DNA of 64,000 nucleotides. Source: Thermoproteaceae archaeon. GTDB taxonomy: Archaea > Thermoproteota > Thermoprotei > Thermoproteales > Thermoproteaceae. Shown in pieces: positions 1-64,000 of the stretch; positions within the stretch are counted from its first letter, which is position 1, and each line of letters opens with the position of its first letter. A program made the position numbers and the translations under genes. The notes beneath the pieces are model-generated. The model was not told where the DNA came from. It searched no databases and was given only the letters and a program-made list of their open reading frames with translations. The stretch is taken from assembly GCA_015521775.1 (NCBI GenBank), contig WANN01000024.1, positions 1 through 64,000 of the forward strand, in the 5' to 3' direction.

Positions 1-301
1 ATGTGCGTGCCGCGAGTATTTCCTCGGGCGGGGGCTTAGGCCCAGTCCTCACCAACGGGTACAAGACACGCCTCCCACTCTCCACAAGCTGAAAAGCCGC
101 CTGACCCTTAGGACACAGAGCACCCCAATTAATATACGACTCAGGAGAGCCAGCAGCCCACACGGCCGAGTCGTCCCTAACGAATATGTCCACGGAACAG
201 CCAACGGAGCAGTACGGGCATATTGTTGGGACCCGTAATGCTCCTTCCAGGATTCTACCGCCCAGCTCTCCCAGCCTCCATCGCCCCTTGAACAACTTCA
301 T
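1..301 (-). CDS. Formate dehydrogenase alpha subunit-like Mo/W oxidoreductase, N-terminal part (partial)
   Basis: First 100 residues of a molybdenum/tungsten bis-MGD oxidoreductase of the formate dehydrogenase group; the rest lies beyond the left edge. The N-terminal [4Fe-4S] domain is visible: Cys28, Cys31 and Cys35 (CPYCSVGC) and Cys63 (LCPKGQ) give the CX2CX3CX27C spacing of the family. This cluster passes electrons to or from the pterin site. No twin-arginine signal precedes it, so a cytoplasmic location is inferred. The ATG lies 3 nt after the stop of the small upstream ORF, so both are probably co-transcribed. MoeA, which inserts metal into the cofactor, is encoded 4 kb away. Formate specificity cannot be proven without the catalytic domain. 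Confidence 0.85.
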   Translation of the reverse strand, partial: MKLFKGRWRLGELGGRILEGALRVPTICPYCSVGCSVDIFVRDDSAVWAAGSPESYINWGALCPKGQAAFQLVESGRRVLYPLVRTGPKPPPEEILAART

Positions 302-304
302 GGA

Positions 305-565
305 TTAAGGCCCCACACCCAGACCGGCAGGGTTCCTGGCGCGCTTGATGGACGAGCAACTATAGTCCTCTGACCCCAGGTAGAGCGCGCCGAGGGCATG
401 CACATATTCCTGCATAAGCGCTGTCTGGGTCTCGAAGTGGCCCTTTAAGCCCCTTGTCGAGACGGCGCCATCCACTGGCATTACTCCATAGGAATACTTA
501 AACGTTGATTCTGCGGAGTCGGGCCTCATGCGTGTGGGCTTACCTATGCGCTGGCCGCCGAACAC
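305..565 (-). CDS. Hypothetical 86-aa protein preceding the formate dehydrogenase gene
   Basis: Short ORF between the inositol-phosphate synthase gene (4-nt gap) and the formate dehydrogenase gene (3-nt gap), all on the minus strand. The start would be GTG at 565; ATG codons lie further in. No TATA box or Shine-Dalgarno is evident, no membrane segment is seen, and it has one cysteine. I do not recognise the family. The tight spacing suggests an operon member, possibly an accessory factor for the oxidoreductase, but a non-coding leader is also possible. Confidence 0.4.
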   Translation of the reverse strand: MFGGQRIGKPTRMRPDSAESTFKYSYGVMPVDGAVSTRGLKGHFETQTALMQEYVHALGALYLGSEDYSCSSIKRARNPAGLGVGP

Positions 566-568
566 GGG

Positions 569-1714
569 CTAATGTATCACGCCTATCTGCATAAGCCACT
601 TGACCAGCATCTCGTATGCCAGTACCCTAGCCACGTTCCTGGACCCAGGGGGACCGGGCGACTTCATGAAGAACGCGTTGACGGGGTACGCCGTGCCGTA
701 GTGCTCCCTCTCCACAAGGGCCCTGCCGATCCTCGCTAGGTCCACTAGGAGACCGGCGAGCGCGGGGCTATCGTTAATTCTAAGGTTGACCACCATCTCG
801 TCCTCAAGCCCGTTGAAGGTGCGCCACGATATGTGCATGGACACGAACTTCCTATCGCCGAGGGGCCCCAGATAGCCGGTTGGCTTGATGTAGTGCGGCA
901 CATCGTAGCCCAGTATGTCCTCCACCACGCTAGCCTTGGTGGACTCCTTCATGGCGTTCCTTTCCGGAATCGTCAACGCCAGGAAGTCCGTGTTTCCCCC
1001 GATGTTGAACTGGGCTATCGAGAGGACCCTCCTGTTGCGTTCCGCCAAATGTTCCAGTATGTCGGCGGTCAGTGGGGTAGCCCCAGTCGCCCCGTCATCG
1101 CCCAGCACGAGGGAACCGGCCCCCGAGAAAAGGTCCACAAACGCCTGGTCGCGTGCAAGCGGGGTGGGAATTACGTTGACGAAGGCCGTACCCCTTCCCC
1201 ACGTGGCCACGGCGTACGCGTATGTTTGGCTGGCGGAAGAGGAGCCCCTCCCGACCGAGTCCCGAAGGGCGGCGACGTTGTTGAAGGGACTCGCATTCTC
1301 TGTGGTTATTACGTTCATGACCACGTCAGGCTTCACGGAGTCCAGGTACTCGGCGAACCTTGCAAGTCCACCCCCAAGCCCGAGCCTCTCCTCTAGCCCC
1401 TCTGCCCTCATGGGGAGCCCCCTGAGCGATCCCATATGGAGCCCCATCGATATCTCGACGTCCCTGAGGCTTCGGGGCACGGGCACCGAGTCGCCTATGC
1501 TTTCCCTGGCCACCTCGTATGCGGTCCTGCCAACCTTACCGACATCCACATCCACAGCGCCGACCACCTCTATGTCCTCCACCCTGTGGGACATCTTGTA
1601 CCGTGCCAGGGGCACCCCATATGGCTCCACCTCGCCCAACTTGATCCTTTCCACGCCCACATGGAAATGGGCAGCCACAAGGCCGTACCCAAGTAGAAGA
1701 ACTTTGACCGGCAT
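569..1714 (-). CDS. Myo-inositol-1-phosphate synthase family protein
   Basis: Converts glucose-6-phosphate to inositol-1-phosphate with bound NAD; in archaea the product feeds inositol phospholipids and, in some hyperthermophiles, di-myo-inositol phosphate. The 381-residue length suits archaeal family members. Seen: an N-terminal Rossmann glycine motif (LLLGYGLVAAH), a central Asn/Thr-rich NAD region (VMNVITTENASPFNN), the GDDGATG segment, and the FNIGGNTDFLAL core followed by a lysine-containing KSTKASVV stretch typical of the catalytic region. A TATA-like AATAAAAAG at about 1733-1741 on the minus strand is the right distance for a leaderless ATG. It is the first gene of a probable unit with the two genes downstream. 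Confidence 0.85.
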   Translation of the reverse strand: MPVKVLLLGYGLVAAHFHVGVERIKLGEVEPYGVPLARYKMSHRVEDIEVVGAVDVDVGKVGRTAYEVARESIGDSVPVPRSLRDVEISMGLHMGSLRGLPMRAEGLEERLGLGGGLARFAEYLDSVKPDVVMNVITTENASPFNNVAALRDSVGRGSSSASQTYAYAVATWGRGTAFVNVIPTPLARDQAFVDLFSGAGSLVLGDDGATGATPLTADILEHLAERNRRVLSIAQFNIGGNTDFLALTIPERNAMKESTKASVVEDILGYDVPHYIKPTGYLGPLGDRKFVSMHISWRTFNGLEDEMVVNLRINDSPALAGLLVDLARIGRALVEREHYGTAYPVNAFFMKSPGPPGSRNVARVLAYEMLVKWLMQIGVIH

Positions 1715-1876
1715 GGAGAGGAGCTCCTGCGGAAATAAAAAGGGTGGGGATGCTGGACGCGGGGCTAATTTACGGCGGGACTGGACATCGCCGCTAGAAC
1801 CGCCGAAGGGCTAGCCGCTCCGGCCGTGCGGCCATGCGCGCGGCGAATGCTTTTTAACGTTCCCGCCACAGCAATC

Positions 1877-2794
1877 ATGAGGAAGGTCATCGTCTCCGTG
1901 AGGCTCCCCCGGGACCTCCACGAGGAGCTGGGTACGATGGCCCGCATAGTGGGCCCCGAGGACGACGTGGAGGACGCCGAGGCGTTGCTCTGCCTCAACG
2001 TGGACCCAGAGCTGCTCCGCAGGGCGCGGGGCCTAAGGTTCATACAGGTCGTCACGGCTGGGGTGGACCACCTCCCCTGGCACCACATACCGCCAGAAGT
2101 GGTCGTGGCAAGCAACGCGGGGTCCAACGCGGCCCCAGTGGCGGAGTTCGCGGTGGCGCTCCTATTGGCTGCGGCTAAGAAAATAGTTCACTTCGATAGG
2201 AACATGAAGGGCGGCGTCGTTAGGCCTGACGTAGAGGTCCCCGTGCTCTCAGGCAACGAGGTTGCCGTGCTGGGGCTGGGCGAGATTGGGATGCGGGTCG
2301 CGTCCACGCTGAGCGCCATGGGGATGCGGGTCGTGGGGTTCAGCCGCAGGCCGAGGGAGGGGGTCCCCCTGCACAGGTTCACTACGGACCTCGGGGACGC
2401 GCTCAGCGGCCAGCGGTACGCCGTGGTCGCGCTCTCACTGAACAAGTACACTAGGGGGCTGCTCACATACGACGTGCTCAGTTCCATGGCCGAGGAGGGG
2501 GTGCTGGTCAACGTTGCCCGGGCCGAGATAGTGGACAGGGAGGGGATCAGGCGGCTCCTCCTGGAGAGGCCCCGCTTCGTGTACGCCACCGACGTGTGGT
2601 GGAGCAGGGACGACTATTCCAGGGACGGCGACGTCATCGGGCTACCCAACGTAATAGCGACGCCCTGGGTGGCGGGCGGCTACGGCAACCGCGGGGTGTA
2701 CATGTCCATGCTGAGGAGCGCCGTCGAGAACCTGGCCCGTTACCTCAGGGGAGAACAGCCCCGCAACGTGGTTCCGAGGGAGGACTACGTGTAG
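1877..2794 (+). CDS. D-2-hydroxyacid dehydrogenase family protein with replaced catalytic residues
   Basis: NAD(P)-dependent 2-hydroxyacid dehydrogenase fold, 305 residues from ATG 1877. That start was chosen because the box CTTTTTAA (about 1850-1857) sits 25 nt upstream; the open frame extends further. Seen: GLGEIG at residues 133-138 for the dinucleotide and the catalytic-type Arg215 in VNVARAEIVD. The usual Glu (DVFE) is Trp here (DVWW, 239-242) and the usual His (TPH) is Trp264 (TPWVAGG). The Arg-Glu-His relay is therefore incomplete, so the reaction may differ from a classical dehydrogenase. The 3' end overlaps the convergent rhomboid gene by 10 nt. The substrate is unknown. Confidence 0.8.
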   Translation: MRKVIVSVRLPRDLHEELGTMARIVGPEDDVEDAEALLCLNVDPELLRRARGLRFIQVVTAGVDHLPWHHIPPEVVVASNAGSNAAPVAEFAVALLLAAAKKIVHFDRNMKGGVVRPDVEVPVLSGNEVAVLGLGEIGMRVASTLSAMGMRVVGFSRRPREGVPLHRFTTDLGDALSGQRYAVVALSLNKYTRGLLTYDVLSSMAEEGVLVNVARAEIVDREGIRRLLLERPRFVYATDVWWSRDDYSRDGDVIGLPNVIATPWVAGGYGNRGVYMSMLRSAVENLARYLRGEQPRNVVPREDYV

Positions 2795-3498
2795 TCAGAC
2801 CACTGATACATGTACGTCCCCCTTCTGCGCCTGGGCCTCGCGAAGTACGCTGTGAGGGCCCCAGCGACGAATCCGCCTATGTGGGCCCAGTAGGCCACCC
2901 CGCTGACCCCAGGCACCTGTAGGGCTGCCGCTACAAGTATGTCTATTGTGCCGTATATGAGCTGGTATATGAACCAGAACCCTATAAAGGCCCAAGCCGG
3001 TATCGTGATTATCCCGATGATGAATATGAAGGATACGGCCACAATCCTGGCATGCGGATACAGCACCGCGTATGCCCCCAACACGCCGCTTATCGCTCCC
3101 GACGCACCTACGGCGGGGACGTACAGGAGTTCCTCCAGCCCAGTGACGCCGTACTGGACGTAGGTGGCGGCCATATGCACCGCCGCAGCAACGACGCCCC
3201 AGAAAATGTACAGGGCAAGGAACGTGCCCCTACCGAAGTAGTCCTCCACGTTGTCCCCGAATATCCATAGGTAGAGCATGTTGCCCAGTATATGCATCAG
3301 GCTCCCGTGGAGGAACATGTGGGTGATCCACCTATATACTTCGCCTCCCACTGCCAGGGCAGGCACGAATGAGTACAGCTCAACTATCCTCGGGTTCAAC
3401 AGCTCCGCTATGTACACCACCACGTTCACGGCTATGAGGGTCTTGGTGACTATGGGAAAGCGGCGGGTGGGGTTGACGTCGTGGATTGGTATTACCAT
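2785..3498 (-). CDS. Rhomboid family intramembrane serine protease
   Basis: Polytopic membrane protease of 237 residues, cleaving transmembrane segments of other proteins. Seen: the catalytic Ser133 in GASGAISG, the catalytic His206 in YWAHIGG, and the oxyanion-side His64/His69/Asn73 motif (MFLHGSLMHILGN). About six hydrophobic segments are present, with an Arg-rich cytoplasmic C-terminus (RPRRRRG). The start ATG overlaps the end of the upstream 125-aa ORF (ATGGTAA), which suggests translational coupling. The 3' end overlaps the convergent dehydrogenase gene. Substrates are unknown. Confidence 0.9.
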   Translation of the reverse strand: MVIPIHDVNPTRRFPIVTKTLIAVNVVVYIAELLNPRIVELYSFVPALAVGGEVYRWITHMFLHGSLMHILGNMLYLWIFGDNVEDYFGRGTFLALYIFWGVVAAAVHMAATYVQYGVTGLEELLYVPAVGASGAISGVLGAYAVLYPHARIVAVSFIFIIGIITIPAWAFIGFWFIYQLIYGTIDILVAAALQVPGVSGVAYWAHIGGFVAGALTAYFARPRRRRGTYMYQWSDYT

Positions 3499-3869
3499 TG
3501 TCGGCCTGTTTCGGCCCCTGGAGATGCGTGGGCGAGTTGTAGGTGGGCCCCGCAGCTCACCATCAACGTGTCCCTCACTGCCCCCCCTCCGGACGTCCCC
3601 AGAGCGTAGGCTGGCCCAGCAGGCCTGGAGGGACCGGAGACGTGTAACGCGCCCACACGCTTAGCCCAAGTCACCGCGCTGCGAAGTTCCCCCGTTGCCA
3701 GGACTACAAGCAACATCGCTGTAACGGGCACTAGAAGAAGGATGAAGACAATATAAATATACTTCGGGCGCCAATAAACGACAGGCACGTCACGGAGCCG
3801 CCCAGTCTCTTGGCTGGGCAGGCACACGGGCAGCCCGGCACAGTGGTCCGACCCCTTTAAGGGTTGCAT
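3492..3869 (-). CDS. Hypothetical single-pass membrane protein upstream of rhomboid
   Basis: ORF of up to 125 residues whose stop overlaps the rhomboid start. One clear transmembrane segment lies at about residues 36-60 (YIYIVFILLLVPVTAMLLVVLA with basic flanks). The remainder is Gly/Ala/Ser-rich without a recognised domain. The start is uncertain: the TATA-like element near 3884-3890 is only about 18 nt from ATG 3869, and GTG codons at 3827 and 3788 are alternatives. The overlap with rhomboid and the membrane segment favour a real coupled gene, but sequence support is limited. Confidence 0.35.
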   Translation of the reverse strand: MQPLKGSDHCAGLPVCLPSQETGRLRDVPVVYWRPKYIYIVFILLLVPVTAMLLVVLATGELRSAVTWAKRVGALHVSGPSRPAGPAYALGTSGGGAVRDTLMVSCGAHLQLAHASPGAETGRQW

Positions 3870-3910
3870 CTAGGCGATACAGAAATATAAGGAGCCATGT
3901 TCACGTTGAC

Positions 3911-4015
3911 ATGACTGAGGCGGCTATTGCGTTGGGAGGCGCCGTAGATTTGCCCGCCGGTAAACGCGTAGGGGAGCCCACGCGATGCGCGTGGAATAGG
4001 CCTCACATGCGATGA
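3911..4015 (+). CDS. Predicted 34-aa microprotein coupled to Pcc1
   Basis: ATG at 3911 lies 24 nt from the centre of the box AATATAA (3884-3890), the leaderless spacing used by other genes here. The 34-codon frame ends in TGA at 4013-4015, overlapping the Pcc1 start as ATGA. That overlap is the arrangement seen between genuine operon partners in this window. The peptide is mixed, ending RCAWNRPHMR, with no recognised domain. Alternatively it is a translated leader that couples ribosomes to the Pcc1 gene. Confidence 0.45.
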   Translation: MTEAAIALGGAVDLPAGKRVGEPTRCAWNRPHMR

Positions 4016-4272
4016 GACGCAATAGGGTGGGCACATATAGAATCGCCGTGGAGGTGCATTACGAGGAGCGCCTGGAAAGGCTCTTCTCCAAGCTAGCCGA
4101 AGAGGTCAGGTTCAGGAGGGGCCGCCTAGAGGTGTACAGGGATGGGGAAAAGCTCGTGGTGGTCGGCTACGCCCTCGACGTGACCTCGCTGCGAAGCCTT
4201 GCCAATACGGTCCTGAGACTTTTATACGTCGTGTTGGGCACAGATAGGCTGCTGCGCGTTGACCGTCCCTAA
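4012..4272 (+). CDS. KEOPS complex subunit Pcc1-like protein
   Basis: 86-residue protein of the Pcc1/CTAG family, the small dimerising subunit of KEOPS, which makes t6A37 in ANN-decoding tRNAs together with Kae1, Bud32 and Cgi121. Seen: a first strand (YRIAVEVHY), a helix (ERLERLFSKLAEEV), central strands (GRLEVYRDGEKLVVVGYA), and the Ser/Leu-rich C-terminal helix (TSLRSLANTVLRLLYVV) typical of Pcc1. No other KEOPS gene is nearby. The start overlaps an upstream 34-codon ORF. The 3' end overlaps moeA by 4 nt in convergent orientation. Confidence 0.75.
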   Translation: MRRNRVGTYRIAVEVHYEERLERLFSKLAEEVRFRRGRLEVYRDGEKLVVVGYALDVTSLRSLANTVLRLLYVVLGTDRLLRVDRP

Positions 4273-5501
4273 GTGGGCGGCCTCAGTAGCTGCACCTCGA
4301 CTATGTCGCCCTCGTCATGGCCCTCGAGGTCCTCTGGGACTACAAGGAGGCCGTTTCCCCTGCTCAGCGTCGAGAGTATACCGCTACCGGTAAGCGCCAG
4401 AGGCTCCACGATGACCTCGCTGCCGCGCCTATAGACGCGCACCCTTACGAAGGCCCTTGTGTTAATGGGCTTGGCTATCCTCCTGGTCAACCTGCCCCTG
4501 ATAGTTGGGCGCGGGTCATCCGCGGTGCCCAACATGGCCAGCAGGATGGGCCTTGCGAAAACCTCGAATCCCACGAGGGCCGCTACAGGGAACCCGGAAA
4601 GCATGACAACAGGCTTTCCTCTGACAAGCGCGACGCTGTTCGGTCTCCCAGGCCTTACGGCAATGCCGTGCACAAGGACGTCGGAACCGAGGGATTGGAC
4701 CGCCCTCACCGTGTGGTCCACCTTGCCCACCGAGACCCCGCCCGTGGTTATCACCATGTCGTTCTCCTCAAGCGCGCGAGCTATGGCGTAGGCCAGCTTC
4801 CCCTCGTCGTCGGGCCATATGCCGTAATATTTTGGCAGGCCTCCGAGCTCCCTTATCATCGCCTCCACCATGACCCTCGTGGAATTGTATACCTGTCCCT
4901 CCCCAAGGGGCTCTCCGGGTTCCACAACCTCGTTGCCCGTGGTGATCAGGCCCACGCGCGGCATACATCTAACGGGCAGCGATCTGTAGCCAACGCTGGC
5001 GAAAACCGCGACATCCCAAGGCCTGAGCCTGGTCCCCCCAGCCAATATGGTCTCGCCCTTCCTGAGGTCTTCCCCGGCCCTGGACACGTTTCCATACACA
5101 GAGACCGGCCTATAGACCTCGACATGGTCTCCGTCCCTCTTGGTGTCCTCATATGGGACCACGGCGTCTGTGCCTGGGGGTAGCGGAGCGCCAGTGGCTA
5201 TCTCAACGGCCTCGCCCGGGCCCACAGCGCCGTTAAATGGGGATCCAGGCCGCGAGAATCCCCTGACAGGTAGCCTTATGGGGTTAGTCCTAGACGCGCC
5301 GAACGTGTCCTCAGCCCTAACAGCATAGCCGTCCACCGCAGCCCTGTCGAAGGGAGGCACGTCGAAAGGCGCCACTATATCCTTCGCCAACACACGCCCC
5401 ACGGCGTCCTGCAGGCCCACCTCCTCCACACAGTCTATAACCCCCACCTTGGGAAGCACCTGGTCCAACGCCTCATTTACGGACACCAGATAGCGGAACA
5501 C
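4269..5501 (-). CDS. moeA: Molybdopterin molybdenumtransferase MoeA
   Basis: Inserts molybdate or tungstate into adenylylated molybdopterin, the last step of Moco/Wco synthesis, which serves enzymes such as the formate dehydrogenase at the left edge. Seen: the PPFDRAAVDGYAVRAED motif near the N-terminus, TTGNEVV, and TTGGVSVGKVDH in the MogA-like domain, then VMLSGFPVAAL, followed by the beta-barrel C-terminal domain. GTG 5501 was chosen because TTTATTA (5525-5531) lies 25 nt upstream and family members begin with about this sequence (FRYLVSVNEAL). A longer frame up to 5645 is open but unsupported. Length is 410 residues. Confidence 0.93.
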   Translation of the reverse strand: MFRYLVSVNEALDQVLPKVGVIDCVEEVGLQDAVGRVLAKDIVAPFDVPPFDRAAVDGYAVRAEDTFGASRTNPIRLPVRGFSRPGSPFNGAVGPGEAVEIATGAPLPPGTDAVVPYEDTKRDGDHVEVYRPVSVYGNVSRAGEDLRKGETILAGGTRLRPWDVAVFASVGYRSLPVRCMPRVGLITTGNEVVEPGEPLGEGQVYNSTRVMVEAMIRELGGLPKYYGIWPDDEGKLAYAIARALEENDMVITTGGVSVGKVDHTVRAVQSLGSDVLVHGIAVRPGRPNSVALVRGKPVVMLSGFPVAALVGFEVFARPILLAMLGTADDPRPTIRGRLTRRIAKPINTRAFVRVRVYRRGSEVIVEPLALTGSGILSTLSRGNGLLVVPEDLEGHDEGDIVEVQLLRPPT

Positions 5502-5700
5502 GAAGCATCTCCCCGTTCCGGGATAATAAAGGCATCTCACGGTTCCATGCGGTGCCCTAGCAGGCGCCGTGCGGTCAGGGTACGAAGTGCAACGCCCTAA
5601 TAGAACCGTTTCTATATGCCAGTTTCGCGTGATTAACCAGCGCATAGTGCTGTTTGGGGCCGCGTTGAATCGCTTATATATGGCGATGGACTCGTCCTAC

Positions 5701-5985
5701 ATGAGGACGCACATATACGTGGGTCTTGCCCTGATAGGCCTTTCGTGGTTGGTCTCGCCGTGGTTTCCCTGCGTATCAATAGTGGCGGCGTCCATGGGAA
5801 TATCGCTGTTCGTGGGCCACAAGTTCTGGCCGGCCGCAGCTACGATCCTCGGACTAATACTTTACATAGACAAGATACCACACATATACACGGTCAGCTC
5901 CCCCATCTCGATTTTTTGGATAGCCGCCATAGGCATTACCGCGCTAATGTCGTCATACATAGCCCACAAGGCGCTACGCGCCTAA
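5701..5985 (+). CDS. Small integral membrane protein, unknown function
   Basis: 94-residue protein with three hydrophobic segments, at about residues 4-19, 24-38 and 44-57, and a fourth at 66-84, so three to four transmembrane helices. The ATG at 5701 was chosen because CTTATATA (5673-5680) lies about 25 nt upstream; the open frame begins earlier at 5569 but is preceded by no promoter. It is divergent from moeA. No recognised family motif is present and no enzymatic residues stand out. Confidence 0.65.
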   Translation: MRTHIYVGLALIGLSWLVSPWFPCVSIVAASMGISLFVGHKFWPAAATILGLILYIDKIPHIYTVSSPISIFWIAAIGITALMSSYIAHKALRA

Positions 5986-6290
5986 CCGCATCCAACACGG
6001 CGGCCAAGCACAGCCACGGGCAACCAACCCTGCCAAGTCTCTCTCGGCCTACAGGGTAGTCTGGCATCCCCTTCACGACCGATACGAGCAACACACCACC
6101 TTCACGAGAATGCGACTATAACACATTCAGCCCCAGGCTATCCTTAAGACGGTCATATCCCTAGGGCTCTAGAAACCCCCAACATTTTTGGATATACCCG
6201 CACCGCCAGCGGCACCGAACATCAACCCCAATTTTCCTTATAAACTCTGCCAACGTCAAAACCCTTAGGCCAAGCAGGCTATAGTTAGGT
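5986..6290. other. Intergenic region without a clear gene
   Basis: About 305 nt. No frame is convincing. A TATA-like CCTTATAAAC near 6236-6245 would place a transcript start near 6266, ahead of the small ORF at 6291. Nothing else is recognised. Confidence 0.5.
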
Positions 6291-6494
6291 ATGTCTAGGA
6301 TCCCATGGCGTCGAATAGGGACGCGTTGCACGACTTCTCGCTATGTTAAGGCGTTGGCCGAGGTCTTCGGCTGGGAGGTTGTGGTTGTCAAGTGCTCTGA
6401 ACTTGGGCCTGACGTCACAGTAATCCACAGAGTTGGTAGGACTGTAGACGCCGTGATGTTTACTCATGCGCGGTTTTTCCCACGAGCCTGCTAA
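6291..6494 (+). CDS. Hypothetical 67-aa ORF, possibly a gene remnant
   Basis: A short frame beginning 25 nt after a predicted transcript start (TATA near 6240). The middle part (SRYVKALAEVFGWEVVVVK) has a plausible helix-strand pattern, but the C-terminus is not protein-like. It overlaps the upstream, probably untranslated, end of the next frame. I do not recognise it; it may be a truncated gene fragment left next to the coiled-coil nuclease gene. Confidence 0.25.
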   Translation: MSRIPWRRIGTRCTTSRYVKALAEVFGWEVVVVKCSELGPDVTVIHRVGRTVDAVMFTHARFFPRAC

Positions 6495-6549
6495 GGACGT
6501 TATTATAGCGGTGATCGTACAATATTTATTTCCAGGATTAGTATATGTG

Positions 6550-7476
6550 GTGGCGCAGTTTAGGAAGGAGGAGTTTCTCAGGGCGTTGAGAGAAGACGAG
6601 GAGTTCAGATATGCGGTACTTGGGCTGCTGGGCATTGAGAAGGTCCTACAGTCAATAGAGGAGAACACAAGGGCCATTAGAGAACTACAGGGTCAGGTGA
6701 AGACATTACAGGAACAAGTGGTATCGCTACAGGCACAGACGGCTGGCCTCCAGCAACAAGTCAACGAGAACACCAGGGCCATTAGAGAACTGCAGGTACA
6801 GGTAAACGAGCACACTAAAGCCATTAAAGCGTTACAGGAGCAGGTGGTTGCCCTTCAGCAACAGGTCAATGAGCATACAAAGGCTATTAAAGAACTGCAA
6901 CAGCAAGTGAACGAACATACAAAGGCCATTAAAGAACTGCAGCAACAAGTGAACGAGCACACCAGGGCCATTAAAGAGTTGCAACAACAGGTAAGCGAGC
7001 ATACAAAGGCCATTAAAGAACTGCAAGAGCAGGTAAAAGTCTTGCAGGAACAGGCCATTGAGCATGCCAGGGCTATTAGAGAGTTGGCAAGCAGGATCGA
7101 CGCGTTGGGCGCCAGGTGGGGCGTGGTGACCGAGGAGGCGTTCAGATCTTCAATCAAGTACTTGGCCGAGGATCTGCTGAAGGAGTACAAGGTTGGTAAG
7201 TGGACCTACTTCGACTCCGACGGCTTTGTCTATGGAAGGCCAAGCGTCGTCGACGTGGACGTGCTGGTCAGGAACGGCGAGCACATAGTCGTGGAGTTCA
7301 AGTCCTATGCCGACAGGGCAGACATAGGCGAGCTTTACAGGATAGGCCAGCTCTACGAGAAGATAAACGGCGTAAAGCCAAAACTGCTACTAGTAGCATC
7401 GGCGATTAGGAAGAGGGCCAAGGAATTGGCCGACGAGCTAGGCATCGCATATAGGGGCACAACACTCGAATACTAA
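6550..7476 (+). CDS. DUF3782-type PD-(D/E)XK nuclease with 14-residue coiled-coil repeats (paralogue 1)
   Basis: 308 residues in three parts. The N-terminal helix block contains LREDEEFRYAVLGLLG, shared with the paralogue at 13145. A long coiled coil follows, built from 14-residue units such as QQQVNEHTKAIKEL, repeated about six times in tandem. The C-terminal nuclease-like domain has Asp...Glu-X-Lys in VVDVDVLVRNGEHIVVEFK, then GELYRIGQLYEK. GTG 6550 (or GTG 6547) is about 25 nt after AATATTTAT (6521-6529); the paralogue alignment also supports this start. The repeats are 42 nt at DNA level and probably change in number by slippage. The family occurs in multiple copies in Thermoproteota; its function and target are unknown. 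Confidence 0.8.
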   Translation: MAQFRKEEFLRALREDEEFRYAVLGLLGIEKVLQSIEENTRAIRELQGQVKTLQEQVVSLQAQTAGLQQQVNENTRAIRELQVQVNEHTKAIKALQEQVVALQQQVNEHTKAIKELQQQVNEHTKAIKELQQQVNEHTRAIKELQQQVSEHTKAIKELQEQVKVLQEQAIEHARAIRELASRIDALGARWGVVTEEAFRSSIKYLAEDLLKEYKVGKWTYFDSDGFVYGRPSVVDVDVLVRNGEHIVVEFKSYADRADIGELYRIGQLYEKINGVKPKLLLVASAIRKRAKELADELGIAYRGTTLEY

Positions 7477-7978
7477 CGACGCGCTTTCAGCGACGCCAAA
7501 TCCCACACGTACTACACGTACTTAAGGGGACGCGACCGCGGCATCCCACGTCTGCCCATGCCCTATGCGTAAATGTCCTTAGTAGCGCCCGTGCTCCCCT
7601 GTACCATTGCAACGTCCGCCCCCGCGCCGTGGCCATGCACGCGGGCTTCCCGGCGTGGCGCGCCGTAGGCATCCCGCACAGCCGCAATCGCCTCGGCCTA
7701 GCAGCTTCTACGGGGGTTATGCGGCCCTTTGTCATATGCCGTCCCTCAGAAGCTTAGCGGATCCAAGCGGCTAGGCATTGCTTTGAGCAGAGGCTCGTGG
7801 CCGACCTTAGCAGGGCATGTTCGGCGATTTCCGCTATGTGCATTCCACATCGACGTCTAGACCTCTGCGGCCTCTCTGATCTTTTTACAATACTCATCAT
7901 TTATCCAACTCCGAGGGTTTCCACAGTGGGTTTGTCGAATGTTCCAAAAGAGCTAATTAGTGGGCCTATTTGGGGCAT
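7477..7978. other. 502-nt intergenic stretch, no supported gene
   Basis: No frame has credible protein character; an 82-codon minus-strand frame (7487-7735) is Arg/Cys-rich noise. A GC-rich stretch near 7755-7835 can pair its ends (AGCGGA with TCCGCT) and superficially resembles a tRNA, but it lacks a T-loop. TAATTA (7953-7958) is the probable promoter of the gene at 7979. The region may contain decayed DNA. Confidence 0.5.
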
Positions 7979-8290
7979 ATGGGTGCTGATTTGAAGAGGA
8001 TTAGGAGTTACGTGGAGAGGCATGTAGGCGATAAGGTTCCCGTAATTGTCCATAGGTCTAGTGACGCCGAGTATCCCATCTATGCGCCGGTGGCCGAGTC
8101 TCAGTACATAGCCATAAGGCTGAGGGGCAGGGTCGAGGAGCTCGGCGATACGTTGAGGGAGCTCAGTAAGAGGGAGATCACCTTAATAGTGGTGGCCGTG
8201 GAGCGGCACAGCGCTACGTTTTACGCGCTTATGGAGAGCGTCATGGTGGCCTTCGAGGTGGACTTACGCGAGTTGGGTAGGGCGATATGA
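7979..8290 (+). CDS. Conserved-looking 103-aa protein in operon with Pth2, unknown function
   Basis: ATG 7979 follows CTAATTAG (7951-7958) at leaderless distance; an upstream TTG at 7970 is open but less likely. The protein is alternately helical and beta, with strands [16 protein letters not shown] and [10 protein letters not shown], and no cysteine. Its stop overlaps the Pth2 start (8287), so the two are almost certainly co-translated. I do not recognise a domain. The pairing hints at a role in recycling peptidyl-tRNA or in translation quality control, which is inference only. Confidence 0.7.
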
Positions 8291-8640
8291 AGATGGCAAT
8301 TGTGGTTAGGACGGACGTGGAGATGTCCAAGGGCAAGCTGGCCGCCCAGGCCGCCCATGCGGCCGTCTCATGCGTCATGGAGGCGTTGAGGGATCCCCGT
8401 TGGAGGGGGTGGCTGGACGTGTGGCTGGCCGAGGGCCAGAAGAAGGTCGTGCTTAGGGTTAGGTCCCTCGACGAGTTAAGGGAGGTCGAGGCAAGGGCGC
8501 GTCAACTGGGCCTTCCCACGTCTCTTATAGTCGATGCGGGCCTCACGCAGCTTGAGCCGGGCACCACAACCGCCGTGGGCGTTGGGCCGGCCCCGGACGA
8601 CCTGGTGGACAGGGTGACGGGGCACCTGAAGCTCCTCTAG
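8287..8640 (+). CDS. pth2: Peptidyl-tRNA hydrolase, Pth2 type
   Basis: Cleaves the ester bond of peptidyl-tRNAs released from ribosomes. The 117-residue protein shows the Pth2 signature: [21 protein letters not shown] near the N-terminus, with the Lys, Gln and His positions of the active site, then KVVLRV, and [28 protein letters not shown] near the C-terminus, which carries the catalytic Asp. It overlaps the upstream 103-aa gene by 4 nt, and its 3' end overlaps the convergent ABC permease gene by 4 nt. Confidence 0.95.
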
Positions 8641-9419
8641 GACGAGGCGGCGAGGGGTCCAGCGCCTCTGGCGGCCGCCGCATCGGCACGTCTCCACGTG
8701 TACATGGCCGCTACTATGGCAACGAGGGACACGGCGATGCCGATAGGCATGGCGAGTCCCGGCTCCACCAGCCACCTTCCCGTGGCTGCATATATGGGGG
8801 GCGCTATTGCGTAGTGGGGCGGGGAGTAGGCGAAGGCCATTGCAATGTCCCGGGGCATGAGGGTCGGCGGGATCATCCCTCCTGCCAGCGGCACGACCCA
8901 CATGATTATGTTGGCGCCGAGCCAAGGCGTCCTGCTCCCCACAAACGTGTACGATGCGGCGACGGACACCCCAAGAGAGAAGAGTGTTAGCGTCGCTAGG
9001 GACCCCACGAAGAGCAGAGGCTCCGCGGGCGGCGGAGGCGCCCCGAACAGGGCCGTGTACACAGCGTATAACAACGACACATCTATTACGGACCAAAGGA
9101 GGCCAGTCGCTAACACGTGGCCGCATATGGCCCAGAAGGGGTTTCCCTTGGCTGCCCTCACGTATTCTAGTACGCCGGCAGCCGCCATGGCCCTGACCTC
9201 CGAGGCGGCCCACGCGAAGTCCGAGAACACCGTGAAGGAGACGAATCCCCAGAAAATGTACACTGCGTACCTCTCCGCTGCCCCGTACCATGAGATGGCC
9301 AGCACCGTGGCGAGGAGCCACATGGCGGTGGAGGCCGAGCCCGCGACGATCCTCTGCCAGGACCTGCCGTAGAAGGCCGCGACGCGCCACGCCTCCCTCG
9401 CCAAGTCGCCCATCACCAT
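8637..9419 (-). CDS. ABC-2 type transporter permease (exporter A, second permease)
   Basis: 260-residue membrane protein with about six hydrophobic segments (for example [51 protein letters not shown]) and the central Ile/Met-Pro-rich hydrophobic region ([15 protein letters not shown]) of ABC-2 permeases. It overlaps the preceding permease by 7 nt and forms a three-gene unit with the ATPase at 10168-11118. Substrate not predictable; drugs, lipids or small peptides are typical for the family. Confidence 0.8.
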
Positions 9420-10183
9420 ACGCTGTAGCGGCCGCTCCGCCTTAGGTTAAGTGACATGGCGGTGAAGGCGAGCGTCCCGACGGCCAGGTACGCCCAGTGT
9501 GCGCCGAGGAGCGCAAGGCCGCCTATACGGACCTCAAGCGATAGGGCAAGCCCCCTAACAACCTCGCCCCAGGGCCAGGCCGGGAAGGCCGCGGCGACGT
9601 ACTGCAAGTAGCGGGGGAGGAGATATATGGGGTAGATCAGCCCCCCTATGAGGGCCACTAGGGCGTTTATGGGGTTGGCCACCGACTGCGCGTCCCTGAC
9701 ATACGGCACCAGTGAGGCCGCCACGAGCCCTATCCCGAAGAGTGGGGCCAGGCCGACCACCGATATGGCCAGTGCCGCCAGCATTGCCAGGCCGTACGTG
9801 GGCCCCATGGTCGCGAACAGCGCCAGTGAGGTCGAGGCCGAGATGCCCGCCATGATTGGCGTGGCCACGCCCAGCCAGTAGCCCGCCATGAACCGCGGCA
9901 CGCTCATGGGGGACGCGGCTATGTACTCGTATATGCCTCTGGCCATCAGCTCCCGGAGGTTCCACACGGTGGAGCCGAGAGCCGTCTGGGAAAGCGCGAC
10001 TAGTGCCAGCCCCACGAGTTGGTAAGCCCACTTCTCCGCGTCTGCGCGTCCCCCCGACGCGGCCCAGCCGGCAGTGTAGAGCACGGCCGAGAAGAAGAGG
10101 GGGGTAGCCGAGAGGAAGACGAGGAGCAGCACGCTCCTCCTCATGTTGGCCAGAGCGATGTTAAACCCTATGACGATGCCCAT
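9413..10183 (-). CDS. ABC-2 type transporter permease (exporter A, first permease)
   Basis: 256-residue integral membrane protein with six hydrophobic segments, beginning with VLLLVFLSATPLFFSAVLY and including the ABC-2 style pattern ALVALIGGLIYPIYLLPRYL ahead of the last segments. The start overlaps the ATPase gene by 16 nt and the end overlaps the second permease by 7 nt, so the heterodimeric exporter is translated from one mRNA. Confidence 0.82.
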   Translation of the reverse strand: MGIVIGFNIALANMRRSVLLLVFLSATPLFFSAVLYTAGWAASGGRADAEKWAYQLVGLALVALSQTALGSTVWNLRELMARGIYEYIAASPMSVPRFMAGYWLGVATPIMAGISASTSLALFATMGPTYGLAMLAALAISVVGLAPLFGIGLVAASLVPYVRDAQSVANPINALVALIGGLIYPIYLLPRYLQYVAAAFPAWPWGEVVRGLALSLEVRIGGLALLGAHWAYLAVGTLAFTAMSLNLRRSGRYSVW

Positions 10184-11118
10184 ACCGCCCTGCTGAGCGC
10201 CTCTTCGAGGCCGGGCTCGTACACGGACAGCTCGATGAGGGCGCAGCCGTGCTCGGCGGCCCTCTGGGCTATCTCGGCCAGGGCGTGGAGGGGCCTGGCT
10301 GCCTCCACGTCCACCAACACCTCGTCACCGTTCCTCTCCCCAAAGGGAAATTCGCCGGGGCAGCGCAGTACGCCTCTTACCCTTGGCCTGAGCCCGAACC
10401 TCTCCTTGACCGATTGTGGGGTCCCTATGGCTGCCATGCGGCCGCCCGACAGAACGGCCACCTTGTCGGACAACTCCTCGACCTCCCAGAGGTTGTGACT
10501 AGTGAACACTATTGTGCGTCCCTCCCCCTTGAGGTCCCTGATGAGTCCCCGGACCTTCCTGGCCCCCAGGGGGTCTATCCCGGCCGTGGGCTCGTCCAAT
10601 ATGAGTACCGGGGGATCGTGGATGAGGGCCTTGGCTATGCCGAGCCTCGCCTTCATCCCAGTGCTGTACTCCTCGTAGGGCCTGTGGGCCGCGTCGGACA
10701 GGCCCACCACCTCGAGAAGCTCGCGCGCCCTCCTACGCGCGTCCCTCCGGGACAGGCCGTACATCATGCCGTAGTAAATGAGGTTCTCGAGGCCCGTGAG
10801 CCTGCCGAAGAACCCTTTATCAGGATATAACATAAGGCCTACGGACCTCCTCACCTTGTTGGCCTCTCCCACCACGTGGTGCCCCACCACCCATGCGTCC
10901 CCCTCGTCCGGTAGGAGGAGCGTGGCCAATATGCGCACCGTGGTCGTCTTGCCAGCCCCATTCGGACCGATTATCGAGATAAGTTCGCCTCTCCCCACGT
11001 TGAATGAGACGCCGTCGAGGGCCCTCACTAGGCGCGGCTCCCTGCGTAGGAGCCCCCTACGCTCGACGGTCCTAAACGCCTTCTTCAGCCCAACAGCGAC
11101 CACCACGTCGCCGCGCAT
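10168..11118 (-). CDS. ABC transporter ATP-binding protein (exporter A)
   Basis: ATPase of 316 residues energising the two permeases downstream. Seen: Walker A IGPNGAGKTTT, the signature YSTGMKARLGIAKAL, Walker B VLILDEPTAGIDP, and switch His in VFTSHNLWEVEE, followed by a C-terminal extension of about 80 residues typical of ABC-2 ATPases. ATG 11118 was preferred over an open upstream ATG because TTAAATT lies about 25 nt before it. The promoter region is shared, divergently, with the flavin reductase gene. Confidence 0.92.
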   Translation of the reverse strand: MRGDVVVAVGLKKAFRTVERRGLLRREPRLVRALDGVSFNVGRGELISIIGPNGAGKTTTVRILATLLLPDEGDAWVVGHHVVGEANKVRRSVGLMLYPDKGFFGRLTGLENLIYYGMMYGLSRRDARRRARELLEVVGLSDAAHRPYEEYSTGMKARLGIAKALIHDPPVLILDEPTAGIDPLGARKVRGLIRDLKGEGRTIVFTSHNLWEVEELSDKVAVLSGGRMAAIGTPQSVKERFGLRPRVRGVLRCPGEFPFGERNGDEVLVDVEAARPLHALAEIAQRAAEHGCALIELSVYEPGLEEALSRAVWASS

Positions 11119-11184
11119 GTCACAGGGCCCGAGGCGCAATTTAACGCTTCCGCATCAGTTATATTTCTCTGCGTCATGGGGGGC

Positions 11185-11757
11185 ATGCTGGTCGAGTATA
11201 GGGGGACCTTCTACAGGCTCCTACACCCCAGGCCCACGGTTATAGTCGTGTCCAAGTGCCCGGGCGGCAAGACCAACATGATGCCCGCCAGCTGGAACAC
11301 GCCTGTGTCGGAGGAGCCCCCAACCATAGCCGTCGCCGTCGACAAGTCCACGTACACGTGGACCTGCCTGGAACACCTCCCAGAGGCCACCATAAACGTC
11401 CCCTCCATAGACGACGTGGACCTGATCTACAGGCTTGGATCTATGTCTGGGAGGGACGTGGACAAGACAACCGAGCTCGGCGTTGAGCTGGCGCCCAGCG
11501 AAAGGGTGTCTGTGCCCCACATGGCGAGGGCCATAGCGGTCTACGAGGTCAGGGTGCACAGCAAGGTGGACGTAGGCGAGGTCACCCTCTACGTCTTCGA
11601 GGTGCTAAGGACGCTGGCCAGGAACGGCCTGGCCGATGAGTGGGGCATCGACCTGTCCAAGGCAAACATACCGCTACATGGGGCGGGCAGGGTCTTCCAC
11701 AGGGTGGACCCAAGGAAGGTGTACGCACAGAAGCGGCAACGTTACGCCACGGGATAG
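11185..11757 (+). CDS. Flavin reductase-like (FMN-binding split-barrel) protein
   Basis: 190 residues from ATG 11185 (TTATATT at 11159-11165 lies about 25 nt upstream; ATG 11176 is an alternative). The N-terminal pattern, with HPRPTVIVVS followed by NMMPASWNTPVSEEPP and IAVAVDKSTYT, is that of the flavin reductase/DIM6-NTAB family, which binds FMN or FAD in a split barrel. The partner oxygenase or electron acceptor is unknown. It stands alone, divergent from the ABC exporter. Confidence 0.78.
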   Translation: MLVEYRGTFYRLLHPRPTVIVVSKCPGGKTNMMPASWNTPVSEEPPTIAVAVDKSTYTWTCLEHLPEATINVPSIDDVDLIYRLGSMSGRDVDKTTELGVELAPSERVSVPHMARAIAVYEVRVHSKVDVGEVTLYVFEVLRTLARNGLADEWGIDLSKANIPLHGAGRVFHRVDPRKVYAQKRQRYATG

Positions 11758-11820
11758 CGCCGGCTCAAATGTACATGGGTTCCCTTTATAATAGGCCTCG
11801 CGATGCATGCCCTGTCCCCC

Positions 11821-11937
11821 ATGGTTACCGGTAAACGGCACGTTGGGCCAAAGCTGCTGAGGGGCGTCTCCCGTTACGCTTGCCGTACGCGCCTTTCCGC
11901 GTTAGGCCCGGCGTTCAGTGGCCTAGACTGTCGATGA
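11821..11937 (+). CDS. Possible 38-codon small ORF behind a TATA box
   Basis: CTTTATAATAGG (about 11784-11795) predicts transcription starting near 11816, five nucleotides before ATG 11821. The frame gives a basic 38-residue peptide and ends inside the 3' end of the convergent MBL gene. No family is recognised. The transcript could equally be a non-coding RNA. Confidence 0.25.
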   Translation: MVTGKRHVGPKLLRGVSRYACRTRLSALGPAFSGLDCR

Positions 11938-13003
11938 GGGGCTTCCTGCCGTGTAGCTCGGCCACTGTTAGCACGGCCACGTCGCTTCTGCGCGCCTCCT
12001 GCAACGCGGGTTCCACGTGCCTCCTCCATCTCTTTTCGCGTAGGATGTGATGGTCGTAGATGATCAGTTTGGGCCGTGCGGCGATTATCGTAGCGAGGTT
12101 CGTAACGGCCCGGGACAAGTTGATCCTGTTAAGCATGTATGGGTAGAGGTACGTGGGAGGGCCGTCCACTATGGCCACGTCTGGGCGAAGCCGCGCTATT
12201 TCCTCGGCGTAGTCCTCCACTATGGGACCCATGAGGTCGCTCGTGTAGTACACCCGGAAGCCGCCCCGCTCTATGAGGAGGGGCACCACCCAGCCCGTCC
12301 TCTCATATTCTGCGCCATGGAAATACGGCTCAAAGACGCGGATAGTGGCGTCGCCGAACTCGAAGGTCCTACCATCGCCGAAGGTCAGCCTAGTCCCACC
12401 TCCTAGCCTCACCTCCCTCACCCATCGATCCCTGGACCAGAGCCCCGCCAGTTTCCTGAACCATTCCCTGCCCCGCCTCAGGAGCTCCGCCCTCCTATTA
12501 TTGTAGTCGCCGAAGTCCCTGGAAAGCGCCGTAGCGAGCTTCTCCGCGGGGTCCTCGAAGTCCGCCGCCTCTGGCTCCCCATACAGCTCTTCTTCCACGC
12601 CTAGACGCCGCGCCAGCTCCTCCACGAACAGCCTCGCCCTTTCCCACTGGCTCTCGTTGATGTACTGATTGGGGTTCTTCGCAATAATGCTTGTGCCGGC
12701 ATACGCCGCCGGGTCAATGCCGTGGCTGTGCATGGCCAGGAAATGATCGTAGTGGTAATGCGTGATGAAAACGGCCCTTGCCCCACGCAGCTCCCTCAGG
12801 ATGAGCCCCATCACGTGGTCCCTAATCCTGTACTTCTCTTCCAAAGGAAGAGGGTAACCCGGCTGCATCTCGGCCACGCCGGGATCTACGACTGCCCGCC
12901 CCACAGACGTCTCAACAACTAGGCACATGGTTTTCGCGCCAAGACTGTCCGCCCACAGCATGCGTATCCCTCGCTCCATCAGGGCCTCGAGCAACTCAGC
13001 CAC
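11915..13003 (-). CDS. Metallo-beta-lactamase fold hydrolase, UPF0282-like
   Basis: MBL-fold metallohydrolase of about 362 residues. Seen: WADSLGAKTMCLVVET at the N-terminus, VVDPGVAEMQPGYPLP, the metal site FITHYHYDHF, a further metal ligand region VYYTSDLMGP, and LIIYDHHILREKRW near the C-terminus. This pattern resembles the archaeal UPF0282 group, of unknown substrate. GTG 13003 lies 26 nt from the AATATTAA box (13025-13032); the internal ATG beginning MLWADSLG is an alternative start closer to usual family N-termini. Confidence 0.78.
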   Translation of the reverse strand: MAELLEALMERGIRMLWADSLGAKTMCLVVETSVGRAVVDPGVAEMQPGYPLPLEEKYRIRDHVMGLILRELRGARAVFITHYHYDHFLAMHSHGIDPAAYAGTSIIAKNPNQYINESQWERARLFVEELARRLGVEEELYGEPEAADFEDPAEKLATALSRDFGDYNNRRAELLRRGREWFRKLAGLWSRDRWVREVRLGGGTRLTFGDGRTFEFGDATIRVFEPYFHGAEYERTGWVVPLLIERGGFRVYYTSDLMGPIVEDYAEEIARLRPDVAIVDGPPTYLYPYMLNRINLSRAVTNLATIIAARPKLIIYDHHILREKRWRRHVEPALQEARRSDVAVLTVAELHGRKPLIDSLGH

Positions 13004-13144
13004 CGGAACAACGCTTAGGAAAACAATATTAACGTTAGCGCCACATGCTCCCCCGCGCTGGTCCACATCCACCAGCAACGTAGAATTGCTGCGGGCCGCG
13101 TGGCACGGTTCAGAAGGTTTTTATCCGTGTGTAGCGGGGTTGGT

Positions 13145-14581
13145 GTGGGGATTAAGGAGGAGGTGCTGCGGCTGCTCAGGGAGGACGAGGAGTTCCGTTA
13201 CGCGGTACTGGGGCTGCTCGGCCTCGCTGAGTTGAGGTCGTCCGTGGAGGCCTTGGCGAGGTCGGCGGCGGAGCTGGCCAAGGCGGTGGCTGGGCTGAGG
13301 GAGCTGGCCAGCCGGCACGAGGAGAGGCTGGCGGGGCTCGAGGAGGGGCAGAACAGGCTGTGGGAGGAGATCCACAGGATATGGGTAGAGATGCGCGGGA
13401 TGAAGGAGGAGGCGCAGAGGCTGTGGACAGCCGTTGAGGAGGGCAACAGAGAGCTGAAGAGGCACTCGGAGGCGTTGGAGGAACACTCGAGGGCGATTAG
13501 AGGTTTACAGGAAGTCATCGCGGAGCATACCAGAACCATAGGGTTGCTTCAGGGGGCTGTGGACAGACATACAAGGGTACTCGAGGAACATTCCAATGCG
13601 GTTAGGAGCTTGCAGGGGGCTGTTGTGCAGCATACTGCAGCCATTAGGTCGCTACAGGAGACCGTGAATAGACACTCAGAGGCGATTAGGGGGCTACAGG
13701 AGACAATTGATAAACATTCAAGGGTACTCGAGGAGCATTCCAGGGCGATTGGGTCTCTTCATGAGGTAGTTGGAAGGCATTCTGAGGCGATTAGATCATT
13801 GCAGGAGGCCGTGGACAGGCATTCCAAGGTGCTGGAAGAACACTCAAAGGCCATAGGATCGCTGCAAGACGCTGTGGACAGACACTCGAGGGTCCTTGAA
13901 GAGCACTCAAAGGCCATAAAGTCGCTGCAGGAGGCCGTGGACAGGCATTCCAAGGTGCTGGAAGAACACTCAAAGGCCATAAGGGCATTGCAGGAAACGG
14001 TTGATAGGCACTCAGAGGCCATCAAGGGCCTCCAGGAGGCTGTGGCAAGTCATTCCAAGGCCATTAAGAGCCTGCAGGAAGCCGTAGATAGACACTCCAA
14101 AGTACTGGAAGAACATTCCAACGCTATAAGATCACTGCAGGAGGCCTTAGACAGACATTCAAGAGTGTTGGAGGAGCACTCTAGGGCGATTGGGGGACTG
14201 CAGATCAAGGTAGATGCACTGGGAGCTAGATGGGGCATCCTGGCCGAGGGAGCTTTTCGGGAGGGGATGAGGGGGGTGGTGGAGGAGTTGTTGGGCGTTT
14301 CCAGGGTCGGGAAGTGGAGGTTTTTCGATGGGGACGGCTTTGTCTACGGCCATCCAAGCATGGTGGACATTGACCTGGTGGTCAGGGACGGCGAGCACGT
14401 CCTCGTTGAGGTCAAGGCCAGCGTGTCGAGGGGCGACGTGCTCGAGCTCCACAGGATAGGCCAACTGTACGAGAAGGCGACCGGCGTAAGGCCCAGGCTG
14501 GCCATAATATCGCCGTACGCCGACGAGAGGGCCAGGGAAACCGCCTCCCAGCTTGGCGTGGAACTATACACGGCGCCCTGA
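13145..14581 (+). CDS. DUF3782-type PD-(D/E)XK nuclease with extended coiled coil (paralogue 2)
   Basis: 478 residues. It shares LREDEEFRYAVLGLLGL at the N-terminus with paralogue 1 and a matching C-terminal nuclease domain (MVDIDLVVRDGEHVLVEVK, then ELHRIGQLYEK). The middle is a coiled coil of about 250 residues made of 21-residue units such as AVDRHSKVLEEHSKAIKSLQE, mixed with 14-residue units. A 55-bp DNA segment at 13801-13855 is repeated identically at 13927-13981, pointing to recent internal duplication. GTG 13145 was chosen from TTTTTAT (13118-13124) and from the alignment with paralogue 1. Function unknown; a rod-like spacer carrying a nuclease is inferred. Confidence 0.82.
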   Translation: MGIKEEVLRLLREDEEFRYAVLGLLGLAELRSSVEALARSAAELAKAVAGLRELASRHEERLAGLEEGQNRLWEEIHRIWVEMRGMKEEAQRLWTAVEEGNRELKRHSEALEEHSRAIRGLQEVIAEHTRTIGLLQGAVDRHTRVLEEHSNAVRSLQGAVVQHTAAIRSLQETVNRHSEAIRGLQETIDKHSRVLEEHSRAIGSLHEVVGRHSEAIRSLQEAVDRHSKVLEEHSKAIGSLQDAVDRHSRVLEEHSKAIKSLQEAVDRHSKVLEEHSKAIRALQETVDRHSEAIKGLQEAVASHSKAIKSLQEAVDRHSKVLEEHSNAIRSLQEALDRHSRVLEEHSRAIGGLQIKVDALGARWGILAEGAFREGMRGVVEELLGVSRVGKWRFFDGDGFVYGHPSMVDIDLVVRDGEHVLVEVKASVSRGDVLELHRIGQLYEKATGVRPRLAIISPYADERARETASQLGVELYTAP

Positions 14582-14778
14582 GCCCGCCTATGGAGGGGCC
14601 CACCTACACGTGCATATGGGAAACGTCCGTTGAACCTACATAAGACGCGGCCGACTAGCCCACAGCGTGGGGCCCCTGATTCACAGATCTGAATATAGGG
14701 TGTCCAGGGGTCTGGAATCTATTACGGATACCCACAGAGGGGCAGAGAGCCGTTATAAAGTGGGGTGTGGGCAATGTC

Positions 14779-15189
14779 GTGAGGGAGGAGGGTATGGTCT
14801 GGCTTAGGGAGGCTCTACATGAATGTAAAGTTGCCAAGATGCTCCTCGAGGGGGGACTCTACAATTTTGCCGCGTTCCACTCGCACCAGGCCGTGGAAAA
14901 GGCGTTGAAGTCCCTTTTCTATTTAGTTCTGAGGAGGGAGCCGCCCAAGCGTCACAACCTGTTGGAACTTTACAGGGAATTGCGGGCCGCCGGCGTCGAG
15001 TTTTCCCCGGACCTCGTCGAGGGGCTCGCAGTCCTGACCAAGTACTACGCCACGTCGAGGTACCCCGACGCCGCCGGCGGTCCCCCCTCAGAACTGTTCA
15101 CGCGGCGGGAGGCCTCCTACGCGGTGGAGGTGGCATCGGAGATCGCCAGGCTTGCCTCTCTCGCCTATGGCGGAGGAGAGGGCTGTTAG
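14779..15189 (+). CDS. HEPN domain protein (toxin candidate of a HEPN/MNT pair)
   Basis: 136 residues from GTG 14779, about 25 nt after TTATAAAG (about 14754-14760). Typical HEPN helices: WLREALHECKVAKMLL, YNFAAFHSHQAVEKALKSL, then RREPPKRHNLLELY. That last segment carries the R-X4-6-H pattern of HEPN ribonucleases and toxins, followed by a Tyr/Arg-containing ATSRYPDA helix. It overlaps the following nucleotidyltransferase gene by 23 nt. In this widespread pair the MNT partner neutralises HEPN, usually by nucleotidylation; the target here is unknown. Confidence 0.88.
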   Translation: MREEGMVWLREALHECKVAKMLLEGGLYNFAAFHSHQAVEKALKSLFYLVLRREPPKRHNLLELYRELRAAGVEFSPDLVEGLAVLTKYYATSRYPDAAGGPPSELFTRREASYAVEVASEIARLASLAYGGGEGC

Positions 15190-15490
15190 GGCGGTGAGGC
15201 GGCTGGTGGAGGAGCTGGAGCGGATGGGGATAACGGTCGAGGCGGCCTACCTCTTCGGGTCCTGGGCCCGGGACGACTGGCTCGTGGACAGCGATGTGGA
15301 CGTGGTCGTGGTCTCGCCCAGCTTCCGCGGGGTGCCGTGGCTGAGGAGGCTGGAACTCGTGGCTAGGGTGGAGGCCAGGCTGGACCTGCCGGTTTCGTTG
15401 GACGTCCTACCCTACACGCCCGAGGAGGTGGAGGAGGTCAAGTCCGCCGTCTTACGCGACGCCAAGAAGTACTGGAAGAGAGTCGTCTAG
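15167..15490 (+). CDS. Minimal nucleotidyltransferase (MNT), antitoxin candidate
   Basis: 107 residues from ATG 15167, inside the end of the HEPN gene. Contains the polymerase-beta fold signature LFGSWARDDWLVDSDVDVVV (Gly-Ser followed by Asp-X-Asp), then a third acidic position in VSLDVLPY. Members of this family pair with HEPN toxins, either binding or AMPylating them. All metal-binding acidic positions seem present, so enzymatic activity is plausible. Confidence 0.88.
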   Translation: MAEERAVRAVRRLVEELERMGITVEAAYLFGSWARDDWLVDSDVDVVVVSPSFRGVPWLRRLELVARVEARLDLPVSLDVLPYTPEEVEEVKSAVLRDAKKYWKRVV

Positions 15491-15815
15491 CGTCGTGTCG
15501 CCGGCCCCAAATCCACGCCCACAAGTCGTTCTTTCCATGCCCCTCAAGCGATCCCCCGGGCGTCCCGGTAGGGAACAAGTACGGCTATCGCGCTGCTGTC
15601 CCACCGACCCGCCTCGAGCGTAGGGACTCACAGAGTCCTTCTTTCCAGTGGGTGGGCGTTACAGGTTTGTCGTGTCAGTAGTTCAGCGTGTTATATGGCT
15701 CGTGGGAAGGCGGGATGGGCCACTGCAGCTGCCGGACGCTGTGTGGGGCGGGCACAGGGTGTTGGGTGTACACATCGCTACGGCAAGTTTTTATTAGCGT
15801 GGTGCAGCGCTATGT
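15491..15815. other. 325-nt gap upstream of a decayed gene
   Basis: No supported gene. Two similar short motifs (GTTCTTTCCATG near 15528 and CCTTCTTTCCAGTG near 15637) lie about 110 nt apart but do not form an array. The end of the gap carries TTTTTATTA (about 15788-15796), a well-placed promoter for the frame starting at GTG 15816. Confidence 0.5.
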
Positions 15816-17225
15816 GTGGAGCTTCACGTTGAGCTGTGCAAGGTGGGGTTTCCGGTGGAGCTGGCCTACAAGGCGTTTCCGGGGTCCGAGGGAGAGGCGG
15901 AGAGACTTGTGGGGGCGGGCCTAGTGGCCGTTGATGGCGGCTTCGCGTCGCCGTTGGCCTGTAGGGAGGCGGGCGGCTCGGCCTTTCCTCCGGCGCCTTT
16001 GGGCTACGTGGTGGTGCCGTGGCTCAAAAAGGCATTTGGGCCCCCCTCTTGTGGCGGCCGATGAGAGGCTCAGGAGACGCCTCAACCGCTAAAACGCAGT
16101 GTACGTCTCGGACCTGGGTAGGCGCGAGTTCTCCTATGCTGTTTCCATGGGCTATTCCACGTGCACGGTGGAGCAGTGCTATGCGGATGTCCTGACCTTC
16201 GGCGAGCCGGGGCCCTACCTGGTGGACCTGCTGTGGTCCAAGGGCCTACACTACGTCGATGAGATATATGCCCTCTCCGGGCGAGGGGGCCCGCGTTTTG
16301 GCGGCCTCGTGGTATGGGAATCGCTCTTGACCGGCAACTCCGCATCCTGGGGCCGGTTCGACCCATATGCTGGGGACTTCGAGGAATGGCTCGACTGCGT
16401 GGCCAGGTGGGCCACGTGGGCGGCCCTTGACGGTGGGGAAACAACGTACTTCGCAATATAGGCGTCTCCTGGGCCTTGTGCCCCCATCGAAGAAATAGGA
16501 ATGGTGCTGGTGTCATGGGCGCCTTCTGGCCTGTCCCCGGCGGAGGCCCATCAGGTCCGCGCAGACCTGGAAAGGGTCGCGTACATGGACCGCTATGCTA
16601 GGGCCCTTGGGAAGGGAGGGCCCGTGTTGGGCGGCTACGTCATAAACTTCCTGGCCCTAGCGGGAAGAGGGAACCCCCACGTTTCACATTCGGCGTGGAC
16701 GCTGCGACCGAGCGCCCGACGTCCAAGGCCAGTGCCCTGAAGAGCATTGCGGCGGTGAACGGGATACTGGTAGACTGGTAGAAAGGGGACTTGCGACCTC
16801 CATAGAGGTGGGCGACTGCTCCTCGAACACGGCGTGGAGCGCGGCGTCCTTCCCTTCCTATTGCCTTTGGGGCGCCCATTGTGACTAGGTGGTCCGGCGC
16901 ACCGCTCTGGCGCTTCCTGGCGGGGAATAGTGCTGACGTGCCCCACCGGTCACGCAGTCGCACGGTTTCCCCGTCTCGGAGACTGCGCGGCAACTGTCTA
17001 AGAAGCTGAGCGAAAAGCTGGCCAAGCCTCTAGTTGGGGGAATGGCCGCCGTAGGAGCCCACGACATGGCCAATGCCATGATGGACCTGAGGGCCGTCGA
17101 GTATTACTGCTTATACGAGTAGGCCGACTGCGCGGCGGTGTAGCGGGATGTCGGCGAGGCGGCACGTATAGCCGCACATTTCTGGCCAAGCCACCACTAC
17201 ATCCTCGTTTAGGTACACCACACTG
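15816..17225 (+). pseudogene. Decayed gene with intact promoter, at least seven stops and several frameshifts
   Basis: A protein-like reading continues for about 1.4 kb but is interrupted. It starts at GTG 15816, 25 nt after TTTTTATTA. The frame shifts in the C-run at 16041-16046, meets TAA at 16090, continues as a 120-residue block to TAG 16459, resumes in the same frame, and shifts again at the C-run 16674-16678. It then runs through TAG 16779, 16886, 17120, 17141 and 17210. Protein-like stretches include DPYAGDFEEWLDCVARWATW, TSKASALKSIAAVNGILVDW and MAAVGAHDMANAMMDLRAVE. I do not recognise the family. The fragments were probably one multi-domain protein beside the toxin-antitoxin pair. 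Confidence 0.65.
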
Positions 17226-17409
17226 GCCTAAGTCGCCGCTAAGGCGCTCGTCTACCTGAAAAGGGGGTTCGATTGCTGATCGGAGCGCCGCTCATTAAGT
17301 AGCGCAATGGGGACACGTCAGGCACATGCCACACAGAGCCGTAAAAGTGCGGAGCGCCTAAGGCGTAAACGCTTACATGCACGCTTAACCGGCCCGCTAA
17401 TTTGAGGCC

Positions 17410-18228
17410 CTACCTGACCAGCTCCTCTATCCTGACGTACCTCACCTTCCTCGACGTATATGCAGTCAGAGCCGCCATGGCCAAGGTCCACGCCGCTAGG
17501 GATACGGCGGAGAGGGCAAGGTCCACGGTTTCCCTGCCCGGCATGGCGTAGGTAGTGGGGACTGCCCCGCCCACATATGCGTGGTATACTAAATTCATAA
17601 TGTTATTATATGGAGAGAGGTGGACCACGGCCCAGCCCACATCCGTGAAGGTTTGGCCGAAACCGAACGCGTACGCCAGTATGAAGGGGGCAAAGCTTAT
17701 GAATGTCACACTCCGAGTTATGGAGCTCCTCGCCGACAGCGCCAGGTTTGCGAGGAACGCTGTGAACAGGTGGAAGAATACCCCAGCCCACAGGGCTATT
17801 CCCACCACGAGGACGGGGCTTCGCGGTGGGAGGTCCTCTCTGAGGGAATTCGAGAAGGCGGCATAGGTGAATATGGCCAGCACTATGGCAAGTATCGCCA
17901 TGAATGCGGACGCAGCCACGATGTCTCCTACCACAAGTTTCCCCTCGCTGAGCCTCGTGTACCTGACCACGTAGGGTACCGCGGCAGACGCGTAGAGCTT
18001 CCTATAGGCTAGGCTTATGGCCGCGGCCGAAAAGGAGATGAGCGATGAGAGGGCCATCCACGAGGCTGTATATCCCAGCTTGACCACGTAGGGGGCCCAG
18101 ACAAGCTGGTCTCCGGGAAACACGTATGCTCCCATGGCCAGCCAGAACATGACAAAGAATAGGGACCAGAAGAGGGTGACTCCCCTGGTCAAATCAGCGT
18201 AGAGCCTGTACGCCACGTACCTGATCAT
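17410..18228 (-). CDS. ABC transporter permease (exporter B)
   Basis: 272-residue polytopic protein with about six hydrophobic segments (GVTLFWSLFFVMFWLAMGAY, MALSSLISFSAAAISLAY, AFMAILAIVLAIFTYAAF, LVVGIALWAGVFFHLFTAFL and others), consistent with an ABC-2 type permease. It overlaps the upstream ATPase gene by 4 nt, forming a two-gene exporter. The decayed gene lies immediately downstream. Substrate unknown. Confidence 0.75.
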   Translation of the reverse strand: MIRYVAYRLYADLTRGVTLFWSLFFVMFWLAMGAYVFPGDQLVWAPYVVKLGYTASWMALSSLISFSAAAISLAYRKLYASAAVPYVVRYTRLSEGKLVVGDIVAASAFMAILAIVLAIFTYAAFSNSLREDLPPRSPVLVVGIALWAGVFFHLFTAFLANLALSARSSITRSVTFISFAPFILAYAFGFGQTFTDVGWAVVHLSPYNNIMNLVYHAYVGGAVPTTYAMPGRETVDLALSAVSLAAWTLAMAALTAYTSRKVRYVRIEELVR

Positions 18229-18998
18229 GCCAACTCGTAAAGCCTGTCTAGACTTTCGAAATCGCCTATCCGATGGCCACCGCCGCCCTTCACGATGGAC
18301 ATACGGGCCCCGCCCACCTCTACCTCGAGGAGGGCCCCATCCACGTGTCCCGGCGTAATGTAGGCGTCCAGCAGGTCCCCCACGCGGGCCTTCCCATAGA
18401 CCTTGCCCTCGGCCATGAAGTACAGGTCCCAGTCGGCGAGGTGCCTGAGGACGGACAGCTCATGTGTGACGAGGAGGACTGTACGCCCAGATTCCCCGAT
18501 GAGTCCCAGGAGGGCCCTGCGCCGGGCCGGATCCACGTTCTCGAAGGGCTCGTCCAACAGCACATGCCTTGCCCCAACGGCCAGGGCCATCACATTGCAC
18601 ACCAGCTTGGCCTCGCCCGAGGAGAGCGACCACAGCTTCTTGCCCAGCACCCCCCTGAGGCCAAGCGCCTCGGCCATCTCCACGGCCCTGCCCAGGTCGC
18701 CCTCGGCAAGCCACATATATAGGTCTATTAGCTTTCTCACCGGGAGGTCCACTAGGTAGTAGATCTCGGCCAGGTTGGCTGCCAGTAGACGGGGCCTCGC
18801 CCTGATCCGCCTCACCTCCAGCCCGTCCACCTCCACCTTGCCCTCATAGGGGACGAGGCCCAGCAGAGCCCTGAGAAGGGTGGACTTGCCAGAACCGTTG
18901 GGGCCCAGCAGCACCGTGTTCCGCTCCACCTCCATGTCAATGCCCCGCAGCACCGGCTTTCCGTCTAAACGCGCAGTCAACCCAGCAACCCTAATCAT
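18225..18998 (-). CDS. ABC transporter ATP-binding protein (exporter B)
   Basis: 257 residues from ATG 18998, chosen because TTAAATT lies about 25 nt upstream; the longer frame to 19112 is unsupported. Seen: Walker A LLGPNGSGKSTL, a modified signature LSSGEAKLVCNVM, Walker B HVLLDEPFENVDP and switch LLVTHELSVL. Short ABC ATPases of this type pair with one ABC-2 permease that homodimerises. It is separated from the tRNA-Asp gene by about 225 nt without a recognised gene. Confidence 0.9.
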   Translation of the reverse strand: MIRVAGLTARLDGKPVLRGIDMEVERNTVLLGPNGSGKSTLLRALLGLVPYEGKVEVDGLEVRRIRARPRLLAANLAEIYYLVDLPVRKLIDLYMWLAEGDLGRAVEMAEALGLRGVLGKKLWSLSSGEAKLVCNVMALAVGARHVLLDEPFENVDPARRRALLGLIGESGRTVLLVTHELSVLRHLADWDLYFMAEGKVYGKARVGDLLDAYITPGHVDGALLEVEVGGARMSIVKGGGGHRIGDFESLDRLYELA

Positions 18999-19223
18999 GG
19001 ATATGCCCACCACACGTAATTTAAGTGTTGGGACGGGGCACAAACGGGTCCAACGCGGCCGCCGCCTTGCAAACAGCGGTGTCCCGCCGGGTTCAACGTT
19101 TGATGCCGCCAATATACTACGTTACCCGACACAGCCGAAGGCCCAAGTTCGGGCATACGAGGTGCGGGAAGCATATTGGACATAGCCCGGACAAAACGGA
19201 TAAGAATGACAAGAGAACAGGCT

Positions 19224-19392
19224 TGGCGCCCCGGCCGGGATTTGAACCCGGGTCACGGGCTTTCCGCCATCGCCCCGCCAATAACAACGCCCTGGGCATC
19301 TTTTAAGGTTTTCTCTTGGTCACATAAAAGGCGTGGGACGGCGGGGCGATGCCGACAGGCCCGCATACTGGTCCGGGCTATACTACCGGGGC
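19224..19392 (-). tRNA. tRNA-Asp(GUC), two exons separated by 91 nt at position 37/38; long intron or adjacent split halves
   Basis: 5' exon 19392-19353 (40 nt): acceptor GCCCCGG, TA, D-arm with GG, anticodon stem CGGGC and loop start CTGTCG. 3' exon 19261-19227: A38, stem GCCCG, variable TGAC, T-arm CCGGG-TTCAAAT-CCCGG, acceptor CCGGGGC, discriminator G73, with CCA encoded at 19226-19224. G73 and anticodon GUC indicate aspartate. The 91-nt insert begins and ends with arms that pair perfectly over 12 bp (19340-19351 with 19268-19279). Next to this is a canonical bulge-helix-bulge: bulge CGG, helix CTGT/GCGG, bulge AAA, placing cleavage exactly at 37/38. The insert also contains its own TATA box, so two separate transcripts are possible. 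Confidence 0.92.
19301..19308 (-). promoter_or_regulatory. Internal TATA box inside the tRNA-Asp insert
   Basis: CCTTAAAA on the minus strand, preceded by a purine-rich GAGAAAA (BRE-like). Its centre is 25 nt upstream of 19279, the first base of the 12-nt leader arm (GGCGGGGCGATG) of the 3' half. The preceding 5'-half trailer is followed by CCTTTT, a possible terminator. Both features fit separate transcription of the 3' half. Confidence 0.55.
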
Positions 19393-19414
19393 CCATCAAC
19401 AAGTTTGTGGGGCC

Positions 19415-19421
19415 AATATAT
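19415..19421 (-). promoter_or_regulatory. TATA box of the tRNA-Asp 5' half
   Basis: ATATATT read on the minus strand, centred 26 nt before the first nucleotide of the tRNA (19392). Transcription is therefore predicted to start at G1 with no 5' leader, so RNase P processing would not be needed for this end. Confidence 0.75.
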
Positions 19422-19510
19422 GCTTTGCGGTACGCCTATAGTCGACTACTAATGGCAGGCGCCGACCCGGTTTTCACGGGACGCATATAATCCAGATCGC
19501 AAAATAATGT

Positions 19511-20128
19511 ATGGAATCCACTATCGGCTTTTTCAGTGAAAAGGCCAAGACATACGATGCGTGGTATGAGAAGCATAGGGACCTGTATATCCTCGAATTG
19601 GAGCTTTTGAGGTCCATTGGATGCAGCAGTAGGAGCATAGACGTGGGAGCTGGCACTGGACGTTTCACCAGGGACCTCGGCATACTTTTCGCCCTTGAGC
19701 CGGCCGCCGGCATGGCGTCCCTGGCCAAGGAGAGGAACCTGGACGTGGTTGTGGGGATAGGCGAGGCCATGCCTGTCAGGGACAGTTCGTTGGACTGCTC
19801 CCTGATAGTTGTCACCATATGTTTTGTCGACGATGCGAGGGCCCTCATAGCCGAGGCAAGTCGCGTCGGGGAAAGGGTAGTGGCGTGTATTGTCCCGAGG
19901 GATAGCACACTGGGGGCCAAATACGCTGAACTGGGACGCATGGGACACCCATTCTATTCCAGGGCGAGGTTCCTCACAGTGGACGAGGTGGTGGCCATAG
20001 GCCGTTCATTGGGCCTTTCGCCCCTCAGAACCGTTGCGGTGAACATAGTTGGTGGCCTTTCGGGGCCTTTCGAAGGGCGCGGCGACTTCACGTGCGTAGA
20101 GCTACGTGGGGCGCCTCGAAACAGGTAG
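19511..20128 (+). CDS. Class I SAM-dependent methyltransferase
   Basis: 205 residues. Motif I is SIDVGAGTGRFTRDL, the acidic motif II region is LFALEPAAGMASLA, and the post-motif segment EAMPVRDSSLDCSLIVVTIC is typical of the methyltransferase-11 group acting on small molecules. ATG 19511 lies about 25 nt after CATATAAT (19483-19490). It is divergent from the tRNA. Substrate unknown. Confidence 0.82.
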   Translation: MESTIGFFSEKAKTYDAWYEKHRDLYILELELLRSIGCSSRSIDVGAGTGRFTRDLGILFALEPAAGMASLAKERNLDVVVGIGEAMPVRDSSLDCSLIVVTICFVDDARALIAEASRVGERVVACIVPRDSTLGAKYAELGRMGHPFYSRARFLTVDEVVAIGRSLGLSPLRTVAVNIVGGLSGPFEGRGDFTCVELRGAPRNR

Positions 20129-20229
20129 CCCGCAGTACTCGGGACGCACATATTTGGGCTCTTGCGACCATACGCCTTGAACCACTACCAGTAACGAAAA
20201 GCATTATAACTCTTTGTGGGTCTTTACAA

Positions 20230-20655
20230 GTGTCCGAGGAAGAGCCCTTGACGGAGCTGGAGCTCCAAATACTTCTGGGCCTGGAGAGGCTTGGAGGCTC
20301 GTACCAGCAACGCAACCTGTGGAAGTTCATAGGTATGGACAGCAAGTCCGGTCTCCCCGTGCTCTCTAAACTGGAAAGGAGAGGACTCATCGTCAGGGAG
20401 AAGCAGGGGGGCGAGAAGAGGGGCGTCTACGTGATCAAACTCACGAACAAGGCCTACGAACTCCTGCAGAAGATGCGGGAACGAGAGGAGAGCGATAGGA
20501 CTATCGCTCTGCCCTCTGTTAAGTCGCCCCTACTCAAACTCCTCTTATCCATACCGTGCACATACTGCATGCACATATCTGAGTGCGGTTACGCCAAGAT
20601 TGACCCCGCCCGCTGCGTAATGTTCTCCAAGTGGCTCTATACGTACAATGAGTAG
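20230..20655 (+). CDS. TFE-beta (archaeal homologue of RNA polymerase III subunit RPC39/RPC34)
   Basis: Basal transcription factor that heterodimerises with TFE-alpha (encoded at 62817) and helps DNA melting by RNA polymerase. 141 residues: an N-terminal winged helix (ELELQILLGLERLGGSYQQR) and a C-terminal cysteine domain CTYCMHISECGYAKIDPARC followed by an aromatic VMFSKWL. This matches the CX2C...C...I-P-X2-C...W-L pattern of RPC39 and TFE-beta, which carries an Fe-S cluster. GTG 20230 was chosen from the TTATAAC box at 20202-20208; the frame is open from 20092 but overlaps the methyltransferase. The last 8 nt overlap the next gene. Confidence 0.85.
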   Translation: MSEEEPLTELELQILLGLERLGGSYQQRNLWKFIGMDSKSGLPVLSKLERRGLIVREKQGGEKRGVYVIKLTNKAYELLQKMREREESDRTIALPSVKSPLLKLLLSIPCTYCMHISECGYAKIDPARCVMFSKWLYTYNE

Positions 20656-21211
20656 CATAAGGGCGTTCGTCGCCGTGGATATAGACGAGGGGGATGTAGT
20701 GGAGAGAGTTGTGGACGTGCAGAGGACTATCGCGAAGGTTGGCGCCGACGTGAAGTTCGTGGAGCCGAACAACCTGCACATTACCCTGCGGTTCATGGGC
20801 GAGATTTCCCCTAGGAACCTGGACCTCGCCAAGAAGGCCCTTTCCGGGCTCAGGTACCAAAGGTTCAGGGTTAGGTTGACCGGGCTAGGCGCATTTCCCA
20901 GCGTGTCCTCCCCCCGCGTTCTGTGGATCGGGATAAGCGAGGGCGTCGAACAGCTAAGGGAACTGAGAGGCCTTGTGGAGGGCGCTGTGGGCAGATACGC
21001 GGCCCATAGGGAGGAGAGGGAGTTCTCGCCCCACCTCACAATTGGAAGGGTAAGGGGGCCCGGGAACAGGAACAGGTTGGTCGACGTACTGCGACAGTTG
21101 GCCGGAGCCGAGTTCGGCGTCCAGCCCATTGATTCGGTTAAGCTGAAGAGGAGTACGTTGACCCCCAGAGGCCCAATATACGAGGACATCCTAGTCGTGA
21201 GACTTGAATGA
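20648..21211 (+). CDS. thpR: RNA 2',3'-cyclic phosphodiesterase (ThpR/LigT family)
   Basis: 187-residue 2H phosphoesterase with both catalytic tetrapeptides: HITL (in NNLHITLRFMGEI) and HLTI (in SPHLTIGRVRGP). It opens 2',3'-cyclic phosphates on RNA. It sits between TFE-beta (8-nt overlap) and the CCA-adding enzyme (ATGA overlap). The ThpR-CCA gene pairing suggests work on tRNA ends, for example after splicing. Confidence 0.93.
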   Translation: MSSIRAFVAVDIDEGDVVERVVDVQRTIAKVGADVKFVEPNNLHITLRFMGEISPRNLDLAKKALSGLRYQRFRVRLTGLGAFPSVSSPRVLWIGISEGVEQLRELRGLVEGAVGRYAAHREEREFSPHLTIGRVRGPGNRNRLVDVLRQLAGAEFGVQPIDSVKLKRSTLTPRGPIYEDILVVRLE

Positions 21212-22560
21212 TAGGGGAGCTTCGCAGGCTCTTTACGCCAAGCGAGGAAGAGGAGAGGTTGGTCCACGGCGAGGCCACGTACATGAGGGGGCTCGTGCAG
21301 AGGGGACTGGAGGCAAGGGGGGCCCACGGCATAGCAGTGGAGGTGGGGGGAAGCGTAGCTAAAGGCACGTGGCTGCCCGGCCAAAGGGACATAGACCTCT
21401 TCGTGGTCGTGCCCAAGGGGTACCCACGTCGCTTTGTCGAACGCGACGTAGTGGACATGGTGATCGATATAGCCGCAGAAAACGGGATTGAGTGGACCCT
21501 CAGGTACGCGGACCATCCCTATGTGACGTTGCTCCACGGGAACTTCGAGGTCGACGTTGTCCCATGCTACAAGGTGGAGCGGGGGGAGAGGCCGATAACC
21601 GCTGCGGATAGGTCCCCCCTACACACCAGATACGTGGCGTCGCGGCTCAGCAACGACCAGAGGGCCGACGTCAGGGTGCTCAAGGCGTTCCTAAGGGGCA
21701 TAGGGGTCTATGGGGCCGAAATAAAGGTGGAGGGGTTCTCGGGCTACTTGGCGGAACTACTCATTATACGTTACGGCACGTTCATCGATCTGCTGGGCCG
21801 GGCCTCGCGGGAGTGGAAACCCTACGACATATACATAGACGTGGAGGGGGCCCACTCCCCGGAGGAGCTGAGGAGGCGCTTTAGGGCCCCCATGGTGGTG
21901 GTCGACCCCGTGGATCCCGGCAGGAACGTCGCGTCAGCCGTATCGGAACAAGCGCTAGGAATATTCGTGTTCGCGGCCAGGAACTTCCTGCGTGACCCCA
22001 CCATCGAATACTTCAAGCCGGATGACGAGGTGGGCACGCCGTACTTCGAGGTGCCCACGCTGGTGGTGGAAATGCGGTATCCCCAGGGCGAGCCGCCGGA
22101 CGTGGTGTGGGGCGCCATAAAAAGGGCTGCGAACATAATTGCAAAGAAGCTCGAGGAATGCGAGTTCAAGGTCTACCACTACACTGCCTGGACCGACGAG
22201 GCCACTATGATATACCTCGCCTTTACGCTGGAGAACGACGTCATGCCCGAGTACCAGCTGCACGAGGGTCCCCCCGTGTACTCGGAGGCCTCCGATAGGT
22301 TCGTTGAGAAGTATCTAGCCCTAGCAGATGTCGTTGGGCCCTATATCCACATGGGAAGGTGGTATGTGATTAGGAGGAGGAGGCACAGACACGCCGTGGA
22401 CTGTGCCCGTCACGTCGCTGTGAACGCCGTGCAGCCCTTCCTAGTCAAACTTGTGAAGGACATATACGTAACGAGGAGCCCCATCAGAGAAATCGGATGG
22501 TTCTTCTGGAAGAGGCCCGGCTGGGGACCCTTCTCAAGGCGCCGGACCTGGACTAAGTGA
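21208..22560 (+). CDS. cca: CCA-adding enzyme (archaeal class I tRNA nucleotidyltransferase)
   Basis: Adds or repairs the 3' CCA of tRNAs. 450 residues with the class I signature VGGSVAKGTWLPGQRDIDLF (Gly-Ser and Asp-X-Asp), a third Asp in FEVDVVPCY, and the RRPRAF-like helical region RSPLHTRYVASRL. The tail and body domains follow. It is preceded by thpR with an ATGA overlap. The C-terminal basic end (KRPGWGPFSRRRTW) could contact tRNA. Confidence 0.95.
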   Translation: MIGELRRLFTPSEEEERLVHGEATYMRGLVQRGLEARGAHGIAVEVGGSVAKGTWLPGQRDIDLFVVVPKGYPRRFVERDVVDMVIDIAAENGIEWTLRYADHPYVTLLHGNFEVDVVPCYKVERGERPITAADRSPLHTRYVASRLSNDQRADVRVLKAFLRGIGVYGAEIKVEGFSGYLAELLIIRYGTFIDLLGRASREWKPYDIYIDVEGAHSPEELRRRFRAPMVVVDPVDPGRNVASAVSEQALGIFVFAARNFLRDPTIEYFKPDDEVGTPYFEVPTLVVEMRYPQGEPPDVVWGAIKRAANIIAKKLEECEFKVYHYTAWTDEATMIYLAFTLENDVMPEYQLHEGPPVYSEASDRFVEKYLALADVVGPYIHMGRWYVIRRRRHRHAVDCARHVAVNAVQPFLVKLVKDIYVTRSPIREIGWFFWKRPGWGPFSRRRTWTK

Positions 22561-22595
22561 GTATTACATTTATAAATTTGGGCCGGGACACACCC

Positions 22596-23027
22596 ATGGA
22601 CCTAAGCGTGGAGCTGAGAACCTACAGAAACGTGGGGGATTTCCTAACAGATGTGGATTCGCAGATACAGAGGCTCGAAACATACATAAAAGAATTGGAG
22701 AGGCGCAAGTCGGAGCTGGAGATGCGTATAGAGAGGTTTAAGAGGATAAGCGAGGTCATCAGGAAGCTGACAGGCGGGTCAGAGCAGCAGGCTGCGGAAA
22801 GCGAGATAGAGATAACTGGGCTGAAGCTCTATATAGATCCCAGACCCATAGACGAGTACAGGTTGGTGTCGGAAACGCTTCCCATCATGAGCGATAGGCT
22901 TGCCGTGCTGAGGAAGTCCAGGGAACTCATAACGTCAATACTAAGGGAGGCGAACCTGGAGGAAGTGCCTATAAGCGTCGAGTTCAGGAACGGCGTACCC
23001 GTAAAGGTCGTCATAAAGTCATGGTAG
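22596..23027 (+). CDS. Coiled-coil protein of unknown function
   Basis: 143 residues from ATG 22596, 24 nt after TTTATAAA (22569-22576), so it has its own promoter inside the end of the cca operon. The N-terminal half is a strong coiled coil (DVDSQIQRLETYIKELERRK and following), and the C-terminal part has strands ending VKVVIKSW. No catalytic motif. It overlaps the next gene by 7 nt. A scaffold or nucleic-acid-associated role is conceivable but unsupported. Confidence 0.65.
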   Translation: MDLSVELRTYRNVGDFLTDVDSQIQRLETYIKELERRKSELEMRIERFKRISEVIRKLTGGSEQQAAESEIEITGLKLYIDPRPIDEYRLVSETLPIMSDRLAVLRKSRELITSILREANLEEVPISVEFRNGVPVKVVIKSW

Positions 23028-23662
23028 ATGTACAGGTAGCGCTGGATTTCACGAGAATAGAGGACGCACTTCCAGTAGTTTCCGCGCTTTGTTCGGCTTC
23101 TAAGCCGCCCATACTTGAAGTTGGGACCCCCCTCATAAAGGCCGAGGGCATGAGGAGCGTTAGGATAGTCAAGAGCGTGTGCGGGCGGTCCCCCATTTCT
23201 GCTGATACCAAGACGATGGATACGGGCGCCTTGGAGGCCATGTTGGCCGCGGAGGCCGGGGCCGACATGGCCACTGTGCTGGCAGCAGCGGATATGGCAA
23301 CCATAGTGGAGTTCGTCGAGGAGGCGCGGCGCAGAGGCATGATGAGCGCTGTCGATACCATAGGCGTCGACAAGCCTCTTGAGAGGGTCAGGCTGATAGT
23401 GGACCACGTGGTGCCGGACATAGTAGTGTTCCACCTTGGCATAGACGTTCAGACCCGTAGGGGCGCCAATCTAGAGGCGCTGGTTGAGGAGGCCAAGAAG
23501 GCGGCGAGTTTGGGCCCCAGGATAGCCGTTGCTGGGGGCGTGGACGCCAAGGCCGCATCGTTGCTGTCGGAGCTGGACATAGTCATAGTGGGGAGATACA
23601 TCACTAGGGCCCACAACCCCCTCGACGCGTACAGGGAGCTCCTTACAGCCCTACACCACTAA
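23021..23662 (+). CDS. 3-hexulose-6-phosphate synthase-like protein (OMPDC superfamily)
   Basis: 213-residue TIM barrel of the orotidine-phosphate decarboxylase superfamily. Seen: VQVALDFTRIEDAL, the ILEVGTPLIKAEGM motif, the metal and catalytic motif SADTKTMDTG (Asp-X-Lys-X2-Asp), and the phosphate loops IAVAGGVDA and IVIVGRYIT. Hexulose-phosphate synthase runs in archaea mostly in reverse, making ribulose-5-phosphate and formaldehyde for pentose supply. The isomerase partner is not in the window. Confidence 0.85.
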   Translation: MVDVQVALDFTRIEDALPVVSALCSASKPPILEVGTPLIKAEGMRSVRIVKSVCGRSPISADTKTMDTGALEAMLAAEAGADMATVLAAADMATIVEFVEEARRRGMMSAVDTIGVDKPLERVRLIVDHVVPDIVVFHLGIDVQTRRGANLEALVEEAKKAASLGPRIAVAGGVDAKAASLLSELDIVIVGRYITRAHNPLDAYRELLTALHH

Positions 23663-23696
23663 GTAAATCTTATAATTCTTCTTAACATCACCGTCA

Positions 23697-24287
23697 ATGA
23701 AGATGATTGTTGTCGCTGTTCCTGGAAGCGGCAAGACCACCATATTGAAATATGTGAAGGAGATGATGCCCGAGATATCCATAGTGAACTACGGCGATGT
23801 GATGCTCGAACTGGCCAGGGAACATTACGGGATACATAACAGGGACGAGATGCGCAAGGTTCTGAACATCGAGGAATACAGGAAGATCCAGGAGATGGCG
23901 GCCGATAGGATAGCGTCGATGGAAGGCGACATAATAGTTGACACCCATGCAAGCATAAAGATGCACGGTGGTTATTATCCGGGTCTCCCCGACAGGATAA
24001 TGGAAAGGCTGAGGCCCGACATAATACTGCTCCTGGAATTTGACGTGGAAAAGATAATGGAAAGGAGGAGCAAGGACAAGGAGAGGTCCAGAGACTTGGA
24101 AAGCGGCGAGGAGATAGAGATGCACCAGATGGCCAACAGATATTACGCGTTCGCGGCTGCGAATGCGGGGGAATGCACAGTCCACATAGTGAACCTAAGG
24201 GGGGTACCCGAGACACGGCCATATGAACATGCCGAAATGGCGGCCAAGCGCATAGTGGAGCTCTTCAAGGGCGCAAAGAGCAAGTAG
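23697..24287 (+). CDS. adkA: Adenylate kinase, archaeal type
   Basis: Interconverts ATP, ADP and AMP. 196 residues with P-loop VAVPGSGKTTI, the archaeal segment VNYGDVMLELA, VDTHASIKMHGGYYPGLP and ILLLEFDVEKIMERRSKDKE. This matches the trimeric archaeal adenylate kinases rather than bacterial Adk. ATG 23697 is 25 nt after TTATAATT (23669-23676). It is transcribed separately from the upstream genes. Confidence 0.95.
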   Translation: MKMIVVAVPGSGKTTILKYVKEMMPEISIVNYGDVMLELAREHYGIHNRDEMRKVLNIEEYRKIQEMAADRIASMEGDIIVDTHASIKMHGGYYPGLPDRIMERLRPDIILLLEFDVEKIMERRSKDKERSRDLESGEEIEMHQMANRYYAFAAANAGECTVHIVNLRGVPETRPYEHAEMAAKRIVELFKGAKSK

Positions 24288-24340
24288 CGTGGCCCGCGCG
24301 GTTCTGCAAATGGGTAACGGGAATAAGCCCCTTTCTAGAC

Positions 24341-25390
24341 ATGAAGGGACTGGAAATATTTGAGGTATCACGTTACATAGTGTTCGGCCCCAACGCCGTG
24401 GAGAGGGTAGGCCTGGTCCTAGAGAAGTTGGGGTACCTAGGGGCAAACGTTGGGGTGTTGTCCGGGAAGGGAGAGACCGCCGCCATAGCTGACAGGGTGA
24501 TATCGTCGCTGGACCGTGGGGACCGCGTGTCCATCAAGATAGGGGAGCTTGCGCGGGACGGCGTGGAGGCTGTGGCCAGGGAACTCGCGGGCACATCCGT
24601 AATTATCGCCGTTGGTGGGGGCCGCGTGATAGACTACGGCAAGGTCTTTGCCCACCTCCTCAATAAGCCCCTAATAGTGGTGCCAACATCGGCCAGCCAT
24701 GACGGAATCGCGTCCCCCTACATTGCCTACACGCTCCAAGCGAGCCTCGGAATCGACAAGATATCCACGGCGCCCATAGCGATAATAGCCGACACCGGCG
24801 TTATAGGCTCTGCCCCCCCTAGGCTGCTTCGCGCCGGTATAGGCGACGTGTTGGCCAAGGCCGTGTCTGTGAAGGACTGGGAACTGGCATACAGGCTCAA
24901 GGGGGAGCCCTATAGCGAGTACGCGGCCAAGCTCGCAAGCTCGAGCTTCGAAATAGTGAGTAGGCACATACGCTCGCTACACCAACCGAGCGACGAGGGG
25001 AGGGTCAGGGTTCTTGTCAAGGCCTTGATCAGCTGCGGCGTCGCCATGTCCATTGCAGGGACGTCGCGGCCTTGCAGCGGCTCGGAACACCTAATAACGC
25101 ACTTCATAGAGCTCCACATAGACGGCAGAAAGGCCCTCCATGGGGAGCTTGTGGCGTTAAGCACGGTGCTTGTGGCCTACTTCCATGGAATGAGGTGGAG
25201 GCGTATACTCAGGATGGTGGAGCTTGCCGGCCTCCCCCGGACGTTTCGGGATATAGGCGTAGATAGAGACCTGGCCATAGACGCCATAATCAACGCCCAT
25301 AAGCTAAGGCCAGACAGATACACCATACTTGGCGAGGGGATCTCGCGGAAGGCCGCGGAACAGGCCCTCGAGGTGACCGAGCTGATATAG
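24341..25390 (+). CDS. egsA: sn-glycerol-1-phosphate dehydrogenase
   Basis: Reduces dihydroxyacetone phosphate to sn-glycerol-1-phosphate, setting the stereochemistry of archaeal lipids. 349 residues with VVGGGRVIDYGK-type NAD loop (IIAVGGGRVIDYGK), VVPTSASHDGIASPYIAY, a conserved zinc region SRPCSGSEHLITHFIE, and a second His in KALHGELVALSTVL. The order of motifs is that of the archaeal enzyme, not of glycerol dehydrogenase. A GAATAAG element lies about 22 nt upstream. The TatD-like gene follows. Confidence 0.95.
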   Translation: MKGLEIFEVSRYIVFGPNAVERVGLVLEKLGYLGANVGVLSGKGETAAIADRVISSLDRGDRVSIKIGELARDGVEAVARELAGTSVIIAVGGGRVIDYGKVFAHLLNKPLIVVPTSASHDGIASPYIAYTLQASLGIDKISTAPIAIIADTGVIGSAPPRLLRAGIGDVLAKAVSVKDWELAYRLKGEPYSEYAAKLASSSFEIVSRHIRSLHQPSDEGRVRVLVKALISCGVAMSIAGTSRPCSGSEHLITHFIELHIDGRKALHGELVALSTVLVAYFHGMRWRRILRMVELAGLPRTFRDIGVDRDLAIDAIINAHKLRPDRYTILGEGISRKAAEQALEVTELI

Positions 25391-25517
25391 CCCGCCGGGC
25401 ATGTACTGGAACAGCAGCGGGGCCGAAAAGGGCGGCGACGGAAAGCACGATGCGTCGCAGTCATTTGCCAGCCGACGCGCCGAGGAGGGCCGCGACCAAC
25501 AGCACGCCGCTTCTCTG

Positions 25518-26219
25518 GTGGACACATGGTACTTCGACGCGCATATGCACCTTGCCCGTATCGGAAGCGTAGACGTGTTCGGCATGTGCCGTATAAGGAC
25601 CGCCATATGCGTCTCGGAGCACGAGAAGGATCTGAAAAAGGTCCTTTCCATGGCAGAGGCGCATAGGGGCATAGTCCCGTTTGCGGGGACCCACCCACGT
25701 GTACTCGACATGTCCGACATTGAGAGGCAGGCCAGCCACATAAAATCGGTGGCGGGAATAGGCGAGGTGGGCCTGGACTTCACGGTTGCACGTAGCCCGG
25801 AACTTAGGGCGGTCCAGATGGCCATCTTCAGGGCATGGCTGCAGATAGGCGAGGCATACGGCAAGCCCGTCGTGGTGCACTCCCGCCACGCAGAAAAAGC
25901 GGTACTGGCGACCTTAAGGGAATATAGGGTTGTCGCGGCAATCCATGCGTATAGTGGGCCCCTCGATGTGGCCAGGGAACTCATAAAGATGGGCCACTAC
26001 TTCTCCTTTCCTCCAGTAAGCAGCCCAATTAGGGCAAAGCTCATGCGCTTGGCGCCGTTGGAAAGAGTGCTCGTGGAGAGCGATGCGCCCTACATAGCCA
26101 GTCCATGCCGCATAAGACGCGCCATATCTGCCATCTCCAGGGAGAGGGGGATCCCAGAGGACAGGGTGGTCGACGCCCTGTGGACGAACCTAGCCGCGTT
26201 CCTTGGACGCGCCCCCTGA
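25518..26219 (+). CDS. TatD family metal-dependent hydrolase
   Basis: Amidohydrolase-fold protein of about 233 residues. Metal-site motifs: FDAHMHL near the N-terminus, GIGEVGLDF, VVVHSRHA, AIHAYSG and LVESDAPY. TatD relatives act as DNases or phosphoesterases; the archaeal role is unsettled. GTG 25518 was chosen because TatD proteins start just before the HMH motif. The frame is open from 25401, 11 nt after egsA, but its first 39 residues are low-complexity. Confidence 0.85.
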   Translation: MDTWYFDAHMHLARIGSVDVFGMCRIRTAICVSEHEKDLKKVLSMAEAHRGIVPFAGTHPRVLDMSDIERQASHIKSVAGIGEVGLDFTVARSPELRAVQMAIFRAWLQIGEAYGKPVVVHSRHAEKAVLATLREYRVVAAIHAYSGPLDVARELIKMGHYFSFPPVSSPIRAKLMRLAPLERVLVESDAPYIASPCRIRRAISAISRERGIPEDRVVDALWTNLAAFLGRAP

Positions 26220-26433
26220 AGTTCCCATCATTCATCGGGGCAAGGGCGGCGCTCCGCACGTCCCCACGGGCTTAAGGCCAGGTCAGTATTGGCCGTCCTC
26301 GTCATGGGGTCCGCCCGGAAACCTTGCAATCACCGCATTTCGCTTTGTGCTAAGTTTAAATCGTTGACCTCGGCTGATCAGGCGAGGCCAAATTGCACAC
26401 GTGCCTTTACAGCCTAAGCGAGCAACGGCCCAA

Positions 26434-26868
26434 TCACCTGTCAGGCAGGTTTGAATTCAGCACGTCACGTGTGCACCTAGTATACACAACTATATTTAAC
26501 GGTTCTATGCCCTCCTCCATAAGCGACTTTATGACCTTTTCGGATATGCGCGGATCGGCGTCTGCGACCTGTCCCTTGTCGAGGCACACGATGTTTATAT
26601 GCTTCTCAACCTTGTCGTAAAACGTCTCCCCCTTGTACTCAAACGAGACCACGAGCCCGATCTCCTCGAGCAGCTTTAACGTGTTATAAACCGTAGAGAC
26701 GCTGATGGTAGGCGTGTGCGACCTAACCGAGTTAAATATTTCGTTGAACGTAGGGTGCTGCTTCCTGTCCAGTTTTTCCAGTATCAGCCCTATTATCTCC
26801 AGCCGCTGCGGCGTGACCCTGTACCCCCTTTCCTTTAAAAGCGAAATCACTTTGCTACGGTCATCCAT
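26434..26868 (-). CDS. Fur/PerR family transcriptional regulator
   Basis: 144 residues: winged helix (LLKERGYRVTPQRLEIIGLIL, ISVSTVYNTLKLLEEIGLV) and dimerisation domain with GETFYDKVEKHINIVCLDKGQVADADP. The usual pair of CX2C zinc sites is absent; only two cysteines exist, so it belongs to a zinc-site-free branch and may sense metal or peroxide through histidines and acids. ATG 26868 is 25 nt from the CATATAAC box (26889-26896). A perfect 7-5-7 inverted repeat lies just upstream, suggesting autoregulation. Confidence 0.88.
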   Translation of the reverse strand: MDDRSKVISLLKERGYRVTPQRLEIIGLILEKLDRKQHPTFNEIFNSVRSHTPTISVSTVYNTLKLLEEIGLVVSFEYKGETFYDKVEKHINIVCLDKGQVADADPRISEKVIKSLMEEGIEPLNIVVYTRCTRDVLNSNLPDR

Positions 26869-26903
26869 GTAGATGCCTATTAATGGAAGTTATATGTCTT
26901 TAC

Positions 26904-26922
26904 CATATATAATCAATATATG
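26904..26922. promoter_or_regulatory. Inverted repeat, candidate operator of the Fur-like gene
   Basis: CATATAT-AATCA-ATATATG, a perfect 7-5-7 palindrome, 8 nt upstream of the TATA box (26889-26896) of the Fur-family gene. The size and A+T-rich dyad are similar to known Fur/PerR boxes; binding is inferred from position only. Confidence 0.5.
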
Positions 26923-26955
26923 TCTGTTGAGCCGACGGGAATGGACATCAGGGCG

Positions 26956-27282
26956 TCACTCGTACTCCCTCCAGGTATACCCACATTTGGTGCACCTATA
27001 AAAACGTGTCGGGGGCTCATCCGCGGCCCTAGTCTGCTGCATCCACACATATGCTTCTTCGTTCCCGCAGCGTGAACAACGCGCTTTAATGGTCGGCGCG
27101 TCTGACCGGCCTTGCGAGACTATTATGTCGCTTTTCCTAGACACAGAGCTCCTATGTGTATATGCGTCTTTAACGGTTCCGCTGGCCTCCTCCTCGTAAC
27201 CGCATTTAGGGCACCTCAGCACAGTTGAGTGGCCTTTTTTTGCGGGGACCAGCAACGTCCTGTCATTTGGGCAGAACTTCAT
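26956..27282 (-). CDS. tfs: Transcription elongation factor TFS (TFIIS/RPB9-like)
   Basis: Stimulates RNA cleavage by backtracked RNA polymerase. 108 residues: N-terminal ribbon MKFCPNDRTLL...CPKCGYEEE, linker, and C-terminal zinc ribbon CSRCGNEEAYVWMQQTRAAD...CTKCGYTWREYE with the acidic Asp-Glu tip (ADEPPTRFY). The N-terminal ribbon has CPND where a CX2C is expected, so its zinc site lacks one cysteine. ATG 27282 follows ATATAAAC at leaderless distance. Confidence 0.95.
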   Translation of the reverse strand: MKFCPNDRTLLVPAKKGHSTVLRCPKCGYEEEASGTVKDAYTHRSSVSRKSDIIVSQGRSDAPTIKARCSRCGNEEAYVWMQQTRAADEPPTRFYRCTKCGYTWREYE

Positions 27283-27406
27283 GTCGCTAGGGCCAAATAC
27301 CGGTTTATATCTTTGCTAAATAGGGGCCATTATGGGGTTAGGCGCCCACGTTAGGCGGCCGCCCGTGACAGAATCATTTTAAAACTAAATGTGGCATCCC
27401 GTCAAC

Positions 27407-27883
27407 ATGGTATCCGTGAAAGAGGTGCCGGCGGACCTGCTGATAGAAAGGCTTGCGACGTATCTTAGGGAGAATGTGCAGCAGGTAAGGCCGCCAGAAT
27501 GGGCCCCCTTCGTGAAGACCGGCGCCAACAAGGAGAGGCCGCCTATGCGGGAGGACTGGTGGTATGTACGGGCCGCCTCTGTACTGAGGAAGCTATACCT
27601 TAACGGGCCGGTTGGGCTGAGCCGCTTGAGGACCATGTATGGCTATAGGGCTAAGGTGGGTAGCGGGATGAGGAGGGAGCGTTTCCGTAAGGCCGGTGGG
27701 TCCATTATTAGGAACATACTGCACCAGTTGGAGGCTGCGGGGCTGGTGAAGAAGGGTAGGGAAGGGCGCTCGCTGACCAACGAAGGGCGTAGGCTCATGG
27801 ACAAAATCGCCGCTCAGATTGCTAGGGAGCTTGGCGAAAAAAGGCCCGAATTATTGAAATATTACTCTCCGAAGACTAGATGA
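27407..27883 (+). CDS. rps19e: Small-subunit ribosomal protein S19e (eS19)
   Basis: 158 residues from ATG 27407, 26 nt after TTTTAAAAC (27376-27384); an in-frame ATG at 27389 is less likely. Typical eS19 features: [54 protein letters not shown] and [14 protein letters not shown]. Assembles on the 30S head. The stop overlaps the start of the PDCD5 gene, forming the archaeal S19e-PDCD5 pair. Confidence 0.97.
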
Positions 27884-28215
27884 TGGGCGTGGAGTTCGAC
27901 AACGAAGAGGAATTGGAACGAGTAAGAAGGAAGAAGGCCGAGGAACTTAGGCAGAAATACGAGGAAGAGCAGCGTAGGGCGTTGGAGAGGGCGCAGAAAA
28001 GGGTCGCAATTAAGCAGATACTCACTGCGAGAGCGTTGGAAAGGCTCGACAACATCAGAGTTGTGAGGCCCGAGCTGGCTGAGGCTCTGGAAGGCCAGCT
28101 AATACTGCTCGTCCAAAGCGGCCGTATAAGGCCTCCCATAGATGAGGACCTCTTAAAGCAGATACTCGAAAGCGTGTATAGGCAGACACGTAAAGAATAC
28201 CGGATAAGGTTCTGA
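27880..28215 (+). CDS. DNA-binding protein of the PDCD5/TFAR19 family
   Basis: 111-residue helical protein: acidic-basic N-terminal helix ([20 protein letters not shown]), core [29 protein letters not shown], and the basic C-terminus [10 protein letters not shown]. This is the PDCD5 family, which binds nucleic acid in archaea. It overlaps S19e by 4 nt and is translationally coupled to it. Confidence 0.93.
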
Positions 28216-28288
28216 GGCCTTTCCCAAGCGCTGGGCCGACGCGTGGCCCCATGGCACAAGTATTAATACCCAGCCAATTTTATAGCAC

Positions 28289-28444
28289 ATGGCGAGGTAT
28301 AAAGCGCTTGGACGTAAGAGGAGGCTTGCAGCGGCGTTGAAGTCCAACAGGTCGCCCCCCGTGTGGGTCATAGCGAGAACAAAGAGGCGTGTACTCACTA
28401 CTCCAACGCGCAGGCATTGGCGCAGGGCCAAGCTCAAGCTATGA
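28289..28444 (+). CDS. rpl39e: Large-subunit ribosomal protein L39e (eL39)
   Basis: 51 residues, very basic: starts [20 protein letters not shown] and ends [11 protein letters not shown], the full eL39 pattern lining the exit tunnel. ATG 28289 is 25 nt after ATTAATA (28261-28267). The stop overlaps the L31e start as ATGA. Confidence 0.95.
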
Positions 28445-28707
28445 GCGAGCCGAGGGAGTACGTCGTTAATCTGAGAAGGGCGTACGAGGCCTCCAGAACA
28501 AAACGTGCAAAATATGCCATAGGCCTCATAAGGAGGTTCGTCGCAAGGCACATGAAGGTGGAGGAGGGCAAGGTGAAGCTATCAGAAGAATTGAACGAGT
28601 TCGTATGGTCCAGGGGCATGGAAAAGCCCCCGCGGAAGGTCCGTATAGAGGTGGAGCGCAGGGACGACACTGTGCACGTGCGGCTTAAGGGAAAACAGCG
28701 CGAATAG
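28441..28707 (+). CDS. rpl31e: Large-subunit ribosomal protein L31e (eL31)
   Basis: 88 residues: [40 protein letters not shown] and the Trp-containing [20 protein letters not shown] are diagnostic of eL31, near the exit of the tunnel. ATG 28441 lies in the L39e stop (ATGA overlap); the longer frame from 28363 is inside L39e. Confidence 0.96.
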
Positions 28708-28751
28708 GGGGTTCAGGCATAGATTTATAAGGGTTCTGGACCCCTATAATC

Positions 28752-28856
28752 ATGGGGACCCGCCGATACGAACGTGCGCGTCTTGCTGCAGGACGCCCAT
28801 CCATCCTGGAGAGGCCCCCTATGGGCAAGATGGGGCTTAAGCCCGCTATGTGCTAG
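28752..28856 (+). CDS. Predicted 34-aa basic microprotein between L31e and aIF6
   Basis: ATG 28752 is exactly 25 nt from the centre of TTTATAA (28724-28730), better placed than any other start. The frame encodes MGTRRYERARLAAGRPSI and continues to ERPPMGKMGLKPAMC, then TAG at 28854. It ends 6 nt before aIF6. Highly basic and Gly/Arg-rich, so possibly ribosome- or RNA-associated. Not recognised; a translated leader regulating aIF6 is the alternative. Confidence 0.5.
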   Translation: MGTRRYERARLAAGRPSILERPPMGKMGLKPAMC

Positions 28857-28862
28857 GCGGCC

Positions 28863-29537
28863 ATGTTCAGCGTCGTGCCAGCCAAGCTCTACGGCACATC
28901 CACTATTGGCGTATACATGGCTACGAACAACCGGTACACCTTCATCCCCATAGATGCCCCAGAAAAGGTGGAAGACCTGGTGCGTGAGTCCCTTGGGACC
29001 GACATTGTTAGGGTCGCGCTAGCTGGTTCCCCTCTCCTTGGGCTATTTATGGTGGTGAATGACAATGGTATCCTGGTGCCGAGCATAGTAGCCGAGGAGG
29101 AGGTGAGGACGCTTAAGCTGACGGGCCTCAACGTTGGCGTGCTCAAAACCAGGTATACGGCAATTGCGAACCTGACGCTGATCAATAACCGTACGGCCCT
29201 CGTATCGCCGCTGATGGAGGCCGAGTGGCGCCACGTCATCTCCGATGTGCTGGGGGTGGAGGTTATTTCCGATTACCTGTGCGGAAGCCCACTCGTAGGC
29301 TCGCTCTCCGTGGCCAACAATAAAGGCATACTCCTATCCCCAGAGGCCGCTAACGAGGACATAGAAAAGGTTAGGGCATACTTCAAGAATTCCAAGGTGG
29401 ACGTAGCTACCGTCAACAGGGGCAGAAGCTTCTTGAAGGGTGGAATAGTGGCTAACGATAGGGGGGCCCTGGTAGGCGACGAGACCACGGGTATAGAGAT
29501 CATGAGGATAATGCAGGTACTCGGCGCCCAGCAATAA
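28863..29537 (+). CDS. Translation initiation factor aIF6
   Basis: Ribosome anti-association factor binding the 50S subunit. 224 residues with the fivefold pseudo-repeat of IF6: TSTIGVYMATNNRYTFIP, VNDNGILVPSIV, INNRTALVSPLM, ANNKGILLSPEA and ANDRGALVGDET. GGCTTAAGCC (28834-28843) may be its own TATA element, 25 nt upstream. It leads L20A, prefoldin alpha and FtsY, a common archaeal cluster. Confidence 0.96.
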   Translation: MFSVVPAKLYGTSTIGVYMATNNRYTFIPIDAPEKVEDLVRESLGTDIVRVALAGSPLLGLFMVVNDNGILVPSIVAEEEVRTLKLTGLNVGVLKTRYTAIANLTLINNRTALVSPLMEAEWRHVISDVLGVEVISDYLCGSPLVGSLSVANNKGILLSPEAANEDIEKVRAYFKNSKVDVATVNRGRSFLKGGIVANDRGALVGDETTGIEIMRIMQVLGAQQ

Positions 29538-29566
29538 CTTTTAAACGTGTCCTAAGCACAGACGCC

Positions 29567-29821
29567 ATGGCCACAGTCAAGTTCTACGTTGTGGAGGGGA
29601 AGGCGAAAATAGGCGATTTTTGGAACGTGTTTAGGATGTACGTTAGGGCGGTCAAGCCCGCGGATGCTGTGGAGCACGTCTATTCCAGGCTGGGGAGCAC
29701 ATACAACATAAAAAGGAGCCACATAAGGATTATAGACGTGAAGGAGGTTGAGCAAGCCCATGTCAAGGACGAGAACCTTATAGAGTACTCCAAAATAGAC
29801 AGGATAATTGTTTACAGATGA
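29567..29821 (+). CDS. Large-subunit ribosomal protein L18Ae/LX (L20A)
   Basis: 84-residue LX protein: VKFYVVEGKAKIGDFWNVFR, AVEHVYSRLGSTYNIKRSHI and IIDVKEVE, the single-domain archaeal counterpart of eukaryotic eL20. Its stop overlaps the prefoldin start as ATGA. A TTTTAAACG element about 25 nt upstream gives it a separate promoter. Confidence 0.93.
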   Translation: MATVKFYVVEGKAKIGDFWNVFRMYVRAVKPADAVEHVYSRLGSTYNIKRSHIRIIDVKEVEQAHVKDENLIEYSKIDRIIVYR

Positions 29822-30234
29822 CGCGTCAAATTAGTAGGGAGGAGATCGAGCGCTTGGCCCAGGAACTGGAGATGGTGGAGCAACTGGCGTTGTCGATGCA
29901 ACGCCAACTCGACATGGTCGTCTCGGCTATCGACGACATGAACGATGCCATAAGCTCCATCAAGCTTGTCGAGAAGCCGCCTAGCGAGACCCTTATACAT
30001 ATAGGGGGCAGCACATATGTGAGGGGGACAATACAGGAAAACAGTAGTCTCATTGTGGCAATAGGCGCCGGATACTACATAGAGGTGGACAGCAACCTTG
30101 CTAGGACCATGCTCGAGGCCAGGATGAAGGAGCTGGAAGAGACGCGTAAGAACCTGGAGGAAAACGTCACGAGGCTTGTCGAGAGGGCCAGCCAGATCAG
30201 GCAGTTCCTCGGTTCCCTGATGAGGACCCAATAA
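29818..30234 (+). CDS. pfdA: Prefoldin alpha subunit
   Basis: 138 residues: two coiled-coil arms (EEIERLAQELEMVEQLAL at the N-terminus, EARMKELEETRKNLEENV at the C-terminus) around a beta-hairpin core (ETLIHIGGSTYVRGTI, SLIVAIGAGYYIEVD). Forms the alpha2-beta4 chaperone that delivers substrates to the thermosome, which is encoded at 57.2 kb. Confidence 0.95.
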   Translation: MTRQISREEIERLAQELEMVEQLALSMQRQLDMVVSAIDDMNDAISSIKLVEKPPSETLIHIGGSTYVRGTIQENSSLIVAIGAGYYIEVDSNLARTMLEARMKELEETRKNLEENVTRLVERASQIRQFLGSLMRTQ

Positions 30235-30261
30235 GATTTAACGGGAAACAGCCGCTGTGCC

Positions 30262-31182
30262 ATGTTCGGCGGTCTTAGAAACGTCATGGGGAAAATAATC
30301 AGCAATGTGGTGGGGGCAGTAACCACAGAGGAGCTCAAGCCCGACAAGCTCGACGAACTGCTAGAGCCCATGCTAATGGACCTAGTCGAGTCGGACGTCG
30401 CCTTTGACGTGGCCGAGGCCATTATTGGGAAAATAAAGGAGAAGTTGGTCGGGGCCAAAACGCCCAGGTTCTCCGATAAACAGAGGACCATAAAAGAGCT
30501 CGTCAAGGCGGCCTTACTGGACCTGCTCAGTGACGTGCCAGACGTCGATTTCGACGATCTATTGGTGGCCAGGACACGGGAGAGGAGGCCCGTTATAATC
30601 ATGTTTCTGGGCCCTAACGGTTATGGCAAGACCACGACAATGGCCAAATTGGCGTATAGGCTTCTAAATAGGCATAGACTGACCACGGTTTTCGCGGCTG
30701 CTGACACGTTCAGGGCAGGGGCGATAGAGCAGGTATCCGAGCACGCCAATAGGCTGGGCATAAGGGTCATCGCGCATACCTATGGCGCCGATCCAGCTGC
30801 TGTGGCATATGACGCGGTTAACCATGCGCGTTCACGCGGGATACACGTGGTCATGATCGATACTGCGGGCCGCATGCACACCGACAAGAACCTAATGGCG
30901 GAACTGCAAAAGATACAGAGGGTGGTGTCCCCAGACTTCTCGGTGCTCGTAGTGGACGCGTTGTTGGGCAACGAAGCAGCGGAAATAGCACAGCACTACT
31001 CTAGGTATGTGCACGTCGACGGGCTCATAGCCACCAAGGTGGACGCGTATCCCAAGGGCGGCTCAATACTGACGTTCCTATACCTTTTGAGGAGACCTAT
31101 ATACTACATGGGCACAGGCCAAGGATACGGCGATTTGACCCCCTTCAACAAGAGCGACTTCATATCCGCATTGCTATCATGA
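30262..31182 (+). CDS. ftsY: Signal recognition particle receptor FtsY
   Basis: SRP GTPase, 306 residues. N-domain helices are followed by the G domain: G1 FLGPNGYGKTTTMAKLA, G2 DTFRAGAIEQ, G3 DTAGRMHTDKNLMAEL, G4 TKVDAYPKGG and closing GTGQGYGDLTPF. The acidic A-domain is nearly absent, as in many archaeal FtsY. Docks ribosome-SRP complexes at the SecYE channel; SecE is the next gene. Confidence 0.96.
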   Translation: MFGGLRNVMGKIISNVVGAVTTEELKPDKLDELLEPMLMDLVESDVAFDVAEAIIGKIKEKLVGAKTPRFSDKQRTIKELVKAALLDLLSDVPDVDFDDLLVARTRERRPVIIMFLGPNGYGKTTTMAKLAYRLLNRHRLTTVFAAADTFRAGAIEQVSEHANRLGIRVIAHTYGADPAAVAYDAVNHARSRGIHVVMIDTAGRMHTDKNLMAELQKIQRVVSPDFSVLVVDALLGNEAAEIAQHYSRYVHVDGLIATKVDAYPKGGSILTFLYLLRRPIYYMGTGQGYGDLTPFNKSDFISALLS

Positions 31183-31214
31183 ACAATTAAAAAGTGCATG
31201 TGTGAACCCGATGT

Positions 31215-31511
31215 ATGAGGCTACTGGGCAGGATCTTCGAGTTCTTTACCAACGTGCGCTGGATATACCAGGTGGCCAAGAGACCGACAAGGAGCGAGTA
31301 TGGACTCGCTGCTAGACTCACATTGCTGCTGAGCATCGCGGCTGGAGGCTACTCGTTCGTGTTTCAGATAGTGGGCACGCTGATAAATAGTCCTATGACC
31401 GTACTTGCGTTGGGGTACCCGCGTAACGTCGTCGTGTTCCTCGCCATTTTCCTGGTACTCATAGGGCTGTTTCTATATATAGTCATAAGCCTGCGGAAGG
31501 GGATCAGATAG
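31215..31511 (+). CDS. secE: Protein translocase subunit SecE (Sec61 gamma), extended
   Basis: 98 residues. The first 55 fit SecE: amphipathic helix with the conserved AKRPTRSEY motif, then a transmembrane helix (LTLLLSIAAGGYSFVFQIVG). It adds a second C-terminal membrane helix (VVVFLAIFLVLIGLFLYIVI), so it is longer than the usual 60-residue archaeal SecE. AATTAAAAA (31184-31192) lies 26 nt upstream of ATG 31215. Its position before Spt5 is the classical secE-spt5 arrangement. Confidence 0.85.
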   Translation: MRLLGRIFEFFTNVRWIYQVAKRPTRSEYGLAARLTLLLSIAAGGYSFVFQIVGTLINSPMTVLALGYPRNVVVFLAIFLVLIGLFLYIVISLRKGIR

Positions 31512-31518
31512 GCATAAG

Positions 31519-31780
31519 GGCCCTACCAAACCTTGGTAGGCCAAGAGTATCGGCGTGGCGTCGTTGGGGGTGCGGAAGCCGTGAGGGCAATTCGCCGCGC
31601 ATGGTGGGGAAGCACCACGCATGTCTCAACAACGCCGATGCCTTGTGCCCAATAAGATGGGGCGTCTAGGCGTGATCCGGGCCCGCTGGACCGGTTGAAA
31701 GCCTTAACTGGCTTAGCGCTGGAAAGGCCGGTAGAGACAGGGCGAGCCCATATGAGGGGCCATAAGCAACCCCGTTTTTT
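31519..31780 (+). ncRNA. Candidate structured RNA between secE and spt5
   Basis: 350 nt without a gene but rich in complementary segments. Stem 31519-31529/31533-31542; long-range helix ATCGGCGT (31549-31556) with ACGCCGAT (31632-31639), continued by GTTG/CAAC. Inside it, hairpin 31599-31606/31613-31620; then ACCGG (31690-31694) with CCGGT (31728-31732) enclosing hairpin AAGCC-TTAACT-GGCTT. A T6 run (31775-31780) can terminate it. CTATATATA about 20 nt before the SecE stop may drive it. It may be RNase P RNA of the reduced Thermoproteales type or another guide or housekeeping RNA; diagnostic motifs were not found. Confidence 0.45.
31775..31780 (+). terminator. T-run terminator candidate
   Basis: Six T residues following a C-rich segment at the end of the candidate structured RNA and 50 nt upstream of the spt5 TATA box. 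Archaeal terminators are commonly simple T-runs. Confidence 0.4.
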
Positions 31781-31861
31781 GCCCGCCACCTTCGCCGACC
31801 TAAGCCTCTCGACAAGCTCCTCGACCTCCAAACTTTATAAGGTCTGCGCCCCACCAGCACA

Positions 31862-32302
31862 ATGGAGTGCAACATATTTGCAGTCAATGTTGCCGGGAGG
31901 CAGGAGTACAATGTGTCGATAATGATGAAACTACGTGTTGAGGGTAAGGGCACACCCATACATTCCATCGTGGTCCTCGACAGCATGCCGGGCCTCGTGT
32001 TCGTTGAGGCAGATGCCCCATTTACCGTCGATAGGATGATACTCGGACTAAAGCATGTCAAGGGTAGGCTAAAAGGAAAAATAACCCTTGACGAGATGGA
32101 GAAGCTTCTTAGGCCCAGGCCGGTAATAGAAGAGCTCAAAATAGGTGACGAGGTGGAGATTGTTGCGGGGCCCTTCAAAGGACACAGGGCAAAAGTCACC
32201 TTCGTGGACGTAGGCAAGGGCATAGTTAGGGTGGAGATACTAGATGCGGCGTTCCCGCTGCCCCTCGAAATGAAGGCCGTGGACGTGAAGAAACGCACAT
32301 AG
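31862..32302 (+). CDS. spt5: Transcription elongation factor Spt5 (NusG homologue)
   Basis: 146 residues: NGN domain (NIFAVNVAGRQEYNVSIMM, MPGLVFVEADAPFTVDRMI) and KOW domain (KIGDEVEIVAGPFKGHRAKV). With Spt4 it clamps RNA polymerase on DNA and promotes processivity. ATG 31862 is 26 nt after CTTTATAAG (31832-31840). Follows secE with the candidate RNA in between. Confidence 0.96.
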   Translation: MECNIFAVNVAGRQEYNVSIMMKLRVEGKGTPIHSIVVLDSMPGLVFVEADAPFTVDRMILGLKHVKGRLKGKITLDEMEKLLRPRPVIEELKIGDEVEIVAGPFKGHRAKVTFVDVGKGIVRVEILDAAFPLPLEMKAVDVKKRT

Positions 32303-32463
32303 CCCATAGTCGGGCCATCCCACCCACGTACTGATCAGCTGTCCTCAAAGGTACCTCGCCATGGAGGAAAACGATTTTAATCCGGCGCCCTATCACGGCG
32401 TGGCGGGGAGGGACGCGTCATGCGCCGACACGGGGACAATGAGCTGCTGCGCCAACAAGGTGA

Positions 32464-33486
32464 ATGGCTGAGGGACGCGGAGCATTCCTTTTGAGCACGG
32501 TGCCGGGCCTCGAGGACGTGGTGATGCGGGAGGCCGTAGAGAGGCTGTGCGTGTCGAGGGCCTCAACGCACATGATGAGCGGACGCGTTGTGATGGAACT
32601 GTGCGGTGGATATGAACGCTTAAGGTACATGAGGACAGTTGAGAACATCGCGCGCTTGATATTCGTAGGTGACATCGGCGACCTGTGGAGGGGGGACTTT
32701 TTGAGGGAGATAGCCAGATACATGACGCCGGCCACGACCTTCGGCGTGGTCACTACGCGAGTCGGCGAGCACAGCCTTGCCAGCCCCGAGATATCTGCCA
32801 CTGTTGGAAAAATGGTGCAGGAATATGTGGAGAGGCATAAGGGGTTCAGGCCCATAGTCAATCTCAGGATGCCAGACCTGGAGATAGACGTGGATGTAAT
32901 ACACGACAAGGTCTATGTGTCGCTCCTCATGACGAGGCGAAGCATGAAGCACAGGCCTTACAGGGTCGCTGGGCACCCTGCGGCGCTCAATCCGATAATT
33001 GCGGCGGCCATGGTGTATATTTCTGGCCTAAAGGACGGAGAAACGTTGTGCGACCTCACCTGTGGTAGCGGCACCATTCCCATAGAGGCCTCCCTGATCA
33101 GGCGCGGCATTAGATGTATATGCGTGGATATACGGACAAGCCTAGTCAAGGGCGCAATAGACAACATGAAGGGGGCATCCACATATCCCAATATGGACGT
33201 AATCCCCTACGACTCCACGAAAATCACCCGCCTGTTACGTGGAGCTGTATGCGATAGGGCCGTGATGAATCCCCCATACGGCATACGGGTCAAGGCCCAC
33301 ACGCGTATAGCTAAGTTCTACTACAAGCTGATCTCACAGGCGCTCATATCTGTTAGGCGTAACATAACGCTGATAACGCCGCGCAGACGGACCATAGAGG
33401 GGGCATTTGGCGACCTCGTCACGCATAGGAGGGTCGTATTTCAGGGAGGGAATTACTCCTGGATCTTCGTGCTGCGGGGGGACTGA
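32464..33486 (+). CDS. THUMP-domain RNA methyltransferase (Trm14/TrmN-like)
   Basis: 340 residues: ferredoxin-like and THUMP part (LLSTVPGLEDVVMREAVERL, then YMRTVENIARLIF), then a Rossmann methyltransferase with motif I LCDLTCGSGTIPIEAS, motif IV VMNPPYGIRV and motif VIII region ITLITPRRRTIEGAF. Such enzymes make N2-methylguanosine in tRNA. A TATA-like TTTTAA (32375-32380) lies about 85 nt upstream, so there is a leader of about 62 nt carrying a 23-codon ORF that ends just inside this gene. Confidence 0.88.
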   Translation: MAEGRGAFLLSTVPGLEDVVMREAVERLCVSRASTHMMSGRVVMELCGGYERLRYMRTVENIARLIFVGDIGDLWRGDFLREIARYMTPATTFGVVTTRVGEHSLASPEISATVGKMVQEYVERHKGFRPIVNLRMPDLEIDVDVIHDKVYVSLLMTRRSMKHRPYRVAGHPAALNPIIAAAMVYISGLKDGETLCDLTCGSGTIPIEASLIRRGIRCICVDIRTSLVKGAIDNMKGASTYPNMDVIPYDSTKITRLLRGAVCDRAVMNPPYGIRVKAHTRIAKFYYKLISQALISVRRNITLITPRRRTIEGAFGDLVTHRRVVFQGGNYSWIFVLRGD

Positions 33487-33487
33487 C

Positions 33488-34231
33488 TCACCGAGTGGCC
33501 GACGGTATTATGTCCCCTTTGCTAGGGAAAAGCCTGTTCAATGTGGACTGAGGGACCTTGTACACCTTAGCGGCTATTTCGCGGATCAACTTGTCGGACG
33601 GGTTACACCTTTGGAACCCAAGTTTAACGCAGTAGGCGTACTTGTAGATTTTCTTGTCTTCAAGCGTCTTTATTTGGCCTAGAGCTATCATCTCGGCGAT
33701 CTTGTACGCTGTGTAGAAGCGCACGTAGTTATGCAGTTTTTCCTTTAGCTCGGGGAACGCCCCTTCTAGCGATTTGATGGACCGCACCAGCAGCTGCTCG
33801 TCGAAGAACCCCAGTATAACTCCCGTGAATATGTACCTAAGGAACCTGAACACCTTCTCCTCGGTATTGGACCCCTTTATTTCGCCGATTAACCGGCGCA
33901 CCGCATCCACGTCGGGCTCGGCGCTTCCCTCCAGTAGGGCCTTGATGGCGTCGCAGACGTTCTCGATGTGAAATATGTCGTCCAGTTTCCGTGCTGTACC
34001 GTCATCAATTATGCCGAGCCCATAACGGCCGACTATGTATACAGTGGCCAGCTCTTTGTCGTAGGCCTTAATTCTGGATAGGCCCCCCAAAGGCTCCACG
34101 CCGGACTCGGAATAGGTTTCCCTGAGCACGTGCTGTGCCTCTAGTCTACCGAGGATCTTCCCCCTCAATATCTGGTCAAGGACCTTTATGGAGGCCTCAA
34201 TCCTTTCCCTGTGAAGAGTCTGAGACGCCAT
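33488..34231 (-). CDS. DUF2192-like protein of unknown function
   Basis: 247 residues, mostly helical: starts QTLHRERIEASIKVLDQILR, with a central RFLRYIFTGVILGFFDEQLLV and a C-terminal part YAYCVKLGFQRCNPSDKLIR. The pattern matches uncharacterised crenarchaeal proteins annotated as DUF2192. It overlaps the end of L10e by 35 nt, so it is co-transcribed with this ribosomal protein. A role in ribosome biogenesis or tRNA handling is suggested only by the neighbour. Confidence 0.6.
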   Translation of the reverse strand: MASQTLHRERIEASIKVLDQILRGKILGRLEAQHVLRETYSESGVEPLGGLSRIKAYDKELATVYIVGRYGLGIIDDGTARKLDDIFHIENVCDAIKALLEGSAEPDVDAVRRLIGEIKGSNTEEKVFRFLRYIFTGVILGFFDEQLLVRSIKSLEGAFPELKEKLHNYVRFYTAYKIAEMIALGQIKTLEDKKIYKYAYCVKLGFQRCNPSDKLIREIAAKVYKVPQSTLNRLFPSKGDIIPSATR

Positions 34232-34754
34232 TGGCGCCTTCCTTCTGCATTACCATTATTCTGGTGGGTAGAGATATCTTGGACGCGGCGCGCCTTAGGG
34301 CCTCTTTCACCGCCTCGACGTATTGGGCCGTCGACTCAACGTAAATTATTACTGTGCCCTGGTGGACCCTTGCAGCGCGCCCGGCAGGCGAGCCGAAGGC
34401 AAGCCTCATGCCTTCCTGCAAACGGTCAGCGCCGGCCATGGCAAGCATCTTGTTCTCCCTAAGCACGTGGTGAGGATATATGTTTATCCTAAGGTAGAAG
34501 TTATTGTCGCCTATCTTCCGGGACAGGTACTTATAGGATATCTGCCTGGCGGCCTCAAGCGACTGGGCCCTTATATGGCCCTGTTCCCTGGCCACCAATT
34601 TAACGGCTATATTGAACCTGGCCCTATCGGCCCCGCTTGTGGTGCCCATGTCGAATTTAGGTATCTGTACCATTGGAGCCCCATGGATATACTCGAGTCT
34701 AGTATATGGTGGGCCGCTGAAGTGCCTATAGCATCTACCCGGCCTAACCGGCAT
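34197..34754 (-). CDS. rpl10e: Large-subunit ribosomal protein L10e (uL16)
   Basis: 185 residues: MPVRPGRCYRHFSGPPYTRL, RAQSLEAARQISYKYLSRKI, YPHHVLRENKMLAMAGADRL, GMRLAFGSPAGRAARVHQGT. This is uL16 in its archaeal/eukaryotic form, near the peptidyl-transferase centre. The C-terminus is extended by an acidic-polar tail (EGANGVSDSSQGKD) that overlaps the next gene. Confidence 0.97.
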   Translation of the reverse strand: MPVRPGRCYRHFSGPPYTRLEYIHGAPMVQIPKFDMGTTSGADRARFNIAVKLVAREQGHIRAQSLEAARQISYKYLSRKIGDNNFYLRINIYPHHVLRENKMLAMAGADRLQEGMRLAFGSPAGRAARVHQGTVIIYVESTAQYVEAVKEALRRAASKISLPTRIMVMQKEGANGVSDSSQGKD

Positions 34755-34799
34755 GTAGAGACCCCCAGCATGGGTATATAATATTTACCTTTGAGCCCG

Positions 34800-35192
34800 C
34801 TAACGTTGTTGGGCGCCCTTCTTTTTCAGAAGCGACATGACTGCTTGCACTATGTCTCCCCCGCTGGCTTTAAGGGCCTCGACGGCCTCCTCCCTTGAGG
34901 CGCCCGTCTGTTCTACTACAAGGGAAATGTCGTCCTCGTTGACCTCGCCCTCCGGGACCTCTGCCGCTTCCCGGCGTTTCTCAACGCTGGCTTCGCTGGC
35001 CTGTACCTGGTAGATCAACATTTTGTTCGGCATTTTTATCACAGATACCTGTGGATTGCGCACAGTTATTGTTGTGCCGTCCAACAGCCTTATATCCACT
35101 GCGGACACGTTGCTCAACTCGTCTATGTCTATATTTCCGAGGCCCATACGCTTCAGCAACTTCTTTATTTCGCGTGGGTTAGCCCCTATCAT
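34800..35192 (-). CDS. nac: Nascent polypeptide-associated complex protein (aNAC)
   Basis: 130 residues: NAC domain ([36 protein letters not shown]) and a C-terminal UBA domain ([20 protein letters not shown] then [12 protein letters not shown]). Binds emerging chains at the ribosome tunnel as a homodimer. It follows alaS with an overlap of 4 nt. Confidence 0.95.
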
Positions 35193-37912
35193 CTGAGTAC
35201 TGCCCTCACCGCATTTATAAGTTCATCTATGGAGGCCCTGAATGTGCCTTGGGCATAGGTCTCCGACCCACCTCCCCTACCCCCCAACAACGATGTAAGG
35301 GACCTCATGACCTCGCCCGCATGTACCTCGCCGCCCGTATACACCGTTGCTGTGAGTCCCCCTCCCCTCGGCGCAACGACCAGGAGCACAGCGTTCCTCT
35401 GCCTTGTTACCCTATGTGCAATGGCTCGGACAAGTTCCTCGTCGTCGTCCTCGGACGCTATGTAGTAGGTGAACAGCGCCTTGCCCAGCTGCTCGGCCCT
35501 CCTTAATAAGTCGCCGACCAAGTATTCTGACAGCCTAGACGTCAATCGGGATATACGTTTGACATATTCCTTGTTTTCCCCTATAAGCCTTTTAACAGCA
35601 TTTTGGACAGAATCCCTAGATGTGCCCAGAAGCGACGAAATCTCGTCCAGCGCGTCCTCCAGACCGTTCACATAATCCATGAGGTGGGCCCCCGTAGTGT
35701 AGTGAAGCCTCACGACGCCATCGGCGATTTTCTCGGCCTTGACTATTTTCACGAGGCCTATCTCGCCGGTAGTAAACGTGTGGGTTCCCCCACATGCCTG
35801 TACGTCGAAAGCATCATCCGAGTAGCCTATACTTACAATCCTGATATCGCGAGCGGGGACCACTCCACCCTGATATATTGTGAAGCCGTAGAGGGACTCG
35901 GCCACGTTCCTAGGCATGAACACGGCCTTGACCGGGAGGTTCCTCATCACAGCGTCGTTCGCCACCCTCTCCAGCTTCCTTACCTCGCCCTTTTCTATAT
36001 GCTTGAAATGCGTAACGTCGAGCCGTGTTGCGGGTATGTCCTTCTGGGCGCCCGCCTGCCATATGTGCCTCCCCAACACCCTGCGCGTGCTTTGAAGCAC
36101 TAGGTGAGTCCCCGTATGCATCCTCATCAGGCTTAGGCGCCTCTCCCAGTCTATTGTCCCCCTCACAGTGGCGCCAATGGGGGGATGCCCGCCCTCGACC
36201 CTGTGCACAATCACGTGGCCCACCCTTTGCACGTCGACCACGTTCGTTGAGCCGCCGTCCCACTCCAGGCGACCGGTATCGGCAGGCTGGCCGCCGCCCT
36301 CGGGGTAGAACGCGGTGGCGTCGAGCACCACGTACTTACCGTCGATCACGTCCACGACCCGCGCCGCGAAAGATCTTAGGTATTGGTCCTCGTAGAATAG
36401 CTCCACCGTTTTCGGCAGATCCTTGACCCTTGAGAGGTCAATGCCGATTTTCTCGCGGCTCTGGGCCTCTTTAGGCTTCTGGTGGCGTGCAGCCAGTATC
36501 GTGTAGAAATCGTCGGGGATGGACACATCTATTCCCATGCCCCTACACACCTCGCCAACTATTTCGGGGGGTATCCCATGACTGTCGTACAGCTCGACCA
36601 GCGTTTCGGCGTCGATGGACCGAGTGCCTGCCTTCCTCGCCCTTTCCTTCACAGCCCTCTCAACTATGCTGGGCGCCGACCTCACTATTTCGCGGAACTT
36701 CCTCTCTTCCATCTCCACAAGTTCCAATATGAGGTCCCTAGCGTCCCACACTTCTGGGAAATCGTGACGTAGATGTTTCAGATGCACGTCGAAGAGCTCG
36801 CGTAGCGGCACCTCTATGCCTAGACCGTAGAGACCGCGCAAGGCCCGCCTCAGCAACAGCCTAGCTAAATATCCCACGCCCGTGTTAGAGGGGACCACGC
36901 CGTCTGCCAACATCCAGGAAACGGTCCTTGTATGGTCCGCCAACATGTAGAGGATCTCATGTGGCCTTACCTCACGCTTAAACGCCTCCACGTCCACTCC
37001 CACCTTTTCGGCCACAATGGCATACGCTTTCTCGAACGACGTTAATTCCGGGTCGAGCTGGCCGAAGAACGTCGCTGCCTTTCCCAGGAGGTGCGGATCT
37101 GGCTGAGGGATGCCCGCAAGCCTTCTAACATCGCCGAGGAAGCCCGAGAACACCGCCTCGTAGACCGTGGGGGCGCCGCTTGCAAGCCAATATATCCTCT
37201 CGAGCCCGTAACCAGTATCTACTATCTTGAGGGGGAGTTCCAGGTACTTACCGTCTCTGACCTCATAATGCATGAACACAAGGGTCGCGATCTCTAGGCC
37301 CCTCACAAGCACCTCGAACGATTCCCCCGCGTTTCCACCCCCCTCCCATATGTTCTCCTTAAACGTCAGCTCCATGGGGTCTATCCCCAGTTCTTCCGCG
37401 AAGAACCGATAGGCATACTCAACGGTCTCGTCCACCCAATACACGTACTTGTCGGGATAGTTAAACGCGTGGTGCGCCATCATCTCGAACCCCGTCAAGT
37501 GTCTGCCGCTTTTCCCCACCTTGTCTACGTCGGTCAGCCTTATGGAGGGCTGGGATATGGTTAGCGGGTTGGCTGGGGGAGGGATCGTCCCATTGGTAAC
37601 CCATGGCTGGAAATCGTATATGGATGCGCCTACGAGAAACACGTCGTCACGCCACCTTGCAACTACCGGGTAGCGCCTCACTCTGGCATGTCCATTACGC
37701 TCGAAAAACGAGAGAAACCTCTCCCTGGCCTCGGCGATGCTCCCAATGCCCCGCCTCACAGGGCTATTCCCAATGAACCCGTATGGTGTACATGGCTGGT
37801 CACCGCAATTTTCCTGCCCCGGATTCAACGTCCAGAAGTGCTTGCCGCAGTACGGGCAACGTCTCCTATAAAAGCCCAAAGATCTGAAGAGGCGCGTGGA
37901 GAGCTGCTCCAT
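35189..37912 (-). CDS. alaS: Alanyl-tRNA synthetase, archaeal type
   Basis: Charges tRNA-Ala. 907 residues: N-terminal archaeal zinc segment ([19 protein letters not shown]), class II catalytic core, the editing domain with zinc and substrate motifs ([16 protein letters not shown] and [17 protein letters not shown]), and a C-terminal domain rich in glycine ([15 protein letters not shown]) that binds tRNA and dimerises. ATG 37912 is 25 nt from a T-rich GTATTTTTT box. It leads the alaS-nac unit. Confidence 0.97.
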
Positions 37913-38033
37913 TTATGTGCATCGTGCAACCGAAAAAATACGTTACTGTTTACCGAGCCGCGCAGGTCTCAGGGCAGGTATGAGGAGGCGCGGAGCATGC
38001 GGACCGCCGCACAGAACGGCCTCGACACCTCGT

Positions 38034-39056
38034 TTAACCGAAGAGGCTTGAGAGGCCGGCCCCCACCTCTTCCTCCGGCTTTTCCTCCTCTCTCTCCTCG
38101 ACTTGCTGGGCCTCCTCCCGTGGCTGGACTTCCTGCACAGGCTGGGGCGCTTGGACTTCCAATCCAAGTTCTGGGGCCTTGGGGGCGACCAGGGTCGCCA
38201 ACGCATATGCCCTCGACACCGCTTTCACCAACACAAACTTCGCGGTTTCCGGCGTCACTATGTCCGCATTGACGGCCAGGTTGACCGCACGCATGTGCGC
38301 CATCGAGACCGCTATGGTCAACGTTTCTGGCACGGGCAGGGCTGAGTTCACGGCTAGGTTCACCGCATGGCGGGCCGCCTCCTCCAGCGAGGACCTGTAT
38401 TTGATGGGGTCCAGCTCCAGTTCAGAGCCCGGCACCACGCGTCTGCCGTCGACCACAAGCCACATTATTCTGAGCCCCTCGAACATGGGCTGTATGCCTA
38501 CGGCCCTAAGTATCTCCGCAGCCTCCGGGGACACCTGTTGCCCTGCCTTTACAACCACAGAATCTTTAACAATCCAGATCTTCCCGTCCTGGACCCTAGT
38601 AGGTATGCGCAGCTTGCCGAACCTGCTTAGAATCGGTCCCGGGCCCAAATTTGTGGGGCCAGCGGGCACCGCTATGTCGAACTCGGCCAAGTCCCCAGGC
38701 CTCGCGTCGCGCCTTACCTTGTTAAGCTCTATGTACTTGTATACCTCGAATGGATTCCTATTGGTGAATATGAGGCCTATCTCGCCCCTTAAGACGCCGG
38801 CCACTTCCTCGGGCACATGGCCGTATACCTTATGCATGGCAAGAAGCAAAAGCGTGTTCTTGGCCATCTTCATAGTGGCGCCTACACGTCTAAGCCTATA
38901 CCTATACTCGTGGAGTATCCTAGCGGGAACCCCATGCAAGTCGAACACAAGCATGTACCTGTTGTTCCTAAGGAGGTCGATCAACTCGTTGAGCGTCTTA
39001 ACCTTCCTCTTAGGATACGGTTTCTGACGCGTGTAGACGGCCTCCATCACGGTCAT
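38034..39056 (-). CDS. rplP0: Large-subunit ribosomal protein L10 / acidic P0
   Basis: 340 residues from ATG 39056, 26 nt after ACTTAAAG (39081-39088); upstream in-frame ATG 39098 lacks a promoter. uL10 body (KTLNELIDLLRNNRYMLVFD, VGATMKMAKNTLLLLAMHKV, GEIGLIFTNRNPFEVYKYIE) and a helical stalk domain that binds L12 dimers, ending in the charged tail EEREEEKPEEE then VGAGLSSLFG, the P-protein terminus that recruits translational GTPases. The L12 gene is not adjacent, unlike in many archaea. Confidence 0.96.
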   Translation of the reverse strand: MTVMEAVYTRQKPYPKRKVKTLNELIDLLRNNRYMLVFDLHGVPARILHEYRYRLRRVGATMKMAKNTLLLLAMHKVYGHVPEEVAGVLRGEIGLIFTNRNPFEVYKYIELNKVRRDARPGDLAEFDIAVPAGPTNLGPGPILSRFGKLRIPTRVQDGKIWIVKDSVVVKAGQQVSPEAAEILRAVGIQPMFEGLRIMWLVVDGRRVVPGSELELDPIKYRSSLEEAARHAVNLAVNSALPVPETLTIAVSMAHMRAVNLAVNADIVTPETAKFVLVKAVSRAYALATLVAPKAPELGLEVQAPQPVQEVQPREEAQQVEEREEEKPEEEVGAGLSSLFG

Positions 39057-39142
39057 TGCGACAGCAATGATAGTGAACGCCTTTAAGTTTTTCCCCATAG
39101 CGGGGACTTAAATTAATAAAAGAGGTGCCCAGCAGGGTTGAC

Positions 39143-39646
39143 ATGCCTAGGCATATACTCAGGGTACCTTTGCAAGGAGGGAAGCCCGTGGCGTCGCCCC
39201 AGTTCCGCGAACAGGCCAGCAGTTTGGGCTTGAACCCCGACGAGCTGCTCAAAGAGGTGCAGGAATATGCCAAGAAGTACGGCAAATTTGGGCTAGCGGG
39301 GATCGAGGTAGAGGTGTCGAACGGACGTATCAACATAGTCGTTCAGACTCCCCCCATCGGCGAGATGATACTCAAAGCCGTAGGCAAGCCCATGGGGAGT
39401 CACGCATCCACTAAGGAAATAATAGGCGACGTGTCCCTGGAGACGTTGGCCGAAATAGCGGTCACAAAATATCACGAACTGAAATCTAAAAGCTTCAAAT
39501 CCGCGCTTAAACAGGTTGTGAGCACCTGTAAAACGCTGGGTGTGACTGTGGACGGTAAAAGCGCCGACGAAGTGATTAGGCTTATCGATAGCGGTGCATA
39601 CGACGAAACAATAAAGAAATATGAGGGTGCTGTACTGGGGACATGA
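39143..39646 (+). CDS. rpl11: Large-subunit ribosomal protein L11 (uL11)
   Basis: 167 residues: MPRHILRVPLQGGKPVASPQ, VQTPPIGEMILKAVGKPMGS, SKSFKSALKQVVSTCKTLGV and DGKSADEVIRLIDSGAYDET. Forms the base of the stalk. ATG 39143 was chosen from TAATAAAAG (39114-39122) 26 nt upstream; the frame is open from 39125. It overlaps L1 by 4 nt and is divergent from L10. Confidence 0.97.
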   Translation: MPRHILRVPLQGGKPVASPQFREQASSLGLNPDELLKEVQEYAKKYGKFGLAGIEVEVSNGRINIVVQTPPIGEMILKAVGKPMGSHASTKEIIGDVSLETLAEIAVTKYHELKSKSFKSALKQVVSTCKTLGVTVDGKSADEVIRLIDSGAYDETIKKYEGAVLGT

Positions 39647-40311
39647 GTCTGAGGGTTGACGTACTGACGGCCGCCGTGGAGGACGCCATCAAGAAGGCGA
39701 GGAAGCGACGGTTTGTGCAAAGCGTGGAGATTATAATGGTGCTCAGGGGCATAGACCTCCAAAAGCCGGAGAACAGGATGAACATCGCCGTGCCCCTCCC
39801 TAATCCGATACCCAACAAGTTGGCCAGGGTAGCGGCCTTTGCCCAGGGGGCCTTCGAACTCGCGGCCAAAGAGGCCGGCGCGGACCTGATAATCAACAGG
39901 GAACAGATAGATGCCCTTGCCGGGAACAAGAGGCAAATGAGGAAGCTCGCCAAGTCGTACGATTTCTTCATAACTACCCCGGACCTCATGCCGTTGCTGG
40001 GCCGCGTCATCGGGCCCATCTTTGGCCCAAGGGGAAAAATGCCTGAGGTGGTTCCCCCAAACGCCGACGTGAAGGGCGTCGTGGACAGACTCAGAAGGAG
40101 TGTTAGGGTAAGGATGAGGGCCGAGCCGAGCGTGAAGACGCGTGTCGGCTCCGAGATAATGGAGCCGCCCCAAATAGCGGAGAACATAGCTGCCGTGGCA
40201 TCTGAGGTGTCCAGGAAGATAAACCTGGCACAACACCTCTCCGCGCTGTACGTAAAGCTCACAATGGGGCCCCCCGTGTCGGTAAGGGTGGCCGAGGTGT
40301 TGTCCAGATAG
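39643..40311 (+). CDS. rpl1: Large-subunit ribosomal protein L1 (uL1)
   Basis: 222 residues: VDVLTAAVEDAIKKARKRRF, AGADLIINREQIDALAGNKR, IGPIFGPRGKMPEVVPPNAD and KTRVGSEIMEPPQIAENIAA. The L1 stalk protein, often a translational autorepressor in archaea by binding its own mRNA. Its start overlaps the L11 stop (ATGA). Confidence 0.97.
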   Translation: MSLRVDVLTAAVEDAIKKARKRRFVQSVEIIMVLRGIDLQKPENRMNIAVPLPNPIPNKLARVAAFAQGAFELAAKEAGADLIINREQIDALAGNKRQMRKLAKSYDFFITTPDLMPLLGRVIGPIFGPRGKMPEVVPPNADVKGVVDRLRRSVRVRMRAEPSVKTRVGSEIMEPPQIAENIAAVASEVSRKINLAQHLSALYVKLTMGPPVSVRVAEVLSR

Positions 40312-40361
40312 GGCTTTGGAAACGGCCTGTAATCTTTTTAAGCGGGTACATCGACGCACTG

Positions 40362-43199
40362 GTGCAATCAGATTTCAGGTTCTTTAGAGAGATAGGGGCT
40401 AAGTGGCAAGAAGTCTGGGAACAGCAAGGCGCATACGAGGCGAATCCGGACAAGGACATGCCGAAGTTCTTTTTGACCGCGGCCTACATGTACCCAAATT
40501 CGCCCATACATATAGGCCACGCCAGGACGTACCTCATCGCCGATGTCCTCGCAAGATTTTACCGGCATAAAGGCTATAACGTCCTTTTCCCCATGGGCTT
40601 CCACTACACCGGCACGCCCATACTCACTATGGCGGAGGCCGTAGCAAGCGGAGACCGCGAGCTTATATCGCTGTTCAAAGAGCTGTACGATGTCCCTGAC
40701 GACGTGATAACGAGGATGAGCGATCCGCTCTACTTGGCCAGCTACTTCCATTCTGTGTCCAAGGAGGCAATGAAGAGGTTCGGGCTCAGCGTGGACTGGA
40801 GGCGCGAGTTCACGACCATCGATGAGGAATACAAGGCGTTTATACAATGGCAGTTCCGGAAGCTCCTCGGCAAGGGGTACCTAGAGAAGGGGACCCACCC
40901 GGTGGGATGGTGTCCGCTACACAGCATGCCCGTCGGCGCCCACGACACCAAGGACGACAAGGAGCCGGAGATAGGTACGTGGACCCTTATATTTTTCCAG
41001 GGCCAAGATGCGGTTTTTCCGGCCGCAACGTTGAGGCCGGAGACCGTGTTCGGCGTCACCAACGTGTGGGTCAATCCAAGCGCCACGTATGTGCGGGCCG
41101 AGGTGGATGGAAAGATGTGGGTCCTCAGCGAGGAGGCGGCGAACAAGCTCGCGTTTCAGCGAAGCGTCCGCATAGTGGACAGGTTCGAGGGCAGTGCCCT
41201 GGTGGGCCGCACTTTGAGAAACCCCGTCACGAGGGAATACGTGCCCATATACCCGGCAAGGTTCGTCGATCCACGGGTGGGCACCGGCGTCGTCATGTCC
41301 GTCCCCTCGCATGCCCCATACGATTACGTGGCCCTTAAGGAAAGCGGGTACCTTAGGTTGGTCCCCCTAATAGAGGTGCCGGGATATGGGGAGTCGCCCG
41401 CCGCAGACGTCGTGGAGCGCATGGGCATATCCACACAATCGGAGCGGGAAAAACTCGAGGAGGCGACAAGGGAGGTCTACTCGGCCGAGTACAATCAGGG
41501 CAGGATGAGGAGAGACATAACAGCAAGGGTGGCAGTGGACCTCCCAGAAGAGTACAAGGCCCTTGTAGTGGGCTTCTTCTCCACGTGGGTCGCCGGTCTA
41601 CCCGTGAGGGAGGCCAGGGAAAACCTGAAGAGGTGGCTGTTGAGCACGGGACTCGGAGACGAGATGTACGACATAATGAACAGGCCTGTATACTGCAGGT
41701 GCGGCACGGAGATAGTCGTCAAGATACTGACCAACCAGTGGTTCATAAATTATGGGAAGCCCGAGTGGAAGCAAGTTGCGAGGGAGGCGCTCTCACATAT
41801 GCGCATCGTCCCCGAGGAGGCACGCGCGGAATTCGAGCACTCTGTGGAATGGCTGCAGAAGAGGGCGTGCGCGCGCACTAGGGGGCTTGGAACCCCGTTG
41901 CCGTGGGAGGAGGGCTGGGTGATCGAGTCGTTAAGCGACTCCACCATATACATGGCCTTTTATACAGTCATACATAAGATAAGGGGGTTCGGCATACGCC
42001 CAGAGAGGCTGGACGAGGACTTCTGGGACTTCGTGTTCTTGGGATCGGGCACCTTGGACAAGCTGCGGGTCGATAGGCTTGCGCTGGACGAGCTGAGGCG
42101 GGAATTCGAGTACTGGTATCCCCTTGACAGTAGGCACAGCGCCAAGGATCTTATACCGAATCACCTGACATTCTTCATATTCAACCACGTGGCCATATTC
42201 CCAAGGGACAAATGGCCAAGACAGATAGTGGCCAATGGATGGGTGTTGGTGAACGGCGAGAAGATGGCCAAGTCCAAGAGGAACATACTGCCGCTACATA
42301 GGGTCTTGGCCGCCTATGGGCCGGATCCGCCTAGAGTGGCCCTGTCGATACTGGCCGAGGTTGGGCAAGACCTCGATTTTAGGGAGGAAGGCGTGGCAGA
42401 GGTCGCTTCGAGGCTCAGGGCAATATACGACCTGTTTAGTTCGCTTATGTCTAGGGGAGTCGATAGGGAGCAGAGGATGGCGGACAGATGGCTGCTCAGC
42501 GCCGTCGCTAAGAGCACGGAAAAAATCGTGGCTGCCATGGAATCCGTGAGGGTACGTGAAGCTGCTGTCGAGGCCTTCTACGTGATGTACAACAACGTGA
42601 CGAAGTACCTCGAACTAGTGGAGTCGCCCCATAGGGACACCATACGCAAAGTGCTCTCTCAGTGGGTCATACTCATGGAACCATTCGCGCCTCACCTGGC
42701 TGAGGAGCTCTGGCACATGCTGGGCAACGAGGGCCTTGTGGTTAAGGAGAGGCTGCACTCGCTTCCGAGGGATCCCGAGGCAGAACTTGCCCTGTTCTAT
42801 GTGGACCAGCTGATCGAGGACATAAGGCAGATAATGAACGTCACTGGGAGAAAGGGCAGGGTCCACATACTTGTCGATGGGCGCATCTCGCTTTTGGGCG
42901 CCGCCATGCGCAGCAACTACGATCCGCGGGTCGTAGCCAGAGAAGCCCACATCGATATCGGCAAGGCCCGCAAGCTCGTGGAGGTCGTTAGGCAACTGCC
43001 GGAGGACGTGCGCGACGTGCTCTCCGTTGTGAAGGGCTTTGACGAGATGGGTATTATAGGCGAGTTCAGGCGGTACATAACAGAGAGGCTAGGCGTGGAG
43101 GACGTCAGGGCCTACGACGCGCTTCATGAGGACACGCCCGACATGTATGGAAAGAAGAAGGTCGCTCTACCGCTTAAGCCAGGCATATACATCGAGTAA
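40362..43199 (+). CDS. leuS: Leucyl-tRNA synthetase, archaeal type
   Basis: 945-residue class I synthetase. Seen: HIGH-type motif SPIHIGHARTYLIADVLARF, the editing domain, and KMSKS-type NGEKMAKSKRNILPLHRVLA, then an anticodon-binding helical bundle and a C-terminal domain that contacts the long arm of tRNA-Leu. GTG 40362 follows CTTTTTAA (about 40333-40341) by about 25 nt. A candidate small RNA begins just after the stop codon. Confidence 0.96.
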   Translation: MQSDFRFFREIGAKWQEVWEQQGAYEANPDKDMPKFFLTAAYMYPNSPIHIGHARTYLIADVLARFYRHKGYNVLFPMGFHYTGTPILTMAEAVASGDRELISLFKELYDVPDDVITRMSDPLYLASYFHSVSKEAMKRFGLSVDWRREFTTIDEEYKAFIQWQFRKLLGKGYLEKGTHPVGWCPLHSMPVGAHDTKDDKEPEIGTWTLIFFQGQDAVFPAATLRPETVFGVTNVWVNPSATYVRAEVDGKMWVLSEEAANKLAFQRSVRIVDRFEGSALVGRTLRNPVTREYVPIYPARFVDPRVGTGVVMSVPSHAPYDYVALKESGYLRLVPLIEVPGYGESPAADVVERMGISTQSEREKLEEATREVYSAEYNQGRMRRDITARVAVDLPEEYKALVVGFFSTWVAGLPVREARENLKRWLLSTGLGDEMYDIMNRPVYCRCGTEIVVKILTNQWFINYGKPEWKQVAREALSHMRIVPEEARAEFEHSVEWLQKRACARTRGLGTPLPWEEGWVIESLSDSTIYMAFYTVIHKIRGFGIRPERLDEDFWDFVFLGSGTLDKLRVDRLALDELRREFEYWYPLDSRHSAKDLIPNHLTFFIFNHVAIFPRDKWPRQIVANGWVLVNGEKMAKSKRNILPLHRVLAAYGPDPPRVALSILAEVGQDLDFREEGVAEVASRLRAIYDLFSSLMSRGVDREQRMADRWLLSAVAKSTEKIVAAMESVRVREAAVEAFYVMYNNVTKYLELVESPHRDTIRKVLSQWVILMEPFAPHLAEELWHMLGNEGLVVKERLHSLPRDPEAELALFYVDQLIEDIRQIMNVTGRKGRVHILVDGRISLLGAAMRSNYDPRVVAREAHIDIGKARKLVEVVRQLPEDVRDVLSVVKGFDEMGIIGEFRRYITERLGVEDVRAYDALHEDTPDMYGKKKVALPLKPGIYIE

Positions 43200-43229
43200 A
43201 GATATATTACGTCACTCACTATCCGTTGG

Positions 43230-43301
43230 GGGGACTGGCGTGGGCTCGCTGAGGGGGGCGGCGACCCCATCCGTGATGCGTGCCCCTCCAAGTCCCCGAC
43301 A
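43230..43301 (+). ncRNA. Candidate 72-nt small RNA between leuS and the DedA-like gene
   Basis: GATATATTA (43201-43209), directly at the leuS stop, predicts transcription from about 43230. The segment begins GGGGACT (43230-43236), which pairs perfectly with AGTCCCC (43291-43297), and inside it GAGGGG...GC pairs with GCCCCTC. It ends with ACA (43299-43301). Promoter, closed terminal stem and ACA box suggest an H/ACA-like guide, but the inner pocket is asymmetric and no tRNA T-loop is present, so the class is uncertain. Confidence 0.4.
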
Positions 43302-43304
43302 CAT

Positions 43305-43964
43305 TTAGTCTTGTCCCCTTCGAATGGGGATCAGGGCCCTGAACACCTCCCTGAGCAGCGCCAACATGCCGCGTTTCCACCCTTTGGAGACGAACGTTTC
43401 AACTACGTCGAACCATCTTGTTCTTATGACCATTACCGATATGATGACCGTGGCGATGACCGTGGCCACAACCGCGTTAACGTCGTAGTTCGTGGTCCTT
43501 ATCATGCTGGACACTATGTCCGTATACGCCACGAAGAGCGTGGCCAGTATGAGCTTTCCCAGGAAGACGGCGGCCAGATACCTCTTTATGTCGTACCCCA
43601 TTATGCCTAGAGGGATATATAATATGTCGTCGGGGAGCGGCAGGGCGGCGAACACGAATATGGCCAGCACCATGCTCCTGCTCGCGATCCTATTGAAGAG
43701 CTCCATACCCTTCTTAGTCTTCTCGCTCAACACGTGGCGGAATCCCCTTCCCATATAGTAGACGGCCACCTTGGCAAGGGAGGCGGCCAATGCGGCCGAG
43801 ACTATGCTAAGCACCTTAAGCGGCGTGTTGTCGCCGATCGTACTCGCATAGATTATCAAATAATACCAACCGGGCAAGTAGGAAAATGGTATTGCATGCG
43901 ATATAAATATAACCAGAAACACGCCGAGAAGCCCATACGTCTCTACAAGCTGATCAATGGGCAT
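43305..43964 (-). CDS. DedA/VTT-domain membrane protein
   Basis: 219 residues with the VTT (SNARE-associated, DedA) arrangement: first hydrophobic segment GLLGVFLVIFISHAIPFSYL, YLPGWYYLIIYASTIGDNTP, helix-rich core (AALAASLAKVAVYYMGRGFR), the PLPDDILYIPLGIMGY motif, and two terminal membrane helices. Related proteins are lipid scramblases or transporters; the substrate here is unknown. Probably transcribed alone. Confidence 0.82.
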   Translation of the reverse strand: MPIDQLVETYGLLGVFLVIFISHAIPFSYLPGWYYLIIYASTIGDNTPLKVLSIVSAALAASLAKVAVYYMGRGFRHVLSEKTKKGMELFNRIASRSMVLAIFVFAALPLPDDILYIPLGIMGYDIKRYLAAVFLGKLILATLFVAYTDIVSSMIRTTNYDVNAVVATVIATVIISVMVIRTRWFDVVETFVSKGWKRGMLALLREVFRALIPIRRGQD

Positions 43965-44044
43965 GTCTTCCGCACATGAATGGGATTTTTAATAATAGGC
44001 GTTTTCAGCAACGCCTCGAGGAAGCCGAGGGACAAGTATAACGG

Positions 44045-44905
44045 TTATAATAGGTGGGACCCGTCGCATCTAGCAGTACCGTCGTCCAACCCCTCCAGCC
44101 CCTCGCGACAGGTGACGAAACGAAGCCCATACTTTTCGGCCGTCTCGCGCACGAGGCCCATAAGTTCCCTACGTAGGCGCCTCGGAGCGTAACGCTGCCC
44201 GTGGAAAAACTCCCCCTCTTCCCAGTAGATCCTCCGGAGCTCCTCACCGTATTCCGGAAACGATGCCCGTAGTCTTCTGAAGTTGTCCGGTTTGGCTTTG
44301 TACGTGCTGGCCACCACGTGGTCCGCCCCAACATCTGCGGCAGCTCTTATGACCTCCTCGACGCGTTTCGGATCGGAATTCACATGTGGTACCACTGGGT
44401 CCAGCCTCACGCCTATCGGTACGCCGCTCTTGGCGATCGCTCTGAGCGCCCTCAGCCTGGCCTCAGGCGGAGGCGCGCCCGGCTCGAGCCTCTTGTATGC
44501 GGGGCCAAGCATGGTCACCGTCATCTGCACGACCGCCCTTCCCCTCCTAATTATGTCTAGGTCCCTCACAACCAGAGGGGACTTCGTGGTTATCTGTATC
44601 CTATATCCTCTGTCCACAAGTATACGCAGCACCTCGCGTGTGAGCTTCAGCCTCCCCTCTGGGGGCGTATACGGGTCGCTACTATTAGAAAGCGAGATTA
44701 TGCTCCCGCGCGGCACGGATTCCAGGTCGCGCATTATTTGGCGCACGAGCCTGTCCTTGGGCCTAGGATTGAAGGGGTCCCTAATGTACGAGGTTATGTA
44801 GCAGTAGGCACATGCATGGGAGCAGCCCGTGTAGGGATTTAAGCCGTACTTTCTTGGGCATGTGCACAGGGGATTGCCCCACGGATCAAATGGGCGAATA
44901 TACAT
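44045..44905 (-). CDS. Radical SAM protein (SPL-like)
   Basis: 286 residues. The cluster motif CSHACAYCYI (CX3CX2C) is preceded by two more cysteines (LCTCPRKYGLNPYTG), a layout seen in the spore photoproduct lyase-like family. SAM-binding segments include SLSNSSDPYTPPE and IQITTKSPLVVRDLDII. The substrate is unknown; archaeal members without SPL activity are common. It follows the TnpB-like gene by 36 nt on the same strand. Confidence 0.82.
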   Translation of the reverse strand: MYIRPFDPWGNPLCTCPRKYGLNPYTGCSHACAYCYITSYIRDPFNPRPKDRLVRQIMRDLESVPRGSIISLSNSSDPYTPPEGRLKLTREVLRILVDRGYRIQITTKSPLVVRDLDIIRRGRAVVQMTVTMLGPAYKRLEPGAPPPEARLRALRAIAKSGVPIGVRLDPVVPHVNSDPKRVEEVIRAAADVGADHVVASTYKAKPDNFRRLRASFPEYGEELRRIYWEEGEFFHGQRYAPRRLRRELMGLVRETAEKYGLRFVTCREGLEGLDDGTARCDGSHLL

Positions 44906-44941
44906 GTGCGTCCCTTGAAGCCCGTATAAAAGATTTCTAGG

Positions 44942-45679
44942 CTACACGTTAGGAAACAGCTGCATGAAGAGCTCCCTGAGAAGCGAGACCTTGTTTTCCC
45001 TGCCTAACCGTATCAATATGTTTCTGGCTAGCCCCCAACACGCGTTGACGTCTCTGTCCACCGATACGTTGCACCTGTTGCAGCGCATCCGTCTTCCCTG
45101 TTTCTCCATCTTGCCGCCACATATCATACATGAATCGCTTGTGAACGTGACATGCAGCTCTACGAAGTAACGCTTTGCGGCGTCCTCAAGAAAGCCGCGT
45201 ACCGGGCCAGCCTGCAGCACGTGGGTCGGGACATCTATTATGAATATGTTCATTCCGGGCCTAGGTTTGAGCGTTGGACGTAGATCGACCTCAATTCCCT
45301 TCGATAGCAACTGCGCGTATTCCCCCACCTTGAAGACCCTGTACACAGTACGGCGCTCGTTCACGTCATAGGCATGTATGTAAAGGGGTTCGGCCATTAC
45401 GGCCTCCCTGAGGAGCGGGGCCTCGTCCTTGCCCAGCAGTCTGACCGTGATGTGGCCCCCATCTAGGAGAAGCTCGGCCCTTTCAAACCCGAACATGTCA
45501 GGGTCGCCATATGTCAGGCGCCACGACTTCTTTAAGCAGACGGGGCCAAAATCGTCGAATATGCCTATCGTGTCCTCGATTATCCTCACATGGGTGCCCA
45601 CGTCCACAACGCCGTAGTCCCCCTCGAGTAGACGCCGGATTCTCCCCGCGTCACACCCGCGGAACCTAAACGTCATCAT
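44942..45679 (-). CDS. TnpB/OrfB-like zinc-ribbon and RuvC-like protein, compact (probably domesticated)
   Basis: 245 residues. The C-terminal 70 residues look like the end of TnpB/OrfB nucleases: HVTFTSDSCMICGGKMEKQG with Cys184/Cys187, RMRCNRCNVSVDRDVNACWG with Cys200/Cys203, and the RuvC-III type Asp210 in DRDVNA. A RuvC-I-like VVDVGTHVRIIED sits near residues 24-36 and FIIDVPTH near 147-153 occupies the RuvC-II position. The usual 180-residue N-terminal REC/WED part of TnpB is missing and the length is half of a transposon TnpB. No TnpA or insertion-sequence ends are seen. The start at ATG 45679 overlaps the preceding ORF. An exapted nucleic-acid-binding factor is inferred. Confidence 0.6.
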   Translation of the reverse strand: MMTFRFRGCDAGRIRRLLEGDYGVVDVGTHVRIIEDTIGIFDDFGPVCLKKSWRLTYGDPDMFGFERAELLLDGGHITVRLLGKDEAPLLREAVMAEPLYIHAYDVNERRTVYRVFKVGEYAQLLSKGIEVDLRPTLKPRPGMNIFIIDVPTHVLQAGPVRGFLEDAAKRYFVELHVTFTSDSCMICGGKMEKQGRRMRCNRCNVSVDRDVNACWGLARNILIRLGRENKVSLLRELFMQLFPNV

Positions 45680-45953
45680 ATGGACCCACGCCTGGGGCCA
45701 GACCCATCGGCGTTGCGCCCCTGCGGGCGTCCCTCCTCCCCCCGTTTACCGCGCCTAGGCGGGTCCATCGGGGCGACGTTGGGGTGCCACCAAGACCGGG
45801 AGCTTTAGCTCCCCGTAGGTGAGCCACCCCAAGCGCCTGGCCCAACATGCCCCTACCCGGGCCATTGGGCCCGACTACGAGTACAACGGAACTTTTGGGA
45901 GACCCGTGAAACGTGGCGCTGCTCAGAAACGGCGCCCCGATACGCGTATCCAT
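45666..45953 (-). CDS. Hypothetical 95-aa ORF with promoter, upstream of the TnpB-like gene
   Basis: ATG 45953 is 24 nt after ATAAAA (45974-45979, minus strand), the spacing of leaderless genes. The first 45 residues contain a hydrophobic strand and glycine-rich turn (SSVVLVVGPNGPGRGMLG), loosely like a P-loop but without Lys-Ser/Thr. The rest is low-complexity. The plus-strand DNA of the same area forms strong hairpins (45779-45832). It may be a leader transcript for the TnpB-like gene or a decayed ATPase N-terminus. Confidence 0.3.
   Translation of the reverse strand: MDTRIGAPFLSSATFHGSPKSSVVLVVGPNGPGRGMLGQALGVAHLRGAKAPGLGGTPTSPRWTRLGAVNGGRRDARRGATPMGLAPGVGPYDDV
45779..45832. repeat. Nested hairpin
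   Basis: TTGGGGTG (45779-45786) pairs with CACCCCAA (45825-45832), and CGGGAGCT (45797-45804) with the AGCTCCC segment at 45807-45813, leaving a two-base inner loop. The pairing is exact over 8 and 7 bp. It lies in the 378-nt region upstream of both the RIO kinase and the TnpB-like gene and could be an RNA element on either strand. Confidence 0.45.
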
Positions 45954-46057
45954 GTAACGTCATCACCGTTACGTTTTATGCTTATCCCTTCCCGCCGCAC
46001 GGCGGCGCTGAGACGCCGAGATGGGAAAATTTTTGTCGTTGGTCCTCTACATGCCAC

Positions 46058-46903
46058 GTGGAGCAGTACGACGAGGACTATTTCGTGTCTCTGGAAAGGA
46101 GGGCTAGGACCTTGAAGGACCATGAGTACTACGAGACCGTGGACGACGTATTTGACCACGCCACAGTCAAGGCACTCATAGACCTGTTCAACAGGAGGAT
46201 CATAAGCGTCATGTACGGCGCTGTGGCCCAGGGAAAGGAGGCGAAGGTGTTCAGGGGGCGGGACCCCGCGGGGAACGAGTACGCCGTGAAGATTTTCTAT
46301 ACATCTACCGCACGATTTATAAGGGGTAGATACGTATATATGGTAGGCGATCCGCGCTTTCCTAACGTTAAAAGGAACATGCGGAAACTCGTAGAGGCAT
46401 GGTGCCTTAAGGAATACGGCAACCTTAAGAGGGCATACGACGCCGCTGTAAGCGTGCCGAGGCCCATCCATGCATATAGGAATATCCTTGTGATGGAATT
46501 CATAGGTGACCTGGGAGAGCCCGCGCCGTTGCTCCGGGACGAGTATCCCGATGACCCGGAACAGATCTATCTGGAGGTCCTACGCAACGTAGAGCGGAGC
46601 GTGGTGCTCGGCAGGATAATACACGGGGACCTAAGCGAGTACAATGTCATGTTATGGGGGGGACGGACGATACTCATTGATTGGGGGAGCGGCGTGAGGC
46701 TTGGCCATCCCAAGGACGCGGATCTGCTGATTAGAGACGTCAGGAACATTACAAGGTTCTTTGTGAGGGCGCTGGACTACCGGCGCGTGTTTGAGCCCGA
46801 AAGGGTTGCCGAGGCTATACTGAAACGCACGAGGAAAAAAACAAGCGAAAGGGACGGGTGGATTGTCGTCGAGGGGAAGACCCTACTGGACGAGCTCTCT
46901 TAG
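46058..46903 (+). CDS. rio1: RIO1-family serine/threonine kinase/ATPase
   Basis: 281 residues. ATP-binding loop VMYGAVAQGKEAKVFRGRD, catalytic HGDLSEYNVMLW, metal-binding LIDWGSGVRLGHP and RIO1-typical HPKDADLLIRDVRNITRFF. Supports maturation of the small ribosomal subunit. The flexible loop has Ala-Gln instead of the usual Ser-Thr before GKEA. GTG 46058 lies about 26 nt after an AATTTTTG element. aIF1A follows. Confidence 0.93.
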   Translation: MEQYDEDYFVSLERRARTLKDHEYYETVDDVFDHATVKALIDLFNRRIISVMYGAVAQGKEAKVFRGRDPAGNEYAVKIFYTSTARFIRGRYVYMVGDPRFPNVKRNMRKLVEAWCLKEYGNLKRAYDAAVSVPRPIHAYRNILVMEFIGDLGEPAPLLRDEYPDDPEQIYLEVLRNVERSVVLGRIIHGDLSEYNVMLWGGRTILIDWGSGVRLGHPKDADLLIRDVRNITRFFVRALDYRRVFEPERVAEAILKRTRKKTSERDGWIVVEGKTLLDELS

Positions 46904-46956
46904 CCGTGGACCAATCCTCCTAGAACATTTATTAATCAGGGCTGGCCACTGCAACG

Positions 46957-47265
46957 ATGGCCGAAGAAAAGGTTAGGATCAGGCTCCCAGGCGAGGGAGA
47001 GCTGCTCGGCAAGGTCGTGGAACTTGTGGGCGATGACAGGGCAAGGGTGGTCTGCCAGGACGGCATGGTGCGCATAGCCAGGATACCGGGCAGGTACCGG
47101 AAAAAGATGTGGGTTAGGGCCGGCGACGTGGTGATAGTCGTCCCTTGGGACTTCGACCCTAAGAAGGCGGACATAATACATAGGTACGAGCGCAACGAGG
47201 TGAACGATCTAAGGGAGCTGGGCTTCAGCGGTATTCTGGACAGATTGGACGAGCTGGCCTTCTAG
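46957..47265 (+). CDS. Translation initiation factor aIF1A
   Basis: 102-residue OB-fold protein: RIRLPGEGELLGKVVELVGD, RVVCQDGMVRIARIPGRYRK, KMWVRAGDVVIVVPWDFDPK and IIHRYERNEVNDLRELGF are standard aIF1A/eIF1A segments. Helps start-site selection in the ribosomal A site. A TTTATTAATC element (46926-46935) is about 25 nt upstream. The 3' end overlaps the convergent NMD3 gene by 4 nt. Confidence 0.96.
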   Translation: MAEEKVRIRLPGEGELLGKVVELVGDDRARVVCQDGMVRIARIPGRYRKKMWVRAGDVVIVVPWDFDPKKADIIHRYERNEVNDLRELGFSGILDRLDELAF

Positions 47266-48278
47266 GCGGCCGCAACTATATATACCTTGTCCTCCAACCT
47301 GACGTACTTGACCCTGCCACGTAGCTCCGTGTCCACAGGCCCCATGTCCTTTCCCCCGGACACTAGGTGGGGGGCCCCATCCACTTCTATTACTTCCCCT
47401 ATTTCCGCCCTCATGCCAGTTTCTATGACGTTCATCCTCGTGAACCTATTTATAGGTACCTCAAAGACGTTTCCAGACGCCACGTCCCTAAGCCTCACGC
47501 CCCTGCGCCCAACCCTCTCAACAACGTAATACCGCCCGTCTACCCTAAGCACGTCGTCTGGTTCAAAGGGCACCACTAGCACGCTTGCAGTGTACCTGTA
47601 GGTCCTCCTGCCGCTTCTATCGTAGCCGGTATCCTTCTGCGTTTCCAACATCCTGCTAGGCACATTGCGATGGATCTCGCTGGCGATGATTCTGGCCAGC
47701 CTATTAGTTGTGGTCTTCACGTCTATTCCCCCAGCAACCTCCTCTACGTCTATTATGGACCCCACATTCTTGGCCGATGAGTCCCTTACCACGGAATCGA
47801 TTATCAGCATTACCTTACGCAGGGCGGACCTCGAAAGGGGCTTCAAGAACCCCCTGACCTGCACCATGCCCATCTCCCTTTTGGCCTGGTTGGCCCGGCA
47901 GTCCGGACACAGATCGATTGTTAATGGTACTGACACGCTTTGCGTCTCCTCGTAATGGGTGGACATAGGTTCAATAGAGCCCCTAACCGATACATGATAC
48001 TCCAGCGCGTCCTCCATTATGGAGACCCTCACATCCACATTGTCTAGGTGGCCCCTCACAACCATGTGCTCCTTCAACAGTTTTTCGAGCAGTCCCCGTG
48101 GGCCGCCACGGGGCTTAACCCACCTGCCTTTAATGAGGACCGCGCCGCACTCGCCGCAGATAAGTGCCTTGAATTTCTTAAACTCGACAAGTTTGTTGCG
48201 TTCCCTGTAACAGTCGGCGCACATGCCTCCTATAAGCCTATCAACGTTTTTCCCGCATATAGGACACGGCACTCCCAT
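47262..48278 (-). CDS. nmd3: NMD3-family protein
   Basis: 338 residues from ATG 48278, 25 nt after TTTATATT (48299-48306); the open frame upstream is antisense to the next gene. Zinc motifs at the N-terminus: CPICGKNVDRLIGGMCADC, LICGECGAVL and DLCPDCRANQAKRE. The OB/SH3-like C-terminus (VLVVPFEPDDVLRVDGRYYV) fits archaeal NMD3, a factor associated with the 50S subunit. Divergent from the eIF2B-like gene. Confidence 0.92.
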   Translation of the reverse strand: MGVPCPICGKNVDRLIGGMCADCYRERNKLVEFKKFKALICGECGAVLIKGRWVKPRGGPRGLLEKLLKEHMVVRGHLDNVDVRVSIMEDALEYHVSVRGSIEPMSTHYEETQSVSVPLTIDLCPDCRANQAKREMGMVQVRGFLKPLSRSALRKVMLIIDSVVRDSSAKNVGSIIDVEEVAGGIDVKTTTNRLARIIASEIHRNVPSRMLETQKDTGYDRSGRRTYRYTASVLVVPFEPDDVLRVDGRYYVVERVGRRGVRLRDVASGNVFEVPINRFTRMNVIETGMRAEIGEVIEVDGAPHLVSGGKDMGPVDTELRGRVKYVRLEDKVYIVAAA

Positions 48279-48372
48279 CGACCATGCCACCAATAGGCAA
48301 TATAAACCTCTTCCCGGCCGCGCGGGTTTGGGCCCCGCGGTTATAGGCAAACCAATTTGTACATGTCCATGC

Positions 48373-49122
48373 GTGTCCATGGACCTTGAAAGCCGGATAG
48401 CGTTGATGAGGAAAGAGCGAGTAAGGGGTGCCTCATGGTTCTTCAACATTGCTGTGGATATCCTGAAGAGTGCCGGTGACAGGATTGGCGAGGCCGCCGA
48501 GATGATGCGGGGAATAATGCCAATAGTTGACTGCCTGGTCGATATGGTTTTAGGGGACAGAGAGGCGCTCCACGTGGCTTCCACGTTACGCGGCCGCAAG
48601 GTTGAGTGTGGGTCCCTGGATGCGGACGTTGTGACCACTATAAGTCTCAGCTCGGCAGTGCGTGGTTGCCTAGAGCGGTGGAGACCTTCCAAAATATACC
48701 TCCTCGAGTCTAGACCTGGCGTGGAGCTTTCAGAGGCCGTACGCACGTATTCCGAGGTGGCCCCAGTTGTGGTGCTACCAGACGCAGCCATGTCGCAGGC
48801 TGTCAGGGAATCTTCGGCGGTTGTCATAGGCGCGGACATGGTTACGCCAACCCACCTATACAACAAGATAGGCTCCCTGCCCTTGTCCCTCACGGCCGTG
48901 CAGTTCGGGAGGCCGGTGGTGGCGGTCTTCGAGTGCTTCAAGATATGTAGAAACGTGCACGTCAACGTGCCCGCGAGGCAGGGCGTGGAGGTGCTTGACG
49001 CTGTGCCGATAGGGCTAATCACGTATTTCGTGACAGACCTGGGCACATATAGGGACGCCGCTTCGCTTCTGAGGGCACATGGAGAACTCATACGATCGCT
49101 TAGGGCGGATTTTTCCCGCTAG
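48373..49122 (+). CDS. eIF2B alpha/beta/delta-like protein
   Basis: About 250 residues from GTG 48373 (or ATG 48379), with TTATAG at 48341-48346 upstream. Domain features of the eIF2B/ribose-1,5-bisphosphate isomerase family: helical N-terminus (SRIALMRKERVRGASWFFNI), Rossmann core (KIYLLESRPGVELSEAVRTY, VVLPDAAMSQAV, VVIGADMVTPTHLYNKIGS). Archaeal members act either on nucleotide degradation products or in translation; this one is shorter than the isomerase, so the role is open. Confidence 0.8.
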   Translation: MSMDLESRIALMRKERVRGASWFFNIAVDILKSAGDRIGEAAEMMRGIMPIVDCLVDMVLGDREALHVASTLRGRKVECGSLDADVVTTISLSSAVRGCLERWRPSKIYLLESRPGVELSEAVRTYSEVAPVVVLPDAAMSQAVRESSAVVIGADMVTPTHLYNKIGSLPLSLTAVQFGRPVVAVFECFKICRNVHVNVPARQGVEVLDAVPIGLITYFVTDLGTYRDAASLLRAHGELIRSLRADFSR

Positions 49123-49150
49123 GGCTATATTTGCCCTGGTAAGCAACGCC

Positions 49151-49675
49151 ATGCTGCAAGTAAGGGTTTCCGTGGACCCCACAAGGTTCATGGCCCGTAT
49201 GAGGAGGGTACTATTGGACCTCATGTACATGGTTTACGTGGGCACCACCGTAGTACCCCCCAACTCGACGCTCGCCCTGTGGACATATAAAAGGGCCATT
49301 GGGAACGATGGTCTTGCATACATACTGGCAAGATATCTCCGCACGCTGAGCGACGTAGAATACGAGCAGGTGGTGGAGATGGCGCTCGACGTGAGGCTCT
49401 TCACTTCCCTGGGAAGGCCCATAAGGTGCTCCAAATACTCAACAGTAAACACCTCGCTGTACAATATATGCAGATACTATTTTGATAATGGCGATGTGTA
49501 CCTTTATGAGGCCCTTAAAAACGTGGGTATAGACCTAGGCGTCAGCATGCAGGAGGCTGGGCTCAGCATAGGAGGTCCATTCCTCTCCTCCATGAGGGTC
49601 CTCAGGGGGCACGCCACGTCCGTTGAACACGAGAAGCTAATAAAAATGTACGAGGAGAAGGCTCTTGTGCTTTAA
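49151..49675 (+). CDS. Protein of unknown function upstream of a CPBP protease
   Basis: 174 residues from ATG 49151, 25 nt after GCTATATTTG (49122-49131). Soluble, helix-rich, with segments RMRRVLLDLMYMVYVGTTVV and IGGPFLSSMRVLRGHATSVE. Its end overlaps the TTG start of the protease gene, so the three genes 49151-50842 appear to be one operon. No known domain is recognised. Confidence 0.7.
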   Translation: MLQVRVSVDPTRFMARMRRVLLDLMYMVYVGTTVVPPNSTLALWTYKRAIGNDGLAYILARYLRTLSDVEYEQVVEMALDVRLFTSLGRPIRCSKYSTVNTSLYNICRYYFDNGDVYLYEALKNVGIDLGVSMQEAGLSIGGPFLSSMRVLRGHATSVEHEKLIKMYEEKALVL

Positions 49676-50147
49676 CACGTCGAAGATATACGCGTTCGTC
49701 CTATCGCTGGTCCTAGTGGTAATATTGGGAATACGGGAAGCAATGTTGTTACCCTTCCTCGCGCTTGTAAGGGGCCGCGACGTGCTCAGGAGGGACTGGC
49801 GTCTAGGGACAGCAACCGTCGTCGTGTACCTTACAGTGACGTACATCGACATGTACATGGGCCTGTCCACGTGCCCCCCAGACATAAACCCGGTCAACGC
49901 CATCGTGTTCGCACCAATCGGCGAGGAGGCGGCCTTCAGAGGCGTAATCCAAGGATACTTAAGGGAGTATTCGCGCCTCGGCGCGCTTACAGCCACATCA
50001 GTCATATTTGGATTGCTACACGAGGACTTCGTGCTCGGCACCGTGTATGGGCTCATACTCGGCCTAGCCTTCGAGTCCTTCGGGCTGGTGGGCTCCATAG
50101 TAGTCCACGCCGCAAACAATGCCCTCTGGACCGCGCTATGCGCCTGA
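49665..50147 (+). CDS. CPBP-family intramembrane metalloprotease
   Basis: 160 residues, multi-pass membrane protein. Catalytic motifs: GEEAAFRGVIQGYL (EEX3R), FGLLHEDFVLG (His) and VVHAANNALW (His-X3-Asn). This is the CPBP/ABI family related to Rce1. TTG 49665 follows AATAAAAAT (about 49638-49646) by 25 nt, or it is coupled to the upstream gene. The substrate may be a small membrane peptide or prenylated protein. Confidence 0.88.
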   Translation: MCFNTSKIYAFVLSLVLVVILGIREAMLLPFLALVRGRDVLRRDWRLGTATVVVYLTVTYIDMYMGLSTCPPDINPVNAIVFAPIGEEAAFRGVIQGYLREYSRLGALTATSVIFGLLHEDFVLGTVYGLILGLAFESFGLVGSIVVHAANNALWTALCA

Positions 50148-50842
50148 CACAGGTGAAGAGGGCGGGCGAGTCGATACTGGCCTTTTACAGCAACGGCGAG
50201 AGGTACGTCTTCACCGAGGCTCCAGCCATAATCTCAGCGCGTCGCGGCTACATCGAGGGAATGTATCAGGCCAATAGGATCAGGTACGTTGCCTCGCTGG
50301 GCAGGGAAATATCGCTGGTACAGATCATGAACAGGGAGGCTGTCCTGCTGGCCCGTAAGTCGCTGGACGATATGGGGTTTAGGGATGTAACGCTCTGCAG
50401 GTCCAAGAAACCGCCGCGCATAGGCACGGCCATAGTCAAGTGGAGGGGGTTCCCATTCACACTTGACATAACAATATGTGCCCCCATATCGGCTCCCCTA
50501 AGCTGGAGGGTGCTCAGGATGTTGCTTCCAGTAACGTATAGGGGCTTCGCTATATGTATAGAGCCCGTGGTTCCTCCTCCTCTTGGCCGCACACGCACTG
50601 TGCGGTTTAACGCCGTTAAGGAGCTGGGCAGAATTTCCATTTTGAGGTTTGACGGGCCTGCGCTCGTGGTGGTCAAGAAGCTCGGCCTCTACTTCTATTC
50701 CGTGGGCAGGATCATCAACGCAGATATAGAGGGAGGGGTCTATATGGAGGTCTACGAGCCCACATGCGTGGACCTCGGCACCGGACAGATGGGGAGATAC
50801 ATGGGCCTGGTAAGGAGGGGGCGGCGTAGCATGCTGATATGA
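50138..50842 (+). CDS. Protein of unknown function, third gene of the CPBP operon
   Basis: 234 residues from ATG 50138, which overlaps the protease stop by 10 nt. Beta-rich, for example ILAFYSNGERYVFTEAPAII, LLPVTYRGFAICIEPVVPPP and RISILRFDGPALVVVKKLGL. No recognised motif or membrane helix. Its position suggests a partner of the CPBP protease or of the 49151 gene. Confidence 0.7.
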   Translation: MRLTQVKRAGESILAFYSNGERYVFTEAPAIISARRGYIEGMYQANRIRYVASLGREISLVQIMNREAVLLARKSLDDMGFRDVTLCRSKKPPRIGTAIVKWRGFPFTLDITICAPISAPLSWRVLRMLLPVTYRGFAICIEPVVPPPLGRTRTVRFNAVKELGRISILRFDGPALVVVKKLGLYFYSVGRIINADIEGGVYMEVYEPTCVDLGTGQMGRYMGLVRRGRRSMLI

Positions 50843-50973
50843 CCCATACATGGATGTTTTGTCGTTATGATGTCCGTCTCTGCGCAGAACATATTCGTAT
50901 GAACACAACTACCCCGCATACAACACTCCCATTGTAAGCATAGTCGTTTAATATATGATCTCTTTATGCCCGC

Positions 50974-52272
50974 ATGGTCGAAGGGAGGGATATATGGAGA
51001 ATACTTAAAGGTGCTGGGGTCAAATATGTTAAGTTCGTCATAATAGACCTATTTGGAAGGCCGCGCGTTGATATAATGCCAATAGACATGTCGGCGGACG
51101 CCTTCACTGATGGTATACCGTATGACGGGTCCTCCATACCTGCATATGCCACCGTAAATAAAAGCGACGTAGTGGCCTTCGTGGATCCCGGCTCCATATT
51201 CGTGGAAACGTGGAACGATGGGAAGACCGCTCTGGTGTTTACGCATACCTACGATGGGTCCGCGCCGAGCATGATGGACCCGCGCAATGTGCTTGCCGAC
51301 GCTTTGAAAAAGGTGAAGTCCGCCGGCTATACGCCGATCATAGGCGGTGAACTCGAGTTCTTCGTGGTAAGGGGCAATCCTCCTTCCCTGATGGATAAAG
51401 GCGTCTACTTTGAGGGCCTTCCCAACATGATGAGCATCGACGTGGTCGGCGAACTGCTACACCACATGGAGAGGTCCGGCATAGGGCTCAGCAAGACCCA
51501 TCACGAGGTGGCGCCCAGCCAATACGAGATAAACCTGCCGCACGGCGACCCCCTGAGAGTCGCGGACACCATAGTAGCGCTGAAGATAATGTCCAAGGCC
51601 ATTGCGCAGAAACACGGCACGATCATAACATTCATGCCCAAACCCTTCTGGGGCATGAACGGCTCGGGCGCGCATATACATGTGAGCTTTTGGAAGGATG
51701 GAAAGAACCTTTTCGCGTCGGTCAAGGAGCCCACAGACGAGCTTAAGGCCGCTGTTGCTGGCATATTGGAACACGCTATTGAGGCAAGCGCCATCGTGGC
51801 GCCCACTGTGAATAGCTATAAGAGGCTGGTGCCTCATTACGAGGCGCCCACGCGCGTGGTATGGGGCATAGGCAACAGGTCGGCCATGGTCAGGATACCG
51901 TATTATGGAGGGAAAATAAACAGGTTCGAGTACAGGCACCCCGACCCCTCCATGAATCCGTATCTTGGATTTGCAGCCATAGTGCTCGCCGCCTATCGCG
52001 GCATGTCCCAGAAGCTAGTCCCGCCGACGCCAATAGGCGAGGTGGCCTACGAGCTTGAAGGGGTAAGGGAAACCCCGAGGCACCTTGGAGAGGCGCTGAA
52101 GTACTTCGCAGAAGGGCGGCTCGCCAGCGAGCTCCCAAGCGAATTCGTCAAGGAGTACATGGCTCTGAAGGAAAAGGAGTGGTCCGAGTACACCTCCACT
52201 GTAGGCTCCTGGGAATCCACATGGAACACGATTACCCCATGGGAATACGATAGGTATCTAGAGGTATACTGA
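50974..52272 (+). CDS. glnA: Glutamine synthetase, type I
   Basis: 432 residues. Fixes ammonia onto glutamate using ATP. Motifs: DGIPYDGSSIPAYATVNKSD, GGELEFFVVRG, SKTHHEVAPSQYEINLPHGD, FMPKPFWGMNGSGAHIHVSF, NSYKRLVPHYEAPTRVVWG and FEYRHPDPSMNPYLGFAAI. The bacterial adenylylation loop (NLYDLP) is absent. ATG 50974 is about 24 nt after TTTAATAT (50946-50953). The class II amidotransferase follows by 7 nt. Confidence 0.97.
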   Translation: MVEGRDIWRILKGAGVKYVKFVIIDLFGRPRVDIMPIDMSADAFTDGIPYDGSSIPAYATVNKSDVVAFVDPGSIFVETWNDGKTALVFTHTYDGSAPSMMDPRNVLADALKKVKSAGYTPIIGGELEFFVVRGNPPSLMDKGVYFEGLPNMMSIDVVGELLHHMERSGIGLSKTHHEVAPSQYEINLPHGDPLRVADTIVALKIMSKAIAQKHGTIITFMPKPFWGMNGSGAHIHVSFWKDGKNLFASVKEPTDELKAAVAGILEHAIEASAIVAPTVNSYKRLVPHYEAPTRVVWGIGNRSAMVRIPYYGGKINRFEYRHPDPSMNPYLGFAAIVLAAYRGMSQKLVPPTPIGEVAYELEGVRETPRHLGEALKYFAEGRLASELPSEFVKEYMALKEKEWSEYTSTVGSWESTWNTITPWEYDRYLEVY

Positions 52273-52279
52273 GTGGGTC

Positions 52280-52981
52280 GTGTGCAGGATACTAATAACT
52301 GTGGGTTTTTCCTGGAAGAGGCTTCTTGGGGCCTTTATAGAGGTGTCGCGTAGGGACCGCACCATGGGCTGGTCCCATGGGGATGGGTGGGGAATGGCGT
52401 ACGTCGTCGATGGGGGGGCAGGCACGTACAGGTCCGTGAACCCTATCTGGGAGTCATTCGTGGAGCCGCCGGACAGGGCCACAGCACTGCTTGTACATTC
52501 CAGGTACGCGTCTGTTGGGGCAAGACGCATAGAAAACACGCATCCGTTTACACGCGGAAGATATGCCCTGGCCCATAACGGGACCATAATCCGGGAAAAG
52601 CTTGTCGAGCGCATGGAGAAAATCGGGCTGTCTACGTGGACCGCCGGCGACACGGACAGCGAGCTGCTCGTGGAGTTCGTGGTCAGATATGGGCCTGCCG
52701 AGGGCCTCGCCAAGATATATGAGGTCGCCCACGACATACTTGACCCGGAGGAGCCCATGCTCAACGTGGCCGTTCTCGATCTTGCGCAGGGTACTGGATG
52801 GGCGCTCAACTATTTCGAGCATTTCCATGAGCACTTCGCCATGAGGTACACCATAGCCGACGACTCGGTGGCCGTGGCTTCAGAGCCGTTGGACGGGGGC
52901 AGGTGGGAGTACGTTGCGGAGGAAGGCAAGCCAACTCTGGTGTCCATTAATAGGAACGGGATAGAGGTGCGGAGACTGTAA
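52280..52981 (+). CDS. Class II glutamine amidotransferase domain protein
   Basis: 233 residues with the N-terminal nucleophile pattern: GTG-Cys (MCRILIT), GWGMAYVVDGG, the Arg-Ser helix LLVHSRYASVG and the HNGTIIREKL motif. Splits glutamine to ammonia and glutamate. The stand-alone form has no synthase domain, so it must transfer ammonia to another protein or act as a regulator. It sits 7 nt after glnA, implying a common mRNA and related nitrogen flow. Confidence 0.85.
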   Translation: MCRILITVGFSWKRLLGAFIEVSRRDRTMGWSHGDGWGMAYVVDGGAGTYRSVNPIWESFVEPPDRATALLVHSRYASVGARRIENTHPFTRGRYALAHNGTIIREKLVERMEKIGLSTWTAGDTDSELLVEFVVRYGPAEGLAKIYEVAHDILDPEEPMLNVAVLDLAQGTGWALNYFEHFHEHFAMRYTIADDSVAVASEPLDGGRWEYVAEEGKPTLVSINRNGIEVRRL

Positions 52982-53122
52982 CTACCTCAGGCGCCTACTT
53001 TTTCCCCATCCACAGGAAGCGCAACGTTTTTTCGACACGTGATAGGAGTGCCTGCCGCACCTTGGGCACCTTATATGGGTTCTACCCTTGCTCATCTTGC
53101 CGAAGGACGCTGTCCCCTTCAT
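52982..53122 (-). CDS. rpl37e: Large-subunit ribosomal protein L37e (eL37)
   Basis: 46 residues: [46 protein letters not shown]. Zinc ligands are the CPRC and CASC pairs. It lies downstream of the LSm gene, the usual archaeal lsm-L37e pair. The stop is adjacent to the convergent amidotransferase stop. Confidence 0.96.
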
Positions 53123-53156
53123 CGAACCCGATGATGTTAGGGCCAAATAAAGGTTG

Positions 53157-53399
53157 CTATACTATGGGGCTCACAAGCAGCACTGTGTCCCCCCTTATTA
53201 TCATGGTGCCCCTCCTCACAGTCCTCTCACCCATTATTTCCTCAGCGTCTTCTATGAGGAGGTTCACATGCTGGTCGAAGCTCTTCAATACGCCCCTAAC
53301 CTCACAGTTGTCCCTCAGCTTCACCAATACGTGTTTCCCTATGGATGTCTGTAGGACCTCGTAAAGCGTTGCCGAGCACTTGGACTGCTGCGACGACAT
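53157..53399 (-). CDS. Sm-like protein (LSm, SmAP1-type)
   Basis: 80-residue Sm protein: Sm1 ([30 protein letters not shown], of which the DQHVNL core binds U-rich RNA) and Sm2 ([16 protein letters not shown]). Forms rings that bind U-rich RNA. ATG 53399 is 26 nt after CTTTATAAG on the minus strand. The adjacent L37e gene forms its operon. Confidence 0.95.
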
Positions 53400-53438
53400 G
53401 ACAGAGGGAACGCCGTCTCTTATAAAGCTTGTGGGGGG

Positions 53439-55382
53439 CTAAGGGGGATAAATGCGTATGTGGTCGCCTGTTTTCGGCACCAGCGTCGTCACGTGGTACT
53501 TCAGCTCTAAGGATACAGCCAAACTGATCGCCTTGCTGGGCTCGCCATGGACCAACATTATCTTTTGCGGTCTCGGCTCCACACGGCGCACATAGTTCAT
53601 GAGTTCCCTCCTATCGCTGTGGCCTGAAAAGCCAGGTATGTACCTCACGTTCATAGCCACATTTATCTTGGTCTCGCCGAGCGTAAGCGTCCTCAGCACG
53701 AACTCCCTTTCCCCGTTGAGTATCCTCCGCCCAAGGGTGTTCTCGGCCTGGTAAGACACGAATATGAGCGAGCTCTTTGGATCCTCTGCGAGATGCGCAA
53801 AGTAGTCCAGCACTGGACCGCCATTCAACATTCCGTGCGGCGCCATGATGACGCTGGGCTCGCCCTGAACTATGTTCATGACCTGCTCCACCCTTTCCTC
53901 GAGCCTCTTGGCCCTGTCAACCGGAACCACATGGTCGTCTATGAAGGGATCGACGCCCTCGTATATCATCTCGCTGACCTCCCTGTTTAGGTACTGGGGG
54001 AACATGGTATGGACGCTCAGCGTTTCCAGCACCATGCCGTCCACGTACACCTTGACTTTGGGCATAAGCCGCTGCCTTACGGCCTGGTTTATCACGTACA
54101 GGATTTCTTGGGCCCTGCCAGTGCTGAAGACCGGTATGAGGACCTTTCCCCCCTTCTCAACCGTGGCCCTAATCGTTTGGAGCAGGACCGACTCGCTTTC
54201 CTCTCTAGGCGGCTGCACGTCGTCCTTCCCCCCATACGTGCTCTCCATTATGAGCAGTTCCAGCCTCCTAAAGCGGTCGTTGGCAGGGCTCAGGAGTCTC
54301 GTATAGCCATACTTGAAGTCGCCTGTGTATACTATATTGTAGAGCCCGTTGCCTATGTGTAGGTGTACCAGGGAGGACCCTATCTCGTGGCCTGCGTCGT
54401 ACAGCGAGAGCTTTATGTCGGGCGTTATGTCAGTGGTATCCTCATAGTCCAGGGTAATTGTGTGGTATATGGTCTCCTCGACCTCGCTTAGCCCGTACGG
54501 GGGGGTGCGGCCCTCCCGCCTCGCTATCTCCACATAGTCCGACAGCAATATGTAGAGTAGATACTTCGTGGGCTCGGTCATGTAGACGGGGCCCCTATAG
54601 CCGTACTTGAAGAGGTATGGGAGGCACGCTATGTGGTCCATATGCGCATGCGTTATTATCACAGCGTCCAATTCGTCGAGGTCGAGCAGGTGTAGCCCCA
54701 CAGGGAACTCGTCAGAGGACGCGCTTGGCTTGAGGCCGCAGTCCAAGAGCAGCGTGCTTTCAGAAGTGCGCACAAGTATAGAGCTCCTCCCAACCTCTTG
54801 GCCAGCCCCAAGCACGCCTACCTGTATGTTATTGACCGTCATGATGGGGTCCCTGTATATCCTCCTACCCAACTGGTGCAACATGCGGTACCTTTCCTCC
54901 TCTACCCCCTCGTTGTGGAGTATCTGCCTCACAGCGTATATCTCATGCGTGGGGAGCCTTACCTTTGATCGGGGCATTCCGCTCTCTATGTTTGGCTTCC
55001 AACCAGTCCTCGCAAAAATTTCCTTCTCGAGCTTCTTTATTTCCCTTTCCTTAAGCGGCGAAGATAGATAGACGTACACCTCCCCGAACCTTCTGCTGAA
55101 CCTAACGCCGTCCTTCCTATCTATAATATCGTCCCCAAGCACCTCATATATCGCCTTACGCGCAGCCTCCTCGTCGATCCGGGCCTCCGGAGCAGCCCTG
55201 AAAACAACGCGTTTTTTCAGAGTCTTTGCAATGGACCTAATAATAGGGCTCTGCTCCATTAACGTAGACGGGTTCTTTATGTATATCACGAGGGTGGGCC
55301 CCTCACATTCAATACCTACTACTGACACTCCGCGGGGCAACATTGACACCACGACATTCTTAACCTCGTCCTTGACGCACAT
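53439..55382 (-). CDS. Archaeal CPSF1-type beta-CASP ribonuclease
   Basis: 647 residues: two N-terminal KH-like domains (VVSMLPRGVSVVGIECEGP and following), then the metallo-beta-lactamase domain with AVIITHAHMDHIACLPYL, the beta-CASP insertion (PVFSTGRAQEILYVINQAVR) and the terminal HGMLNGGPVLDYFAHL, FSGHSDRRELM and LVHGEPSKA motifs. Archaeal aCPSF1 ends transcription by cutting at U-rich 3' ends and may also act exonucleolytically. Together with the nearby LSm it suggests an RNA 3'-end unit. Confidence 0.96.
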   Translation of the reverse strand: MCVKDEVKNVVVSMLPRGVSVVGIECEGPTLVIYIKNPSTLMEQSPIIRSIAKTLKKRVVFRAAPEARIDEEAARKAIYEVLGDDIIDRKDGVRFSRRFGEVYVYLSSPLKEREIKKLEKEIFARTGWKPNIESGMPRSKVRLPTHEIYAVRQILHNEGVEEERYRMLHQLGRRIYRDPIMTVNNIQVGVLGAGQEVGRSSILVRTSESTLLLDCGLKPSASSDEFPVGLHLLDLDELDAVIITHAHMDHIACLPYLFKYGYRGPVYMTEPTKYLLYILLSDYVEIARREGRTPPYGLSEVEETIYHTITLDYEDTTDITPDIKLSLYDAGHEIGSSLVHLHIGNGLYNIVYTGDFKYGYTRLLSPANDRFRRLELLIMESTYGGKDDVQPPREESESVLLQTIRATVEKGGKVLIPVFSTGRAQEILYVINQAVRQRLMPKVKVYVDGMVLETLSVHTMFPQYLNREVSEMIYEGVDPFIDDHVVPVDRAKRLEERVEQVMNIVQGEPSVIMAPHGMLNGGPVLDYFAHLAEDPKSSLIFVSYQAENTLGRRILNGEREFVLRTLTLGETKINVAMNVRYIPGFSGHSDRRELMNYVRRVEPRPQKIMLVHGEPSKAISLAVSLELKYHVTTLVPKTGDHIRIYPP

Positions 55383-55408
55383 GGCCAGTCCAATTGTACC
55401 TCCTTATT

Positions 55409-56026
55409 TCAGCTGATAATAAACCTAACGCTTGTCGATGACAAGTCCCTCACGCCGTTACCAGTGACGGAAACAACATCTATACCCTCGCCGCTGCCAG
55501 GGTCGTTCATAATTGCTGCCCTGACCGCACGATACGCGATCTTGGCAGCATCGTCAATTGTGAGGTCCTCCTTGTACTCGCTCTCGAGAACGCCCATGGC
55601 ATAGGGCGACCCACTGCCAGTGGCGAGGTACTTGGTCTCCCGCGTTACGGAGCCCAGCCAATCCAAGGCGTACATTATTGGCCCCTCAACCGGGTCGTAG
55701 CCGCCCAGTATCATGTGGACTATAAATATTATCGGTCTACTGTAAAAGAGCAGCGAGGAGGCGTAGTTGGCCAGCGCTCTGAGCTCCATCGGCTTACCAG
55801 TTTCTATTCTGTGTTGCCTGGCCTTATAGGTAAGCACGTTAAGCAGGTACTGGAGGTCCGCGACGCCTCCGCTCATGGTGGCCACCACATGGTCATCTAT
55901 CTTCCAAAGCTTTTTGCCGTGCCTATGGGCTACGTAATATCCCGCCGTCACCCTCCTATCCGTCGCCAGAACCACGCCGCTCTTAGTCACGATTCCAACC
56001 GTGGTGGTCCTGGTTTCCAGCCTCAT
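55409..56026 (-). CDS. psmB: Proteasome beta subunit
   Basis: 205 residues with a short 6-residue propeptide before TTTVGIVTKSG; Thr7 would be Thr1 after cleavage. Catalytic Asp17 (ATDRRVTAG) and Lys33 (HRHGKKLWK) counted from Thr1 are present, as is the GSGSPYAMGVLE motif. So this beta subunit looks active, not structural. It overlaps FKBP by 4 nt. Confidence 0.94.
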   Translation of the reverse strand: MRLETRTTTVGIVTKSGVVLATDRRVTAGYYVAHRHGKKLWKIDDHVVATMSGGVADLQYLLNVLTYKARQHRIETGKPMELRALANYASSLLFYSRPIIFIVHMILGGYDPVEGPIMYALDWLGSVTRETKYLATGSGSPYAMGVLESEYKEDLTIDDAAKIAYRAVRAAIMNDPGSGEGIDVVSVTGNGVRDLSSTSVRFIIS

Positions 56027-56730
56027 TCCTTCTTCTCCTCCGAACGTTTGAACTCTATCTCCTCTATGAACTGGACGCCCAACATATCCTTAAACCGTTC
56101 GTTGAGGTCGCTCGCGATTTGAAGTTTTACGAGGCCTATCCTCTCCACAAGCAAAGTCTCTGGGGGCAGCTTCACCGTGATCTTTCCCGCGTCGAGGAGG
56201 ACCTCTATCTTGCCTGGGTCCAATCTGGGGAGGTGCTCCCAAACCAGGTAGCGTATCTTCTCCTCGTCGGTTTCCAACTTCCTGACGACCTTGCCGCGCA
56301 CGATCAGAGTCCTCCCTGCAAGAGGATGGTTGAAATCCAGCGTCACCCTTCCCCCCGATACGCTGATGACCCGCGCCACCCTGCCATCTATATCCAGCGC
56401 GTCGCCGGGCTTCGGAAGTATCCCGCGCCTGTGCAGTTCCCTAATATTTACAACTCTTACATTTGCAGGGTCCCTATTCCCATACGCCTTTTCGGGCGGC
56501 ACCTCTATCTCAAATTCCTGGCCAACGTCTATGGACAACAGCTTCTCTTCAAGCGGCTCAAACAGCTTGGTCTCGCCCAACAACACTAATCTAGGCCTGT
56601 AAACCTCCTCGGGCTTGTAAATCCCGGCCTCTTTGGCTATCTCCTCTATGGTAGTTTCAAGGATCTTCCCGTCCTCTTTGGACGACACCGTGTAGTCCAA
56701 TAATATATAATCGCCTTTGCTCATCCCCAT
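56023..56730 (-). CDS. FKBP-type peptidyl-prolyl isomerase, SlyD-like long form
   Basis: 235 residues: FKBP strands (DYILLDYTVSSKEDGKILET), GQEFEIEVPPEKAYGNRDPA, VTLDFNHPLAGRTLIVRGKV with an inserted IF domain, and a C-terminal domain of 90 residues seen only in archaeal long FKBPs. Speeds up Xaa-Pro isomerisation and acts as a chaperone. It directly follows S17e (stop and start share one base). Confidence 0.92.
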   Translation of the reverse strand: MGMSKGDYILLDYTVSSKEDGKILETTIEEIAKEAGIYKPEEVYRPRLVLLGETKLFEPLEEKLLSIDVGQEFEIEVPPEKAYGNRDPANVRVVNIRELHRRGILPKPGDALDIDGRVARVISVSGGRVTLDFNHPLAGRTLIVRGKVVRKLETDEEKIRYLVWEHLPRLDPGKIEVLLDAGKITVKLPPETLLVERIGLVKLQIASDLNERFKDMLGVQFIEEIEFKRSEEKKE

Positions 56731-56966
56731 TATTCTTCCATTGGCTCAGCCATTTCCTCCTTCTCCTCCTCGGCCTTAATTCTCCTCATCTTGATCACAT
56801 GCGTTATGTATCCAGCCACCCTATTACGAACCTTCTTGGACGCAACATCAGCCAGTTCCGCCACAGCCTTCTTGTTGTGTTCAAAGTCCTCGGTGAATTT
56901 ATCTGGGTATAGATCCAGCAGTTTTCTAGCAATGCTCTTTATGTAATTGGGCCTAACCTTGCCCAT
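56730..56966 (-). CDS. rps17e: Small-subunit ribosomal protein S17e (eS17)
   Basis: 78 residues: [57 protein letters not shown] and an acidic tail. ATG 56966 is about 23 nt from a TTTTTATG element on the minus strand. It leads the S17e-FKBP-proteasome beta operon. Confidence 0.96.
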
Positions 56967-57175
56967 AGGCGTGCAGCCAAGCGTTCATAAAAATTTTCCG
57001 TTTCTGCCATGTGGGACAGCGAACCGCCTGTGGACTCGGTTTACGGGGCACCACACGGCGACGCCGACTTCGACAATTGTGACATGCGAGGCAGAGCACA
57101 TCTCATGGGGAGAAAACGCTGCGCGTAGCTGTTTGGGCACTCCCTCAAAGCGCCTTTCCCTCTGTTTACAAAGAT

Positions 57176-57194
57176 TAGCTTATATAAAAAGCTA
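57176..57194. promoter_or_regulatory. Inverted repeat upstream of the thermosome promoter
   Basis: TAGCTT-ATATAAA-AAGCTA, a perfect 6-7-6 dyad, 8 nt upstream of the TATA box CTTAAATA (57203-57210) of the thermosome gene. A heat-shock regulator site is plausible from its position; the A+T-rich spacer could be an alternative TATA box. Confidence 0.45.
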
Positions 57195-57232
57195 GCGAAA
57201 AACTTAAATACAAGCGATTTAACACCCAACAC

Positions 57233-58897
57233 ATGAGCCAGCAGCAGGCCTACATAGCCCAAATAGGTGGCGTGCCGGTACTCGTACTGAAGGAGGGCAC
57301 CCAGAGGGCCTTCGGCAAGGAAGCGCTTAGGATAAATATAATGGTGTCCAAGGCTGTTTCTGAGGTCCTCAAATCCACATTGGGCCCAAAGGGAATGGAC
57401 AAGATGCTGATAGACAGCCTTGGAGACATAACCATTACCAATGATGGGGCCACAATACTCAACGAGATGGATGTCCAGCATCCCATTGCGAAGCTCCTCG
57501 TCGAGATCTCCAAGACACAGGAGGAGGAGGCTGGGGATGGAACCACCACAGCCGTTGTGCTTGCTGGGGCGCTCCTTGAGGAGGCCGAAAAGCTCCTAGA
57601 AAAGAACATACATCCCACCGTCATAGTGAGCGGGTACCGTAAGTCCCTTGAAGCGGTTTCTGAGCACCTACGGAAGATCGCCGTGCCTGTGGCCAGAAAC
57701 GACACGGAAACCCTGAAGAAGATAGCCGCAACGGCCATGCACGGCAAGATATCCGAAACCGTCAAGGAGTTCTTCGCGGATCTGGCCGTCAGGGCCGTGT
57801 TACAGGTGGCCGAGGAACGTGATGGCAAGTGGTACGTGGACCTGGACAACATACAGATAGTCAAGAAGCATGGTGGGGGCCTCTACGACACCCAGCTAGT
57901 TTACGGGGTTGTCGTGGACAAGGAGGTGGTGCACCCAGCCATGCCAAAGCGCGTGATGAACGCCAAGATTGCACTTCTCGACTCGCCCCTCGAGGTTGAG
58001 AAGCCGGAAATAGACGCAGAGATAAGGATCAACTCGCCAGACCAAATGAGGGCCTTCCTAGAGGAGGAGGAGAAGATACTTAGGTCCTACGTCGAGAAGT
58101 TGAAGAACCTAGGCGTAAACGTCGTCTTCACTACTAAGGGCATAGACGACATAGCCCAGTACTACCTCGCCAAAGCTGGCATAATGGCTGTGAGGAGGGT
58201 CAAGAGGAGCGACATAGAGAAGCTCGTGAGGGCTACCGGGGCCAGACTCGTCACCAACATAGAGGACCTAACCGAGAACGACCTTGGCTTTGCCGGCCTG
58301 GTAGAGGAAAGGAAGGTAGGTGACGAGAAGATGGTCTTCGTGGAGCAATGCAAGAACCCGAAGGCCGTCAGTATACTGATAAGGGGCGGCTTCGAGAGGT
58401 TGGTCGACGAGGCCGAGCGCAACCTGGACGACGCTCTAAGCGTGGTTGCGGATGTGGTGGAGGACCCCTACATAGTGCCCGGCGGAGGCGCCCCCGAAAT
58501 GGAGGCCGCGAAGATCGCCAGATCGCTCGCCACTAAGGTGGGCGGACGCGAGCAGTACGCAATAGAGGCGTTCGCCAACGCATTCGAAACAGTGCCAAAG
58601 GCGCTGTCCGAGAACGCCGGGCTCGACGCCGTGGACATACTCACAGAGCTGAGGCACAAGCACGACGCCGAGGCCGACGGGTGGAAGTACGGGATCAACG
58701 CGTTCAGCGGCAAGGTGGAGGACATGGTATCGCTCGGCGTGGTGGAGCCCCTCCTCGTAAAGCTCCAGTCATATAAGGTCGCCGTAGAGGCCGCCTCCAT
58801 GATACTGAGGATTGACGAAATCATAGCCGCGTCTAAGCTAGAGAAGGAGGAGAAGGACAAGAAGGAGGGGGGCAAGACCGGGGGAGAACTAGACTAA
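57233..58897 (+). CDS. thsA: Thermosome subunit (group II chaperonin)
   Basis: 554 residues: VLKSTLGPKGMDKMLIDSLG, TITNDGATILNEMDVQHPIA, the P-loop EEEAGDGTTTAVVLAGALLE, KGIDDIAQYYLAKAGIMAVR, VPGGGAPEMEAAKIARSLAT and SLGVVEPLLVKLQSYKVAVE, all typical for group II. Folds proteins delivered by prefoldin. It ends in a Lys/Glu-rich tail (EEKDKKEGGKTGGELD). TATA CTTAAATA lies 26 nt upstream. The last 9 nt overlap the convergent TFB-like gene. Confidence 0.97.
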   Translation: MSQQQAYIAQIGGVPVLVLKEGTQRAFGKEALRINIMVSKAVSEVLKSTLGPKGMDKMLIDSLGDITITNDGATILNEMDVQHPIAKLLVEISKTQEEEAGDGTTTAVVLAGALLEEAEKLLEKNIHPTVIVSGYRKSLEAVSEHLRKIAVPVARNDTETLKKIAATAMHGKISETVKEFFADLAVRAVLQVAEERDGKWYVDLDNIQIVKKHGGGLYDTQLVYGVVVDKEVVHPAMPKRVMNAKIALLDSPLEVEKPEIDAEIRINSPDQMRAFLEEEEKILRSYVEKLKNLGVNVVFTTKGIDDIAQYYLAKAGIMAVRRVKRSDIEKLVRATGARLVTNIEDLTENDLGFAGLVEERKVGDEKMVFVEQCKNPKAVSILIRGGFERLVDEAERNLDDALSVVADVVEDPYIVPGGGAPEMEAAKIARSLATKVGGREQYAIEAFANAFETVPKALSENAGLDAVDILTELRHKHDAEADGWKYGINAFSGKVEDMVSLGVVEPLLVKLQSYKVAVEAASMILRIDEIIAASKLEKEEKDKKEGGKTGGELD

Positions 58898-59551
58898 GGG
58901 CCTACCCCTCAACGCTACAAGTTTTTTGAGTATCCTTACATTGTCCCTTATCGCGTGCCTACTGATGCCCAGTACCTGCGCCAATTCCCCCCTGTCCACG
59001 TACACGCCAGCGGCCTCACACGCTAGCTCCACAAGTGCGCCGGCCACTACGCGGGGATTCTTGCCCTGCACCTTCCGCATGTCCAGCGAGCCCAACATCC
59101 TGTCGAGCACATGTGTGACCAAAGGCACGTTGGGAACGGCTAGACGCCCAACTGTTAACACTGCGTACATCTTGACCCTTTCCCTTAGGCTATGTTTAAA
59201 CGTGGACGCGATAAGCGAAACCACATTACCAAACTTCGCACTGCCCAACCTTTTCGCCATTTCCAGAGCCCTGTACACGGAAATGGGGGAACCGCTTTCC
59301 AGCGATGCGCGGATCACCGCAGCCAGCGCCGCCTCGGGCGCGTCTCCTCCGGCGGTCCTTTCGGCATACCTACATAGGCCATGCGGCAGGTCCATAGCCC
59401 TACAAAGGGATCGCGCCGAGCCGCCAACGCCGTAGCCACGCACTGTTGGCATGTAATATACCGCGCCCTGCACCGTGGCACAATCCCTACACACCAGTTC
59501 ACCGTCCCCATTCACCACCACGTTGTGGGAGCCGCAGTAAGTGCATTCCAT
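58889..59551 (-). CDS. TFB-like transcription factor, short form
   Basis: 220 residues from ATG 59551 (GTG 59566 possible). Zinc ribbon MECTYCGSHNVVV...LVCRDCATVQG, a short linker, then cyclin-like helices (AALAAVIRASLESGSPISVY, VVAGALVELACEAAGVYVDR) and a last helix-turn-helix (RGELAQVLGISRHAIRDNVR). Normal TFB is about 300 residues; the B-reader/linker region and part of the first cyclin fold are reduced here. It could be an alternative initiation factor. A CTAAAA element lies about 23 nt upstream. Confidence 0.8.
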   Translation of the reverse strand: MECTYCGSHNVVVNGDGELVCRDCATVQGAVYYMPTVRGYGVGGSARSLCRAMDLPHGLCRYAERTAGGDAPEAALAAVIRASLESGSPISVYRALEMAKRLGSAKFGNVVSLIASTFKHSLRERVKMYAVLTVGRLAVPNVPLVTHVLDRMLGSLDMRKVQGKNPRVVAGALVELACEAAGVYVDRGELAQVLGISRHAIRDNVRILKKLVALRGRPLV

Positions 59552-59636
59552 GCCCCTTTCATCCACCTGGTTTTAGAATTGGCGGGGAAAACGCGCGAGG
59601 TGTCCCGGAGAGAAATATGAATGTTTTCTGGGGGGC

Positions 59637-59993
59637 CTACCGTCTCCTTATACCGATGTACACCTTGCTCCCAATAGAGAAGGGGCTCTCCTCGTCGGTG
59701 ACATGTATCGACATGATCAGGCCGCCCACCGAAACGTACATACGCCTATCCTTATACGAATACACTATCCCCCACATGTATATGTCCCAGTTACCCCTGT
59801 AATCCTCGTCCTTTTCCAGAGACAGAGCAAGTTCCACCGCATCACCGACATTAAACGCGACGTGCTGAGACAACTTGTCGAGTGGGAGCTCCAGGATGGA
59901 CTCGCCCGTTCCATGCGCGATCACCAGCCTCTTTATGCCCCTCCACTGCGTGTCGCCAATCCCAACTATCTTACCCCTGATGCTTAGCCCCAT
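59637..59993 (-). CDS. rpo8: RNA polymerase subunit Rpo8 (RpoG, RPB8-like)
   Basis: 118 residues in a beta-barrel layout: IRGKIVGIGDTQWRGIKRLV, ILELPLDKLSQHVAFNVGDA, GNWDIYMWGIVYSYKDRRMY, VSVGGLIMSIHVTDEE. The GGLIM strand resembles the GGLLM motif of crenarchaeal Rpo8, the orthologue of eukaryotic RPB8. No other function fits better. TATAAAG centred 26 nt upstream supports ATG 59993. Confidence 0.7.
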   Translation of the reverse strand: MGLSIRGKIVGIGDTQWRGIKRLVIAHGTGESILELPLDKLSQHVAFNVGDAVELALSLEKDEDYRGNWDIYMWGIVYSYKDRRMYVSVGGLIMSIHVTDEESPFSIGSKVYIGIRRR

Positions 59994-60177
59994 CGGGGGC
60001 TTGTACCCACGACCTTTATATCCATGATCCCCATGTCATGGCCCTCTTACAATGAGGCGTCGGATACGTCAGAGGGGCGTGGGCTCCACGTGGCAAAAGG
60101 TCCCACGTCAACGCCTAGGCGCATACCCGCATCACATGCCGGATTATTGTTTATAAGGGTCGTCCCGGGACCAGTAT

Positions 60178-60597
60178 ATGTCAACGGTACTGGCCGACGC
60201 CCAGCGAAGATTCCTGGCGGAACTTAACAGTATGGTAAACAGACACGTGGTTGTCCACACTAGGAACGGCATGCTCAAGGGGAAGCTGGTGGCAATAGAC
60301 CAGCAACTCAATATAATATTGGCCGAGGTCGAGACGCACAATGGGGAGCACTACCAGAAGGCCCTCATAACTTATAGCTCCCTCGACCAGGTACTGTTGC
60401 GGGAAGGCGGCACCGACCTCTCGGATCTGGCCAAGTACCTGGAGAGGTATTTCCCCGGTATGGTTAAGTACGTCGAGGAGGCCAATATAATAACTGTGGG
60501 TGACAGGGTCAGGATCACAGAGGCCGGGGTAGAGGGCTCGGGTCCCCTGGCCGATAGGGTCAAACGGATACTCGACGAGTACTTCAGGTCCCGGTAA
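60178..60597 (+). CDS. Sm-like archaeal protein SmAP3 type
   Basis: 139 residues: an Sm fold (NRHVVVHTRNGMLKGKLVAI, DQQLNIILAEVETHNGEHYQ, LITYSSLDQVLL) followed by a helical C-terminal domain (DLSDLAKYLERYFPGMVKYV) found in SmAP3 proteins. It probably forms large rings and binds RNA or regulates the other LSm. ATG 60178 is 25 nt from the TTTATAAG box. It lies directly before tgtA, so the two may be co-expressed. Confidence 0.88.
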   Translation: MSTVLADAQRRFLAELNSMVNRHVVVHTRNGMLKGKLVAIDQQLNIILAEVETHNGEHYQKALITYSSLDQVLLREGGTDLSDLAKYLERYFPGMVKYVEEANIITVGDRVRITEAGVEGSGPLADRVKRILDEYFRSR

Positions 60598-60598
60598 T

Positions 60599-62110
60599 GT
60601 GTTTGAGATAAGGGAAAAGGACCTCTTAGGGCGTACAGGGACCATCACGACTAGGCACGGCAAGGTGGAGACCCCGGCTTTTTTCCCTGTGGTCAACCCG
60701 GTCCGACAAGATGTCGGACTAGAAACCGTGGCCAGGTACGCGGGGCAGGTAATAACTAACGCATACCTGGTACGCAGATCCTATGGGGACCTGGCCAAGG
60801 AGCTCGGCCTCCATAGGATATTGGGGTGGGAGGGGCCCATCATGACGGACTCCGGTGCATACCAGCTGCTCCAGTACGGGCAGGTCCACGTGGACCCCGA
60901 CGAAGTTTTGATGTACCAGGTGGATATTGGGAGCGACATCGGGGTCATACTCGACATCCCCTCATCAGTGGAGGAATCCTACGAGTCTGTCAGCCTAGGG
61001 GTGGAGGAGACGTTGAGGAGGGCGCGTAGGGCCATAGAGATGCTCAGGGACAGGAAAGGCATGTTGTTGGTGGGTCCAGTACAAGGCGCAGACAGGTTGG
61101 GGTTGTTAGCGCACAGCGCCAGGGCCATGGCGCGCCTCGATTTCGACATGTACGCCATTGGGAGCCCCACAACGCTCCTTGAAAGGTACGACTTCTACAC
61201 TATAGCCAAAATAATAGTGACCGCCAAAAGAGCCCTTCCCCCAGGCAAGCCCGTCCACTTATTTGGGGCCGGACACCCACTGGTTATACCCCTAGCGGTG
61301 GCTTTGGGCATAGACACGTTTGACAGCGCAAGCTACGTGCTATATGCGCGCGATGACAGGATAATGACGCCTACTGGCACCATTAGGCTTGAAGACGTAA
61401 AGACCGAGCACATACCCACTCACGGCCGCCTCGGGGAGTACAGGACGAGGGACCTCATGGAGATGCCTAGGGAGGAGAGGACAAGGATAATCGCGGAGCA
61501 CAACCTAGAGGTACTGGTCAGGGAAATCGAGATAGTGAGGCAGAGGATACATGAGGGGACCCTATGGGAATACTTGGAACAAAAGGCAAGGGCACATCCA
61601 AGCCTATACGCCGCGTTGAGGGTCTTTGGGAGGTACAGAAAGTTTGTAGCGGCATCAAGCCCTGAAACGAGGCCGGAAACCTTCGGCAGGATATACTTTG
61701 GGGACACGGCCCATCTAAGGCCGGAGCCGTACATGCACTTCGAAAGGGTAAGGCCTCAGGAAAAGCCCATATTGATCCTACTGCACGTGGGCGAGAAACC
61801 CTACACGAGGACCTGGCTGTACAGATGGGTGGTGGAAAGGCTCGAGGAAGCTGGGGTAAGGGACAGGGTTCACATAGCGTTCCTCGACGGGATTTTTGGG
61901 CCAGTCCCGGAGGAAGTGGCCGAGGTTTATCCCCTTTCCCAGAACACGAGTATGGGCTCTTCGAGGGAAGCCCTTGATCGTGTCCTGGCCTTCCTCGGCA
62001 GGTACGACGCCGCGATAAGCAACGTGCCCATCAGAGGAGCCATGTATGAGCCAAGCATCGATAAGCTTGTCGAGAAGGCTATACGCCTTGGCACATCGGC
62101 GTCCATCTGA
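60599..62110 (+). CDS. tgtA: Archaeosine tRNA-guanine transglycosylase, cysteine-free
   Basis: 503 residues. Exchanges guanine for preQ0 at tRNA position 15. Active-site sequences are kept: MTDSGAYQLLQYGQ (Asp84), YAIGSPTTLLERYDFY, FGAGHPLVIPLAVALG and GIDTFDSASYVLYARD (Asp242). The usual CXCX2C zinc site after MTPTGTIRLEDV is replaced by HIPTHGRLGEY, and the whole protein contains no cysteine; the downstream His (AEHNL) is kept. The C-terminal PUA domain is also missing. GTG 60599 overlaps the SmAP3 stop region. Function probably retained; the zinc-free fold would be unusual. Confidence 0.92.
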   Translation: MFEIREKDLLGRTGTITTRHGKVETPAFFPVVNPVRQDVGLETVARYAGQVITNAYLVRRSYGDLAKELGLHRILGWEGPIMTDSGAYQLLQYGQVHVDPDEVLMYQVDIGSDIGVILDIPSSVEESYESVSLGVEETLRRARRAIEMLRDRKGMLLVGPVQGADRLGLLAHSARAMARLDFDMYAIGSPTTLLERYDFYTIAKIIVTAKRALPPGKPVHLFGAGHPLVIPLAVALGIDTFDSASYVLYARDDRIMTPTGTIRLEDVKTEHIPTHGRLGEYRTRDLMEMPREERTRIIAEHNLEVLVREIEIVRQRIHEGTLWEYLEQKARAHPSLYAALRVFGRYRKFVAASSPETRPETFGRIYFGDTAHLRPEPYMHFERVRPQEKPILILLHVGEKPYTRTWLYRWVVERLEEAGVRDRVHIAFLDGIFGPVPEEVAEVYPLSQNTSMGSSREALDRVLAFLGRYDAAISNVPIRGAMYEPSIDKLVEKAIRLGTSASI

Positions 62111-62112
62111 CG

Positions 62113-62820
62113 TCAGATGTACAGGTGTGTGGCCCCCCTGGCCTTCTCCTCCATCTTGCGCACCTCCTCCAGCTCCTTCTCTATGGTCACTGCAAGCTCC
62201 CTAAGCTTGGACGTGTCTATGTTGATCCCGAACAGCGACGAGAAGAATTCCAGGGCAATGCTCGCAGCGCTTGGATCAGGCCTAGAGACGTCAGCGTAGG
62301 GGAGCACCACCATGGCCGGGAAGTCCAGCCGCTCGAACTCTGAGAGCAGTAGGGCCAGGGGACCCACTATGTGTAGCCCCGGTTCAAGCGTCCTCGAGTT
62401 GCCCATGGGAAGCCCGGTCTCGCCATACTTCTTGGTATATATTATCCTAAGCCTATCCTCCGGATCAGTCCTCAGCCTGCTGTCGAGCCCCCCGAACAGT
62501 ACGGCGGCCCTCAGACCGTTGTCGACGACCCATCTGGCCAGGTCCCTTGTGTATCGGTTAAGCACGGCATCAGCCACGCCGAAGTTCATCACGACAGCCA
62601 TAATCCTGTCGCATAGGTATATATCGCCCGGGGTGACCAACGATTGGCCGACGCCGGCACTTACATAGGGGGCCTCCGGCAGAACCCTCACGTAGCCCGC
62701 GCGTTGACACGACTCGGAGAGGTGCCTTACCGCCAGGTAGCCCACCACGCCTATGCCGTGGAACCCTGTGACGAATATCTCCGGGGTGCCCGGCTTCTTG
62801 ACGAGAAACTCCACCCTCAT
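62113..62820 (-). CDS. PAC2-family protein (proteasome assembly chaperone-like)
   Basis: 235 residues: PEIFVTGFHGIGVVGYLAVR at the N-terminus, followed by YVSAGVGQSLVTPGDIYLCD and LRAAVLFGGLDSRLRTDPED, then LLLSEFERLDFPAMVVLPYA, the layout of archaeal PbaB/PAC2 proteins. They assist proteasome assembly or act as scaffolds. It overlaps TFE-alpha by 4 nt and is co-transcribed with it. Confidence 0.83.
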   Translation of the reverse strand: MRVEFLVKKPGTPEIFVTGFHGIGVVGYLAVRHLSESCQRAGYVRVLPEAPYVSAGVGQSLVTPGDIYLCDRIMAVVMNFGVADAVLNRYTRDLARWVVDNGLRAAVLFGGLDSRLRTDPEDRLRIIYTKKYGETGLPMGNSRTLEPGLHIVGPLALLLSEFERLDFPAMVVLPYADVSRPDPSAASIALEFFSSLFGINIDTSKLRELAVTIEKELEEVRKMEEKARGATHLYI

Positions 62821-63335
62821 CTACCCAGCTTGGAAAGAGCGTTGTTGAGCTTTTCTATCTCGGCCACCATATCCACGGCCTCGAGCTGTCCACCGCATAG
62901 GGGGCACTGGAACTCCCCCGAGGACGCCTCCTCGAAACTGTAACGCCTGTAGCATGAGGTGCACACGTAGTATATGGTGCGTGAAAACGCCTTGACCGCA
63001 GCAGACAGCTTCTCGGCCACCAGCTCGGCCCTATGCCTCACGGCATCCGCTATGACGGACCCATTTACATACCAGAAGTACTCGTGCCTATAGTCCTCGG
63101 TCATGCGCCTCTCAACCCCAATGAACTTGAGCCTATGTAGGAACTGGAGCACCCTACGCACCTCCGCCGCCGACATGTTCAACATGGCGGCGATCTTGTC
63201 ATCGCTGAGGGGACCCCCCTTTTCCATAAGCAGCTCGACGACACTTTGGGCGAGCTTGCCGTACTCCTGACTGTCGAACTCCAGCGTGGCCATCTTGCGG
63301 ACCAGGAAAAGGTATACCTCCCACTCTTCTGACAC
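62817..63335 (-). CDS. tfe: Transcription factor TFE-alpha
   Basis: About 172 residues. Winged helix (KLAQSVVELLMEKGGPLSDD, MSAAEVRRVLQFLHRLKFIG), DYRHEYFWYVNG, and a C-terminal zinc ribbon CTSCYRRYSFEEASSGEFQC...CGG. Partner of TFE-beta at 20230; the two stimulate open-complex formation. GTG 63335 is about 24 nt from CTTATTA (63356-63362, minus strand); ATG 63293 is an alternative start closer to family N-termini. Confidence 0.93.
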   Translation of the reverse strand: MSEEWEVYLFLVRKMATLEFDSQEYGKLAQSVVELLMEKGGPLSDDKIAAMLNMSAAEVRRVLQFLHRLKFIGVERRMTEDYRHEYFWYVNGSVIADAVRHRAELVAEKLSAAVKAFSRTIYYVCTSCYRRYSFEEASSGEFQCPLCGGQLEAVDMVAEIEKLNNALSKLGR

Positions 63336-63371
63336 CACTCTTCCTTAAGGGGCCACTAATAAGCGTTTTCC

Positions 63372-64000
63372 CTACCGCTGCGCCACTACCTCGTACCCTG
63401 CGGCCCTAGCCAGCTCCACTATGTTGCGGCCAGAAATGACCGCCCTAACGATGTCCACGGCCTTATCTACGGGGATCCTTATCTGTATCCTCGTATCCCT
63501 GTCCCTAACGGTCACGGTGCCGTCCCTGGGGGTCCTTTCATCCACCGTGATCGCCAGTGGGGTCCCCACCTCGTCGAACTTGAGGTACCTGTGCCCAATA
63601 CTCCCATCATCGTCGTACGCCGCGCGTATCCCCGCCATGCTGAGCGACCTGAATATGTCCCTGGCTATGCCAATATAGACGTCCCTGCGCACTATGGGGA
63701 GAACCGCCACCTTGAGGGGCGCTATCTCGGGGGGAAACGCGAGGAAATTCCTCCCGCTCTCCATCCTCACCGCGTATTCCAGGGCCACGTACACTATCCT
63801 ATCAATCCCAAATGAGGGCTCCACTACGTGCGGCACGTAATGCTCCACCTCGACCTTGCGTTTCTCGGACCGCACGATGACCATGTCCCTGGTGACTGTT
63901 ATGTCGCCCAGCTTGACCATATCCGCAGAGGTAAGCCCTTCAAGCAGCGCGTCCCTGTTCTCGTCTATGCGCCTGATGACTTCCCCCACTCTATCCCCAT
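63372..64000 (-). CDS. glyS: Glycyl-tRNA synthetase, C-terminal part (partial)
   Basis: The last 209 residues of a class II glycyl-tRNA synthetase; the N-terminus lies beyond the right edge and the frame is open to it. Seen: VEHYVPHVVEPSFGIDRIVY (motif 3 region), PPEIAPLKVAVLPIVRRD, and the HGTP anticodon-binding domain with VGTPLAITVDERTPRDGTVT. Probably single copy and co-oriented with TFE-alpha. Confidence 0.92.
   Translation of the reverse strand, partial: GDRVGEVIRRIDENRDALLEGLTSADMVKLGDITVTRDMVIVRSEKRKVEVEHYVPHVVEPSFGIDRIVYVALEYAVRMESGRNFLAFPPEIAPLKVAVLPIVRRDVYIGIARDIFRSLSMAGIRAAYDDDGSIGHRYLKFDEVGTPLAITVDERTPRDGTVTVRDRDTRIQIRIPVDKAVDIVRAVISGRNIVELARAAGYEVVAQR

What the first reader, a model, noticed from the sequence alone, without database searches (positions are those of the whole stretch)
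19224..19392. tRNA-Asp broken at 37/38 with complementary arms and an internal promoter: an adjacent split tRNA?
Seen directly: a 5' half (19353-19392) and a 3' half (19227-19261) joined by 91 nt. The half ends carry 12-nt arms that pair perfectly and a canonical bulge-helix-bulge. One TATA box is centred 26 nt before the 5' half, and a second, CCTTAAAA with purine-rich BRE, is centred 25 nt before the leader arm of the 3' half. The first trailer is followed by CCTTTT. A 91-nt intron with its own well-placed promoter is unusual. It could be a split tRNA whose halves are still neighbours, or an intermediate between an intron tRNA and trans-split forms known from Caldivirga and Nanoarchaeum.
Basis: partly seen in the sequence, partly recalled or inferred. 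Interest (0 to 1): 0.85.

Follow-up and report, generated by a model that had tools for sequence, protein, structure and literature searches.

The report
Adjacent split tRNA-Asp gene
In an uncultured hot-spring archaeon the only aspartate tRNA gene seems to be made as two separate neighbouring RNA pieces, each with its own start signal, that pair and are spliced together; the same genus shows sequence signs of making up to eleven other tRNAs from pieces, the largest such set I know of, which would let the origin of split tRNAs be studied directly.

Summary
The internal box (AGAAAACCTTAAAA, 19314-19301) is the best promoter-like site among about 128,000 window positions. It scores above 57% of real tRNA promoters of the genus and sits 35 nt before the leader arm; real tRNA promoters sit 36 nt before the mature 5' end. 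The only congener has the same arrangement: its insert loop has diverged except for AGAAAACCTTAA at the same distance. Sister genera have intact or short-intron tRNA-Asp. The closest precedent is not Caldivirga or Nanoarchaeum but Aeropyrum pernix, where the same tRNA, site and layout were shown by northern blot to be a split tRNA with adjacent halves. Following this up, I found that the genus carries two more adjacent pairs (Lys-UUU, Ser-CGA) and trans-split Leu (five 3' halves, one shared 5' half), Gly (three) and Thr-UGU, with promoters and matching arms. I rate adjacent split tRNA at 0.72. No RNA data exist, so read-through with cis-splicing is not excluded. The locus is a new member of a known kind; the genus-wide set is unusually large.

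The parts
19353..19392 (-). 5' half of tRNA-Asp(GUC), nt 1-37
   Evidence: direct reading; identical to the congener G001; closely matches intact tRNA-Asp of sister genera
19262..19352 (-). 91-nt insert at 37/38, holding trailer arm, internal promoter and leader arm
   Evidence: 86 nt in the congener
19227..19261 (-). 3' half of tRNA-Asp, nt 38-73
19224..19226 (-). genome-encoded CCA
19416..19429 (-). BRE/TATA promoter of the 5' half, CGCAAAGCATATAT, at -37 from nt 1
   Evidence: matrix score 13.95; conserved in G001
19301..19314 (-). internal BRE/TATA promoter, AGAAAACCTTAAAA, 35 nt before the leader arm
   Evidence: matrix score 16.91, best site in the window; core conserved in G001 within a diverged loop
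19340..19351 (-). trailer arm of the 5' half (CATCGCCCCGCC)
   Evidence: 12 of 12 bp with 19279-19268; -26.3 kcal/mol at 37 C, -9.7 at 85 C
19268..19279 (-). leader arm of the 3' half (GGCGGGGCGATG); predicted transcription start at about 19279
19352..19358 (-). 5' strand of the BHB: central-helix bases C32-U35 (19358-19355) and bulge C36 G37^G (19354-19352)
   Evidence: direct reading
19261..19267 (-). 3' strand of the BHB: GCGG (19267-19264) and bulge AA^A38 (19263-19261)
   Evidence: direct reading
19326..19331 (-). CCTTTT after the trailer arm, possible weak terminator
   Evidence: direct reading; not present in the congener, so weak evidence

Best explanation
An adjacent split tRNA gene. 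RNA polymerase starts once at the upstream TATA box, making the 5' half plus a GC-rich trailer, and again at a TATA box inside the former intron, making a leader arm plus the 3' half that begins at about 19279. The two transcripts pair through the 12-bp arms, forming a canonical bulge-helix-bulge at 37/38 that the tRNA splicing endonuclease and ligase resolve into mature tRNA-Asp(GUC). Some read-through RNA spliced in cis probably also exists. Shown by sequence: halves, arms, BHB, both promoter motifs, their spacing, and conservation in the congener. Inferred: that the internal promoter fires, that separate halves dominate, and the enzymes. Origin, inferred: an ordinary 37/38 intron gained in this genus whose loop later acquired a promoter.
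For: Promoter matrix from 40 other tRNA genes of the genus: GGCAAAATTTATAA, start at -36, 10-90% range -37 to -34. Internal site 16.91 at -35 from the arm in G000 and 15.18 at -36 in G001; shuffles reach this at the right place in 0/4000 and 0.05%. It is the best of about 128,000 window positions, while intact tRNA gene bodies never exceed 7.0 and the long Ser(UGA) intron control gives -15. The longest word shared by the two loops is the promoter core AGAAAACCTTAA, 0/2000 shuffles, and outside it 4 nt. tRNA-Asp is the only such gene found in each genome. Relatives with recognisable tRNA-Asp have inserts of 0 to 31 nt. Same layout in Lys(UUU) and Ser(CGA), and separated halves for Leu, Gly and Thr(UGU), with a promoter motif at -34 to -37 for most 3' halves. 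A phylum scan of 398 genomes finds the layout only in the two congeners and one genome with a 118-nt insert and internal TATA. Precedent shown by northern blot and RT-PCR in A. pernix (PMC3218864).
Against: No RNA data. A 91-nt insert lies within the reported 11-129 nt range of archaeal tRNA introns (PMC3218864). The arms also allow ordinary cis-splicing, and no convincing conserved terminator separates the halves (CCTTTT is absent in G001). In G001 the inner helix has one mismatch. Only two genomes of the genus, both incomplete MAGs or assemblies (81% and 91%), were available.
Confidence: 0.72

Rival explanations
1. An ordinary 37/38 intron, longer than usual, transcribed from the upstream promoter only and removed in cis; the TATA-like word is accidental or silent.
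For: Perfect BHB works in cis; insert length within the known range; long introns without promoters exist here, such as Ser(UGA) in G000 and Val(UAC).
Against: Promoter word at the exact start distance, conserved in an otherwise diverged loop, and repeated in Lys(UUU) and Ser(CGA).
Confidence: 0.15
2. A true half-way state: both a full-length precursor spliced in cis and separate halves spliced in trans supply comparable shares of tRNA-Asp.
For: Halves on one strand, no strong conserved terminator; A. pernix gave a faint read-through RT-PCR product.
Against: In A. pernix the read-through was below northern detection; nothing here measures it.
Confidence: 0.11
3. The internal promoter serves another small RNA, for example an embedded C/D box sRNA, not the 3' half.
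For: Some archaeal tRNA introns host C/D sRNAs (PMC3218864).
Against: No C box within one mismatch and no D box in either insert; no Rfam family above its cut-off; the predicted start coincides with the leader arm.
Confidence: 0.02

Closest known systems
[quoted passage not shown] 2011, PMC3218864)
   Same: Same tRNA, same site 37/38, same-strand adjacent halves, canonical hBHBh', GC-rich arms (14 vs 12 bp), strong internal BRE/TATA, no C/D box, predicted start at or near the leader arm
   Different: Different order (Thermoproteales versus Desulfurococcales), insert 91 versus 121 nt, sister genera intact, so apparently an independent origin; no RNA evidence here
Split tRNA-Asp(GUC) of Thermosphaera aggregans (PMC3218864)
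   Same: Same tRNA and junction, neighbouring halves
   Different: There the halves are convergent on opposite strands
Split and tri-split tRNAs of Caldivirga maquilingensis (reviewed in PMC4390854, PMC4090602)
   Same: Same order; shared halves between isoacceptors; tRNA-Gly involved
   Different: Halves are separate transcripts elsewhere in the genome; Asp is not among its split tRNAs; here Leu, Thr(UGU), Lys(UUU) and Ser(CGA) are involved and Gly is cut into one 5' piece and three 3' pieces
Split tRNAs of Nanoarchaeum equitans and Staphylothermus (PMC3218864)
   Same: Own promoters, complementary arms, BHB at the junction
   Different: Halves at separate loci; Lys there is CUU split at 30/31
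Canonical archaeal tRNA intron at 37/38
   Same: BHB and position
   Different: Typical introns have a median of 15 nt (PMC3218864) and no promoter

Membership tests
Split tRNA with adjacent halves (A. pernix type) | Two tRNA halves that complete one cloverleaf, on the same strand, adjacent | tested here: met
Split tRNA with adjacent halves (A. pernix type) | Complementary GC-rich arms and BHB at the junction | tested here: met
   12 of 12 bp, strict hBHBh'; 85 C duplex -9.7 kcal/mol; one mismatch in the congener
Split tRNA with adjacent halves (A. pernix type) | Own BRE/TATA for the 3' half, placed to start at the leader arm | tested here: met
   matrix score and spacing, conservation
Split tRNA with adjacent halves (A. 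pernix type) | No intact copy of the tRNA elsewhere in the genome | tested here: met
   only one tRNA-Asp match per genome; caveat: genomes 81% and 91% complete
Split tRNA with adjacent halves (A. pernix type) | Halves detected as separate transcripts, joined to mature tRNA | not testable with these tools
   needs northern blot, dRNA-seq, RT-PCR
Canonical tRNA intron | BHB at 37/38 | tested here: met
Canonical tRNA intron | Single transcription unit without a promoter inside the insert | tested here: inconclusive
   a conserved internal promoter motif is present, which speaks against it; transcription itself was not testable
C/D box sRNA host intron | C and D boxes in the insert | tested here: not met
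   none in either genome
Permuted tRNA | 3' half upstream of the 5' half | tested here: not met
   5' half precedes the 3' half
Distant trans-split tRNA (Nanoarchaeum/Caldivirga type) | Halves at unlinked loci | tested here: not met
   91 nt apart; met instead by Leu, Gly and Thr(UGU) of the same genus

The most novel reading that the evidence does not exclude
This uncultured Thermoproteales genus makes up to twelve of its tRNAs from separately transcribed pieces, including all five tRNA-Leu from one shared 5' half, and preserves in one lineage the whole series: promoterless long intron (Ser-UGA), adjacent halves with an internal promoter (Asp, Lys-UUU, Ser-CGA), and unlinked halves with shared partners (Leu, Gly, Thr-UGU). 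That would show split tRNAs arising late from introns by promoter acquisition.
Probability: 0.6. Interest if true: 0.87.

Novelty: new member of a known kind. Interest (0 to 1): 0.76.

Why it matters
Whether split tRNAs are relics of the first tRNAs or late products of intron evolution is a long-standing debate. Here a recent split, absent in sister genera, sits in the same tRNA and at the same position as an apparently independent split in Aeropyrum, with a promoter inside the former intron. The same genus carries long introns without promoters, adjacent halves and fully separated halves, so the steps can be compared within one lineage. The set also shows that standard tools can report essential tRNAs as missing: ARAGORN and Rfam at its cut-off found nothing at this locus.

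Tried and rejected
ARAGORN and Rfam at gathering threshold report no tRNA here; at a permissive threshold only a tRNA match of 16.4 bits over the 3' part, and unrelated chance matches. C/D box sRNA in the insert: no boxes. Integrated mobile element as the cause: in G001 the upstream 6.2 kb is collinear and the match ends exactly at the tRNA 3' end, but there is no second copy of the tRNA 3' end in the window and no integrase domain in the six flanking genes tested, so not supported. Terminator between the halves: CCTTTT is absent in the congener, so I do not rely on it. The first search for a Leu 5' half with a too strict pattern found nothing; the arm search did not reveal it either, and a relaxed pattern did. 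The promoter scan for the Ser(CGA) 3' half first hit the wrong strand because the arms are complementary to each other and was redone. Literature searches found no report of split tRNA in this genus, of split tRNA-Leu, or of metagenome-assembled archaea with split tRNA, within the open-access library only.

Full report
What is there. On the minus strand, 19392-19353 reads GCCCCGGTAGTATAGCCCGGACCAGTATGCGGGCCTGTCG, nt 1-37 of tRNA-Asp(GUC), and 19261-19227 reads AGCCCGTGACCCGGGTTCAAATCCCGGCCGGGGCG, nt 38-73, followed by an encoded CCA. Between them lie 91 nt. The end of the 5' half and the start of the 3' half form a strict hBHBh' motif: anticodon stem, bulge AA^A, 4-bp helix C32-U35 with GCGG, bulge CG^G, then a 12-bp helix CATCGCCCCGCC/GGCGGGGCGATG. 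Folding the two pieces as separate strands gives the acceptor stem, the anticodon stem and the 12-bp inner helix; the minimum-energy model does not keep the T arm.

Promoter. I trained a 14-column matrix on the upstream regions of 40 other tRNA genes from the window's genome (G000) and its only congener in the collection (G001). The consensus is GGCAAAATTTATAA and it starts 36 nt before the mature 5' end, 10-90% range 37-34. The internal word AGAAAACCTTAAAA (19314-19301) scores 16.91, above 57% of the genus's tRNA promoters, and starts 35 nt before the first base of the leader arm. So the predicted start is 19279 or a base beside it. It is the best-scoring site among about 128,000 positions of the window; the bodies of intact tRNA genes never exceed 7.0, and the long Ser(UGA) intron control reaches only -15. 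Dinucleotide shuffles of the insert reach the score anywhere in 0.2% and at the right place in 0 of 4000.

Conservation. G001 (record title: Thermoproteales archaeon MAG T2_metabat1_scaf2bin.089) has the same gene with an 86-nt insert. Both arms are kept, with one mismatch in its helix. In the loops, 54 and 49 nt, the longest shared word is AGAAAACCTTAA, reached in 0 of 2000 shuffles, and outside it the longest shared word is 4 nt. The spacing to the arm is 36 nt. The flanking 6.2 kb upstream is collinear at 84% identity and the match stops exactly at the tRNA 3' end.

Relatives. Among related genomes with a recognisable tRNA-Asp the insert is 0 to 31 nt. A scan of 398 genomes of the phylum for this tRNA with a long insert returned only G000, G001 and one more, G327, with a 118-nt insert, long arms and an internal TATA. 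G327 is unnamed; I infer an Aeropyrum relative from the match to the published case. The scan used exact exon words, so it is not exhaustive.

Known precedent. Chan et al. 2011 (PMC3218864) described the same tRNA split at the same position in Aeropyrum pernix, with a 121-nt spacer, a 14-bp arm and an internal promoter. They showed separate halves by northern blot, with only trace read-through. They reported no split tRNA in five Pyrobaculum genomes. The present locus has every sequence feature of that case, in another order.

The rest of the genus. A census of T arms and tRNA matches shows many further interrupted tRNAs, all predicted from sequence. (a) tRNA-Lys(UUU), adjacent halves, 109 and 110 nt apart, 11-bp arms GGGCCAGGGGC/GCCCCTGGCCC, internal CACAAAACTTTTAA at -36 in both genomes. 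(b) tRNA-Ser(CGA) in G001, adjacent halves 109 nt apart, 15-bp perfect arms, internal CCAAAAATTTAATT at -35, a weaker score of 10.87. (c) tRNA-Leu: one 5' half GCGGGGGTGCCCGAGCCAGGTCAAAG with trailer GGCGGGCGGC, and five 3' halves in G001 (CAA, CAG, GAG, UAG, UAA), four in the less complete G000, each with its own promoter and the same leader CGCCGCCCGCCCGGC. (d) tRNA-Gly: one 5' fragment with trailer GGCGGGTGCGGGG and 3' fragments for GCC, CCC and UCC; the promoter motif lies at -37 of the arm for GCC, but at -42 for UCC and about -50 for CCC, whose leaders would be longer. (e) tRNA-Thr(UGU): 5' half and 3' half with a 13-bp GCTCCGGGCCCCC/GGGGGCCCGGAGC match. G001 thus has up to twelve split tRNAs and G000 nine, against six each in C. 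maquilingensis and N. equitans (PMC3218864; PMC4033280). A genome of a sister genus, G017, has four Leu 3' halves, two 5' halves and an intact Leu(UAA).

How it most likely works. Two RNAs are made from neighbouring promoters; they pair through the arms; the endonuclease cuts the BHB and the ligase joins nt 37 to 38. Two steps are not shown: that the internal promoter is active and that separate halves are the main source. Splicing of a read-through precursor in cis would give the same product and cannot be excluded. The genus also has a promoterless long intron in Ser(UGA), so length alone would not have been enough; the promoter, its spacing and its conservation carry the argument. The splicing endonuclease and ligase genes of this genome were not searched for.

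Verdict. Observation confirmed; interpretation supported at the sequence level, confidence 0.72. The locus is a new member of a known kind. Its interest comes from being apparently independent of Aeropyrum in the same tRNA and site, and from the unusually rich set of split tRNAs around it.

Noticed in passing
L067 219-403 (G000:C19 about 62818-63001, +); L083 reverse strand (G001:C136): tRNA-Lys(UUU) looks like a second adjacent split tRNA: 109/110-nt spacer, 11-bp arms, internal promoter CACAAAACTTTTAA at -36 of the leader arm in both genomes.
   Followed up: yes
L191 reverse strand (G001:C91 about 900-1080): tRNA-Ser(CGA) in G001: 109-nt spacer, 15-bp perfect arms, internal TATA at -35; the Ser(UGA) gene of G000 (L190) has a shorter insert without a promoter.
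   Followed up: yes
L099/L098 (5' half); L085, L087, L089, L091 (G000 3' halves); L086, L088, L090, L092, L094 (G001 3' halves): tRNA-Leu is trans-split in the D arm: one 5' half would serve all five isoacceptor 3' halves, which share promoter and leader arm.
   Followed up: yes
L204/L199 (5' fragment); L161, L173 (G000), L182, L186, L188 (G001): tRNA-Gly GCC, CCC and UCC appear as 3' fragments with a shared 5' fragment; a degenerate extra copy lies at L175.
   Followed up: partly
L200/L197 and L177/L189: tRNA-Thr(UGU) is split, halves on different contigs, 13-bp matching arms.
   Followed up: partly
[quoted passage not shown]
   Followed up: partly
L213 (G020:C1 about 940, +): A Leu 3'-half-like sequence with TATA and leader GCGGCCCCGCCCCGCCGCA in another family of the order.
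   Followed up: no
window 515-19223 versus L212 6285-10458: Collinearity between the two congeners ends exactly at the tRNA-Asp 3' end and the window start matches again in inverted orientation; no integrase domain in the flanking genes tested and no duplicated tRNA end found.
   Followed up: partly
window 20648-22560: A LigT-like RNA phosphoesterase and the CCA-adding enzyme, both RNA-end enzymes, lie near the split tRNA in both genomes.
   Followed up: partly
window 6466-7476 and 13100-14581: Two long proteins with many heptad-like repeats (HSKVLEEHSKAIKSLQ) and similar C-terminal domains.
   Followed up: no
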